Assembly (NCBI RefSeq): GCF_026151205.1
Contig: NC_087073.1
Coordinates: 1-64,000, forward strand
Source: Bolinopsis microptera
Lineage: Eukaryota > Ctenophora > Tentaculata > Lobata > Bolinopsidae
Reading direction: 5' to 3'
Length of the DNA stretch: 64,000 nucleotides
Shown here piece by piece: positions 1 through 64,000 of the stretch (positions within the stretch are counted from its first letter, which is position 1; each line of letters starts with the position of its first letter). The notes beneath the pieces are model-generated. The model saw only the letters and a list, made by a program, of their open reading frames with translations, searched no databases and was not told the origin of the DNA. A program made the position numbers and the translations under genes.

Positions 1-1524
1 GGGACACCCCCTTAACTTCAAATTGCCAGAAAGAAATCTCGTTAGAATTTCCATTTCTCATTGCCAGAATTAATTCATGAAAGAAATTTTCCGAAAAATT
101 TTACCGAACGTCTTTTCTCTACATTCTCTACAGTCCCTTTTCGGAGCACCACTTGCTCTTATCTGAGTGTCCGTTATAAATAACTTAAATAAGTTACGAC
201 ACTGGCTTGAACGAAGGGCACAGTCATCATCACTAAGGTGATCACTGATCACTTCAGTAGTTACCATGGTTACTACTAGTTACCATGGTAACTACTAAGG
301 TGATCAGTGATTACCTTAGTAGTTACCATGGTTTAGTGACGACATATCAGCTCAGTCTTCCTTTCAAAGTGATAGTTACGTCATAGTGACGACATATCTC
401 GTTAAAGTCCTTTCAAAGTGATATCAGTACCAAAATAGTGTAAAATATGTCCTCTATGTAACCATGAGACGCCATAATTTAATCAAGCAGTTACAAATTA
501 AAACAGTTTTACAACACCCTGTTGTCGTAACATTGTCGTGTAACTATGGTAACTAGGTGTATCATAACTATCATAACTATCTTAACTAGACGCTACTATG
601 ATTGCCCTGAATTGCTGATTTCATTATCGCCAATATTCGCTACAAAATTCCTGTGCAATCAGACAAATCACACCTTACTAGACTCAAGGACGCTAAAATA
701 AAATTCTCAATATTATCTCTCTTTTTTAAGTACTTAAGTATTAGACTATTAGGGCTACAAAATTAAAATAAATTAAGAAAAGGACAAATTCACACAGTAC
801 TCCCAGCTCCGTTCACACTTTACCAACTTGGAAACATCAACAAGTCTCTAGACTGACAAATGCTTATTATATGCTATTATATGCTATTATTTGCTATTAT
901 ATGCTATTATATGCTATTATATGCTATTATATGTAGTTATGTGCTCCCTATTATATACCCTATCTGGTATCCCACCTATGTCAGTAGAACTTAGTGCTGT
1001 CTTGTCAACAGCACTGTATAACAATATTGATAGTCATTTCCTTGGCATGCTACGACGATACTGTTTTTTGTCCTTATAACGTACATACTAAAAGTAAAAT
1101 TGTCTCTTCAGAAAATTCACACACTCCACCAGATTGTTCTTCAGTATCTCCCCGAATATAACTCTTACGTGTTGCTAGGTCACGTGTTGCTAGGTTACGT
1201 TTTGACATTCCTTCCGTTTGTATGTACTTCCTCTGAAAGTGGGTGTGTCAGCCCTCAAATGTTACATTGTGTATTCGTGATCGTTTGTATTGCATTTTTT
1301 GGGGATTAGGACATGATTTGATATAAATAATATTCAATGTTCTGACGCAGGGGTACACTACACCACTGTTCTGACGTTTTTGTAGCGTAAATTTAGTTCA
1401 GTTATTTGTGTCAACACATCATTCTGCCAAGAATTGCGTATTTAGGCTCTTTGATGATTTTGAATTGTATTAATTAGTTGGATTTGTGTCGTAGGTTTTT
1501 ATTTTCAGTAGTTTTTATTTGTAG
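1..1524. other. Upstream stretch with short palindromes and a microsatellite
   Basis: Near 200-330 bp there are interleaved inverted copies of GTAGTTACCATGG and AAGGTGATCACTGATCAC. At 330-425 a partly duplicated segment carries TAGTGACGACATATC. An ATGCTATTAT microsatellite spans about 861-930. No gene was recognised. Confidence 0.6.
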
Positions 1525-1586
1525 CAGCAATGCCTGAGAGATGGTCGACTGTTTTAAGAGCCGTTCGCTTCATACTTTATTCAAAG
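1525..1586 (+). CDS. Possible upstream formin exon
   Basis: The exon reads AMPERWSTVLRAVRFILYSK and ends at a donor AAG|GTAATC in phase 0. Its acceptor is a tandem TAGCAG, so splicing at either AG keeps the frame. No array lies inside it. Assignment to the formin rests only on strand, position and phase; I did not recognise the peptide as a known FHOD segment. Confidence 0.4.
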
Positions 1587-4500
1587 GTAATCAATATTTT
1601 GAATTTATTTTGTAGTGACGTTTTCGTGCACTTTCTCTTTTTAAAACGTCTGTCTTAGTCAAAGTTCCCTGTCTTCCAAGAAAATTTGCTTTGTTACTCT
1701 CTGTCATGTTTCGAACAAATAATTTGATTTAATTTTTTACTTATTTCTTTTTAACGGACCAACTTAACAAAAAATTTATATTTTCCGTTACAGGAATTTA
1801 AGCTCGGCACTTGTCAGGTGTTAACTTGGTATTCGTTCCAGGCACAACCAAAGGCTGAGGACTACTAGTTACCATAGTTACACTACTAGTTACCATAGTT
1901 ACACTACTAGTTACCATAGTTACACTACTAGTTACCATAGTTACACTACTAGTTACCATAGCTACACTACTAGTTACCATAGTTACCAGGCATGGCTCCA
2001 GCTGATTATTCTTGGGGGGGGGGGGGGGGGGGCTAGGGGGCGGAGACCCTTTCTGAGGGGGGTCTAGGGGGGCTAAGCCCCCCGGAAAATTTTGCCTTTT
2101 TAGAAGCTAATAACCTTACCAGAAAGTGTCTGAATTAACTTGTTGAGTTCAATAAAACATAATGTTTTAAATGTGAAAATAAAGGTACAAATATTTTAAT
2201 AACAATTAAAACATAATTGACACTGGGACTGTTCAATTCAACACAACTCAGCGGTTACTCTCAGCAAATTTGTCAATAATAACAGCAATGTCTATAATTT
2301 AAAATTTTTTAGAAAAAAAACCTGAAAAATCTTTAAAATTTGCTGATTTTAGCGTAAAATTGCCCTCAAATTAATTTTTGGGATTTTTTTCTGGGGGGGG
2401 TGCGCACCCCCCCCCCCCCCCGCAGCCCCCCTGTGGAGCCATGCCTGATAGTTACACTACTAGTTACCATAGTTACACTACTAGTTACCATAGTTACACT
2501 ACTAGTTACCATAGTTACACTACTAGTTACCATAGTTACACTACTAGTTACCATAGTTACACTACTAGTTACCATAGTTACACTACTAGTTACCATAGTT
2601 ACACTACTAGTTACCATAGTTACACTACAAGTTACCATAGTTACACTACTAGTTACCATAGTTACACTACTAGTTACCATAGTTACACTACTAGTTACCA
2701 TAGTTACACTACTAGTTACCATAGTTACACTACTAGTTACCTTAGTTACACTACTAGTTACCATAGTTACACTACTAGTTACCATAGTTACACTACTAGT
2801 TACCATAGTTACACTACTAGTTACCATAGTTACACTACAAGTTACCACAGTTACACTACTAGTTACCACAGTTACACTACTAGTTACCACAGTTACACTA
2901 CTAGTTACCACAGTTACACTACTAGTTACCATGGTTACACTACTAGTTACCCTGGTTACACTACTAGTTACCACAGTTACACTACTAGTTACCACAGTTA
3001 CACTACTAGTTACCATAGTTACACTACTAGTTACCATAGTTACACTACTAGTTACCATAGTTACACTACTAGTTACCATAGTTACACTACTAGTTACCAT
3101 AGTTACACTACTAGTTACCATAGTTACACTACTAGTTACCATAGTTACACTACTAGTTACCATAGTTACACTACTAGTTACCATAGTTACACTACTAGTT
3201 ACCATAGTTACACTACTAGTTACCATAGTTACACTACTAGTTACCATAGTTACACTACTAGTTACCATAGTTACACTACTAGTTACCATAGTTACACTAC
3301 TAGTTACCATAGTTACACTACTAGTTACCATAGTTACACTACTAGTTACCATAGTTACACTACTAGTTACCATAGTTACACTACTAGTTACCATAGTTAC
3401 ACTACTAGTTACCATAGTTACACTACTAGTTACCATAGTTACACTACTAGTTACCATAGTTACACTACTAGTTACCATAGTTACACTACTAGTTACCATA
3501 GTTACACTACTAGTTACCATAGTTACACTACTAGTTACCATAGTTACACTACTAGTTACCATAGTTACACTACTAGTTACCATAGTTACACTACTAGTTA
3601 CCATAGTTACACTACTAGTTACCATAGTTACACTACTAGTTACCATAGTTACACTACTAGTTACCATAGTTACACTACTAGTTACCATAGTTACACTACT
3701 AGTTACCATAGTTACACTACTAGTTACCATAGTTACACTACTAGTTACCATAGTTACACTACTAGTTACCATAGTTACACTACTAGTTACCATAGTTACA
3801 CTACTAGTTACCATAGTTACACTACTAGTTACCATAGTTACACTACTAGTTACCATAGTTACACTACTAGTTACCATAGTTACACTACTAGTTACCATAG
3901 TTACACTACTAGTTACCATAGTTACACTACTAGTTACCATAGTTACACTACTAGTTACCATAGTTACACTACTAGTTACCATAGTTACACTACTAGTTAC
4001 CATAGTTACACTACTAGTTACCATAGTTACACTACTAGTTACCATAGTTACACTACTAGTTACCATAGTTACACTACTAGTTACCATAGTTACACTACTA
4101 GTTACCACAGTTACACTACTAGTTACCATAGTTACACTACTAGTTACCATAGGTTACACTACTAGTTACCATGGTTACACTACTAGTTACCACAGTTACA
4201 CTACTAGTTACCACAGTTACACTACTAGTTACCACAGTTACACTACTAGTTACCACAGTTACACTACTAGTTACCATAGTTACACTACTAGTTACCCTGG
4301 TTACACTACTAGTTACCATAGTTACACTACTAGTTACCCTGGTTACACTACTAGTTACCATAGTTACACTACTAGTTACCACAGTTACACTACTAGTTAC
4401 CCTGGTTACACTACTAGTTACCATAGTTACACTACTAGTTACCCTGGTTACACTACTAGTTACCCTAGTTACACTACTAGTTACCATAGTTACACTACTA

Positions 4501-7500
4501 GTTACCATAGTTACACTACTAGTTACCCTGGTTACACTACTAGTTACCATAGTTACACTACTAGTTACCATAGTTACACTACTAGTTACCATAGTTACAC
4601 TACTAGTTACCATAGTTACACTACTAGTTACCATAGTTACACTACTAGTTACCACACTACTAGTTACCATAGTTACACTACTAGTTACCATAGTTACACT
4701 ACTAGTTACCACACTACTAGTTACCATAGTTACACTACTAGTTACCATAGTTACACTACTAGTTACCATAGCTACACTACTAGTTACCATAGTTACACTA
4801 CTAGTTACCACACTACTAGTTACCATAGTTACACTACTAGTTACCATAGTTACACTACTAGTTACCATAGTTACACTACTAGTTACCACACTACTAGTTA
4901 CCATAGTTACACTACTAGTTACCATAGCTACACTACTAGTTACCATAGTTACACTACTAGTTACCACACTACTAGTTACCATAGTTACACTACTAGTTAC
5001 CATAGTTACACTACTAGTTACCATAGTTACACTACTAGTTACCATAGTTACACTACTAGTTACCACACTACTTACAGGCACAACTAAAGGCGGAGGATGA
5101 TGAAAACAGTGATCCAACAGATAACAGTATGCCCGACAGAACCAAAAAGAATAGACGTCAAAGCGCGGTCACTGACCATGGGGTATGTTTAAGGGTCCAT
5201 TTGGGCATTAGGGGTTTCATTATTATTGTTCTTTTGTTTTAACCTGTTGAGGTGGAGTGTGTTCTCCCAAAACGGTTGGAGAGATGATAATTTTGCGGCT
5301 TTTTTACAATTTTCTAACTTTGTCTAGCTGAGTGAATCGTTAAGTCGGGTTCTTTCCGTTCTTCTAACACCAGCAACTGAACAAATTAGTAAATAAGTAC
5401 ACTCATCAGCTGTAACAGTAACCACCCTCAGTCGAACCTACAGAATATAAACGCACACGCAGCCAACATTAGGAACCAGGAAGCAGAGTTGGGGGTATCC
5501 GAGGAGGAGGAGGTTATGATCGCCCCCATGATCGTGGAGAATGGGGGAGGGGATAACAATTGGTCCAAACAGGCTCAGATCATGGACTCTAACATGGGTA
5601 AATATACATTATACATTATACATTATACATTATACATTATACAACTCTAACATGGGTAATTTTAGTGTTCAATCCAACTCTAACATGGGTAATTTTAGTG
5701 TTCAATCCAACTTTAACATGGGTAATTTTAGTGTTCAATCCAACTTTAACATGGGTAATTTTAGTGTTCAATCCAACTCTAACATGGGTAATTTTAGTGT
5801 TCAATCCAACTTTAACATGGGTAATTTTAGTGTTCAATCCAACTTTAACATGGGTAATTTTAGTGTTCAATCCAACTCTAACATGGGTAATTTTAGTGTT
5901 CAATCCAACTCTAACATGGGTAATTTTAGTGTTCAATCCAACTCTAACATGGGTAATTTTAGTGTTCAATCCAACTTTTCTGTCATTTTCGCGCTTAAAT
6001 CTTAATTCAAGTGTAGATGTTTTTCGTTTTACCGCAATCATTAGAATCATAGTTACACTACTAGTTACCATAGTTACACTATTAGAATCGTACGTTGAAA
6101 TTTGTCTTGCAGTATTCGGAAAGGATGAGCATCAGCCTCGATATTTTTCGTTATTTGGCACTCTGTCAGAATATCCGTATAACACTGGGAGGATGACGTT
6201 TCATCTACATTTACTGTCAAGATTCAAGGATTTTACTTTGATCAGGCCGTCCATACTGCCGGATACCACATATAATGGCAAGACACTGTAAAAAGTCAAG
6301 GTTGTGCATTCGAGTTTACTCCCTGAATTGTTCAAATAGTTTGCCGTTTGAATTCAGCCGGCCGTACAAAGATCTGAAATAAAATCCTGCTGTAGAATGT
6401 AGCGAGATATTGTGTATATACCATCGATCTGTCAAGGTGTCATTGGTCGTTACTCCTGTGTCTTGTAAAATTACCGTACCAAGTTAAATCTCAACACTTC
6501 CATTTAGTTTATACAATGTTTTGACTCATATCATCTTGTAGTTCCCCCACCACCGCCTCTAAACTCATATCATCTTGTAGTTCCCCCACCACCACCTCTA
6601 AACTCATATCATCTTGTAGTTCCCCCACCACCACCTCTAAACTCATATCATCTTGTAGTTCCCCCACCACCGCCTCTAAACTCATATCATCTTGTAGTTC
6701 CCCCACCACCACCTCTAAACTCATATCATCTTGTAGTTCCCCCACCACCGCCTCTAAACTCATATCATCTTGTAGTTCCCCCACCACCAGCCTCTAAACT
6801 CATATCATCTTGTAGTTCCCCCACCACCACCTCTAAACTCATATCATCTTGTAGTTCCACCACCACCACCTCTAAACTCATATCATCTTGTAGTTCCACC
6901 ACCACCACCTCTAAACTCATATCATCTTGTAGTTCCACCACCACCACCTCTAAACTCATATCATCTTGTAGTTCCACCACCACCACCTCTAAACTCATAT
7001 CATCTTGTAGTTCCCCCACCACCACCTCTAAACTCATATCATCTTGTAGTTCCCCCACCACCGCCTCTAAACTCATATCATCTTGTAGTTCCCCCACCAC
7101 CACCTCTAAACTCATATCATCTTGTAGTTCCCCCACCACCACCTCTAAACTCATATCATCTTGTAGTTCCACCACCACCACCTCTAAACTCATATCATCT
7201 TGTAGTTCCACCACCACCACCTCTAAACTCATATCATCTTGTAGTTCCCCCACCACCACCTCTAAACTCATATCATCTTGTAGTTCCACCACCACCACCT
7301 CTAAACTCATATCATCTTGTAGTTCCACCACCACCACCGCCTCTAAACTCATATCATCTTGTAGTTCCACCACCACCACCTCTAAACTCATATCATCTTG
7401 TAGTTCCACCACCACCACCTCTAAACTCATATCATCTTGTAGTTCCTCCACCACCACCTCTAAACTCATATCATCTTGTAGTTCCTCCACCACCACCTCA

Positions 7501-10500
7501 AAAGACGGACGCTGCTCGGATCGCTATGATACAAGAGAGGCGGGAAAAGGCAGAGAAACGTTTGCGGAGGCGAAGAACAATCCTCAACATCAAGTCTGAT
7601 GATGATAAGAAGCATAGAGATGATAGAAGTAGGTTTAAAACCAAGGACCACTGTGACACTGTGACACTGTGACACTGTGACACAGAGAGAGGTGACTTGT
7701 TTGTACCACTACTGACAGATACTACTGATGTTACATAGAGATGATAGAAGTAGGTTTAAAACCAAGGACCACTGTGACACTGTGACACTGTGACACTGTG
7801 ACACTGTGACACTGTGACACTGTGACACTGTGACACTGTGACACAGAGAGAGGTGACTTGTTTGTACCACTACTGACAGATACTACCATTCAATAGATCA
7901 ACAGGAATAGGTGTTAATGAGGACTGGAATGCGTTGGTATCATCACGTGATGCGTTCTCTCTTTTTAGCTCCAGTTGACTGACAAACAGCTGACAGACTT
8001 AACAGTAAACATAGGAGGAATTTAGTGTTTCTTATAGGTCCCATATTGTACTATGATTATTGTATGATTATTGTAGTAACCCCCCCCCCCCCCCCTTAAA
8101 CTCACCCTCCCCCCCTTAAACTCACCCTCACCTCCCCCCTTAAACTCACCCTCCCCCCTTAAACTCACCCTCACCTCCCCCCTTAAACTCACCCCCCCCC
8201 CTTAAACTCACCCTCACCTCCCCCCCTTAAACTCACCATCACCCCTCCCCTTAAACTCACCCTCACCCCCCCCTTAAACTCACCCCCCCCCCTTAAACTC
8301 ACCCTCCCCCCCTTAAACTCACCCTCACCCCCTCCCCTTAAACTCACCCTCCCCCCCTCTTAAACTCACCCCCCCCCTCTTAAACTCACCCTCCCCCCCT
8401 CTTAAACTCACCCCCCCCCCCTTTAAACTCACCCCCCCCCCCTTAAACTCACCCTCACCTCCCCCCCTTAAACTCACCATCACCCCCCCCCCCTTAAACT
8501 CACCCTCACCTCCCCCCCCCTTAAACTCACCATCACCCCCCCCCCCCTTAAACTCACCCTCACCCCCCCTTAAACTCACCCCCCCTTAAACTCACCCCCC
8601 CTCTTAAACTCACCCCCCCCCCCCCTTAAACTCACCCCCCCCCCCCCCCCCCCTTAAACTCACCCCCCCCCCCCCCCTTTAAACTCACCCCCCCCCCCCC
8701 CCCTTAAACTCACCCCCACCTCAGTTGGTCGTCAGTTTGAGGAGGTGGTCCGAGCAACTCAGAAACAGCACAAGGGCGACCTTCCGGAGAAAGACAGCGA
8801 GATTCTCAAAAATTCAAACAATAATAGTTGGTCCAGACTTAAAAACAAGATTGATGTTATCAAAAACATGAGAAAATCTGAACCTATTGATACTGGCAGA
8901 ATAATTGACGAGGTTTTCATTAAATTTAAATGTTTAGCGCTTTCATATATTCTGCTGGAGCATTCTGCCTGGTTAAGGTCAATTACCCGTTTTCGGTAAT
9001 GAATTAAACTAAAGTTAACTTAAAAGTTAACAATTTCTCTGCTTGTTAGTTATATATACCCTTCACAGAAGCCGGAAGTGGTAAACGAGAAGTGCATATT
9101 AGAAGAAGAGGATGAGGAAGTGATCCCTTCCTTCGACCCAGCCAGTCTCAGTCGACCTACCACTTTCAATATTTCGAACAGCTCGTTTGCTATCAAACGA
9201 CATAACTTTGCAGACTTATCGGATAAAGACGATATTAATGTCAAAAGGGTTATAGAAACCAGACCAGTTCAGCCTGTAGCACCTGCCCCTGGTGCACCAC
9301 CAGCTCCAAGACCACCTGGTGCGCCCCCAGCTCCAAGACCACCTGGAGCACCTCCTGCCCCTCCACCACCTCCCGGTGCCCCTCCTGCACCCAGACTTCC
9401 AGGCGCTCCTCCCCTGCCTCCTGCCCCTCGACCACCTGGTGCCCCTCCTGCCCCTCGACCTCCTGGTGCACCACCAGCACCTCGACCACCTGGTGCCCCG
9501 CCAGCACCTCGACCACCTGGTGCAGCACCTCGACCTCCTGGTGCCCCGCCAGCCCCTCGACCACCTGGTGCCCCTCCAGCACCTCGACCACCTGGTGCCC
9601 CTCGAGCTCCTGGCGCCCCGCCAGTCCCAGGTTCTAAATCAGACGGCGTCTCAGCCATGCGAAAAGTTGCTAACAAAAAAGATTTAGTAAAAGTTTTCTG
9701 GTCTAAGGTTAATCTAAATAAAACGACTGGACTGCCGCCTACCATTCCGGGTTACGCCGCCTCGAAAATAGAGTGAGTTTGATGCTTAGTTGTAGTGAAC
9801 GCTGAATTTAGTCGTACAGAACGTACGTTCCAATCATTTTGTAGCGAACGTTTGTGAACGTTAGTGAACGTTAGTCGATATTTTGATAATTTTTCCGATA
9901 GTTTTTAACTTTAAAATATGAAATTTTCTGAACACAAATTTGACAGATTAGATGACATTTTTGCCCACAAACCAATTAGTCAGTTAATTGATGATGGTAT
10001 GAAACCAAATTGGGGTACTGGAAGTCAAAATCCCGAATAAAATTGTAAAATCATATATTCCAAATCTCTGTCCCATTTTCAGTTTTTGAAAATGAAATTT
10101 CCAGGACCGAAATTATACAGTTTTTACTGAATTTCTCACCTGCAACCAATTAATAAGTCAACTATAGATGGCATATGACACGATTGAGGTGCTGGAAGTT
10201 TGATATCGGTCGGAGGAAGCCCACAGCAGAAAGCTTAAGAAAACGAAAAGTTGTATTTTCAAAATTCTGTCCCATTTTCAAATATGAAATTTTCTGAACA
10301 CAAATTTGACAGATTAGATGACATTTTTGCCCACAAACCAATTAGTCAGTTAATTTTCGCTTTTTAAGCTTTCTGCCGCAGTGGGCTTCCTCCGACCGAT
10401 ATCATAAACTTCCAACACCTCAATTGTGTCATATGCCATCTATGACTATAGTTGACTTACTAATTGGTTGCGGGTGTGAAATTCAGTAAAAACTGTAAAA

Positions 10501-13500
10501 TTTCGGTCCTGGAAATTTTAATTTCATAATAGCAATTAACGTTCCTTATGTTCCGAACGTTAAAATCTTTTAGCGAACGCGTTCACAAACTATTTTTAGT
10601 GAACGTTCCGTACGTTCACTACAACTAAGGTTTGATGAGTACCTTGTCATTGTGCAATTTATTGAGTTATAACGTTTTCATTTCTTCATTTGATTTTTTT
10701 CCCTACTCTTGCCGAAGGCAAAAAGATCGTAGGGAATAAGTAATCGGGTTTGGATATATGAGGTGGCCCGATGGACCTGCGATGATGACAAAAGTCTGCT
10801 CCTTCGAAATATAGACCACTCCCCTATAATTAAGTGTATAGGAAGCGTCTGTTATGCTGCGCGCGACGCTAGCCATGTGTTAATTAATTACAGTGAAATT
10901 CCTCCTTCGCAAAGTTATTTTCTGCAATTTTCTGGATTCATTTATTGTTGATGCGCGGCGCTGCATTGGTCAAATAAATCGTCAATTTTTACCATGCACG
11001 AATCCCACTCATTTATAAAAAACATAGTATGTAAATATGGTACACTTTTTTCCAGTCACACTTTTCACTCAAAAGAATTAATGGTACAAGTACATGGTAG
11101 AGAAAATTGATCGTGCGTGGTTTAACCGCGGCGAAATTCTTGTTATGGTAGTTTTTAAGTTTTGTTAAGGATTTCAAGTTCTGAACCTGTTTATATTCAG
11201 GTCTAAATCTATATGGAGGGAGCGCCCGGAGGTTAAGGTCGACTACGACCAACTCGCCGTTCTTTTCGCCAAAAAGAAGATAGAAACGAGTAAGTCCCTG
11301 GACACTGAAAAATCTACGGCGGCAAAGTTCATCAGAGTTCTGGAAGGCAACAGGTCCCGTACAGTAGGACTCCAGCTGCCTCATCTGCCAGCTGCTCGCC
11401 ACATCAAACAAGCTATCCTCAACATGGACACTTCCCACATCACTCGAGAGGGCATCAGTGTGAGCACCCACGTAACCAGTAGTAACTATTAGTAACCAGT
11501 AGTAACCAGTAGTAACCAGTAGTAACTATTAATAACCAGTAGTAACCAGTAGTAATCAGTAGTAACCAGTAGTAACCAGTAGTAACCGTGGTTTTCTTCA
11601 TTTCATTCAGTGCGTGTTGTGAGGCTGTGATTGATTATATTTTGCAAATGATACCAATGTCAAATACCGACCTCTTCAGTCGCTGGTTAAGTTGGTGCCA
11701 TCTGAAGAGGAAAAGAACCAGATAACCGAAGCCAAGTTGGCTAATCCCGACATTCCGCTTGCCAAAGAAGAAGAGTTCGTGTACACACTTTCAGTAATCC
11801 CTAATATTAGGAATAGGCTGAACATCTGGGCTTTCATGATCGACTTCGACGCTTTGGAAGACGAGGTACGCTAGAATCTTATCGGTAAATTGATTTATGA
11901 AGGAGCATTGACGTAATGTTCCGCTTCCCAAAATTCTGCAAAGTTTTAACCATGCTACAGATCAAGTGGTCCAAGTTAGTGTATTAATTGTATGATATGT
12001 ACTCTCAGGTAATTGGATTGATGCTTTTTATACAAAGTTAAAACAAATTCTGCATGTTGTGCATCCTGGGTTTGGACAGGATTTGCCCGCTCAATAAATG
12101 TAATGTATTTGTAGTGTTGTAGTGTTTGTAATTAGTTAATTACTGTCAGGTAGCGGACTATCTGATGGATCTGAAGGAATGCTGCTCGGAACTGAAATCT
12201 TGTAAAACACTGCATCTCATCATTAGTTACCTTCTGGAGATTGGCAACTTCCTCCGCCAGGTACACGCTCCTATTTTCCATAGCTCATTAGTGATTTAGT
12301 AGCGAATATGGTGGTAAACAAAAATAATAATCATAGGTATCATGTAACAAAAAGTGTGCGTCCACACGTGCAAACAGAAGATAAACTCATTCCTGCGCAG
12401 GAAACGTGTGACAGTCTCGAGTTGTAACCAGTAGTAACCAGTAGTAACCAGTAGTAACCACATAGTAACCACATAGTAACCACATAGTAACCACATTCCT
12501 CCGCAGGAAACGAGTGACGGTTTCGAGTTGTAACCAGTAGTAACCAGTAGTAACCAGTAGTAACCACATAGTAACCAGTAGTAACCACATAGTAACCACA
12601 TAGTAACCACATAGTAACCACATAGTAACCACATTCCTCCGCAGGAAACGAGTGACGGTTTCGAGCTGACGTTTCTGAGCAAAGTGGCGGACATCAAGGA
12701 CACAGTTAAAAAGCAAACCATGGTACACCACGTAGCCTGCATGATGCACCAGAACCACCCAACTCAGGGGGACCTGCACCGGGTAAAATAAAATATAATA
12801 ATACCTGGGGGGGGGGCTAAATATAATATTACCTGGGGGGGGGGGGGGGGGGGGCTAAATATAATATTACCTGGGGGGGGGGCTAAATATAATAATACCT
12901 GGGGGGGGGGGGGGGCTAAATATAATAATACCTGGGGGGGGGGGGGGCTAAATATAATAATACCTGGGGGAGGGGGGCTAAATATAATAATACATGGGGG
13001 GGGGGGGGCTAAATATAATAATACCTTTTGGGGGGGGGCTAAATATAATAATACATTGGGGGGGGGGGGCTAAATATAATAATACTTGGGGGGGGGGGGG
13101 GCTAAATATAATAATACTTGGGGGGGGGGGGGGGCTAAATATAATAATACATTGGGGGGGGGGGGCTAAATATAATAATACTTGGGGGGGGGGGGGGGGG
13201 GCTAAATATAATAATACATTGGGGGGGGGGCTAAATATGATAATACCTGGGGGGGGGGGGGGGCTAAATATAATAATACCTGTGGGGGGGCTGTTGAGTG
13301 CTGGGGGGGGGGGGGGGGGGGTCTGCTGACTGCTGAAGGGAGGGGGCTAAATATAATAATACCTTGGGGGGGGGGGCTGTTGAGTGCTGAGTCTGAGATG
13401 GCTCGCAGTCTGTCCTCGTAATACTCTGGCAACCCTTGCGGACAAATTTCGGTTACCACTTAGCAGTGTCCACCACTTACCAGTGTCCACCACTTTTTGG

Positions 13501-16500
13501 GAAAATGATTCCTGGAAAATATTATAAAATATACCCCCCCCCCCCCCCCCCCCCCCCCATATAACCACAACTGAACAAGGGATTGATTTGTTGGAATTTT
13601 GTTTGCCTTAAAAACCACAAAAAATTCGATCTGTTAGAATTGTTAATCTGTACTTTGTATTAACAGTATTTACTGTTCAGGAGATAGGACACACACACAG
13701 AATATGTCGGATCTCGTTTGACGAGGTGGGCGCCACTTTAGAGAAGATGGATCAACTTTGTGATCGTAGTTGGGAAGATCTCCGCATCATAAGGTTTACT
13801 TTACACTTACCAGTAGTAACCACATAGTAACCACATAGTAACCACATAGTAACCACATAGTAACCACATAGATCTCCGGATCATAAGGTTTACTTTACAC
13901 TTCGAGATTTCCTTTTTTCCTGTGAAGGTTGCGCTGCAAAAGAAAAGTCTAGAAATGATGGTCGTGGTTTTGTTGTCCACATTTTCTCCTTGTTATGATA
14001 GTAAGTTTTCAAATTGTATCTTGCATTAAATTTGAAAACTTTATTTTTCCACCAGCAAACACACGTCTTCTACAAACGAAATTATGCAGAAGCAGTTGAC
14101 CTTTTTACGATCGGTTGCTGAGCGGATTAATATCTTGAAACTAGTGAATAAAAGGGTTGCCAACAGATATTATAATTTACTACTCTACTTTGGAATAGAT
14201 CCTGTAAAAAAGTGAGTTTTAAAATGTCACCTTTTCTTTGGCGTTAGTGAAAGATTCGCTGTGCAACTGCTTATTTCAGTGTTCGAATAACCAACTAAAC
14301 CTCTCTGTTTCTGACTGAAGATGTTAGATTTGACAGAATCGGAAGAACCTATCTGAATTCATGATAGCTTATCTAGCTTATCTAGCTTATCTAGCTTATC
14401 TAGCTTATCTAGCTCATCTAGCTTATCTAGCTTATCTAGCTTATCTAGCTTATCTAGCTTATCTAGCTTATCTAGCTTATCTAGCTTATCTAGCTTATCT
14501 AGCTTATCTAGCTTATCTAGCTTATCTAGCTTATCTAGCTTATCTAGCTTATCTAGCTTATCTAGCTTATCTAGCTTATCTAACTTATCTAGCTTATCTA
14601 ACTTATCTAGCTTATCTAGCTTATCTAGCTTATCTAGCTTATCTAGCTTATCTAGCTTATCTAGCTTATCTAGCTTATCTAGCTTATCAAGCTTATCTAG
14701 CTTATCTAGCTTATCTAGCTTATCTAGCTTATCTAGCTCATCTAGCTATCTAGCTTATCTAACTTATCTAGCTTATCTAGCTTATCTAGCTTATCTAACT
14801 TATCTAGCTTATCTAACTTATCTAGCTTATCTAGCTTATCTAGCTTATCTAGCTTATCTAGCTTATCTAGCTTATCAAGCTTATCTAGCTTATCTAGCTT
14901 ATCTAGCTCATCTAGCTCATCTAGCTCATCTAGCTCATCTAACTTATCTAACTTATCTAGCTTATCTAGCTTATCTAGCTTATCTAGCTTATCTAGGACG
15001 GCCTATTTCCCTGGGTAACATTCAAGGGAAGATTTATTTGGCGATCCTGGCGAAGAGGTTGACCAGCTTTGTTGTCTCGAATGGATATGTAGACCTCTCT
15101 ATACAGAAGGGTGGTGTGCCAGGCGTCCGTGGGTGCACGGAGCATTTTGGTGCCATGTGGGAGGTACTGAAGGAAGCAAAGGTCAAGAAGAAGGATCTGA
15201 GTGTGGTATGGCTTGACCTGGCTAACGCTTACGGAGCGGTACCCCATGTTCTGATTGCCAGGGCCCTCCGTTTCTACAACGTCCCCGAGAAGGTTATCAA
15301 TATTATCCTACGGTACTTCTCCGGGGTATTCGGAAGGTTCTCCTCAAGAACGGTGACATCAGACTGGCAGCAGTTTGAGATAGGAATCTTCATGGGGTGT
15401 GTGATATCAGTCATCTTGTTTGTCTTGTGCATGAACCTTGGGCATGAACACCTAAAGTCTAAGGTTCCGAGAAGCATTGAGTACATCAAGGATGACACAC
15501 CGATACCAACTCTGAAGCTGTTTATGGACGATAGCTGTCTGACGACCGCACGTGCAGAGGATATGCAAACGTTACTCAATGTGTTTCAGAAGTACGTGGA
15601 CTGGTCCAGATTTAAGTTAAAGTCCTCCAAGTCCAGAGCACTGGTGTTGAAGAAGGGAGTAGCTGTGAGGTGGGTTGAGGAGGTAGTGGTAGGAGAGGAG
15701 GAGGTGGAGAGAGAAGAGTTGTGTTTGCAGTTGGGTGGTGAGGTGATTCCGAATGTGTCAGAGAAGCCGATAAAATTCCTTGGGAGATGGATAAGAGTGG
15801 AAGGAAATGACAAATCAGTCATCGACTCAACCAAGGTCGACCTTAACACTTTTCTTCGGAGACTCGATGAAAGTTCCCTTACTGGACTCCAGAAGTGCTG
15901 GGGATATCAGTACATGGTCCTCCCAAAACTGAAGTGGCCTCTTGCCATCTATGATATTCCGATCACAACAGTTACCAGATGGGAACAGAATACCAATAGT
16001 TTCCTCAGGAAGTGGTTAGGGGTGGGGCACACTCTGAGTGGTCTTTGTCTGTTCAGTCAATCATCCAGTGTGGCCTTACCGGTGAGCAGTTTGACAGATA
16101 CATGGAAGATAGAGAAGTGTCGACTGTTGCAATCCTATCAGACATCTAAGGATGACCTGATTAAAGCAGTCCAGCCACAAGTTCGTTCTGGTAGAGTTTG
16201 GAGGCCTGAGACAGAACTGGAAGAGGCCAGAAGAGATTTGGTCTGTGAATCGGTGCGAGGGATGGTGCAACCTCAAAAAAGAGTTGGCATCGGTTTTGGT
16301 GACTGGAAAAAACCTTGGGAGAGGATGGATGAGCGGGAAAGAGAGAGGGAGGTCATGCTGAGAGTGAAGGAGAACATTGAAAGAGAGAGGGAGGTGCAAG
16401 TAGGTTCTCTGGAGATGCAGAGCAGGTGGGGTGAGTGGAGAGAGCTCGTAATGAAGACGGATTTGAGCTGGCATACACTTTTTAAGTATGGTGACTCACT

Positions 16501-18325
16501 TATTGGGTTCATGCTAAGTGCTGTGTACGGCACCCTCTTAACCCCCTCTATGGTTTCCAAGTGGAGTGAAGATGAGGATGGGAAGTGCAAGTTATGTGAG
16601 GAGAGGATGGGCACCATTCAGCACATTTTGGCTGGGTGTAAGGTGGCCCTTAGTCAAGGAAGGTATAGATGGCGGCACGACAAGGTTCTGAAGCAGATAT
16701 CTGAACAGGTTGTCTTCCATTGTGATCGCCGAGTGAACACTTATAAGAACAAGGCCGGCGATGGAAGACAGTTCATTGATTTTGTTCCTGCTGGGAAGAG
16801 AAAAGCAGGTACAGACGACCGGAAGGAGAGTCGTGGTTTTGGGATCCTGAGTGGGTATCGGGATTGGATAGTGCTGTCAGACCTTGAGGGGCAGCTTAAG
16901 TTTCCCAGTGAGATTGTGGAAACACGGCTGAGGCCGGACCTTGTGATATTCTCAAGGTCGGCAAAGACAGTTATTTGGTGGGAGCTAACAGTACCATCTG
17001 AAGAGCGGATCGCTGAATCGCACGAGTACAAGCTCGACCGATACAGCGGTCTGCAGGCTGAGATTCAGGCGAAAGGTTGGTGCTGTTATAATGCCGCAGT
17101 CGAAGTTGGAGCTAGGGGAGTGGTTGCGCAGAGTTTGGAGAGAGCTGCGAGGAGGATTGGTTTTAGGGGAAGAGAGCTGAAGAAGCTGGTACGGGACAGC
17201 GGGAAAGAGGCAGCCCACTGTTCCAGATGGATTTACTTGTTATCGAGAAAGAGGGAGTGGGAGTTCAGGAAGGTTGGAGCTTGAGAGTTCACTATAACAT
17301 CTAGAGGTACCATAAACGTTATCTCGTCGCCAATTGCGAGCTCTAACGGGTCTCCTCAAGTGACTCTCGGATCAGATAGTGGTTCAAGGGTGGACTGCTG
17401 GGGCGCCTGACAGGAAACCGTATTGCGATTAAAGCCCCGAAACGGTGTCAGGTTGGTAACTGATGATTCTGATCCATGCTCCTGTGAGTTTGCTGTTGTA
17501 TCTCAACTCGCTAAACTGAGGCATCTCCGCATCTTGGGTGAATATGCGTATATCTTCATACTAAACCCAGGTGTGGCATGTGTCAGTGAATACGGGCGAG
17601 CGGATGCAATAGCGAAGGTGGTGTGGCAAGGCCTAAAAAACACAGTCAGATAGTTGTCAGCTCGCTGACTGTAAGGGAGAAGGTATATCCGTATTTCGCT
17701 GCTACTGATGCAGTCCTTGATCTGGCAATCAAGGCTTCTCTGTTTTTCGTCTAACTATGTACCGTTGGGCTTGTGGAACCCGTAAGGGGGACATACATAG
17801 GTTAGAATGGTTTTGTGCACCAAGAGAAGTGAGGGAATGAGGGTTGAAGAGAGAGAGCTAGAGAGTTGTTAGGGTGGTTAGGATCAGTAGGTGGAGTGTT
17901 TGGTTGGAGCGTTCTGTTTTTGCTGTATAGCATTTTAGTCACTCCGCAGTTTATTAACTGTGTCTCAACTCTAGCTTATCTAGCTTATCTAGCTTATCTA
18001 GCTTATCTAGCTTATCTAGCTTATCTAGCTTATCTAGCTCATCTAGCTTATCTAGCTTATCTAGCTTATCTAGCTTATCTAGCTTATCTAGCTCATCTAG
18101 CTCATCTAGCTTATCTAGCTCATCTAGCTTATCTAGCTTATCTAGCTTATCTAGCTTATCTAGCTTATCTAGCTTATCTAGCTTATCTAGCGACTGACTG
18201 TTGTGTACGTTGACAGGTTCATGGTACCAGATGAGTTTTGTAGGATTATAAGCGAGTTTGCTCTGGAGTACCGAACAGCGATTGAAGCGGTCGTACTGGA
18301 GCAGGCGAAGAAGAAGAAAATGAAG
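1525..18325 (+). CDS. FHOD: FHOD-family formin gene, partial (overview of exons)
   Basis: Formins nucleate and elongate unbranched actin filaments; the FHOD subgroup acts on stress fibres and sarcomeres. Twelve exons from 5078 to 18325 join with consistent phase and canonical GT/AG ends, and two less certain exons lie upstream. Order seen: an acidic/basic linker, a charged helix rich in R/K/E, a linker ending in NMRKSEPIDTGRIIDE, a proline-rich FH1 stretch of APPAPRPPG repeats, then most of an FH2 domain. FH2 landmarks are LVKVFWSKV, ARHIKQAILNMD, LANPDIPLAKEEEF, LLEIGNFL, VADIKDTV and FCRIISEFALEYRT; the last is highly characteristic of FHOD rather than of Diaphanous or DAAM. The GNFLNG-like motif of relatives reads GNFLRQ here. 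The N-terminal GBD/FH3 and the basic C-terminal DAD were not found. Most introns hold tandem arrays. Confidence 0.9.
1794..1817 (+). CDS. Possible short upstream formin exon
   Basis: After a good acceptor (CCGTTACAG) the sequence reads EFKLGTCQ and meets a usable donor CAG|GTGTTA, phase 0 at both ends. Alternatively the exon continues as VLTWYSFQ followed by AQPKAED, a near copy of the start of the exon at 5078, until a stop at the first satellite unit. If so, the array of 1.86-5.07 kb would have split one original exon. The sequence alone does not decide between the two. Confidence 0.3.
1861..5070. repeat. 21-bp satellite in the formin (interrupted by a MITE)
   Basis: About 6 units at 1861-1986 and 125 units at 2448-5070 of a 21-bp unit containing ACTACTAGTTACCATAG. 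The right part has variants (ACCACAG, ACCCTGG) and, after about 4650, shortened units (ACCACACTACTAG). A near copy of the acceptor and start of the exon at 5078 (CAGGCACAACCAAAGG) lies at the left edge (about 1840). The long ORFs on both strands come from the 21-bp period. Confidence 0.95.
1987..2447. mobile_element. hAT-like MITE inserted in the 21-bp satellite
   Basis: A 461-bp element with inverted ends CAGGCATGGCTCCA and TGGAGCCATGCCTG. It is flanked by the 8-mer ATAGTTAC on both sides (1979-1986 and 2448-2455), which repeats array sequence out of register, as a target duplication would. G-rich and C-rich tracts lie just inside the ends. No ORF. Confidence 0.85.
5078..5182 (+). CDS. FHOD: FHOD formin exon (acidic/basic linker)
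   Basis: Thirty-five codons, phase 0 at both ends, starting AQLKAEDDENSDPTDN and ending RRQSAVTDHG at the donor GGG|GTATGT. The acceptor CTTACAG lies at the right edge of the 21-bp satellite. The first 25 or so nucleotides, with the acceptor AG, have a near copy at about 1836-1863 on the other side of the satellite. Confidence 0.65.
5444..5597 (+). CDS. FHOD: FHOD formin exon (acidic linker)
   Basis: The exon starts at CCTACAG|AAT and reads NINAHAANIRNQEAEL, then a run of glutamates, ending QAQIMDSNM plus one base (G) at the donor G|GTAAAT. The phase-1 end matches the two leading bases of the exon at 7482. The last nucleotides and the donor (TCTAACATGGGTAA) are the core of the 33-bp array that follows. 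Confidence 0.7.
5600..5975. repeat. 33-bp tandem array carrying copies of the preceding exon end and donor
   Basis: A short (TTATACATTA)-type microsatellite (about 5604-5642) is followed by roughly ten 33-bp units. Each holds TCTAACATGGGTAA, the last bases of the formin exon ending at 5597 together with its GT donor. In the exon frame a unit reads SNMGNFSVQSN with no stop. Units differ at one C/T position (TCTAAC or TTTAAC). No gene was seen in the rest of the intron up to 6522, apart from a 35-bp relic of the 21-bp satellite near 6046-6080. Confidence 0.85.
6523..7481. repeat. 39-bp tandem array carrying copies of the following acceptor and exon start
   Basis: About 24 units of 39 bp, each containing CTTGTAG followed by a CCACCACCACCTC-type stretch. 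The last unit runs into the formin exon at 7482, whose acceptor and first 18 or so nucleotides are that same sequence. Units vary as TTCCCCC, TTCCACC or TTCCTCC. From about 6800 to 7481 lengths stay multiples of three (one unit is 42 bp), so an upstream acceptor would add PPPPPLNSYHLVV-like blocks in frame. A unit near 6790 is one base longer and breaks that frame. Confidence 0.9.
7482..7628 (+). CDS. FHOD: FHOD formin exon (charged helix)
   Basis: The exon begins after TTGTAG with two bases completing the codon from the exon ending at 5597, then reads PPPPPQKTDAARIAMIQE, a run of R/E/K (EKAEKRLRRRRT), and ends KSDDDKKHRDDR plus one base at the donor A|GTAGGT. The alternating charges suggest a helix or coiled coil, as between the FH3 and FH1 regions of FHOD proteins. 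Its last bases and donor are duplicated downstream. Confidence 0.75.
7613..7888. repeat. Tandem duplication of exon end, donor and GTGACACT microsatellite
   Basis: The segment CATAGAGATGATAGAA|GTAGG, meaning exon end plus donor and following intron, occurs at about 7613 and again at about 7735. Each copy is followed by a (GTGACACT)n run (4 repeats, then about 9) and the same tail ending in CAGATACTAC. The second copy is a decoy donor. The intron between 7889 and 8077 shows nothing else. Confidence 0.85.
8078..8720. repeat. C-run/TTAAACTCACC minisatellite abutting an acceptor
   Basis: Poly-C tracts of about 5-20 bases alternate with TTAAACTCACC, often extended to CCTCACCTC. The last unit ends CACCTCAG, the acceptor of the formin exon at 8725, so the array is an amplified pyrimidine-rich 3' splice region. 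C-run lengths are probably unreliable in the assembly. Confidence 0.85.
8725..8912 (+). CDS. FHOD: FHOD formin exon (linker before FH1)
   Basis: Two bases complete the codon started at 7628, then GRQFEEVVRATQKQHKGDL and, near the end, KIDVIKNMRKSEPIDTGR. The exon ends IIDE at the weak donor GAG|GTTTTC in phase 0. The next exon starts with KPEVV, so the join is in frame. The ORF continues past 8912 to a stop at 8999, which would be intron read-through. Confidence 0.75.
9069..9772 (+). CDS. FHOD: FHOD formin exon: FH1 proline-rich region and start of FH2
   Basis: The largest exon (704 bp). An acidic start (EEEDEEVIPSFDP) leads to about 110 residues of APPAPRPPG-type repeats (9280-9640), the FH1 region that binds profilin-actin in formins. 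It then enters FH2 with KKDLVKVFWSKVNLNKTTG. The acceptor is CCCTTCACAG and the donor GA|GTGAGT, leaving two bases that pair with the G opening the next exon. The (GGNGCNCCNCCNGCNCC)-like repeats are themselves a coding minisatellite and may vary between alleles. Confidence 0.9.
9785..10629. mobile_element. hAT-like non-autonomous element (MITE) in formin intron
   Basis: An 845-bp element with inverted ends CTTAGTTGTAGTGAACG and a perfect 8-bp flanking duplication GTTTGATG (9777-9784 and 10630-10637). Inside, long inverted segments (about 10075-10260 against 10355-10535) and a direct 70-bp repeat (9921 and 10285) give a strong hairpin. No ORF. An 8-bp target duplication is typical of hAT elements. 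It sits 12 bp past the donor at 9773, so the duplicated target starts inside the splice-site neighbourhood. Confidence 0.85.
10638..11200. other. Intronic stretch without recognisable feature
   Basis: This is the remainder of the formin intron after the MITE. I see no conserved ORF, RNA gene or repeat. It ends in the acceptor TTATATTCAG at 11200. Confidence 0.6.
11201..11459 (+). CDS. FHOD: FHOD formin exon (FH2)
   Basis: The first G completes a GAG codon with the previous exon, giving KIESKSIWRERPEVKVDYDQ. The exon continues with LFAKKKIETSKSLD and the FHOD-like stretch LPAARHIKQAILNMDTS, ending EGIS at AGT|GTGAGC. This corresponds to the FH2 linker and knob region. A small (CAGTAGTAAC)n array starts about 20 bp after the donor. 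Confidence 0.9.
11474..11590. repeat. CAGTAGTAAC minisatellite just after a donor
   Basis: About eleven 9-10 bp units of AGTAACCAGT type, some as AGTAACTATT. The same motif family recurs near 12425-12640 and 13810-13870, and in related form (TAGTTACCA) in the 2.4-5.1 kb satellite. Confidence 0.8.
11680..11865 (+). CDS. FHOD: FHOD formin exon (FH2)
   Basis: Sixty-two codons, phase 0 at both ends: SLVKLVPSEEEKNQI, AKLANPDIPLAKEEEF, then NRLNIWAFMIDFDALEDE to GAG|GTACGC. It matches the FHOD pattern in which an LANPEIPLG-type segment precedes the long FH2 helices. Confidence 0.92.
12150..12260 (+). CDS. FHOD: FHOD formin exon (FH2)
   Basis: Thirty-seven codons, VADYLMDLKECCSELKSC and then LIISYLLEIGNFLRQ, from TGTCAG|GTA to CAG|GTACAC. 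This covers the FH2 helix ending in the formin GNFL motif. The asparagine that usually follows is arginine here, though the split of this loop between two exons could hide an alternative border. Confidence 0.9.
12392..12644. repeat. Array with two decoy copies of the acceptor and exon start
   Basis: The junction TTCCTCCGCAG|GAAACGAG, extended through GTGACGGTTTCGAG, is present three times: degenerate at about 12391, nearly perfect at about 12493, and the real one at 12634-12665. The copies are separated by (GTAACCAGTA)n and (GTAACCACATA)n runs. The two decoys run into a TAA within about 25 bases, so their use would end translation. Confidence 0.85.
12645..12782 (+). CDS. FHOD: FHOD formin exon (FH2)
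   Basis: Forty-six codons, ETSDGFELTFLSKVADIKDT onward through VHHVACMMHQNHPT to GDLHR at CGG|GTAAAA. It corresponds to the FELSYLEKVPEVKDT segment of FHOD FH2 domains. The acceptor has two upstream decoy copies, and a G-rich array begins within about 20 bp of the donor. Confidence 0.92.
12800..13370. repeat. G-run/CTAAATATAATAATACCT minisatellite beside a donor
   Basis: About 19 units, each a run of 7-18 G followed by CTAAATATAATAATAC and CT, AT or TT. The unit matches the first bases of the intron after the donor at 12783 (AAATATAATAATACCTGGGG), so the array appears to have grown from the 5' end of the intron. The G runs on the coding strand could form G-quadruplexes. A separate poly-C tract lies at about 13535-13558. 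Confidence 0.88.
13681..13793 (+). CDS. FHOD: FHOD formin exon (FH2)
   Basis: The exon reads EIGHTHRICRISFDEVGATL and then QLCDRSWEDLRII plus two bases, matching the EIG...VDF segment of FHOD FH2. The acceptor is ACTGTTCAG and the donor AG|GTTTAC. The two-base overhang joins the C of the next exon to give ISKH. Confidence 0.9.
13776..13903. repeat. Duplicated exon end and donor flanking a (TAACCACATAG)n run
   Basis: The stretch AGATCTCCGCATCATAAG|GT, with the next 13 intron bases, occurs at about 13776 and, with one change, at about 13870. Between the copies are six TAACCACATAG units. The second copy is a decoy donor 94 bp downstream. Confidence 0.85.
14056..14211 (+). CDS. FHOD: FHOD formin exon (FH2)
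   Basis: From TCCACCAG|C the exon reads KHTSSTNEIMQKQLTFL and then AERINILKLVNKRVANRY, ending FGIDPVK plus two bases at AA|GTGAGT. It matches the FHOD helix with RIIILKIVHRRIINRF. The 4-kb intron that follows holds the 9-bp satellite and a LINE. Confidence 0.9.
14364..14995. repeat. CTAGCTTAT 9-bp satellite, left part
   Basis: About 70 units of CTAGCTTAT, with occasional CTAGCTCAT and CTAACTTAT variants. The array is interrupted by the LINE at 14996 and resumes at about 17971, so it was probably one array before insertion. Confidence 0.95.
14996..17970 (+). mobile_element. 5'-truncated LINE with C-terminal restriction-like endonuclease
   Basis: One ORF runs from the truncation point (GRPISLGNIQGKIY, reverse-transcriptase motif 1) to a stop at 17284. 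It contains WLDLANAYGAVPH, the catalytic LFMDD at 15518-15532, a CCHC-type knuckle (CKLCEERMGTIQHILAGC) near 16586-16640, and a PD-(D/E)XK-like endonuclease (LRPDLVIF, then WWELTVPSEERI) near 16930-17010. This order is known from R2/NeSL-type LINEs, which lack an N-terminal APE nuclease. After the stop, another frame near 17408-17465 reads RLTGNRIAIKAPKRCQVGN, which resembles the usual tail of such proteins, so the 3' end may be frameshifted. The rest to about 17970 looks like 3' UTR. Both ends abut the 9-bp satellite. Confidence 0.85.
15038..17284 (+). CDS. Reverse transcriptase / endonuclease of the R2-like LINE (partial)
   Basis: Non-host protein of about 760 residues as preserved, open upstream to 14996 with no ATG start, because the 5' end of the element is lost. 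It would reverse-transcribe element RNA at a nicked target. The FMDD catalytic motif is near residue 162, the zinc knuckle near 517-535, the endonuclease core near 628-660. The frame has no internal stop, so the insertion is probably young, though 5' truncation makes it non-autonomous. Confidence 0.85.
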   Translation: MAILAKRLTSFVVSNGYVDLSIQKGGVPGVRGCTEHFGAMWEVLKEAKVKKKDLSVVWLDLANAYGAVPHVLIARALRFYNVPEKVINIILRYFSGVFGRFSSRTVTSDWQQFEIGIFMGCVISVILFVLCMNLGHEHLKSKVPRSIEYIKDDTPIPTLKLFMDDSCLTTARAEDMQTLLNVFQKYVDWSRFKLKSSKSRALVLKKGVAVRWVEEVVVGEEEVEREELCLQLGGEVIPNVSEKPIKFLGRWIRVEGNDKSVIDSTKVDLNTFLRRLDESSLTGLQKCWGYQYMVLPKLKWPLAIYDIPITTVTRWEQNTNSFLRKWLGVGHTLSGLCLFSQSSSVALPVSSLTDTWKIEKCRLLQSYQTSKDDLIKAVQPQVRSGRVWRPETELEEARRDLVCESVRGMVQPQKRVGIGFGDWKKPWERMDEREREREVMLRVKENIEREREVQVGSLEMQSRWGEWRELVMKTDLSWHTLFKYGDSLIGFMLSAVYGTLLTPSMVSKWSEDEDGKCKLCEERMGTIQHILAGCKVALSQGRYRWRHDKVLKQISEQVVFHCDRRVNTYKNKAGDGRQFIDFVPAGKRKAGTDDRKESRGFGILSGYRDWIVLSDLEGQLKFPSEIVETRLRPDLVIFSRSAKTVIWWELTVPSEERIAESHEYKLDRYSGLQAEIQAKGWCCYNAAVEVGARGVVAQSLERAARRIGFRGRELKKLVRDSGKEAAHCSRWIYLLSRKREWEFRKVGA
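17971..18190. repeat. CTAGCTTAT 9-bp satellite, right part
   Basis: About 24 units identical in type to those at 14364-14995, ending 27 bp before the exon at 18217. Confidence 0.95.
18217..18325 (+). CDS. FHOD: FHOD formin exon (end of FH2)
   Basis: From GTTGACAG|G the exon completes a lysine codon and reads FMVPDEFCRIISEFALEYRT, then AIEAVVLEQAKKKKMK to AAG|GTTTGT. FCRIISEFALEYRT is essentially the sequence at the end of vertebrate FHOD FH2 domains. The remaining exons (basic tail and autoregulatory DAD) were not found to the right. Confidence 0.93.
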
Positions 18326-21300
18326 GTTTGTAAAACATACCTGTTTACCAAGTATAGTACCCCCGGGTACCCTTGGAAAATAATAGTTTACAGTGTGTAT
18401 CTATTATTGTTACAACAAAATTGTCCAAAATTGGTACCAAATTTAAAGTTACCTAAAAATTTTCGCATATTCAAATGTTAATAAATTTTCATACGTAACC
18501 ATTCTGAAATACATAGCAAAAATAATATGAACCCAACTAGGATCTGGAAATCTGGGCAAAGAATATTGGGCCAATTTTATAAATCCGAAAATGGTTACAA
18601 AAACAAACGGGCCCAATAATTATGGTAACAAATTGCCCAAAGATTATCCGACCTCATGCGACCCCAACAAACATACAAACATAAATAATTTTACTTATCA
18701 TGTGCCATGAAACACACTAAACTAATGTTTATTATGACGATGTTACCACTGTGTAATATTAGATAATAGCGAGGAATTGTGCAACAATAATGGCTAGTTT
18801 GGGGAGTATTCAGTATGCGGTGTTTACTTTTTTGTGTGGTAGCTTAGGCAAAACGTATTGATGTCCAGGATAAGAACTAATGTACGCTGCATACTGCAAA
18901 GTATAGAGCCTGATGGGTATACTATAACTATATTAGCAATTCATGCTACATCATGATCCAAATATCTCAAAATATCCAAAAAAGCTCATACTGTAAAACA
19001 GCCACTAATGAAATTGTACCTCTCAACAGAGAAATTATAACAAGGTCACAAGAAGTATACAAAACGGAAAGGCAACAGACAAAGTGGAAACCACACAAAA
19101 CGAACTCACAGTATCCCAAAGTTAAAGTTTTTAAAAGGAAGTGATAACACGAACACTAAACACAACGTCGGGTAAATTGGGTGGGCGAACACGTAACTCC
19201 CATCTATGTTATGAAATAATGTTCATAGTGTGAGGTTAGGACTGATGTTACAGGTGTTTAACAGGTGTGTAACATGTGTGTACACTAACTGGGGTGTTTA
19301 CAGGTTGTTTTCACAGTGCCAAGAACATGTTACAGTGTTACAGGTGTGTAACTAGGTTGTATTATTTCGTAACAGACGCGGTGTCAGGGGAAAGTTAACT
19401 TTTTTTGTAGGTTGACTAATTTGGACTCTTAAGATTGGTTACAATAGGAAAATACGGACAATTCTTACAGTAGCAATAAAATCTCATAAAAGTAGCGAAT
19501 ATCTACACGGAGTTAAATGCAGGATAACAAGGAGCTGCATACAGTGCTACAAACGAAAAATACGGAGAGCGTGAAACAGATGTGTGTTTAATTGAAATGA
19601 TCCTTATGAGAACGGAGTGAACATTCTCCGCGGCCGGTTCATTACATATGAACCATAGCCTTTGCAACAGGAGCCCGGTAAGGGGCCAGTAGGGGCTAGG
19701 GCGCATAATTAAGTAAATTAAAACTACATAATATCATTGACGAACAAAACCAAATAACAACTCGTCGCAAAGACTTGGTCGGTGCAGGAAAATGGTTTAG
19801 ACATAAATGGTGGGCTATGGTTTTAAAGCCAAACTATTAGACGATCTAACAAATACCCAGGAGACATATAATTGTTTAATTGATCTTTTAGCAAAAAACG
19901 ATAGCATATAAGGCCGTTTATTCTGTAAACGACTAAACGAGTCAAAATAAATATCAAGTGCAGTGCGTGGTTTCAAAACTTGCTGCACTTTTGAGAGAAT
20001 CGGCAAGTCTTGTCAGTAAATTTTCAACATATCAAACGTTTAAAACTTTTTGAAAGGAGATTCATTGTGGTTGCTTTGTATTTGGGCTTAGTTAGAATAT
20101 CATATTATAAAATTTTTTGGTTTCGTTGGTAATTAAATAAAAAATTTGCTCATTTGAAATTTTTAATTGTCTGTATAACAGGGATACGGACTCCGTCCCA
20201 AACCTCTAAGTCGTCCCGATCAGAGATAGGGGTGAAGTCTTATTTTGTTCAAACATTAAACTAACACAGCTATAAAACAAGTGTCCGTATTTAAAAGCGA
20301 CCACAGTAACTAACAAACAAAAATATGACATGTTTGTCATGAAAAATTTAAAGCAAGTAAGAAATCACGAGTTAAATTCCTGTTTGGAACGGAGAGGTTG
20401 AGAGACTGAATAACTGGACGAATAATGGGGGGGGGTGGGGGGGGGGGGGACACGTTTCGCCTATGTCCGCGTATCTCATTGAATCCAAAAAGGCGGACGA
20501 TAGCGACTATAGCGACAATACATTAGCTAAATTGTTGAAAAGGTATTTTGAGACACGAAGTGAGATGTCCGAGGACTGATGAAATTGATTAACTGATCTA
20601 GACATGTTAGTTAAAGATAAATACCTGAAAGTTAGATCTTTAGACCTGAACTGTAAATAATTAAGATATAGGGGCTAACTGATACTTGATCCTCATCAGA
20701 ATGGTAAGGTTTAAAAAGAATTTGGAGTAAAAAGAGCGGGATACAAGGTTCAAAGAAGTAACTTTCACTGCAAGGCCAAATTTCATGGGGTATCAATACA
20801 AAACAGAGTATCTAATTACAAGCAGCCACATGACCGAACCGTGATCACCGCTAGAGCTGATCGCGTGACTGTCTAAGTCTAAAAAGGACACGGACATAGG
20901 CGGACGCGTCAACCCCCCACACCCAATAATAACGCTACGTGACATAAAAAGTTGCGAATTATTAGTACCTCAGACGATTTAAAGTTTTACTAACCTTAGA
21001 GAAACATCCTCACATGTTCTGGTTAGGAGACGTGTTGTAAGGTGTTTCCTCATTGCGCTCTCCTCCGCCAAAACACAAAACATAACGAAAAACTCAACTT
21101 AATTTTAATACTTATTTCATCTGTCTGAACTTTTTATCTGCTTATACTTTAAAATCCGTCATAGATCAGCTGAGTTTTATTTCTATCCTGGTTATATAAT
21201 CAGCCAATGTTTTGTCAGTATCACATTTGCAATTGTCCGATACAATCCAAGACGTTTTCATCGGTTCACGGATCTAGTGTTGTGCAAGTGTTGCTTTTTG

Positions 21301-22290
21301 AGAAAATTAGCATCTGAATAAATCTTGAAGTATGAAAGGTAAATATGAAAACACAAATAGTAGCAATATCGATAGAAGGTTATAACCCGAAAAACCGTCC
21401 AAAATATAATATTAATATGATATAGAAAATTCGATCTTGACAAAAAGCGTCGAAACGTTACACGAGACAACATGATAGTGAAGTCGGAGAGACTTCCTGC
21501 ACAATGTAATAGAACATAATCAAAAGTTGACTAAATGGTAATTAAAAGCATAATTACACCAAACAAACACACCAAAAACACACCAACCATACACGCAAAC
21601 AAAACACACACAAACTACAATAATAAACAAGGATGGAAACAAGCAGTTACCCGACTCCACTCTCAAGTAGGGATCTAATAGAATGTGATGAAATTTCACA
21701 GTTCACAACTTCATTGCAATGAAATAAAGACTAACTCGATTCGCGCTATCATCATCTCATAACCTGTTGAATTATATAATAAATGTTAAGTTTAACAACA
21801 AAAGTTTTACAGAAATGTCAATGAGTTGGATTTAAATGAAATTAAGTAAAATGTAAAGGAAATATCGATTCCTAACCACATCAAACATCTCACAGATCCA
21901 TTATTAAAATATAACAATGAATAATAAAATACATTAAAAAAACACGACGTTATCTTGAATCTCCACTGAAACTACATACCATAGTTATTATGCTGATACG
22001 AGGTTTTATAATGAACTACAAGATAGGCCCGGGGGTTGGGTCAAGGGATAAGGCTAATAAAAAATATTCTTTGATATACAGTATTTTATCGCATCAAAAA
22101 AAATCCTCCCAACGGAAGATGCAGTCAACACTGTGCACGTGCGCGATTTTCATCCGCCGATTACTACTAAAGTCAACTTCTTATTTCTCCTCAATTTGCA
22201 CGTGGCGCGGACAAACAAACAAACCGACAAAAAGAAACTTTTGAATTACAATAGAGATGATCTGAATGTAAACACATCTAATTGGGAAGG
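18326..22290. other. Gene-poor AT-rich stretch
   Basis: Presumably the distal formin intron or intergenic DNA. Short ORFs here show no conserved motif or plausible splice pattern. A G-rich tract lies at about 20425-20450. I see no RNA gene or recognisable transposon ends. Confidence 0.5.
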
Positions 22291-22299
22291 AGCCAATCA

Positions 22300-22995
22300 G
22301 TAGAGCGAAGGATCAGGATAGAAAGTGAAGGGTGGGTAAAGAGCGGAGAAGAAGGAGCAGGGTGGGGAAGGAGCATGTAGGCAGGCGCATGGTGGAAAGA
22401 GCAGTGGGAAGGAGCAGGTGGGAAGGAGCAGGTGGGAAGGAGCAGTGAAAGGAGCAGGTGGACATGAGCAGGTGGGAAGGAGCAGGGTGGGAAGAGCTGG
22501 TGGAAGGAGCAGGTGATAAAAGGGAAGGGTGGGAAGGAGCATTGTGGAAAGGAGCAGGAGTGGAAGGAGCAGGGTGGAAGGAGCAGGGAGTGGAAGGACC
22601 ATGTGAAAGGAGCAGGTGGGAAGGACAGGGTGTAAGGAGCAGGGTGGAAGGAGCAGGTGGAAGGAGCAGGGTGGTAAGGAGCAGGTGGGAAGGAGCAGGG
22701 TGGCCAAGGAGAGCAGGGTGGGAAGGAGCAGGGTGAGAAGGAGCAGGGTGGGAAGACAGGGTGGGAAGGAGCAGGGGAAAGGAGCAGGGTAGGAAGGAGC
22801 AGTATAGGAAGGGACAGGGTGGAAAGGAGCAGGGTGGGAAGGGTAGCAGGGTGGAAGGAGCAGGGTGGGAAGGAGCAGGGTGGGAGAGCAGGATGGAAGG
22901 AGCAGGGTGGAAAGGTGAGGGTAAGGAAGAAAGCAGGTGGGAAGGAGCAGGTGGGAGGACAGGGTGGAAGGAGCAGGGTTGGAAAGAGATAAGGA
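22300..22995. repeat. Degenerate GGAAGGAGCAGGGTG minisatellite
   Basis: About 45 imperfect copies of a 12-16 bp purine-rich unit (GGTGGGAAGGAGCAG and variants), purine on the + strand throughout. The long ORFs on both strands are compositional. Confidence 0.9.
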
Positions 22996-22999
22996 AGAG

Positions 23000-25590
23000 T
23001 GGTTATTACAATAACCCAAACTACACGGTACTCAGTACAATGTTGTAACAGTTATTGATAATTTCCCGACTAACCCCACACGATACACAGAAATACAAAC
23101 TTATACACAACACCACAGCAGACAAAGCTCGAACGAACTGAAACTGCAGACCTTAATACGTATAACTGTGACGAATCACAAAATACACTTCGCGAACAAA
23201 AAAACGGCCGGAGTCGAGTTAACCTCCAACACAATGAACCACACTCACACTGACCCAACCTCAAATTTCCCCCTATATATAGTGATGGTGGGGGAAAGTG
23301 GAGCCCGGAAGTGAGTGTTTTAAAGTCAAGAGTTGTGAATGAGGCACAAAGAGAGTGGGGCATAATTTGGGGTTAATTTAAGAGTAATGCGGTTTTCCGC
23401 AGTTTCGTCAGTGTGTGCATTAGAGGGTATAGACGTAAAATGGATACGCAATTATTATAATAGTTTTGGTGAATGTTGTCCACTATTTGGTTAGATTGTT
23501 AGTCCCGACATAGCTCTGTATGTGTTTTCAGCTACTCGCGCTGCAAAATTTTCTATTTTCATCCAATACTGTCGGCTGTTATTACTGACGAGGGTTTCAA
23601 TCTGGTGATTAATTTTGTGTCGTACGAGAACATTATAAGCACTTAATAACACGTGAAATGTTTGATTGTGGGGTACATTGTTGAGGAGAGGGTGGTATTT
23701 TCTTCATAAAATATTTAAAAACTGCCAAAAAAGGGTAAAGTGAAATTGACGAATAAAACATACGTAAACTTCTGATCGGTAACATAATAAATTATCAGAA
23801 CAATATCGTCAGCTCCCAGAATTACGTAGGTGTGAAGAATAAAAGGGATCTCCAGGAAAACATTAACATTTATTTTATCGTGATTCGTTTTTATTTACTA
23901 GACATTTCTAACCAATGTGTTTAATGTTATCAGAATACTTACGTGTTTAGAATAAGGGTCGCCGAAAAATAAATTTAAAAAAATAAAAATTTGACCTGAA
24001 AATAACCATGACGACCCTGTTGTCACTTTGATTGATCAACACTGATAAAATAACACTTGATCTGACTAAAAGTCATCCTATAGACATTATATTGCCCCAG
24101 TACTCATTTCTAATATCGCATCTCTGTCTTTTATACTTAACATCTATAACTGCAATTTGGAGTTTAAGAAGGAAACTTTAAATTCCTCCGCTTCAATTAA
24201 ACCACAGCCACAAACGCTGGCCTCTTAATTCCTAACATATAATGTTAGTCTACAACATCTCAGTCCCAACTATTAGCGCCTCAACAACTACCAGCACTCC
24301 GCTAGAATCAACCCTCAAACACCACCTCTCTCACAGGAACCATTCATAGCGTTTAAACAAATCAGCAAGGTTACCGAATGTAGCAGCAGCCCACCCAAAC
24401 TTGACCTGATGTATATTAAGCATTTTATGATATACATCATTATATCATTCTTGTTCTGGGAGAGCATACTGCCTTATATGGCTTTATTGGGCGGAGATAC
24501 CATCTTGCACACGTTATCCCATCAAAACTACCAGCTCCCTTAAGTTTAACATTATGAAAGAAATCCCCTGATTTAGTGAATTTTGCCATTCAAGGTCTAG
24601 AACCAGCCAGGAACCTATCTGTTAGATATGGTCGGAAAGTTCTGGTTAAAACTATAAGCGTTTTAAACAGACGGAGTGTTTTAAAAGTCAAATCCCCAAA
24701 TGTAGCTCCTCCAGGCGAGATTACTACACTATGGAAGTGCAGAATTGTTAGGTTTCAAGGTATAGTCTGTAGACTGCAGGATGATTTAAAACTTATTAAA
24801 GTAGGTTAAAGTGCCGAAATTTACTCTAAAAATATACATAAAAGGTAGCGCATGTCGTAACCCATGTTGAAATAGAGTTGCTGACTTTTTTAAAGGCATG
24901 GGGCTCCAATAAAGAACTGAAATCGTTTAAACCATAATCTATGTATTTCAAATGTTTCACCACCATTTCTCATCAAACCGAAATAAGTACAACGTAGAAA
25001 ATTGTCGTCATAATGAAAATGACGTAAATTATGTCAAGTACCAGATGATAGTAATAATAAATATTTATATATAAAAAAAGGTTAAAAAAAAAAAAAAATA
25101 GAGCTGATAGTAATACCATGACTAGGCATTATACAACAAAGATATAATAGGGTTGTATTTTAAGCTGTACTGTGTAGCTATAAATATTATATTAATGTAC
25201 ATGGAATTAGGAAATTGAAGTACACTCTATAGTGATAATACCTTGATGTGATATAACATATTTATCGATTAAGAATTTTTGTAACAAGTGGGTAACTACT
25301 GTATGAATTTAACATTTGGCACATAATTTGGTTATTTAAGTACTGTATCTTTATAAGTGATTATAAGTTATATCTCTTTTGTAATAAATATTTAAATATT
25401 ATACTATAATTACTCCTATGAATTATATTATACACCTTGTACATTTACATCCTTACACTGTAATATACATTCATTAAATTACACATAATATACATTTCAT
25501 TAATTCCATTCCTCCGTAGTTTCTCTTGCAACAGGTCTATATCATAATACAGACCCAATATCTATGAATGGTACCACAAAATGAAACCCA
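23000..25590. other. AT-rich stretch without recognised gene
   Basis: No conserved coding segment was recognised. A 77-residue ORF at 24576-24809 has no start or splice context that supports it. The part from 25000 to 25560 is very AT-rich. Confidence 0.5.
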
Positions 25591-25597
25591 CACGCAC

Positions 25598-25782
25598 ACC
25601 GAGGGAGGGAGGGAGGGAGGGAGGGAGGGAGAGAGGGAGAGAGGGAGGGAGGGAGGGAGGGAGGAGGGAGGGAGGGAGGGAGGGAGGGAGGGAGGGAGGG
25701 AGGGAGGGAGGGAGGGAGGGAGGGAGGGAGGGAGGGAGAGAGGGAGGGAGGGAGGGAGGGAGGGAGGGAGGGAGGGAGGGAG
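25598..25782. repeat. (GGGA)n simple repeat
   Basis: A nearly pure GGGA tract of about 185 bp with a few GAGA interruptions. A second short run lies at about 25804-25820. Confidence 0.95.
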
Positions 25783-25949
25783 ACATCTAATGCTATGAAA
25801 TTAGGGAGGGAGGGAGGGACAATGTACGTGACGTTGTAGATAACTCCCCGCGAAAGTAAAAGTATTCTGAATTGAACTCCTTACATACCACACATATCTA
25901 CCTTACATACATGTTACATGTTACATGGCGAGATCTCCATCCAAAAGGA

Positions 25950-26435
25950 TTAGTCTGCGTCATCTGCGTCATTACTTTGTATTATACAACTTCGGCGGGT
26001 AATATTTCTCCATCCTTTTCGATCTGCAGCCAATCTTCTCATACAATCAATCGTGAGTCCATTACGATCCAATCTCTGCTCAGCATCTTCAATAAATACA
26101 TCATTTAAGCTCTTCCTAGGCCTGCCTCTTGATCGTTTCCCATGCTTGGGTTTCCATTCAAGTAGATAGTTAGGTAACCGATCTTCAGGCATTCTACTGA
26201 CATGTCCAAACCAACGTAGCCGTTTTGTTGCTATTATGTCAGTAAGAGCAGTTATTGAAGCCCTTCTTAAAACATCTTCATTTCTTACTCGATGGAACCA
26301 CCTCACTCTCAGGATTCTGCGTAAGCAGTACTGATGGAAAGACTCTAATCTTCTTGTCTGCACTTGAGTCGTGTTCCATATCTCACTTCCATAGGTCAGA
26401 ATGGTAAGAACAGCTGCGATGTAGATTAGTCGGTA
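25950..26435 (-). mobile_element. 3' remnant of a LINE reverse transcriptase
   Basis: On the - strand the frame reads IYIAAVLTILTYGSEIWNTT, then QTRRLESFHQYCLRRILRV, TKRLRWFGHVSRMPEDRLPN and GKRSRGRPRKSLNDVF before a stop at 25950. RLRWFGH.SRM and GRPRK are the standard C-terminal motifs of APE-type LINE polyproteins. The catalytic part is missing, so this is a 5'-truncated copy. A short GACGCAGAT-type repeat follows the stop, as at the 3' ends of some RTE-like elements. Confidence 0.8.
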
Positions 26436-26809
26436 ATATTATGCTATCCAAGTTTAGAACTTAGTGTTTAACTTATTTAGTTATAAAATATTTCCAAGTA
26501 TTGCACATACAGTAGCACTAAAGCAGCGCTAAAGTGATTCAGTCCCTTCTTCGTTTCTAGAATCTACATATTTTGAGTAAACCCGTTCCTATAATAAATG
26601 GATGTCCATGATATAAAGTGGGAAATAACAGCCCCTTTCTAAATGTTTTATTGAATGGCCGATTCCCATGGTAACTGCTAGAGAGGGTATAATGTGGTTG
26701 TTATCGTATCCTTGCTACACGTGGTTGCAGCGTGTGTCAAGGGTATCCTTATCTCTGGATCCTTATCTCTGGAACCATATAGCCGTCCAATTCCCTCCAC
26801 AACTCACTG

Positions 26810-29800
26810 CCTTCCTCTAGTTAATTATTTAACCCTAGTTCCCTCCATAACTCACTGCCTTCCTCTAGTTAATTATTTAACCCTAGTTCCCTCCATAACT
26901 CACTGCCTTCCTCTAGTTAATTATTTAACCCTAGTTTCCTCCATAACTCACTGCCTTCCTCTAGTTAATTATTTAACCCTAGTTCCCTCCATAACTCACT
27001 GCCTTCCTCTAGTTAATTATTTAACCCTAGTTTCCTCCATAACTCACTGCCTTCCTCTAGTTAATTATTTAACCCTAGTTCCCTCCATAACTCACTGCCT
27101 TCCTCTAGTTAATTATTTAACCCTAGTTCCCTCCATAACTCACTGCCTTCCTCTAGTTAATTATTTAACCCTAGTTCCCTCCATAACTCACTGCCTTCCT
27201 CTAGTTAATTATTTACCCCTAGTTCCCTCCATAACTCACTGCCTTCCTCTAGTTAATTATTTAACCCTAGTTCCCTCCATAACTCACTGCCTTCCTCTAG
27301 TTAATTATTTAACCCTAGTTCCCTCCATAACTCACTGCCTTCCTCTAGTTAATTATTTACCCCTAGTTTCCTCCATAACTCACTGCCTTCCTCTAGTTAA
27401 TTATTTACCCCTAGTTTCCTCCATAACTCACTGCCTTCCTCTAGTTAATTATTTAACCCTAGTTCCCTCCATAACTCACTGCCTTCCTCTAGTTAATTAT
27501 TTAACCCTAGTTCCCTCCATAACTCACTGCCTTCCTCTAGTTAATTATTTAACCCTAGTTTCCTCCATAACTCACTGCCTTCCTCTAGTTAATTATTTAA
27601 CCCTAGTTCCCTCCATAACTCACTGCCTTCCTCTAGTTAATTATTTAACCCTAGTTCCCTCCATAACTCACTGCCTTCCTCTAGTTAATTATTTAACCCT
27701 AGTTCCCTCCATAACTCACTGCCTTCCTCTAGTTAATTATTTACCCCTAGTTCCCTCCATAACTCACTGCCTTCCTCTAGTTAATTATTTAACCCTAGTT
27801 CCCTCCATAACTCACTGCCTTCCTCTAGTTAATTATTTACCCCTAGTTCCCTCCATAACTCACTGCCTTCCTCTAGTTAATTATTTACCCCTAGTTCCCT
27901 CCATAACTCACTGCCTTCCTCTAGTTAATTATTTAACCCTAGTTCCCTCCATAACTCACTGCCTTCCTCTAGTTAATTATTTAACCCTAGTTCCCTCCAT
28001 AACTCACTGCCTTCCTCTAGTTAATTATTTACCCCTAGTTCCCTCCATAACTCACTGCCTTCCTCTAGTTAATTATTTACCCCTAGTTCCCTCCATAACT
28101 CACTGCCTTCCTCTAGTTAATTATTTAACCCTAGTTCCCTCCATAACTCACTGCCTTCCTCTAGTTAATTATTTAACCCTAGTTCCCTCCATAACTCACT
28201 GCCTTCCTCTAGTTAATTATTTAACCCTAGTTCCCTCCATAACTCACTGCCTTCCTCTAGTTAATTATTTAACCCTAGTTCCCTCCATAACTCACTGCCT
28301 TCCTCTAGTTAATTATTTAACCCTAGTTCCCTCCATAACTCACTGCCTTCCTCTAGTTAATTATTTAACCCTAGTTCCCTCCATAACTCACTGCCTTCCT
28401 CTAGTTAATTATTTAACCCTAGTTCCCTCCATAACTCACTGCCTTCCTCTAGTTAATTATTTAACCCTAGTTTCCCTCCATAACTCACTGCCTTCCTCTA
28501 GTTAATTATTTAACCCTAGTTCCCTCCATAACTCACTGCCTTCCTCTAGTTAATTATTTAACCCTAGTTCCCTCCATAACTCACTGCCTTCCTCTAGTTA
28601 ATTATTTAACCCTAGTTCCCTCCATAACTCACTGCCTTCCTCTAGTTAATTATTTAACCCTAGTTCCCTCCATAACTCACTGCCTTCCTCTAGTTAATTA
28701 TTTAACCCTAGTTCCCTCCATAACTCACTGCCTTCCTCTAGTTAATTATTTAACCCTAGTTCCCTCCATAACTCACTGCCTTCCTCTAGTTAATTATTTA
28801 ACCCTAGTTCCCTCCATAACTCACTGCCTTCCTCTAGTTAATTATTTAACCCTAGTTCCCTCCATAACTCACTGCCTTCCTCTAGTTAATTATTTAACCC
28901 TAGTTCCCTCCATAACTCACTGCCTTCCTCTAGTTAATTATTTAACCCTAGTTCCCTCCATAACTCACTGCCTTCCTCTAGTTAATTATTTAACCCTAGT
29001 TCCCTCCATAACTCACTGCCTTCCTCTAGTTAATTATTTAACCCTAGTTCCCTCCATAACTCACTGCCTTCCTCTAGTTAATTATTTAACCCTAGTTTCC
29101 TCCATAACTCACTGCCTTCCTCTAGTTAATTATTTAACCCTAGTTCCCTCCATAACTCACTGCCTTCCTCTAGTTAATTATTTAACCCTAGTTCCCTCCA
29201 TAACTCACTGCCTTCCTCTAGTTAATTATTTAACCCTAGTTCCCTCCATAACTCACTGCCTTCCTCTAGTTAATTATTTAACCCTAGTTCCCTCCATAAC
29301 TCACTGCCTTCCTCTAGTTAATTATTTAACCCTAGTTCCCTCCATAACTCACTGCCTTCCTCTAGTTAATTATTTAACCCTAGTTCCCTCCATAACTCAC
29401 TGCCTTCCTCTAGTTAATTATTTAACCCTAGTTCCCTCCATAACTCACTGCCTTCCTCTAGTTAATTATTTAACCCTAGTTCCCTCCATAACTCACTGCC
29501 TTCCTCTAGTTAATTATTTAACCCTAGTTCCCTCCATAACTCACTGCCTTCCTCTAGTTAATTATTTAACCCTAGTTCCCTCCATAACTCACTGCCTTCC
29601 TCTAGTTAATTATTTAACCCTAGTTCCCTCCATAACTCACTGCCTTCCTCTAGTTAATTATTTAACCCTAGTTCCCTCCATAACTCACTGCCTTCCTCTA
29701 GTTAATTATTTAACCCTAGTTCCCTCCATAACTCACTGCCTTCCTCTAGTTAATTATTTAACCCTAGTTCCCTCCATAACTCACTGCCTTCCTCTAGTTA

Positions 29801-32800
29801 ATTATTTAACCCTAGTTCCCTCCATAACTCACTGCCTTCCTCTAGTTAATTATTTAACCCTAGTTCCCTCCATAACTCACTGCCTTCCTCTAGTTAATTA
29901 TTTAACCCTAGTTCCCTCCATAACTCACTGCCTTCCTCTAGTTAATTATTTAACCCTAGTTCCCTCCATAACTCACTGCCTTCCTCTAGTTAATTATTTA
30001 ACCCTAGTTCCTCCATAACTCACTGCCTTCCTCTAGTTAATTATTTAACCCTAGTTCCCTCCATAACTCACTGCCTTCCTCTAGTTAATTATTTAACCCT
30101 AGTTCCCTCCATAACTCACTGCCTTCCTCTAGTTAATTATTTAACCCTAGTTCCCTCCTAACTCACTGCCTTCCTCTAGTTAATTATTTAACCCTAGTTC
30201 CCTCCATAACTCACTGCCTTCCTCTAGTTAATTATTTAACCCTAGTTCCCTCCATAACTCACTGCCTTCCTCTAGTTAATTATTTAACCCTAGTTCCCTC
30301 CATAACTCACTGCCTTCCTCTAGTTAATTATTTAACCCTAGTTCCCTCCATAACTCACTGCCTTCCTCTAGTTAATTATTTAACCCTAGTTCCCTCCATA
30401 ACTCACTGCCTTCCTCTAGTTAATTATTTACCCCTAGTTCCCTCCATAACTCACTGGCCTTCCTCTAGTTAATTATTTTAACCCTAGTTCCCTCCATAAC
30501 TCACTTGCCTTCCTCTAGTTAATTATTTACCCTAGTTCCCCTCCATAACTCACTGCCTTCCTCTAGTTAATTATTTAACCCTAGTTCCCTCCATAACTCA
30601 CTGCCTTCCTCTAGTTAATTATTTAACCCTAGTTCCCTCCATAACTCACTGCCTTCCTCTAGTTAATTATTTAACCCTAGTTCCCTCCATAACTCACTGC
30701 CTTCCTCTAGTTAATTATTTAACCCTAGTTCCCTCCATAACTCACTGCCTTCCTCTAGTTAATTATTTACCCTAGTTCCCTCCATAACTCACTGCCTTCC
30801 TCTAGTTAATTATTTAACCCTAGTTCCCTCCATAACTCACTGCCTTCCTCTAGTTAATTATTTACCCCTAGTTCCCTCCATAACTCACTGCCTTCCTCTA
30901 GTTAATTATTTAACCCTAGTTCCTCCATAACTCACTGCCTGTCCTTCTAGTTATTATTTAACCCATAGTTCCCTCCATAACTCACTGCCTTCCCTCTAGT
31001 TAATTATATTAACACCTAGTCTCCATAACTCACTGCCCTTCCTCTAGTTAATAATTTACCCCCTAGTTCCCTCATAACTCACTGCATTCCTCTAGTTAAT
31101 TATTTAACCCTAGTTCCCTCCATAACTCACTGACCTCCTCATGTTAATTATTTATCCCTAGTTCCCTCCATAACCTCACTGCCATCCTCTAGATTAATTA
31201 TTTAACCCTAGTTCCCTCCATAACTCACTGCCTTCCTCTAGTTAATTATTTAACCCTAGTTCCCTCCATAACTCACTGCCTTCCTCTAGTTAATTATTTA
31301 CCCTAGTTTCCTCATAACTCACTGCCTTCCTCTAGTTAATTATTTACCCCTAGTTTCCTCCATAACTCACTGCCTTCCTCTAGTTAATATTTAACCCTAG
31401 TTCCCTCCATAACTCACTGCCTTCCTCTAGTTAATTATTTAACCCTAGTTCCCTCCATAACTCACTGCCTTCCTCTAGTTAATTATTTAACCCTAGTTTC
31501 CTCCATAACTCACTGCCTTCCTCTAGTTAATTATTTAACCCTAGTTCCCTCCATAACTCACTGCCTTCCTCTAGTTATTATTACCCCTAGTTCCTCCATA
31601 ACTCACTGCCTTCCTCTAGTTAATTATTTACCCTAGTTTCCTCCATAACTCACTGCCTTCCTCTAGTTAATTATTTAACCCTAGTTTCCCTCCATAACTC
31701 ACTGCCTTCCTCTAGTTAATTATTTACCCCTAGTTCCCTCCATAACTCACTGCTTCCTCTAGTTAATTATTTAACCCTAGTTCCCTCCATAACTCACTGC
31801 CTTCCTCTAGTTAATTATTTAAACCCTAGTTCCCTCCCATAACTCACTGCCTTCCTCTAGTTAATTATTTAACCCTAGTTCCCTCCATAACTCACTGCCT
31901 TCCTCTAGTTAATTATTTAACCCTAGTTCCCTCCATAACTCACTGCCTTCCTCTAGTTAATTATTTAACCCTAGTTCCCTCCATAACTCACTGCCTTCCT
32001 CTAGTTAATTATTTAACCCCTAGTTCCCTCCATAACTCACTGCCTTCCTCTTGTTAATTATTTAACCCTAGTTCCCTCCATAACTCACTGCCTTCCTCTA
32101 GTTAATTATTTAACCCTAGTTCCCTCCATAAGCTCACTGCCTTCCTCTAGTTAATTATTTAACCTAGTTCCCTCCATAACTCACTGCCTTCCTCTAGTTT
32201 AATTATTTAACCCTAGTTCCCTCCATAACTCACTGCCTTCCTCTAGTTAATTATTTAACCCTAGTTTCCCTCCATAACTCACTGCCTTCCTCTAGTTAAT
32301 TATTTAACCCTAGTTCCCTCCATAACTCACTGCCTTCCTCTAGTTAATTATTTAACCCCTAGTTTCCCTCCATAACTCACTGCCTTCCTCTAGTTAATTA
32401 TTTAACCCTAGTTCCCTCCATAACTCACTGCCTTCCTCTAGTTAATTATTTAACCCTAGTTCCCTCCATAACTCACTGCCTTCCTCTAGTTAATTATTTA
32501 ACCCTAGTTCCCTCCATAACTCACTGCCTTCCTCTAGTTAATTATTTAACCCTAGTTCCCTCCATAACTCACTGCCTTCCTCTAGTTAATTATTTAACCC
32601 TAGTTCCCTCCATAACTCACTGCCTTCCTCTAGTTAATTATTTAACCCTAGTTCCCTCCATAACTCACTGCCTTCCTCTAGTTAATTATTTAACCCTAGT
32701 TCCCTCCATAACTCACTGCCTTCCTCTAGTTAATTATTTAACCCTAGTTCCCTCCATAACTCACTGCCTTCCTCTAGTTAATTATTTAACCCTAGTTCCC

Positions 32801-34192
32801 TCCATAACTCACTGCCTTCCTCTAGTTAATTATTTAACCCTAGTTCCCTCCATAACTCACTGCCTTCCTCTAGTTAATTATTTAACCCTAGTTCCCTCCA
32901 TAACTCACTGCCTTCCTCTAGTTAATTATTTAACCCTAGTTCCCTCCATAACTCACTGCCTTCCTCTAGTTAATTATTTAACCCTAGTTCCCTCCATAAC
33001 TCACTGCCTTCCTCTAGTTAATTATTTAACCCTAGTTCCCTCCATAACTCACTGCCTTCCTCTAGTTAATTATTTAACCCTAGTTCCCTCCATAACTCAC
33101 TGCCTTCCTCTAGTTAATTATTTAACCCTAGTTCCCTCCATAACTCACTGCCTTCCTCTAGTTAATTATTTAACCCTAGTTCCCTCCATAACTCACTGCC
33201 TTCCTCTAGTTAATTATTTAACCCTAGTTCCCTCCATAACTCACTGCCTTCCTCTAGTTAATTATTTAACCCTAGTTCCCTCCATAACTCACTGCCTTCC
33301 TCTAGTTAATTATTTAACCCTAGTTCCCTCCTAACTCACTGCCTTCCTCTAGTTAATTATTTAACCCTAGTTCCCTCCATAACTCACTGCCTTCCTCTAG
33401 TTAATTATTTAACCCTAGTTCCCTCCATAACTCACTGCCTTCCTCTAGTTAATTATTTAACCCTAGTTCCCTCCATAACTCACTGCCTTCCTCTAGTTAA
33501 TTATTTACCCCTAGTTCCCTCCATAACTCACTGCCTTCCTCTAGTTAATTATTTAACCCTAGTTCCCTCCATAACTCACTGCCTTCCTCTAGTTAATTAT
33601 TTAACCCTAGTTCCCTCCATAACTCACTGCCTTCCTCTAGTTAATTATTTAACCCTAGTTCCCTCATAACTCACTGCCTTCCTCTCTAGTTAATTATTTA
33701 CCCCTAGTTCCCTCCCTAAACTCACTGCCTTCCTCTAGTTAACTTATTTAACCCTAGTTCCCTCCATAACTCACTGCCTTCCTCTAGTTAATTATTTAAC
33801 CTAGTTCCCTCCATAACTCACTGCCTTCCTCTAGTTAATTATTTAACCCTAGTTCCCTCCATAACTCACTGCCTTCCCTTAGATAATTATTTAACCCTAG
33901 TTCCCTCCATAACTCACTGCCTTCCTCTAGTTAATTATTTAACCCCTAGTTCCCTCCATAACTCAACTAGCCTTTCCTCTAGTTAATTATTTAACCCTAG
34001 TTCCCTCCATAACTCACTGCCTTCCTCTAGTTAATTATTTAACCCTAGTTCCCTCCATAACTCACTGCCTTCCTCTAGTTAATTATTTAACCCTAGTTTC
34101 CTCCATAACTCACTGCCTTCCTCTAGTTAATTATTTAACCCTAGTTCCCTCCATAACTCACTGCCTTCCTCTAGTTAATTATTTAACCCTAG
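26810..34192. repeat. 48-bp satellite, about 150 copies
   Basis: Unit of 48 bp containing CTCACTGCCTTCCTCTAG and TTAATTATTTAACCC. On the + strand each unit resembles a 3' splice region (pyrimidine tract then TAG). On the - strand it holds GGCA|GTGAGT, a donor-like hexamer. Most copies are near identical. Between about 30.4 and 32.4 kb, and again at 33.66-34.0 kb, many single-base insertions and deletions occur. The 603-residue ORF at 26694-28505 is a by-product of the 48-bp period. Confidence 0.95.
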
Positions 34193-34238
34193 TTTCCGCT
34201 TCTGTTAATCTATGAACGCTCCACAACGCCCGCTTTGT

Positions 34239-34374
34239 TCCTCAGTAAATTGCACGATACAACCGGCTTCAAAATATTGAATCTCTTTTTATCCCATCGG
34301 TTTTTGGCAATCGACAGTATTTGAGACACTCTAAAACATTCCGTAGGCCAGTTTTATCGTGCAATTTACTGAGG
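34239..34374. repeat. Short inverted repeat around 34.3 kb
   Basis: CCTCAGTAAATTGCACGATA at about 34240-34259 is the exact reverse complement of TATCGTGCAATTTACTGAGG at 34355-34374. The arms enclose about 95 bp, and the right arm overlaps the start of a putative + strand exon. It could be a small fold-back element or a capture of that exon's edge in reverse. Confidence 0.8.
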
Positions 34375-34807
34375 ACAACAGAGGTGTCCTGGATATGCAA
34401 GATAAAGCTGTCATTTTAGAAGAAGCAGGTATGTGGAGAGGGGGCGAACTAAAAGAGGGGGCGGGATGGGGTACTCAAAGCTGACATGTGACAATGGTAG
34501 AATTCATTCTGACGCCGGGGCTTTATTTTCTAGTTGAATCCTCAGAATTTTCTCTTTGTTGGAATTTAGAATTGGAGAATTCCGAGTATCGGTGTGTCCT
34601 TTGTAACATGTGGACTGAAATCGTTTACATTCTTAAAATTATTCTGAGGTTAACAATTAACATTATGAAACAAAATTAGATAGACAAGACATTTCTTGGA
34701 AACTTCATAGACACCCTACCAGAAAAGCCCCCTACTCCTGGATACAGTGCAGAAAACTCTAACCCGATAACGAACTGGTGCAGTCAAGGAAATGGTCCGC
34801 AGATTGC
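34353..34807 (+). CDS. Possible terminal two-exon fragment of an unrecognised gene
   Basis: Exon one (about 34353-34429) follows TAGGCCAG and reads FIVQFTEDNRGVLDMQDK, then AVILEEA plus one base at the donor G|GTATGT. Exon two could start after GATAG at about 34687, restoring the codon as D and reading KTFLGNFIDTLPEKPPTPGY, then SAENSNPITNWCSQGN to TGA near 34807. Phases agree and the composition looks protein-like, but I do not recognise it. It might be the distal end of the formin, but it lacks the expected basic tail. Confidence 0.3.
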
Positions 34808-35015
34808 ATGATAACCGTGGAAATGCCTACTTCTCAATTGGTTAAATTAATCGAGAGAAAAAAACATCTGTCAACAAATGGAAAGTCGTCAAGTCTGACA
34901 TTTTTAATAAGTAGAAACAGACCAGGCCATATCTTTATCAGTTTTACGGCCGGTTCTGGTTGTTATGATGGTGTATTTTATATATTTGATAGCTGAATTC
35001 ACTGAATTGCCTTAC

Positions 35016-35600
35016 CTTTGATTGAGAGTTTAGTAGATTCATAGCTGGAGCAGGTGCCTTATTCTTCATATTCAGAATCTTGGGCTGCCCGATATTCAGG
35101 TTTTGTTTCATACCATCTTTATACCGTCTAGTTGTGGGAGAATCTTTGGATTCATCTTCATCGTTCAACAGTTCAAAACCAGCATTCTCAAAGTTGTTCC
35201 CACTTCTAGGGGGGATAAATCTGTCACAACTAGGCGTGGTGTGGGCGGATCTCTTTCCGTCTCGAGTCTTGGACATTTTCTTTGGGGTCCCAACTTTGAT
35301 TTGATTTTTCAGCGACGAACTGACCTTTTTCTTGGGGGTGCCATCGCGGTTTGTTGTCTTGTATGGCATGTTTAGAGTCAGTGAAGGAGGTTTACTTGGA
35401 GTCTTCCTGGATTCAGCAGGCCCGGAAAAGGACTCGCCGAATGTACTGGAAACATTACTCTGGCTTGAAAAGGATGCATTGTTCGAGTTGGATTTAGAAG
35501 TTGGTCGACTTGATTTTTCGTTTTCTTTCCGTTGCCATCTCGGAACCACTCTGCTCGAACAAACTGGTTCGTGTAGCTTCAAATCGCACTGCTTCGACAT
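35016..35600 (-). CDS. CDC20: CDC20 (Fizzy), first coding exon
   Basis: CDC20 activates the anaphase-promoting complex and is a target of the spindle checkpoint. This exon gives the 195-residue N-terminal part, from MSKQCDLKLHE to NLLNSQSK, ending in phase 0 at the donor AAG|GTAAGG. Visible features are a Ser/Lys/Thr-rich tail with repeated TPKK motifs, the C-box DRFIPPRS that contacts the APC, and the segment ILNMKNKAPAPAMNL aligning with the ILRLSGKPQNAPEG region of CDC20. The C-box, together with that segment, favours CDC20 over the CDH1/FZR1 paralogue. The WD40 propeller must lie in further exons to the left; I did not find them, and the 48-bp satellite lies in that direction. A large transposon sits about 160 bp upstream of the start codon. 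Confidence 0.75.
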
Positions 35601-35764
35601 GCTATCTGCAATAAAGATATGAAGTTAAAACTCCTTTTAACCGGTAAAAATATTTGTGTTGGATCAAGAAAAGCGAGTTTAAATAAATTTTGGCGCCACG
35701 AAAATACGTGCGCGCAAAGTTTACTTTGCTTTCGACACAGAATATGACAATGTCGATAGCGCTC

Positions 35765-36560
35765 CAGAAGATGAATCCGAGATTGTGGAACCAGATGATA
35801 CGGTTTTTGAGGCATTTTAATACGGTCATTTTAGTCTGTTAAAGTAATTTCAGAGTGCTGGAAATGGTTTCACGGTGTAGGGGGATGTGTTTATTAACTA
35901 TTTTGACGTCAAAATTATCGCCAGAGGCTCCCTGAGTCATGGAATGAACGGAATGAACAAAAATGAATTTTTTTCTAAAACTCATCGGATTGCCCCAAAA
36001 CAGGTTGGAATCGTTTGGTATTGACCCTTATAGTGTTCCTACAAAGTTTGGTGGCCCTAGCACTTCCAGAACGCCCACTAGAGACTTGATTCCATTTCCG
36101 TATCAAAAAGCTGGTTCCTGAGTATCCGATATTGATACGGTCATTTCAGTCTGTTAAAGGGGCTGCAGAGTGCTGGAGATGATTGTACGGTGTAGGGGGA
36201 TGTGTTTACTAACTATTTTGACGTCAAAATAGTCGCCCAAGACTCCCTGAGTCATGGAATGAACGAAATGAACAAAAATGAATTTTTTTTCTAAAACTCG
36301 TCGGATTGCCCCAAAACAGATCGGAATCGTTTGGTATTGACCCTAATAGTGTTCCTACAAATTTTGGTGGCCCTAGCACTCCCAGAACACCCATTATACC
36401 CTTGGCTGGATTCAAGAATTTAGAACCAGTTGAGCAGATAAAACGGATTTTGAGAAATTTTGTCTGCTTGTGTTGTTGCAGAGAGTTGAATTTGGTTCAA
36501 CAGTATTCAAACAAGATGTGTTCCAACTTAGTTTTGTAGCCCTACTAGTTTCAGAACGTC
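35765..36560. repeat. Left inverted end of the transposon (about two 349-bp units)
   Basis: Two diverged units of the 349-bp repeat, in reverse complement to those at 45.5-49.0 kb. Shared landmarks are TTTTGACGTCAAAAT, the paired ATGGAATGAACGGAATGAAC-type palindrome and GGTGGCCCTAGCACT. The second unit ends irregularly near 36560. The stretch from 36560 to 37930 has no recognisable gene. Confidence 0.85.
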
Positions 36561-37007
36561 CACTAGAATCCGGTTCCATTTTCTTCCAAGAAGCTGTAGA
36601 CAAGGTTGTTTGAAATTTAAATTTAACCTCTCTGGTAATACAACTTTTTACTTGGATGGATTTCAATAATTAAAGAGAGCAGATTGTTACTTTGTTATTT
36701 TTGAGATTTGATTTTTTGATATCATATGTACAAATGTATAAATCAGTTTCTACAAATTGTAACAGCAATTGGCAGTAATAAAGCGGTAGTTATAGTTTTG
36801 CACAACATCAATCATAATATCATTCAATACTTCAATACCTTCAAAATAATCTAACTCGGTTATAATAATTTAAACGCAGATCTAAAAGAACTAAGCACAG
36901 TAGTAGGATGAAGTTCCAGGCAAGGTTGGAGGAAGGTAGAGGTGAAGCTGTGGGTAAGGATAGTAGGCTGGGAAGGATCCATTTCTGATCCCGCGAGAGC
37001 AAATCCA

Positions 37008-37127
37008 GTTCCAAGTGAGAGCAAATCCAGTTCCAAGTGAGAGCAAATCCAGTTCCAAGTGAGAGCAAATCCAGTTCCAAGTGAGAGCAAATCCAGTTCC
37101 AAGTGAGAGCAAATCCAGTTCCAAGTC
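37008..37127. repeat. 22-bp minisatellite
   Basis: About 5.5 copies of a 22-bp unit beginning GAGAGCAAATCCAGTTCC, inside the transposon. The - strand ORFs spanning it are not supported by anything else. Confidence 0.9.
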
Positions 37128-37930
37128 TCGACAAGCTGCTTATCATTTTGTTCAGGAGGTATGGGAGGCGGGAGCCCGGAGGAAGAATTGGGTTGGTTTC
37201 TGAAGAGGTAGTGATACCAAGATAGGGGATTAGGGGATGTTAGGTAAGTGCTGATAGGTGCTCCCTAGCTAGTTATAACAAGCTATTTTGTCCCATTCGT
37301 AAATATCTAAGCTTTTGTTGATCTGAAACTCATTGTCTGGAACTGTTGTTATCAAATTCTGGAACTGTTGTAAGCTTTGTCTGGATCCAGCAGGAGAAGG
37401 GGGAAGAAGGAACTCTGTAGCAGGACAAGAAGGCGCAGTCTTCTTTCTTCACGACCAGTTGGCCGCACAAACAATCAGATCACATTCAAAATTACATCAT
37501 ATCTCTCATTGCCAGTAATAAATAATTTAAGTTTCACAGTTAACTCCATCCAGTAATTATTATGATAGTAGTTCAAAATACAAACCAATAGAGCAATGGT
37601 CTTTCAACGTTATCTATCTTTGCATCCTGAAGTGGGTTAGGTGAAAATTCGTCGACCGCACGTAATCGTAGATTCAGAGTGTAAACAAAATTTGTGAAAA
37701 TGGGGATCGTACAGTTATTTTTCAAATCTGACAGTTGAGAAGTCAAGAAACGTTCTTTTATCAGGCTAAACGAAATATATCAAACTCGAAAAGCTGACAT
37801 TTGCAAATTTATCGAATGAAAAACATGATTCATCTTTAGGTGTATATTTTCATGACATCTAGGATGCAACTTGGAATACTATATATTATATATATACTAC
37901 AATGTACTGCAATTCAGAAAATTCTAACGC

Positions 37931-38560
37931 CTAAGACTGATGAACGAAAGACTTAGACCTGAAATCAAGTTTAAAAGATCTCAATGTTACTTTATTGTGC
38001 ATTCTAGGAGGCTTAGTGGTAGGAGGGACAAACCTATTCTCTATGAAGCTTTGCCTTACCTTAGAGCGGATCATTGGGCCTCTTAAGTGCTCGTACTGAC
38101 GGGGATGATGTCCCTTAGATAATGCCCACAAGAACCTAAAGCCAAAGGACCACAATCATAAGAATTACCCTGCACCTGCGTATCAATATACCTAACTAAA
38201 GTAGTGAGAGGTCTTAACTTAAGAATACAGTGAGTGATGGACTTATCTAAAACAGTGCTGTTCTCTAAACTAGCTGAGGTTTTCATGGAATCAAAAATTT
38301 CTACAACATGAGGTTCACTTATGAAAGTAAGGGCGTTAGATATACAGAACCAATGTAAATTACTAGGATTAATTATCTGGATAAACTTACTGTCAACTGG
38401 ACTAAAACTACTATAACTATAAGGACTGGATAAGCAAGTGTCTTGAATGAAAATGAGTTGGAACGATGAATTCTACACATGTTGCTATAACTATTAACTA
38501 TAATATCATCATACCATGTACTAGAACTTTGACAAATATCATATTGCTCCGAATACATAC
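37931..38560 (-). pseudogene. C48 (Ulp1/SENP-like) peptidase domain of the transposon, frameshifted
   Basis: The domain reads, from N to C terminus, STWYDDIIVNSYSNM, NPSNLHWFCISNAL with the catalytic His, VVEIFDSMK with the Asp, and VQGNSYDCGPLALG with the oxyanion Gln and catalytic Cys (about 38152). A one-base shift follows at about 38135; the other frame continues FLWALSKGHHPRQYEHLRG and then IRSKVRQSFIENRF, the usual C-terminal helix of such peptidases. All four active-site residues are therefore present, but the frame is broken. C48 peptidases cleave SUMO-like modifiers; their role in transposons is unclear. Confidence 0.8.
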
Positions 38561-38989
38561 TAAGTCTTCCTGTGTCGGAGTGAGTGAGCCAGTTACTAGA
38601 TACTGAAGTTGATTTTGATTCTGCACTAACCTTAATCTTCTTACGCTTAGCACAGCTTGTGACGGCTGTGCTCTCTTAAAGCCTGAGGACGGTTCAAAAT
38701 CAAATATATCAAGTACTGGGCGCTTACTTTTATCAACACTAGGTGCGGGCTTAGACTGATCAGAAACAGGGGTACTTAACTTAGATTACAAGACAGGCTG
38801 AACGTGAAAATTCTAGAATGCATGTTTAGAGAGTAGATTAGACTTAGTGTTGGAAAACTCATAGTAATGATCGTCTAGACGTATAAAGCTTGAGTATGAA
38901 CCTTGACCAGTCTTACTTACAAATGCCTAGGGTATCGAACTTGAGCTGACTATCTGCATATTCAACCTCAAAGTGTGTACGAACACCAT

Positions 38990-40150
38990 TCAGCTGTTTG
39001 GTGTCGTCCACTGAGTCATGATTATGAAGTCGGTATTCGAGCTCAAGGATTCAACTATCGTACTAAGACCAATACCCATGTTCAAGGAAGTTGTCGCTGA
39101 CATCTCAACCAGGACTCCGAGTTTTCGAAGGTCTGGGAGGAAAGCAACGGAAAAGATAGAGCTAGGGTCCGTGGTAGATCCATCAGCGCCCATAAACTTG
39201 CCTTATCAATTTCTTTCTTCATCCTAAAATGGGTTATCTGATAGTAGGAGGACTTACCTAACGCAATGAAATAACTTCGTGGCTCAAACATTTCTCCTCC
39301 TTCAGAATAGGCTCACCTAAGTTACTAAAAGCAACAGAGTACACTACAGAATTAAAAGCAGAACTGTCATCAGAAGGATCCTGAAGAACAGGCGTTGGAG
39401 GGGAGATTTCAAATCACCAGTAGGTGGAGCATCAAAACGGGCTGATGTTGTAGATTTATCAACACCGTTTCGAGTCAGAATTCCCAAATCATCGACAACA
39501 CACTCTCTCCAGCATCTTTCTCAGCTATAGGGTCTGAATTTCTCATTAAGGCCTTGTTATGTACACTAGTAAGATAAGAAACAATAGATGTGTTGCTCAG
39601 GAGACATTCATTACAAAAACTCTTAGTAAGTGCAAGCACGTGGTTTTGCTGCTCAACTACAGAAGTGTTCAAATAAGAGCAAGATAGTACACTTAACCGA
39701 CCTTAGTATGTATCAGAAGAGTGTTGATTAGACTCATGAAAGATATCAAAAGTGAAAGTACAGAAGTCATTAAGCTAATGGGATGAACAGTGTCATGATT
39801 ATAATTGCCAATATCAAGCTCACTAGTTGTGAAGTACTGTGGTTAATAAAACTGATTTACGGCCATCCTTTAACATCTCAGATTTGGATCCTCAGGGTCA
39901 CCTAAGCGTCCTCTATGAGGTCTAAAGAAACCTGGATAGTGATGCTCCATATGATTGCCCAAGTAGTGGCTATATCAGAAAAGTTAAAACTAGGTTGAAC
40001 TTTGAAAGAAGTGACAAGATTGGCAATAGTCTGAGACTGATTCAGGCAACGTGAGGAATTTAAGGCATAACAAACACCATGACGACAAAATGCCCGTAAC
40101 CCACCTCTGACTTACCAGAAATCTTAGTGAAATTCTTACGGATAACCGAG
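38990..40150 (-). pseudogene. Probable transposase core of the large transposon, fragmented
   Basis: Between the peptidase and the cysteine clusters, - strand fragments show a coding look: GADGSTTDPSSIFSVAFLP and LRKLGVLVEMSATTSLNMGI (38990-39193), then NTSVVEQQNHVLALTKSF and CNECLLSNTSIVSYLTSVHN (39475-39672). The VVEQ.N..L.LTKS pattern resembles the C-terminal part of KDZ-type transposases as I recall it. Catalytic acidic residues could not be assigned by eye. Confidence 0.4.
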
Positions 40151-40685
40151 TATAACTGGGGTATTACCCTCACAAATTCTTAAGCCTAGCTGCCATATGA
40201 CCCTTTCCCACCAGTGTTCTATTTTTAAAATGAATTCCAAAAAACCCTTTTAAGTTTTAAATAAGATTTTTTGGGGAAATTTACTAATGCTCAATACGCT
40301 CAAGAGGTGGGAAAATTTCCTCGGGTCAAATCCTCAAAATAAGGGACCTGGTGTAGGGATCAAACAAAACAAAAAATTCGGGAGCAACTTTAGGGGAAGG
40401 GCCCTGCCTAACTTAACTGAAAAGTGCTCAAGATTCTTTTTTGAAAAGTTAGATTTATTACAAAAAACCCCCGGGCCAAAATTTAAACCCTAGAACAATT
40501 ATCTTTCCAACCCAATGGGGAAAACTCCCTACTCATGATTGGAAAATTCTCACCGGGGCTTTACGTAAAAAACAGACACTACGGAAAAAATCATAATTTC
40601 AATTTACACAGGGAAGAAACCCAAAAACGATAAAAATTTAAAAATGCTCATCTAGTTTTCAAGTCCTTAAGAGCCATATATGCTT

Positions 40686-42390
40686 TCACAGCACATTAAG
40701 TACTAAATGGATGTTATAGGCCTGGTCAGTAATAACTTTCATGATATCAAAAAAAGAGGAAAGGGAAGTGTTCTTGGTCACAAGCAGCAAGGGTAGCCTC
40801 CATAAGGGTAATTGAGAAAAATGAGTTATTATTATAATTAAAATATCCATCAGAATGCTCGGAATACTATATTTCAAAGAACAACTAGGACAAGACTTAG
40901 TGATTACTTTAATACCTGTCTTCTTTTCATACAAAGTAAATAAACAGCCACGATTACTTATGTTAGAAGTTATAAGATCTATGTCACATTTATTACACTT
41001 AGTCTCTAGTGGAGAGAATTCAGACTTAGGCGTCATCTGCTTAAACTCACGAACGTCAAATGGTATCTCTTGTTACGAGAATATAATCCATCATCTGCTC
41101 AGCGAGTTCAAGTTCCTTCTCATCCACTTCGTCTTCGGGACGTGGACTCACCCAAGCAAGGGATCAGTCTCCGAGACGAGGACAGCAATCTTCCTATGTA
41201 TGCAGGATTTAATTCACACGCACACTTAGTAGTCTTCGATACTCTGTCATAAGTTACTAGTACACGACTTAACTTGCTATAGTATTTCGGTTTCTCATCA
41301 CCAGCAAACACACTATAATAAATAGCTCGAGGAGTTCTCGAATCATTCACCATAATGGGCACATATTGCTTGATGACAGGAAGACCAAAATCTGTAGCAG
41401 TTTTACAGAACGCTTTAATACGATCCTCATCCTCCTTAAAACTGTCATATGACGTAACGTTATTCATTAAATCAGGAAGTAAAGGCAAGTTACGATTGAT
41501 ACAAGAGGACACGTGTTTACAAATGAAGCTAGGATTAAGACTGCACAATGGAAATCATGCATATCTTTACAAAGGTCATCAGAGCATTCCCAGCCGTTCT
41601 TAGTGTGGACAACATGCACAGGACAAGCAAGACCTTGAGTACTTTTCCTCACGAGATAAGTTCCGGTTTTCACACAGATTAGCTCAGCTTGGAGAAGTCT
41701 CGAGAAGTTTGATTTGTGCCAGAACTGTAGAAATTGCATCTCCCGAATAACCTGAAGAGGGTGTGCACTTTCTTACTTGTACAAGTCTTCAAGTGCTCCT
41801 CCATTCTAGGTAAATGTGCATGGGGACTTATTACAAAATTTACAATGAAAATGTTTACGTTGAGTCGGAGAACCTGAAGAAGTCAATCTTACAACACAAG
41901 CGTCTAACATTAGCCAACACTCTCTTAAATCAGGACTAATAGGATTTACAGGGTTAGAACAGACATTGGTCGATTCAGAACTCTTGGAGCCAACAGTTAC
42001 TGTTTCAACTGGATCACACGTACAGTTTGCCGGGGCAGAGCCGACTTCCTCAGAACGTGGTTCAACAGTTTGATCATGCACGGGGGTTGGCATTACAAAA
42101 TTGAGACCCTTGAGTTAAAACCCTAGGAAATTGATGATAAAGATATGTTCCACAAAATAGGCAGTGAAAATGAACCTTCCTATCAATTTTGTACTTGAAA
42201 TGATCCTTTTCTCGACATAACATCTTGGTTTTGTACTCATCTAAAATAGCCTTAACATCAGGGTCTGTAGATTTAAGCTGGGAAAGATAATATGCAACAT
42301 GTTCAACTGTACCAAATCTGGGAGGTGTGGTGTGATTAGGGTCAACCGGCTGGATCCTGCTAACTCCATCGTCAGTACGTGACTGAGGTG
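40686..42390 (-). pseudogene. CxC cysteine-cluster region of the transposon
   Basis: Reading N to C: FGTVEHVAYYLSQLKSTDPD and KVHFHCLFCGTYLYH (about 42150-42360), KHFHCKFCNKSPC and NCTCDPVETV (41806-42093), VKTGTYLVRKSTQGLACPVH with GWECSDDLC (41467-41739), TTKCACELNPAYIGRLL (41120-41548), and ETKCNKCDIDLI with SCPSCSLKYSIP (40686-41036). Repeated C..C pairs suggest several zinc-binding modules of the kind that precede KDZ transposase cores. The pieces lie in different frames and need frameshift or splicing corrections. Confidence 0.55.
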
Positions 42391-42409
42391 AACAAGATGG
42401 GGCTGATGA

Positions 42410-44130
42410 TTTGGGTGGATCAGATGATTTGGGTTGAGCTGATGATTTGGTTGAGCTGACGATTTGGGTTGAGCTGATGATTTGGGTTGAGCTGATGATT
42501 TGGTTGAGCTGATGATTTGGGTTGAGCTGATGATTTGGGTGGATCAGATGGTTTGGGTTGAGTTGATGATTTGGGTTGAGCTGATGATTTGGGTTGAGCT
42601 GATGATTTGGGTTGAGCTGATGGTTTGGGTTGAGCTGATGGTTTGGTTGGATCAGATGGTTTGGGTGGATCAGATGATTTGGGTTGAGCTGATGGTTTGG
42701 GTGGATCAGATGATTTGGGTTGAGCTGATGGTTTGGGTTGAGCTGATGGTTTGGGTGGATCAGATGATTTGGGTTGAGCTGATGGTTTGGGTGGATCAGA
42801 TGATTTGGGTTGAGCTGATGATTTGGGTGGATCAGATGGTTTGGGTTGAGTTGATGATTTGGTTGGATCAGATGGTTTAGGTGGATCAGATGATTTGGGT
42901 TGAGCCGATGATTTGGGTGGATCAGATGGTTTGGGTTGAGTTGATGATTTGGTTGGATCAGATGGTTTGGGTTGGATCAGATGATTTGGGTTGAGCTGAT
43001 GATTTGGGTCGAGGTGATGATTTTGGTTGAGCTGATGATTTTGGTTGAGCTGATGATTTGGGTGAGCTAATGATTTGGGTTGAACTGATGATTTGGGTTG
43101 AGCTGATGATTTGGGTTGAGCTGATGATTTTGGTTGAGCTGATGATTTGGGTTGAGTTGATGATTTGGGTTGAACTGATGATTTGGGTTGAGCTAATGAT
43201 TTGGGTTGAGGTGATGATTTTGGTTGAGCTGATGATTTGGGTTGAGCTAATGATTTGGGTTGAACTGATGATTTGGGTTGAGCTGATGATTTTGGTTGAA
43301 GCCTGATGATTTGGGTTGAGTTGATGATTTGGTTGAGTTGATGATTTGGGTTGAGGTGATGATTTGGGTTGAGCTGATGATTTGGGTTGAGCTAATGATT
43401 TGGGTTGAACTGATGATTTGGGTTGAGCTGATGATTTGGGTTGAGCTAATGATTTGGGTTGAACTGATGATTTGGGTTGAGCTGATGATTTGGGTTGAGC
43501 TAATGATTTGGGTTGAACTGATGATTTGGGTGAGCTGATGATTTGGGTTGAGCTGATGATTTTGGTTGAGCTGATGATTTGGGTTGAGCTGATGATTTGG
43601 GTTGAGTTGATGATTTGGGTTGAGCTGATGATTTTGGTTGAGCTGATGATTTGGGTTGAGCTAATGATTTGGGTTGAACTGATGATTTGGGTTGAGCTGA
43701 TGATTTGGGTTGAGCTAATGATTTGGGTCGAGCTGATGATTTGGGTTGAACTGATGATTTGGGTCGAGCTGAAGATTTTGGGTTGAGCTGATGATTTGGG
43801 TTGAGGTGATGATTTGGGTGAGCTGATGATTTGGGTTGAGCTAATGATTTGGTTGAACTGATGATTTGGGTTGAGCTGATGATTTGGGTTGAGCTAATGA
43901 TTTGGGTTGAGCTGATGATTTTGGTTGAGCTGATGATTTGGGTTGAACTGATGATTTGGGTTGAACTGATGATTTGGGTTGAGCTGATGATTTTGGTTGA
44001 GCCTGATGATTTGGGTCGAGCTGATGATTTGGTTGAACTGATGATTTGGGTCGAGCTGAAGATTTGGGTTGAGCTGATGATTTGGGTTGAGCTGATGATT
44101 TGGGTGGATCAGATGATTTAGGTGGTACAG
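42410..44130. repeat. 18-bp minisatellite inside the transposon's coding strand
   Basis: About 95 units of GATGATTTGGGTTGAGCT and variants (GGATCA, GAACT, TTTTGG). On the coding (-) strand a unit reads AQPKSS, so it may have begun as a coding linker upstream of the cysteine clusters. Seventeen-base units (GATTTGGTTGAGC) break the frame many times. Confidence 0.95.
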
Positions 44131-44418
44131 ATGAGTTGGGTGGACATATGATTTGGATGAGGGACGAGAGGAAGACAGTTCCTTAATACAATCTAGACGA
44201 TGTTTGAAATAGATGGATCAATCTTTACATATCAGAAAACTTGGGCAAATCTATATCTGAACGTTTCAACTTCTACTCTGTAACTTAGGTGCTTGCTCGA
44301 AATCCTCGTCTGAGTCGACAGAGGGTTTGACTGAACGTTTACGTGACAGATTATCTAACTTGGCACCTAGTTCCTTCCTATTCTGGATTACCAGTTCGGC
44401 AGAACAAATCATAACAGA

Positions 44419-44910
44419 TTACGACTTGTCTGGCCGGACTTCCTCAACAGAATGAAACAACTGGTCAGAGTATCTAACTAAAATCTTAGAACTTATGGAG
44501 GTGTGGAAACTTGCAACTATTCCATCTAATACTGTCTGGCTCTCCAAGAGATTAAACTTAAGAGACCTATCAGTTATTATGCAGCTATATAAATTTAAGA
44601 GAGCCTCTACAGAGCCATCCTTATCTAGTGAGCAGTGGTCAGAACATTCATATACATCTAAAGTGTGCTTACAGGGGAAAAAGTGCTTAAAGAACTGTTG
44701 CAATTTATCAGATAAAGGAAACATGAACTGAACTAAGGAACTACAAAACAATCTAACGTGGGGTATCTTAGGACCTGACTTAAGATCAGAAATGAACACA
44801 TAAGAACCACACTCTAACCGCAGTACTACAGAGGAGCACACGGTCAGGGGGGTCAGAATAAGCATGTGATAAAGGAGGCAAAGCATCCTGGATATTATGA
44901 TAATATACAC
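44419..44910 (-). CDS. Unrecognised ORF in the 5' part of the transposon
   Basis: A 163-residue ORF with segments such as VFISDLKSGPKIPHV, HTLDVYECSDHCSLDKDG and HTSISSKILVRYSDQLFHSV. Composition is protein-like. It precedes the AQPKSS repeats on the coding strand and may be the N-terminal part of the same element protein. I do not recognise it. Confidence 0.35.
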   Translation of the reverse strand: MYIIIISRMLCLLYHMLILTPLTVCSSVVLRLECGSYVFISDLKSGPKIPHVRLFCSSLVQFMFPLSDKLQQFFKHFFPCKHTLDVYECSDHCSLDKDGSVEALLNLYSCIITDRSLKFNLLESQTVLDGIVASFHTSISSKILVRYSDQLFHSVEEVRPDKS

Positions 44911-45529
44911 CTAAAGATGAATCGAACTTGTGGAGTCACGAATGAGCTCAACCACGGCATTTACCTGAGATGTATCCATAGGGAGTAGTCGTGTTGACTG
45001 AGTTAGCTGTAAAAAACAGCCAATAAGTAAAACTCAGATAGGGAAAAGTGTAGTCAAAGAACTGGTTGTAGGAAACAACACAGTCCAGAGTAGGAAGGGA
45101 GGACTCACAACTAGTTGTAGAAAACAACGTAGTTTAGAGTAAAGTAGGCAAAGAAGACAGGCAGTAGGCACGTAGCGTAAACTACAAAATAAAAATGTGT
45201 ATTTGAAAGATAGAGCTTAAAGTCGAAATGTCAAAAGATTGTACTCAGTGTGTGAAATAGTAAACTGAAACCGGGTGAGCTATATTTCGCGCGAGGGTAT
45301 TTATACCCGCTTCATCGTGACAGGGATAACGAGCCGATTGTTTACAAACAAGCAGCAAGCATGTGAATCCTTCTTGATAAGGTTCAGATCACGTTTGATC
45401 GCGTGCAGGGTTCTTGTCTCCGATAGATCAGATCATTGTCTTCTAAGAAGATCATATCCTCGTTCTTGCCCCCTCCAGTGGGATCTCATCATTCTCGATA
45501 AGCATCAGATCAAATGATTGCCTCAAAAA

Positions 45530-48500
45530 ACCGTATCATCTGGTTCACAATCTCGGATACTCAGGAACCAGCTTTTTGATACGGAAATGGAACCAAGTCT
45601 CTAGTGGGCCGTTCTGGGAGTGCTAGGGCCACCAAACTTTGCAGGAACACTATTAGGGTCAATACCAAACGATTCCGATCTGTTTTGGGGCAATCCGACG
45701 AGTTTTAGAAAAAAAATTCATTTTTGTTCATTCCGTTCATTCCATGACTGAGGGAGCCTCTGGTGACAATTTTGACGTCAAAATAGTTAGTTAAACACAT
45801 CCCTCTACACCGTACAAACCATTTCCAGCACTCTGAAACTACTTTAACAGACTGAAATGACCGTATCAAAATGCCTCAAAAACCGTATCTCATGAACCAG
45901 CTTTTTGATACGGAAATGGAATCAAGTCTCTAGTGGGCGTTCTGGGAGTGCTAGGGCCACCAAACTTTGCAGGAACACTATTAGGGTCAATACCAAACGA
46001 TTCCGATCTGTTTTGGGGCAATCCGACGAGTTTTAGAAAAAAATTCATTTTTGTTCATTCCGTTCATTCCATGGACTCAGGGAGCCTCTGGTGACAATTT
46101 TGACGTCAAAATAGTTAGTTAACACATCCCCCTACACCGTACAACCATTTCCAGCACTCTGAAACTATTTTAACAGACTGAAATGACCGTATCAAAATGC
46201 CTCAAAAACCGTATCATTTGGTTCCACAATCTCGGATACTCATGACCAGCTTTTTGATACGGAAATGGAACCAAGTCTCTATGGGCGTTCTGGGAGTGCT
46301 AGGGCCACCAAACTTGCAGGAACACTATTAGGGTCAATACCGAACGATTCCGATCTGTTTTGGGCAATCGACGAGTTTAGAAAAAAAAATTCATTTTTGT
46401 TCATTCCGTTCATTCCATGACTGAGGGAGCCTCTGGTGACAATTTTGACGTCAAAATAGTTAGTTAACACATCCCCCTACACCGTACAACCATTTCCAGC
46501 ACTCTGAAACTACCTTTAACAGACTGAAATGACCGTATCAAAATGCCTCAAAAACCGTATCATTTGGGTTCCACAATCTCGGATACTCATGAACCAGCTT
46601 TTTGATACGGAAATGGAACCAAGTCTCTAGTGGGCGTTTCTGGGAGTGCTAGGGCCACCAAACTTTGCAGGAACACTATTAGGGTCAATACCAAACGATT
46701 CCGATCTGTTTTGGGGCAATCCGACGAGTTTTAGAAAAAAAATTAATTTTTGTTCATTCCGTTCATTCCATGACTCAGGGAGCCTCTGGTGACAATTTTG
46801 ACGTCAAAATAGTTAGTTAACACATCCCCCTACACCGTACAACCATTTCCAGCACTCTGAAACTACTTTAACAGACTGAAATGACCGTATCAAAATGCCT
46901 CAAAAACCGTATCATTTGGTTCCACAATCTCGGATACTCATGAACCAGCTTTTTGATACGGAAATGGAACCAAGTCTCTAGTGGGCGTTCTGGGAGTGCT
47001 AGGGCCACCAAACTTTGCAGGAACACTATTAGGGTCAATACCGAACGATTCCGATCTGTTTTGGGGCAATCCGACGAGTTTTAGAAAAAAATTCATTTTT
47101 GTTCATTCCGTTCATTCCATGACTCAGGGAGCCTCTGGTGACAATTTTGACGTCAAAATAGTTAGTTAACACATCCCCCTACACCGTACAACCATTTCCA
47201 GCACTCTGAAACTACTTTAACAGACTGAAATGACCGTATCAAAATGCCTCAAAAACCGTATCATTTGGTTCCACAATCTCGGATACTCATGAACCAGCTT
47301 TTTGATACGGAAATGGAACCAAGTCTCTAGTGGGCGTTCTGGGAGTGCTAGGGCCACCAAACTTTGCAGGAACACTATTAGGGTCAATACCAAACGATTC
47401 CGATCTGTTTTGGGGCAATCCGACGAGTTTTAGAAAAAAATTCATTTTTGTTCATTCCGTTCATTCCATGACTCAGGGAGCCTCTGGTGACAATTTTGAC
47501 GTCAAAATAGTTAGTTAACACATCCCCCTACACCGTACAACCATTTCCAGCACTCTGAAACTACTTTAACAGACTGAAATGACCGTATCAAAATGCCTCA
47601 AAAACCGTATCATTTGGTTCCACAATCTCGGATACTCATGAACCAGCTTTTTGATACGGAAATGGAACCAAGTCTCTAGTGGGCGTTCTGGGAGTGCTAG
47701 GGCCACCAAACTTTGCAGGAACACTATTAGGGTCAATACCGAACGATTCCGATCTGTTTTGGGGCAATCCGACGAGTTTTAGAAAAAAATTCATTTTTGT
47801 TCATTCCGTTCATTCCATGACTCAGGGAGCCTCTGGTGACAATTTTGACGTCAAAATAGTTAGTTAACACATCCCCCTACACCGTACAACCATTTCCAGC
47901 ACTCTGAAACTACTTTAACAGACTGAAATGACCGTATCAAAATGCCTCAAAAACCGTATCATTTGGTTCCACAATCTCGGATACTCATGAACCAGCTTTT
48001 TGATACGGAAATGGAACCAAGTCTCTAGTGGGCGTTCTGGGAGTGCTAGGGCCACCAAACTTTGCAGGAACACTATTAGGGTCAATACCAAACGATTCCG
48101 ATCTGTTTTGGGGCAATCCGACGAGTTTTAGAAAAAAATTCATTTTTGTTCATTCCGTTCATTCCATGACTCAGGGAGCCTCTGGTGACAATTTTGACGT
48201 CAAAATAGTTAGTTAACACATCCCCCTACACCGTACAACCATTTCCAGCACTCTGAAACTACTTTAACAGACTGAAATGACCGTATCAAAATGCCTCAAA
48301 AACCGTATCATTTGGTTCCACAATCTCGGATACTCATGAACCAGCTTTTTGATACGGAAATGGAACCAAGTCTCTAGTGGGCGTTCTGGGAGTGCTAGGG
48401 CCACCAAACTTTGCAGGAACACTATTAGGGTCAATACCGAACGATTCCGATCTGTTTTGGGGCAATCCGACGAGTTTTAGAAAAAAATTCATTTTTGTTC

Positions 48501-49061
48501 ATTCCGTTCATTCCATGACTCAGGGAGCCTCTGGTGACAATTTTGACGTCAAAATAGTTAGTTAACACATCCCCCTACACCGTACAACCATTTCCAGCAC
48601 TCTGAAACTACTTTAACAGACTGAAATGACCGTATCAAAATGCCTCAAAAACCGTATCATTTGGTTCCACAATCTCGGATACTCATGAACCAGCTTTTTG
48701 ATACGGAAATGGAACCAAGTCTCTAGTGGGCGTTCTGGGAGTGCTAGGGCCACCAAACTTTGCAGGAACACTATTAGGGTCAATACCAAACGATTCCGAT
48801 CTGTTTTGGGGCAATCCGACGAGTTTTAGAAAAAAATTCATTTTTGTTCATTCCGTTCATTCCATGACTCAGGGAGCCTCTGGTGACAATTTTGACGTCA
48901 AAATAGTTAGTTAACACATCCCCCTACACCGTACAACCATAATTATCTATTTTTGCTCCAAAATATAGTCAAAATAACGTTGGTTCCAAACCGTATCAAA
49001 ACCGTATCAAAACCGTATCATTGGTTCCAAATTGGTTCCAAAATCTCGGATTCATGAACTC
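45530..49061. repeat. Right inverted end of the transposon: ten 349-bp tandem units
   Basis: Ten copies of a 349-bp unit, the last six nearly identical. From about 45.99 kb on, units alternate between CAATACCAAACG and CAATACCGAACG, giving a 698-bp higher-order period. Each holds TTTTGACGTCAAAA and ends near CCAGCTTTTTGATACGG. The outermost 120 bp contain three close-set CCGTATCA motifs before the terminal inverted repeat. The repeated 62-residue ORFs are by-products. Confidence 0.95.
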
Positions 49062-49319
49062 TAGCGCTCGGGAAACTTGTTCATTACACTTTTTGTAATA
49101 TCTTTACCGCCCAAATGGAACTGAACGGACTAAGAAAACGCATCAAATATATATTATATAAATATATTGGATACCATCACTTAAACATCTCCTCACAAAC
49201 AAGTTGATAGGTGCAATACCTTTCAATACAAGATAACAAATTAAAAAGGGCAACTACAGTTAACCGTATTACAAACCGGCTATTTACAATGACATTCCAA
49301 CATTATTTAACAAAATGCT

Positions 49320-49529
49320 TCAGTAAAACTCAGTACATAATGATAATAGTTTGTTGTATTTTCCATATCTTCTCAGTTTTAAGGAAACAGGGCCACTAAT
49401 CCTTGTTCCCAAAGGCTCGTGTTTGTCGTTGATAAAAACACAGTTGTTTGTGTCAAAACGAGGACAATCTCTTCTGTCACGCACTAATCCTGTTATCACT
49501 GCTTTATACATCTGGCCTTTATATGTTAC
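49320..49529 (-). CDS. MRPL14: MRPL14 (uL14m), exon 2
   Basis: Mitochondrial large-subunit ribosomal protein uL14. From the acceptor TGTGTTCAG|GTA the exon reads VTYKGQMYKAVITGL, then CPRFDTNNCVFINDKHEP, LGTRISGPVSLKLR and ends LCTEFY. It matches the C-terminal half of human MRPL14 ([34 protein letters not shown]-type), with PRFD.NN and P.GTRI conserved. It is phase 0 and joins exon 1 (56118) after GNVVK, giving about 137 residues, close to the 145 of the human protein. The intron between the exons is 6.6 kb, nearly all satellite. Confidence 0.87.
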   Translation of the reverse strand, partial: VTYKGQMYKAVITGLVRDRRDCPRFDTNNCVFINDKHEPLGTRISGPVSLKLRRYGKYNKLLSLCTEFY

Positions 49530-49800
49530 CTGAACACAAGTTATTATTTCACAGTGCACATTGTAAAGAATAGTTAAGGATTTAAAGGATCTAGCACCTA
49601 AACATATAGGTCTACTGAATGGGGGCTAATTAGGCTTAAATGGGCTATACATATCAATGTCTTCAATTCCAAGACTGAAATATAAGAAATAAATATCCGA
49701 GCCTCCGGGCCCCGACTTCCAAAAAGTGTGAAGAACACAAATACACTTCTAAGAAGTAAACTTGGGAGAACCAGCAGGAGTCTGAAACACTGGGTATACA

Positions 49801-49825
49801 GGGGGGGGGGGGGGGGGGGGGGGGG
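49801..49825. repeat. Poly-G tract in the MRPL14 intron
   Basis: A run of about 25 G on the + strand (C on the transcribed sense strand), about 90 bp before the 39-bp array starts. Exact length is probably uncertain. Confidence 0.9.
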
Positions 49826-49917
49826 CTCAATATACAATCAACAAATCAAGGCCTGATTGTGATTGTGGTTATTTACACAAATCATCGTTGCTTACAGTAT
49901 AAAAATACTCTTCACTC

Positions 49918-52900
49918 TTACCTTCACTACATTTCCAACATGAGGGGTATTGTCTCTTACCTTGACTACATTTCCAACATGAGGGGTGGTGTCTCTTACC
50001 TTGATTACATTTCCAACATGAGGGGTATTGTCTCTTACCTTGACTACATTTCCAACATGAGGGGTGGTGTCTCTTACCTTGACTACATTTCCAACATGAG
50101 GGGTATTGTCTCTTACCTTCACTACATTTCCAACATGAGGGGTGGTGTCTCTTACCTTGACTACATTTCCAACATGAGGGGTGGTGTCTCTTACCTTGAC
50201 TACATTTCCAACATGAGGGGTGGTGTCTCTTACCTTGACTACATTTCCAACATGAGGGGTGGTGTCTCTTACCTTGACTACATTTCCAACATGAGGGGTG
50301 GTGTCTCTTACCTTGACTACATTTCCAACATGAGGGGTGGTGTCTCTTACCTTGACTACATTTCCAACATGAGGGGTGGTGTCTCTTACCTTGACTACAT
50401 TTCCAACATGAGGGGTGGTGTCTCTTACCTTGACTACATTTCCAACATGAGGGGTGGTGTCTCTTACCTTGACTACATTTCCAACATGAGGGGTGGTGTC
50501 TTACCTTGACTACATTTCCAACATGAGGGGTGGTGTCTCTTACCTTGACTACATTTCTAACATGAGGGGTAGTGTCTTACCTTGACTACATTTCCAACAT
50601 GAGGGGTGGTGTCTCTTACCTTCACTACATTTCTAACATGAGGGGTAGTGTCTTACCTTGACTACATTTCCAACATGAGGGGTGGTGTCTCTTACCTTGA
50701 CTACATTTCCAACATGAGGGGTGGTGTCTCTTACCTTGACTACATTTCTAACATGAGGGGTAGTGTCTTACCTTGACTACATTTCCAACATGAGGGGTGG
50801 TGTCTCTTACCTTCACTACATTTCTAACATGAGGGGTAGTGTCTTACCTTGACTACATTTCCAACATGAGGGGTGGTGTCTCTTACCTTGACTACATTTC
50901 CAACATGAGGGGTGGTGTCTCTTACCTTCACTACATTTCTAACATGAGGGGTAGTGTCTTACCTTGACTACATTTCCAACATGAGGGGTGGTGTCTCTTA
51001 CCTTCACTACATTTCCAACATGAGGGGTATTGTCTCTTACCTTGACTACATTTCCAACATGAGGGGTGGTGTCTCTTACCTTGATTACATTTCCAACATG
51101 AGGGGTATTGTCTCTTACCTTGACTACATTTCCAACATGAGGGGTGGTGTCTCTTACCTTGACTACATTTCCAACATGAGGGGTATTGTCTCTTACCTTC
51201 ACTACATTTCCAACATGAGGGGTGGTGTCTCTTACCTTGACTACATTTCCAACATGAGGGGTGGTGTCTCTTACCTTGACTACATTTCCAACATGAGGGG
51301 TGGTGTCTCTTACCTTGACTACATTTCCAACATGAGGGGTGGTGTCTCTTACCTTGACTACATTTCCAACATGAGGGGTGGTGTCTCTTACCTTGACTAC
51401 ATTTCCAACATGAGGGGTGGTGTCTCTTACCTTGACTACATTTCCAACATGAGGGGTGGTGTCTCTTACCTTCACTACATTTCTAACATGAGGGGTAGTG
51501 TCTTACCTTGACTACATTTCCAACATGAGGGGTGGTGTCTCTTACCTTGACTACATTTCTAACATGAGGGGTAGTGTCTTACCTTGACTACATTTCCAAC
51601 ATGAGGGGTGGTGTCTCTTACCTTGACTACATTTCCAACATGAGGGGTGGTGTCTCTTACCTTGACTACATTTCCAACATGAGGGGTGGTGTCTCTTACC
51701 TTGACTACATTTCCAACATGAGGGGTGGTGTCTCTTACCTTGACTACATTTCCAACATGAGGGGTGGTGTCTCTTACCTTCACTACATTTCTAACATGAG
51801 GGGTAGTGTCTTACCTTGACTACATTTCCAACATGAGGGGTGGTGTCTCTTACCTTGACTACATTTCTAACATGAGGGGTAGTGTCTTACCTTGACTACA
51901 TTTCCAACATGAGGGGTGGTGTCTCTTACCTTCACTACATTTCTAACATGAGGGGTAGTGTCTTACCTTGACTACATTTCCAACATGAGGGGTGGTGTCT
52001 CTTACCTTGACTACATTTCCAACATGAGGGGTGGTGTCTCTTACCTTGACTACATTTCCAACATGAGGGGTGGTGTCTCTTACCTTGACTACATTTCCAA
52101 CATGAGGGGTGGTGTCTCTTACCTTGACTACATTTCCAACATGAGGGGTGGTGTCTCTTACCTTGACTACATTTCCAACATGAGGGGTGGTGTCTCTTAC
52201 CTTGACTACATTTCCAACATGAGGGGTGGTGTCTCTTACCTTGACTACATTTCCAACATGAGGGGTGGTGTCTCTTACCTTGACTACATTTCCAACATGA
52301 GGGGTGGTGTCTCTTACCTTGACTACATTTCCAACATGAGGGGTGGTGTCTCTTACCTTGACTACATTTCCAACATGAGGGGTAGTGTCTCTTACCTTGA
52401 CTACATTTCCAACATGAGGGGTGGTGTCTCTTACCTTGACTACATTTCTAACATGAGGGGTGGTGTCTCTTACCTTGACTACATTTCCAACATGAGGGGT
52501 AGTGTCTCTTACCTTGACTACATTTCCAACATGAGGGGTGGTGTCTCTTACCTTGACTACATTTCCAACATGAGGGGTGGTGTCTCTTACCTTGACTACA
52601 TTTCCAACATGAGGGGTGGTGTCTCTTACCTTGACTACATTTCCAACATGAGGGGTGGTGTCTCTTACCTTGACTACATTTCCAACATGAGGGGTGGTGT
52701 CTTACCTTGACTACATTTCCAACATGAGGGGTGGTGTCTCTTACCTTGACTACATTTCTAACATGAGGGGTAGTGTCTTACCTTGACTACATTTCCAACA
52801 TGAGGGGTGGTGTCTCTTACCTTCACTACATTTCTAACATGAGGGGTAGTGTCTTACCTTGACTACATTTCCAACATGAGGGGTGGTGTCTCTTACCTTG

Positions 52901-55900
52901 ACTACATTTCCAACATGAGGGGTGGTGTCTCTTACCTTGACTACATTTCTAACATGAGGGGTAGTGTCTTACCTTGACTACATTTCCAACATGAGGGGTG
53001 GTGTCTCTTACCTTCACTACATTTCTAACATGAGGGGTAGTGTCTTACCTTGACTACATTTCCAACATGAGGGGTGGTGTCTCTTACCTTGACTACATTT
53101 CCAACATGAGGGGTGGTGTCTCTTACCTTCACTACATTTCTAACATGAGGGGTAGTGTCTTACCTTGACTACATTTCCAACATGAGGGGTGGTGTCTCTT
53201 ACCTTCACTACATTTCCAACATGAGGGGTATTGTCTCTTACCTTGACTACATTTCCAACATGAGGGGTGGTGTCTCTTACCTTGATTACATTTCCAACAT
53301 GAGGGGTATTGTCTCTTACCTTGACTACATTTCCAACATGAGGGGTGGTGTCTCTTACCTTGACTACATTTCCAACATGAGGGGTATTGTCTCTTACCTT
53401 CACTACATTTCCAACATGAGGGGTGGTGTCTCTTACCTTGACTACATTTCCAACATGAGGGGTGGTGTCTCTTACCTTGACTACATTTCCAACATGAGGG
53501 GTGGTGTCTCTTACCTTGACTACATTTCCAACATGAGGGGTGGTGTCTCTTACCTTGACTACATTTCCAACATGAGGGGTGGTGTCTCTTACCTTGACTA
53601 CATTTCCAACATGAGGGGTGGTGTCTCTTACCTTGACTACATTTCCAACATGAGGGGTGGTGTCTCTTACCTTCACTACATTTCTAACATGAGGGGTAGT
53701 GTCTTACCTTGACTACATTTCCAACATGAGGGGTGGTGTCTCTTACCTTGACTACATTTCTAACATGAGGGGTAGTGTCTTACCTTGACTACATTTCCAA
53801 CATGAGGGGTGGTGTCTCTTACCTTGACTACATTTCCAACATGAGGGGTGGTGTCTCTTACCTTGACTACATTTCCAACATGAGGGGTGGTGTCTCTTAC
53901 CTTGACTACATTTCCAACATGAGGGGTGGTGTCTCTTACCTTGACTACATTTCCAACATGAGGGGTGGTGTCTCTTACCTTCACTACATTTCTAACATGA
54001 GGGGTAGTGTCTTACCTTGACTACATTTCCAACATGAGGGGTGGTGTCTCTTACCTTGACTACATTTCTAACATGAGGGGTAGTGTCTTACCTTGACTAC
54101 ATTTCCAACATGAGGGGTGGTGTCTCTTACCTTCACTACATTTCTAACATGAGGGGTAGTGTCTTACCTTGACTACATTTCCAACATGAGGGGTGGTGTC
54201 TCTTACCTTGACTACATTTCCAACATGAGGGGTGGTGTCTCTTACCTTGACTACATTTCCAACATGAGGGGTGGTGTCTCTTACCTTGACTACATTTCCA
54301 ACATGAGGGGTGGTGTCTCTTACCTTGACTACATTTCCAACATGAGGGGTGGTGTCTCTTACCTTGACTACATTTCCAACATGAGGGGTGGTGTCTCTTA
54401 CCTTGACTACATTTCCAACATGAGGGGTGGTGTCTCTTACCTTGACTACATTTCCAACATGAGGGGTGGTGTCTCTTACCTTGACTACATTTCCAACATG
54501 AGGGGTGGTGTCTCTTACCTTGACTACATTTCCAACATGAGGGGTGGTGTCTCTTACCTTGACTACATTTCCAACATGAGGGGTAGTGTCTCTTACCTTG
54601 ACTACATTTCCAACATGAGGGGTGGTGTCTCTTACCTTGACTACATTTCTAACATGAGGGGTGGTGTCTCTTACCTTGACTACATTTCCAACATGAGGGG
54701 TAGTGTCTCTTACCTTGACTACATTTCCAACATGAGGGGTGGTGTCTCTTACCTTGACTATTTTTCCAACATGAGGGGTAGTGTCTCTTACCTTGACTAC
54801 ATTTCCAACATGAGGGGTGGTGTCTCTTACCTTGACTACATTTCCAACATGAGGGGTGGTGTCTCTTACCTTGACTACATTTCCAACATGAGGGGTAGTG
54901 TCTCTTACCTTGACTACATTTCCAACATGAGGGGTAGTGTCTCTTACCTTGACTACATTTCCAACATGAAGGGTGGTGTCTCTTACCTTGACTACATTTC
55001 CAACATGAGGGGTGGTGTCTCTTACCTTCACTACATTTCCAACATGAGGGGTATTGTCTCTTACCTTGACTACATTTCCAACATGAGGGGTGGTGTCTCT
55101 TACCTTGATTACATTTCCAACATGAGGGGTATTGTCTCTTACCTTGACTACATTTCCAACATGAGGGGTGGTGTCTCTTACCTTGACTACATTTCCAACA
55201 TGAGGGGTGGTGTCTCTTACCTTGACTACATTTCCAACATGAGGGGTGGTGTCTCTTACCTTGACTACATTTCCAACATGAGGGGTAGTGTCTCTTACCT
55301 TGACTACATTTCCAACATGAGGGGTGGTGTCTCTTACCTTGACTACATTTCTAACATGAGGGGTGGTGTCTCTTACCTTGACTACATTTCCAACATGAGG
55401 GGTAGTGTCTCTTACCTTGACTACATTTCCAACATGAGGGGTGGTGTCTCTTACCTTGACTATTTTTCCAACATGAGGGGTAGTGTCTCTTACCTTGACT
55501 ACATTTCCAACATGAGGGGTGGTGTCTCTTACCTTGACTACATTTCCAACATGAGGGGTGGTGTCTCTTACCTTGACTACATTTCCAACATGAGGGGTAG
55601 TGTCTCTTACCTTGACTACATTTCCAACATGAGGGGTAGTGTCTCTTACCTTGACTACATTTCCAACATGAAGGGTGGTGTCTCTTACCTTGACTACATT
55701 TCCAACATGAGGGGTGGTGTCTCTTACCTTCACTACATTTCCATCATGAGGGGTGGTGTCTCTTACCTTGACTACATTTCCAACATGAGGGGTAGTGTCT
55801 CTTACCTTGACTACATTTCCAACATGAGGGGTGGTGTCTCTTACCTTGACTAAATTTCCAACATGAAGGGTGTTGTCTCTTACCTTGACTACATTTCCAA

Positions 55901-56117
55901 CATGAGGGGTGTTGTCTCTTACCTTGACTACATTTCCAACATGAGGGGTGGTGTATCTTACCTTGACTACATTTCCAACATGAGGGGTGGTGTCTCTTAC
56001 CTTGACTACATTTCCAACATGAGGGGTGGTGTCTCTTACCTTGACTACATTTTCAACATGAGGGGTAGTGTCTCTTACCTTGACTACATTTCCAACATGA
56101 GGGGTGGTGTCTCTTAC
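49918..56117. repeat. 39-bp array of about 159 copies of the MRPL14 exon 1 end and donor
   Basis: Each - strand unit ends GTAGTCAAG|GTAAGAGACA: the last bases of MRPL14 exon 1 followed by a consensus 5' splice site. Exon 1's final 39 nt differ from the unit at only about three positions, near their start. In the exon frame a unit reads VRDTTPHVGNVVK. Some units, all left of about 54.15 kb, are 37 bp (GGTAAGACAC) and break the frame. Near-identical blocks recur with a 2,201-bp offset (50.94-51.78 kb against 53.14-53.98 kb). Confidence 0.95.
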
Positions 56118-56321
56118 CTTGACTACATTTCCAACATGAGGGGTAGTGTCTTTACCGTAATAACCGATTATTTTAACCCAGCCATCGTCATCTCGATCCT
56201 GAGGTCCCGTAAAGTTACATAGCTTGTTGAGGCGTGCTTGTTTCAGCATTCCTCGTGTGCATACCAAAGGTGCAAACGTTTGACAGATATTTCCAGTGAG
56301 TAACCTTGCTTGCAATGCCAT
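56118..56321 (-). CDS. MRPL14: MRPL14 (uL14m), exon 1
   Basis: Sixty-eight codons from MALQARLLTGNICQTF to HVGNVVK. The N-terminus is rich in R, L, Q and T without acidic residues, as in mitochondrial targeting peptides. DGWVKIIGYYG followed by GNVVK aligns with the CIHVYKKNGVGKVGDQIL region of MRPL14, where GDQILLAIKGQ pairs without gaps with GNVVK|VTYKGQ across the splice. That places the genuine donor at 56117, the first of the long series of identical donors. An earlier GT at about 56155 (ACG|GTAAAG) would drop the last 13 residues. A poly-T run lies just upstream at 56340-56364. Confidence 0.8.
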
Positions 56322-56339
56322 CGCCTATGAATATGTTTG

Positions 56340-56364
56340 GTTTTTTTTTTTTTTTTTTTTTTTT
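56340..56364. repeat. Poly-T tract upstream of MRPL14
   Basis: About 24 T on the + strand (A on the gene's sense strand), 19 bp upstream of the MRPL14 start codon. It could be the tail of a small retroposed element, but no body was recognised. Confidence 0.9.
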
Positions 56365-57600
56365 GGGGACCGGTTTTTTATACCCGGCCAATGTTTACAA
56401 AATAATATAATACATAACAATATAATTTTATTTAATATGCGTGAATATGAAAATTGAAAATGTTGATTACGTCTATTCATTAAAAACAAAAACAGAAACT
56501 TTAAAAATTAAAACTTGTATATCATGATTTATTAACATATAGTGACAAATAATTTGATTTGATACGACAGATTATCACACGCACTGTTTTATAAGCCACT
56601 TGAGGTTAATACAAAAAAGAATAACTGAGCCCATGTCTTATCAGCACCTGCTAGCGCTATCTATATGATGCTATTAATATGACAGTGAATGGGCAGTGAA
56701 AAAAGTGGCATATGGTTGATAGTGACTAGTGTGCTAACCGTCTGGTTTTATTTATTCCTTAGTTTATTCTCGGTAGTTGATTTGTTGTGTGCCTGATCTT
56801 GTCGATTTACGTAGCCCGGGTAAATTATGTAACAGAAAAGGTGGCCATTCTTCATCGTTTCCTGAGCTTTGTAGTTCTATCATTACACGCTTCGCTGATT
56901 TCTTATATATGCTTATTGAGAAAATGCTAGATGGGCAAGTTATGCGACTAATGTTGTGCTCGGTAATAGCTAATATAGGACCTTTATACAGAACACTAGC
57001 GCGTAGATCTGGTTGAGAGAACGTTGTTAGCCAGTCGATATTGTCGTCATAAGACGTGCCATACTTTGGTATATCGGGAGGAAATAGGTCTTTTATCGAC
57101 GACGGCAGAAGGCCAACCAAATGGTTACATTTTGAAAAAAAAATATATAATATGGGGCAGGTTTTGAGCGTTACTAGATTCGATTTTCGTTTTATGAATA
57201 AAATTCAGTGTAAGTATAATCATACACTTAAAGACAGGATTACAATTTAGTAATAAAGGAATTCATATTACGAAAAGTTGTAGCCACTTAAGAATTATAA
57301 GTGAAGATCATAATCAAAACAACAGCAAATGAATTTATAATAAATGAGTTAATTGACTAATAGATATGGTATGAAAGTTAATCTGGAAACATCATTGAAT
57401 GATAGATTGCTCTGACTAATTGTTCGTTAGATAAGAAGTCTGACGTTACTCATTTACATAATAGATCATAATATCTGCAATGGTAAAAAGTGCTGCATGC
57501 AAAGTCTTGATAAGTTAGATTTTCTAAAATAACATAATTTGTAATATGGAAGAGAGATTGGCAAATGGAAGGAATCCCAACAGTTTTCAACAGTTCACAT
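56365..57600. other. Stretch with no recognised gene
   Basis: Intergenic DNA between MRPL14 and the membrane-protein cluster. A 118-residue - strand ORF (56764-57120) overlaps others on the + strand; none shows a known motif. Confidence 0.45.
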
Positions 57601-57607
57601 CTTTGAT

Positions 57608-57950
57608 CTAGTTTTGCAAACTGAAGTACAGCATTGTACCTAAATAATATAGTACATAAAAAGGGATTGTAAGACTCTTGTCACAGACTGTAAGACTCTT
57701 ATCACAAATCCTCTTAATAACATTTAGTGAAGGCGATAAGAGAGATGTTTCTTGTGTATCCAGATTCTTGTGTATATACAAGCCAGTACTTATTAAAATA
57801 AGTGGCAATAACACAGAAAATGTAAAGATAGGAATGCCATAAACCATCAAATAACAAATCGGTAACCAGAATGTGTTAAAGGTGGAAGCTGATTTCCACA
57901 TACCGAGATTCACCGATAAGTATTTATACCTGCGGTCTCTATATATAGAT
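57608..57950 (-). CDS. C-terminal exon of an LRAT-like membrane protein (paralogue)
   Basis: The exon reads MWKSASTFNTFWLPICYLMV, a hydrophobic stretch ending IFTFSVLLPLILIS, then KSLTIPFYVLYYLGTMLYFS before a stop. It aligns with MWRSGSTFYSCWLPLCYAIL and IGSVIYFSYQG of the neighbour at 60.3 kb, so it is the same protein family: three or so membrane segments. The likely acceptor is ACCGCAG at about 57937. It may be the last exon for the protein at 59.0-59.96 kb, spliced after GGQYAKM, though that donor (GTCACT) is poor. Confidence 0.5.
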
Positions 57951-58960
57951 ATACCGAGAGAAAGAAAAAGGAGGAGGAGAAAAAAGAGGAAGAAGTAAGA
58001 AAAATAAGAAAATTAATTTGATAAATCTAACGAGAACTTTCAGTTCTGTATGAGAGATTATCGTCAAAAATGAAAAATTGAAAAACGAAAAACTGTGTTT
58101 ACAATACTTTTTGGTTACTTAGCAACCGTAGAGATTCAGACATTTTATGTTGCACTTGGCAACAGCTCGCTTGTGTTGTTGTAAGTCACTAGTCAGTGTG
58201 TCTGTCAGTGTATCTGCATAGTGCAGTGTGTGTACAATGTATTTCAGTGCCGAGTACATGGCACCGGAATCGCGTGTGGCAAATTACGTGTACTAATTAC
58301 TTTTTAATGTAAGTCGCCTTATCATCGGCGTTATCTCTCTAACAAGATTAGACATTAAATTCACTACTCTTGCATCAAGTTACAAGGCCGAGCATAAAGT
58401 TTGTAGTAAGTATTATTTTGTTGGAAATTGATTTTGTTTCTTATGTTCAGTGCATTTCTAAAGACTTAAATAAATATTTGATCACATACGATTTATACTT
58501 TGATCTCTAGTTTGAAACTTTACTATTCTGTTAAATGGAGTTATCGTTCATTTCCAGGACTGAGACTCTTCATGCAATTTCACAAAGTCATAACGTAGTG
58601 GTAAAGGGCCACGTCTAAGTCCAAGGCAGACTAATACAACATGGACCCAGGTATCAGACGTGACTTTCTGTCCGCTGTAGTTAAAGTGTAGGCCGTCACG
58701 TGCTAGATGACCCCATCCGAACGATAGGTTATCAAACAGATGTATGTGCGACCGCTTAGCTCAGTCTGGGTCTCCATTTCAGTCAAATTGCAAATCGAAA
58801 TGTAGTGACTTACTTTAGTAGGGAGGTTTTTGTGGCTTTTAGGAAAAGGACCGCTCTGTGTCGGTACCACTGAGCCCGTGAGTTCGTCTGTTCGTCTGTT
58901 CGTCAGTAGTTACAAGCTGTATGCTGTAGCCAGTGCGTCGTAAAAACGGCTTATCTCATC
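57951..58960. other. Intron or intergenic stretch without recognised feature
   Basis: No conserved ORF. Two short stretches near 58590 (GTAGTGGTAA) and 58750 (GCTTAGCTCAG) recall tRNA A-boxes, but no matching B-box or cloverleaf follows. Confidence 0.4.
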
Positions 58961-58962
58961 AA

Positions 58963-59959
58963 TTAGCGAGAGAGATAAAAGACAAACATATACGAGATGT
59001 AAAAAGTGATAATGAAAAAAAGTGACATCTTTGCATATTGTCCTCCTCTTTTTCTGAAAGTACCCAGAGGTGTGCAAAGTATGCATTCTATTAAAAGAAA
59101 GCTAAGCAATTTCAGAGCAAACACCCCCAAAAACGTTTCTCTATCATTAACGATCAAGACGAAAATTATGACTAGTACTGCGTATACAACATACTGATAG
59201 TGATAAAAAGTTTCATATAATGCACCATCACTGTATAGAAAAAATAGCTCACACAAAACAGAGACGGTCCACACAAATAAGAATAAAGGATATCCACCGT
59301 CGCTAAACAGTTTGAGAGGGCTTGTCAAATCAGTTGGAGAAGTAAAGTCCCATGTTTTATCAATTGCAAACTTATCAAAGACTTCTTTTGAAAAATGTTG
59401 GCAGTTTCTGTCCACAAGATCGTATTTATTCGAATCCAGTTTGCTTTTTAAGCGGCGGACCATGTCAATAAGTGAAGAAGTTGATGCATCTTGAACCAGT
59501 AGGTGGATAGGTTTTGGACGAAGATGATCCTGGAAGTAAAATACAGCAGATTCGAGATTTTTACTCCAACTCACAAATATCCCATCTTTCATCTTATCAA
59601 CAGCCCAAAACATTCCATCTGTTTCAAACACAACAAATGTATGGTAGTCCACAGGTAGATATTGTCGCTGCATAAAACTGCGAACATATGGTGCGGAACT
59701 TTTAAACGGAGCAGTTAATGGTGAGCTGAAGACACTGATATTTTTGATGGCTGCCAGTTCATAATTATATAGTGTATTAAATCTGAACACTTGCTCGATA
59801 TTTTCAACAGTGACTTGTTCAGTAGAGGTATAGTTGGCAGTTGCATCAGTTAAAAGCAGTGTTCCAGCTCTTTTAAGCTTTACTTCACAGTTGTATACCA
59901 ACCACATACCCCAGATTACCAGATTCAGGAATATAACAGAAACTTCAATATAATGTGAC
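58963..59959 (-). CDS. LRAT/NlpC-P60-like domain with membrane segments
   Basis: The exon starts after TTTCAG at 59960 and reads SHYIEVSVIFLNLVIWGMWL, a membrane segment, before the ATG-based ORF of 314 residues. Counting from that Met, a domain of about residues 40-185 has VDYHTFVVFETDGMFWAVDK (His 89) and VDRNCQHFSKEVF (Cys 169, His 171): the circularly permuted papain-like pattern of LRAT and H-REV107 proteins, with His before an NC motif. Two further hydrophobic segments follow (205-225, 236-255), then RKRGG. LRAT-type proteins act as acyltransferases or phospholipases, but the activity here is unknown. The stop at 58963 may be intron read-through. Confidence 0.6.
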
Positions 59960-60268
59960 CTGAAATATCATTTAAATGTTTAGAAAACGTTTAATCGTTT
60001 TGTGAGCTTTACATTTTATTTCTTAATATTTAATTCTTAATATCTGAATCTGAATATTCACAACTCATCATGTAACTTTTTAGATTATCGAATTTCTGGA
60101 TGATTAATTTGCATCTTATCTTAAATGACTTAAATCTGAGAAGAATGTTTTATCAGCAAAGTTTATAATTATTTGCTATATAATAGAGTTTATTTCATGC
60201 CACTATGCGCTGCCACCCATGATGCATAAATTAACGGAAACAAAGTTTGATTCTAAATGTAGGACTTA
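59960..60268. other. Short intergenic or intronic stretch
   Basis: Contains the upstream intron of the 59.0-59.96 kb gene and the intron after the donor at 60269. Part (60171-60268) is duplicated at 62513 onward. No gene of its own. Confidence 0.5.
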
Positions 60269-60269
60269 C

Positions 60270-61675
60270 GTATTTTCCGGTAATCTTCCTCCACTGTTGC
60301 CTTGATAGCTAAAGTAGATCACAGACCCAATATGACACAATAAGGTAATATAGGTCAATCCAAGGATAGCAAAGAAATTAGTAAATCCTCTTAAGATGTT
60401 GTGTAACAGAGAAAAGGCTGGTGAAATACTGGTAGTGAGGTAGTTCAAATTTAGCCCTTCAAGTATCTCTTGAGTAAATTTTATAGGTAGGAACACAATA
60501 ACCACACAAGTAAGGTTTCCATAAAGTATTGCATAACATAGTGGTAACCAACAACTATAGAAAGTAGACCCTGATCTCCACATCTTGCCATAATGTCCTC
60601 CTCGCTTTCTAATAGCACCAAAGGGGGTATAGAATATAGCCTCTGCAAACAAACCGATTATCAATGGTAACAAAAGAGAGTTTGTTTCCTTATCAGTATT
60701 AAGGGGGCCGGGGGGGGGTCTTCATCAAAATTCTCTCGAAATTGACTTTGTAGTTGTTTCTGATGGAGGGGAGTGATATCTATCAGCTGTTTTTGGTCCC
60801 ATGGAAAAATATTGTTCCTAGCCGAAAATATTGCCGGTCAAAGGTCAGCGCTTATGTGTAATTGTATTGCGCGAGCGATTTTCAATCGCGCGCCCTGAAA
60901 ATCGAGTCTAAAAATCTATCTTCTCCTACATTTTTTGAGCAATCACCCTGAAACTTTCAGGATATGTTTTAAGGACCATTTAGAAGAGATTGTCGGGCCA
61001 GAATTTTGAGATAGGCCTTAGAAATTTTTTTATTCGATTTTGAAAATCTTGGACCTGAAAAAATCGTCAAAATACGAGGTCCAAGATTTTCAAAATCGAA
61101 TAAAAAATTTCTAAGGCCTATCTCAAAATTCTGGCCCGACAATCTCTTCTAAATGGTCCTTAGAACATATCCTGAAAGTTTCAGGGTGATTGCTCAAAAA
61201 ATGTAGGAGAAGATAGATTTTTAGACTCGATTTTCAGGGCGCGCGATTGAAAATCGCTCGCGCAATACAATTACACATAAGCGCTGACCTTTGACCGGCA
61301 ATATTTTCGGCTAGGAAAAATATTTTTCCATGGGACCAAAAACAGCTGATAGATATCACTCCCCTCCATCAGAAACAACTACAAAGTCAATTTCGAGAGA
61401 ATTTTGATGAAGACCCCCCCCCGGCCCCCTTAAAACGCAGCATTACCAATGAGAGCGGTATCACGATGTAAACCACATACTGATAGTGATAGAGTGCTTC
61501 ATTTCCTGTGCTCTGGCTCCATAAAAGAGTTAACTCGTAGATAACTGAGATAGGTACTAATGATCTAACAATAAAAGCCGATCTGGGAACTGGTCCTTCA
61601 TAGTACCACAAACAGCAAAATGAGACCCAAACAAGTAAACACAAGGAGATTAGACCAACCTCCAGCCAATTCGAT
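60270..61675 (-). pseudogene. Membrane-protein paralogue disrupted by a fold-back element
   Basis: The exon begins after TTTCAG at 61676 with SNWLEVGLISLCLLVWVSFC, aligning with SHYIEV of the left neighbour at the same phase. It continues to YHYQYVVYIVIPLSLVMLRF at 61434, is interrupted by a 727-bp palindromic element, then resumes NTDKETNSLLLPLIIGLF and AIRKRGGHYGKM to a good donor (TAC|GTAAGT) at 60269. Removing the element plus one TTAA restores an uninterrupted frame aligning with the neighbour (YHYQYVVYAVLV, then CTPLGTFRKRGGQYAKM). The LRAT-like domain of the neighbour is absent from this exon. Confidence 0.7.
60703..61429. mobile_element. 727-bp fold-back element at a TTAA site
   Basis: A near-perfect palindrome: the left arm (GGGGGCCGGGGGGGG, then TCTTCATCAAAATTCTC) mirrors the right arm, with a 20-bp loop at 61057-61076. 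TTAA flanks both sides (60699-60702 and 61430-61433). No ORF. TTAA duplication is the hallmark of piggyBac-type transposition, although the G-rich ends are not the usual piggyBac termini. Arms differ at only a handful of positions, so it is recent or kept alike by gene conversion. Confidence 0.9.
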
Positions 61676-62087
61676 CTGAAATGCAGGTATTTTTAATGTA
61701 GGTATAGATTCTCCCTGCCCCCCGGCCCGACCCCCCGGCCGCGGCCTCTCCCGCTTTTCAAGGATCATAGAATCTATTCCATCCACAATCTGTATTCATA
61801 CAACTGCTTGATGGAAACATTCAAAGTCCTCAGACTTATGCGACCTTTACTGACTTTATGTACAGTATCTAATCAGCTATCCTCACAAATAAATAAAAAA
61901 GTGTACAAAAATCTCAACTTACGTATATTCTGGTATCGGACAGTACAGTCCCTCAGTACTATAGACAGGAAAGTCAGGAAAGTCACATGTCTCCATACTT
62001 AAATTAGTGAACAATTTTAAATTAATAAATAATACTGTTTTCAGCAAGACATAGTATACAACAGCATGTTATTATGTTTGTATAGGA
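61676..62087. other. Upstream part of the disrupted gene
   Basis: Likely upstream intron of the paralogue. It contains a C-rich stretch (61715-61750). No further exon could be supported. Confidence 0.4.
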
Positions 62088-62190
62088 GGATACAAGGATA
62101 CAAGGATACAAGGATACAAGGATACAAGAATACAAGGATACAAGGATACAAGGATACAAGGATACAAGGATACAAGGATACAAGGATACA
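62088..62190. repeat. (GGATACAA)n microsatellite
   Basis: About 13 units of GGATACAA with one GAATACAA variant. Confidence 0.95.
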
Positions 62191-62512
62191 AAAGTGATAA
62201 TTACTTTATTGAGTACACAATAGTTGTAATTCTGAAATAATTTAAGTTACACAATTCTAATTATTTACAAGTGTGTAGGGATAATTTAGAAATGTTATAT
62301 AATGCTAGTTTTAGAAAAATTGATAAATCGAGTTTGTATGGTTCAATTTTATTTTAAGGTCCTATAGCGTTATGCACTTGCCAGTATTTGAGTGGAAATC
62401 TGGGCTCTTATAATAGGCTGTATAATGTTCGTTCACAGAGAGAATTGAATGGATTGCTCTTGCTGTGGCAGTGAGTATGGTAGGATCTAGAGTTTTGTTG
62501 GAGAGCAAAATA

Positions 62513-62868
62513 ATTGCTATATAATAGAGTTTATTTCATGCCACTATGGGCTGCCACCCATGATGCATAAATTAACGGAAAAAAGTTTGATTCTAAATGT
62601 AGGACTTACGTATTTTCGGGTAATCTTCCTTCACTGTTGCCTTGGAAGCTGAAGTAGATCAGGGTCCCAATAAAACACAAGAAGGTATTATAGGGAAATC
62701 AAAGAATAGCAAAGAATTTAGTAAATCCTCTTAAGAGAAATCCTCAGAGAAAAGGCTGGTGAAATACTGGTAGTGAGGTAGTTCAAATTTAGCCCTTCAA
62801 GTATCTGTTGAGTAATTTTTATAGGTAGGAACACAATAACCATACAAGTAGTGTTTCCACAAAGTACC
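62513..62868 (-). pseudogene. Partial duplicate of the membrane-protein exon at 60.2-60.5 kb
   Basis: The segment repeats 60171-60533 with scattered substitutions and small deletions (for example, about ten bases missing near 62735), including the donor CTTACGTATTTTC and the codons for the last membrane segments. It stops abruptly at about 62868. The deletions break the frame, so this is a pseudogene fragment from a local duplication. Confidence 0.85.
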
Positions 62869-63228
62869 TTAGGGCCAACAAATTTGGTTCACAATAAATT
62901 TGGTTACCATAATTTTGGTTACCATAATTTTAGTCACAAATCTTGCAAATTTTTAGTCTACAACAATTTTAATCAAATTTTTCGACTTTTTGAGACCATT
63001 TTCCATTCCATTTACCTTAAGAACAAAAAATTAGTCTACCCCGCCCGTCTGAGTATTACAGATTAAGCTGCAATGCATTACTCAGGAATTTCAATGTGTG
63101 TAGTCAGTGTAGCTTACGTTGCAATTATCGAGCTCTGTTATCTTTTGTAAATTGCGATAAGTTCAGTTTGCTGCTACCGCGTAGTTAGCCTTTGCGTGTG
63201 TACTTGTACATTCCTATACAAGTACACT

Positions 63229-64000
63229 ATGGAGGATGATCGTAAGGTGACCCAATCTCTGGACCAAATTCAAGGATTCGAGTATGATGAACAGACAAAA
63301 TTGAAGGACAGTTGTACTAAGTGGTTCATTGCGCTGGGAAAAGAACTGAAAATAGACGACAGAGATATTGGTGGAGATATGGACAGAGAAATATTTATGG
63401 CTCCAACTGTCTATAAAAAGCATCTGGCACTTCGGCTTGTGGAAGCAATAGACCTCGTTCAACGGCATGAATGCCAGATGGCTAAAATGGAGGAGATCAT
63501 ATATTTCTTGAAGACGGAAGCGTTAGAAGACAAGGATAAGTTGATCAGGCTGCAGGGCCAGCTGCTTGTGCAGAAGGACAAAGAACTAGAGTTGTTTAAG
63601 ACATCGGTTAAGAAGACAGTGCAAACAACGGTGGAGTCAGGGATTAAGAGCTACAGTGCAGCTGTACAACAGAAAGGTGAAAGTGGTACGGTCTGCGACA
63701 GTAACATACTGAAGAAGGTGATGAAGAGTGTGGAGCTGCAGAGGAGGACAGGAGCAAGAACCTGATTGTGTTTGGGTTGAAAGAAGAAGAGGGAGAACAG
63801 CTTCCAGCGCTAGTAACCGCAGTTCTGGAGGAGATTGGGGAGAAACCTCACTTCGAAGCGACTAGAGTCGGCAGGAAGATGCCAGGTAGTACGACTATCC
63901 GACCAGTAAAGATCACTGTCCCAAGCTCAACAGCGGTTCAACAGATTCTGATGAAAACAGGAAGACTGAGGCTAGTTGAGACCCACAAAAATGTATGGAT
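63229..64000 (+). mobile_element. LINE ORF1 (nucleic-acid-binding protein), running off the window
   Basis: ORF from MEDDRKVTQSLDQIQGF, with a helical, coiled-coil-like middle (KDKLIRLQGQLLVQKDKELE) and a frame break near 63740. The following frame continues DRSKNLIVFGLKEEEGEQLP, ATRVGRKMPG, RPVKITVPSSTAVQQIL and TGRLRLVETHKNVW to the window end. The pattern R.KNL.VFGL.E with R.GR and RP(V)K is typical of ORF1 proteins of CR1/L2-like LINEs. The one-base shift separates the halves, so this copy is probably inactive unless it is an assembly error. The 5' region at 62870-63228 is probably its 5' UTR. Confidence 0.75.

Follow-up and report, generated by a model that had tools for sequence, protein, structure and literature searches.

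How is one 5' splice site chosen when the intron beyond it is built from copies of that site and of the exon end that precedes it? The question is raised by MRPL14 in the window, by which we mean the whole stretch of 64,000 nucleotides of Bolinopsis microptera DNA that was analysed. The gene is laid out as follows.

56118 to 56321, minus strand: coding part of MRPL14 exon 1, 68 codons, ending ...GNVVK
56111 to 56120, minus strand: first donor, AAG|GTAAGAG, which yields a gapless uL14m
49921 to 56117, minus strand: tandem array, 161 GGTAAG donors in 160 units of 39 or 37 bp
49530 to 49920, minus strand: non-repetitive 3' part of the intron, ending ...TTCAG
49320 to 49529, minus strand: MRPL14 exon 2, 69 codons plus stop

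Spliced from the first donor to exon 2, the gene would encode a uL14m of 137 amino acids. This protein contains the Ribosomal_L14 domain (PF00238, 4.4e-10, 40 bits against a cutoff of 23.6) and its best match in the PDB is human mitochondrial L14 (2.8e-13); homology search thus bears out the identity given to the gene in the original prediction. The alignment with human MRPL14 is gapless across the exon junction, reading GNVVK|VTYKG without insertion, which confirms the earlier placement of the true junction at the first donor of the series. A relative, P0002, reads GNVVK|VTYQG and has no unit at the junction; its source tag, merc, we take to denote a transcript-derived catalogue. In four relatives (P0003, P0010, P0011 and P0012) the intron at this site begins with non-repetitive sequence. 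Judging from protein conservation alone, the donor used in MRPL14 would be the first.

The +1 G of the 161 GGTAAG donors runs from 56117 down to 49921, and TRF reports 161.2 copies at 49915-56156 with a score of 11350. The unit had been described as the last 39 nt of exon 1; it is in fact composed of the last 34 nt of the exon followed by the first 5 nt of the intron (GTAAG). Between the donors lie 138 units of 39 bp and 22 of 37 bp, so that the description of the units as 13 codons holds for the former and fails for the latter, and because of these 22 the whole array is not in frame. The exon frame does remain open into the array, as had been noted, for 725 codons until a stop at 54146. Units of 37 bp first appear at unit 51, so that in the window copy 50 of the downstream donors keep the frame, in agreement with an estimate of about 50. 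All unit borders read AAG|GTAAG or TAG|GTAAG. The array is a splice-donor minisatellite, in that the tandem repeat starts at the exon's 3' end and every unit supplies a donor, as was originally claimed (GGTAAG in 161 of 161).

The gene is present a second time, in a region related to the following segment.

25602 to 62276, no strand assigned: segment with pieces that recur inverted at C2:332510-342078, on the same contig

The latter interval holds a second intact MRPL14, which encodes an identical protein and has 67 donors, and the two copies differ in unit variants as well as in array length. No donor has been lost among the 161 of the window copy or the 67 of the second copy (column-wise chance 0.02-0.06). 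In the second copy the frame is open for just 6 units, with a TAG in the seventh. Three database ORFs with an identical exon 1 show other array starts and lose the frame after 1, 0 and 0 in-frame units; the three contigs concerned measure only 635-744 bp and may contain assembly errors. A 48-bp unit has 1 copy in the sister segment compared with 140 exact-core copies in the window, and arrays therefore arise within very similar sequence.

Such arrays are not private to one gene. A genome-wide pattern of three AAGGTAAG donors gave 1491 matches, compared with 6 for the reversed pattern, and among the matches listed at least seven donor arrays are known. Five of the seven examined, representing four independent genes, start at the end of a coding exon, so that besides MRPL14 at least three genes of this genome have donor arrays of this sort. 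A GNL2 exon is followed by about 164 donors in 38-bp units, counted just where an exact 13-nt anchor precedes and with 3.5 kb of the array outside the reading, and has eight tandem acceptors on its other side. The encoded fragment falls below the Pfam cutoff for MMR_HSR1 (17.4 vs 21.9) and aligns without gaps to human GNL2 across the K|G junction (1.1e-23; 6lss chain 1, residues 2-77 to 336-411). Use of GNL2 donor 2 leads to a TGA within the first unit, the alternative acceptors meet a stop in 7 of 7 cases, and 6 of the 72 donors read are mutated. Another exon carries 42 donors in 44-bp units, 19 of which depart from AGGTAAGT, and its donor 2 leads to V-S-stop. An alignment to Pfam Img2 (E 1.1e-07) extends across the junction of this exon; the score of 32.4 bits, obtained with a 90-aa fragment that lacks the domain start, is under the gathering cutoff of 34.4 and a PDB search with the fragment returned no relative, so we name the gene only Img2/mL49-like. 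The exon of a gene on C3 has about 112 donors in 37-bp units; donor 2 shifts the frame and a stop is then met in the next exon (GDS-stop frame), and later donors meet a stop in unit 2.

The remaining two of the seven count against a universal origin at exon edges: a 34-bp array near C2:21866000-21874800 has no recognisable coding exon, and at C3:6554911 (3 copies) there is inverted-repeat-like sequence and no exon. The donor motif was also considered as a general trait of the minisatellites of this genome and rejected for the 294 kb examined. Of the 68 minisatellites there with a period of 15-120 and 3 or more copies, just 2 contain GGTAAG, both of them MRPL14, and since the other 66 lack GGTAAG most arrays in the 294 kb are not at donors. 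The arrays at junctions could be explained by seeding spread uniformly over a genome rich in minisatellites.

To account for the observed anatomy, recurrence and protein junctions, we propose that a tandem duplication took in both the 3' end of exon 1 and the adjoining 5' splice site, and that it was probably seeded where short words match, with GGTAA-AGAC on the exon side and GGTAAG-AGTG on the intron side. The original idea of an origin from the exon's own end with GGTAA-like microhomology is supported. Slippage and multi-unit duplication would then have produced a 6.2-kb minisatellite entirely on the intron side. The spliceosome would keep the exon-proximal (5'-most) donor while the remaining copies leave with the intron, and the array would be tolerated because that donor is still chosen. 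Other exons of this genome would have undergone the same outward duplication, in one case including the acceptor side. We consider it likely that exon edges have been duplicated outward into the introns of a minisatellite-rich genome and are tolerated through exon-proximal donor choice. We also infer that the array is neutral and that slippage was the mechanism; the intact 161 and 67 donors argue against such a bystander, which should lose some.

If this is so, the cell probably has to pick the exon-adjacent site from among dozens to more than 100 others. The need for such a choice had been anticipated for identical competitors, and it stands, with the competitors near-identical. Because the first donor is distinguished only by sequence more than 34 nt upstream, in the exon body and toward the cap end, we infer that exon definition is involved, and the choice would depend on enhancers in the exon body, on the cap-binding complex for a first exon and on being transcribed first. 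Secondary structure that hides the later donors was rejected, as donor 1 has an accessibility of 0.70 and the donors of the initial 3.4 kb average 0.52 (sd 0.17); this failure of predicted folding to separate donor 1 from the rest counts against our preferred explanation. It is quite conceivable, though we would stop short of calling it probable, that this lineage possesses a genome-wide class of splice-junction minisatellites, comprising donors and acceptors with up to about 160 outward copies in conserved genes, from which the spliceosome singles out the exon-proximal member with high fidelity, the identity of a splice site being determined by the exon body rather than by the site's own sequence.

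Alternatively, splicing may be lax, so that many downstream donors are used, faulty products with stops or frameshifts are lost to nonsense-mediated decay and enough correct mRNA is left, the array serving as a length-dependent brake on expression. The competitors do match the first donor, inclusion of units is nonsense in the GNL2, mL49-like and C3 arrays, and in DOK7, a human gene with two donor sites, the intron-proximal one is preferred (PMC5585400). However, heavy loss should be costly in conserved housekeeping genes, and no unit-bearing spliced protein was found, although decay products are not expected in a protein database; we regard lax splicing as rather unlikely. Stepwise removal or trimming of the array by recursive splicing or re-splicing is suggested by the unit borders, since a donor can be rebuilt at AAG|GTAAG and the junction left by splicing, AAG|GTAACA, resembles one. 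The spliced junction, however, pairs weakly with U1 (-6.5 vs -9.5 kcal/mol), and no clear pyrimidine tract was apparent upstream when the sequence at the MRPL14 unit borders was read. We regard this route as quite improbable. The perfect retention of GGTAAG in both copies would also be expected if many U1 sites shielded a long intron from premature polyadenylation and the donors were selected for. Selection to keep all donors was rejected: the column-wise chance makes the case weak, and the mutated GNL2 donors and departing mL49-like donors contradict it and argue against a general constraint. In addition, the intron is long owing to the array itself. We regard U1 protection as very improbable.

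The idea that translated units lengthen MRPL14 by multiples of 13 residues (VRDTTPHVGNVVK), the original prediction of protein length variation, draws on the 50 in-frame donors of the window copy. Against it stand the 6 open units of the second copy and the 1, 0 and 0 of the database ORFs, and the arrays in the three other genes are unable to add protein; there, use of another donor leads to an early stop, and extra protein blocks are therefore not the point. Of the seven proteins retrieved with a query of exon plus units, not one had as many as two in-frame units or included a unit in a spliced form. Weakly against the idea, too, a predicted strand (69-74) spans the junction in a low-confidence AlphaFold model of relative P0001 (mean pLDDT 44.6). 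We therefore give translation of the units hardly any credence. It is equally unlikely that the second copy or the length of the array is an artefact of assembly. Arrays of tandem repeats are difficult to assemble, and the second copy, inverted on the contig that carries the first, might be an allele put in the wrong place, but the two copies differ in length and unit variants, array starts are found also on separate short contigs and the stretches fetched contain no N runs.

Comparable cases are known. Rogers 1989, Venkatesh 1999 and Zhuo 2007 reportedly described the creation of introns by tandem duplications containing AGGT; the duplicated exon segment with AG|GT is similar, whereas here an existing donor is multiplied and no new intron arises. 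In human IFI6, units of about 12 bp are present in about 26 copies and give in-frame isoforms. This repeat lies at an exon-intron boundary, with two of its downstream units serving as donors and three mRNAs as the result (PMC4526556), and the likeness lies in a boundary repeat whose units supply donors. Judged from their sequence, the present arrays appear to be of the kind known from the IFI6 donor minisatellite. IFI6 is, however, one gene with short units, whereas here units of 37-44 bp supply 42 to about 164 donors in four independent genes, the exons are coding, one exon has arrays on both sides and extra units are mostly nonsense. In human segmental-duplication genes, variable internal tandem repeats are described at exon-intron boundaries, with 27 intron modifications (PMC2812944). 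There too boundary repeats alter splice structure, but they lead to new introns and to alternative transcripts in recent paralogs, whereas in MRPL14 the intron position is common to relatives and only the intron side grows.

Spliceosome choice among identical competing sites is usually studied with a few engineered copies. In the present genome coding exons are naturally flanked by 161, 67, about 164, about 112 and 42 donors, and one exon lies between a series of donors and a series of acceptors. Outward duplication would provide a path by which an intron grows by kilobases with the protein intact, and the two MRPL14 copies form a built-in comparison of lengths.

The window carries, on its minus strand, a two-exon gene whose joined exons encode 137 aa:

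56321-56118, minus strand: MRPL14 exon 1, coding part (204 nt) from the ATG at 56321
49529-49320, minus strand: MRPL14 exon 2, up to the end of the stop codon

Homology bears out the original prediction that this is MRPL14, since the product matches Pfam Ribosomal_L14 (4.4e-10) and its closest solved structures are mitochondrial uL14 (2.8e-13). The proposed GNVVK junction is also sound; the human mitochondrial uL14 chain aligns without a gap across GNVVK/VTYKG. The intron, of 6588 nt, begins with 160 tandem units bearing 161 GGTAAG donors (+1 G from 56117 to 49921) and ends with about 390 bp of ordinary intron sequence. The expected count of about 159 copies therefore holds, but a uniform length of 39 bp does not, as 138 units have 39 bp and 22 have 37 bp. 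Nor is the unit the last 39 nt of exon 1, as had been claimed; it joins the last 34 nt of that exon to the 5 nt that open the intron (GTAAG). The unit types of units 36-93, a 58-unit run, are repeated identically as units 93-150, which indicates that large blocks were duplicated recently.

The genome (G000; 264,652,675 bases, 232 contigs, among them C1, C2 and C3) contains a second intact MRPL14, inverted on the same contig as the window (C2:336397-339640), with an array of 67 donors. The two copies encode identical proteins, with two differences among the 204 coding positions of exon 1 and two among the 210 of exon 2, and they lie in homologous surroundings:

window 25602-62276 and C2:332510-342078: homologous pieces of the window and its sister segment
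window 26791-34194: 48-bp minisatellite, for which TRF counts 154 copies; the exact core occurs 140 times

We read the second copy as a segmental duplication, while recognizing that it may instead be a misplaced allele. Near C2:341.5 kb the sister segment holds a single copy of the 48-bp unit, so that the two segments appear to present the states before and after the birth of an array, and it follows that arrays can arise inside very similar sequence. At one silent site the exon end reads ACT in the window copy and ACG in the second copy, and ACG units are found only in the array of the latter (5 of 66, vs 0 of 160); this one site suggests that the exon end and the array have exchanged sequence. 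An ORF with a PPPDE (Peptidase_C97) domain (4.7e-08; window 58966-59967, minus strand) lies upstream of MRPL14 within the duplicated segment.

It had been proposed that in-frame array donors would yield longer forms of MRPL14. A protein search with an exon-plus-units query found seven proteins; none carried two or more units in frame, and no spliced product contained a unit, which argues against such forms. The exon frame does remain open into the array for 725 codons in the window copy, as predicted, but for only 158 in the second copy. Another protein search found 11 relatives. Three short-contig ORFs (P0004, P0005 and P0006) have an identical exon 1 followed by array-like peptide, and lose the frame after 1, 0 and 0 units. 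In P0002 (catalogue tag merc) the junction reads GNVVK/VTYQG. Four other relatives (P0003, P0010, P0011 and P0012) continue with non-repetitive sequence after the junction lysine, one of them with a 21-residue (63 nt) read-through at exactly the MRPL14 intron site.

Judged from sequence, donor arrays are not private to MRPL14. Searching the genome for three AAGGTAAG donors separated by gaps of 8-38 nt yields 1491 matches, vs 6 for the reversed pattern, and the consensus MAGGTAAGT pattern has 896 vs 0; a slightly wider scripted pattern gives 159 and 56 matches in the two MRPL14 arrays. Seven arrays heading the lists, among the matches listed and including both MRPL14 copies, were inspected; in this small, order-biased sample the array starts at the end of a coding exon in 5 of 7 (four independent genes), and in the other 2 no coding exon was recognized at the start. 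One of these 2 is a 34-bp donor-bearing array of several kb (C2, about 21866000-21874800), with mixed GTAAGT and GTAATT units and no recognizable exon at its start. The three other genes carry the following arrays:

C1:1104522-1104816: 8 tandem CAG/TGTTGTAAAGT 3' splice sites immediately 5' of the GNL2 exon; each includes a CT tract and 19 nt from the beginning of the exon
C1:1104947-1111145: GNL2 donor array, about 164 units of 38 bp, 3' of the exon
near C1:4181605-4183453 (computed): Img2/mL49-like array, 42 matched donors at intervals of 44 or 88, 3' of a coding exon
C3:9771036-9775172: about 112 units of 37 bp, 3' of an exon of an unnamed protein

The product of the GNL2 exon and the next exon aligns without gaps with human GNL2 (1.1e-23). 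With acceptors (spaced 41-43 nt) on one side and donors on the other, both edges of this exon have been copied outward. All 7 alternative acceptors meet a stop in the upstream phase, and use of donor 2 would bring a TGA inside the first unit. The Img2/mL49-like product scores 32.4 bits with Pfam Img2, just below the cutoff of 34.4, and no relative was found in the PDB; its donor 2 would add V-S-stop. The C3 protein has neither a Pfam match nor a credible PDB match. Its donor 2 would join the next exon in a frame that stops within a few codons, and its later donors would meet a stop in unit 2.

A tandem duplication spanning an exon edge would leave the exon-side splice site in place, and if that site were still chosen the gene would be unharmed and the array free to vary in length inside the intron. 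Exon definition and cap proximity both influence splice-site choice. Because each MRPL14 unit repeats 34 nt of exon, donor 1 can be told apart only by the part of the exon body upstream of the repeated stretch and by the cap end, which points to exon definition and, in this first exon, cap proximity as the basis of its choice. Strict use of the first donor is what we infer. In predicted folding, donor 1 does not stand out clearly from the others. Both MRPL14 arrays retain every donor (column-wise chance 0.02-0.06); such full retention does not hold in the mL49-like array or in GNL2, where 66 of 72 donors read are AAGGTAAG and 6, including array donors 2 and 4, are mutated.

Three papers offer comparisons. 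In the two-site human gene DOK7, splicing favours the intron-proximal donor and is affected by where SRSF1 binds (PMC5585400), whereas the arrays here require the reverse preference. The human IFI6 minisatellite, from a statement cited in PMC4526556, is the same kind of thing, and exon-intron boundary repeats have been reported in human segmental-duplication genes as well (PMC2812944). Within the literature searched for this analysis we found no earlier report of donor series of such size or of two-sided arrays.

Minisatellites of period 15-120 take up a high share of 294,000 bp of C2 (1-264000 and 326000-355999), 68 of them covering 63,362 bp; GGTAAG occurs within 2 of the 68, both MRPL14 arrays. 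With minisatellites so abundant, the genome will inevitably have some at splice junctions, and a special birth mechanism is not needed. An ORF at window 34947-35624 (minus strand), which gave no Pfam match at 0.01, presumably resembles the N-terminal part of CDC20. A 9-bp repeat array (window 14365-14996) directly precedes an ORF (window 14987-17281, plus strand) that encodes a reverse transcriptase domain (RVT_1, 1.6e-17), and the array is open in the frame of that ORF.
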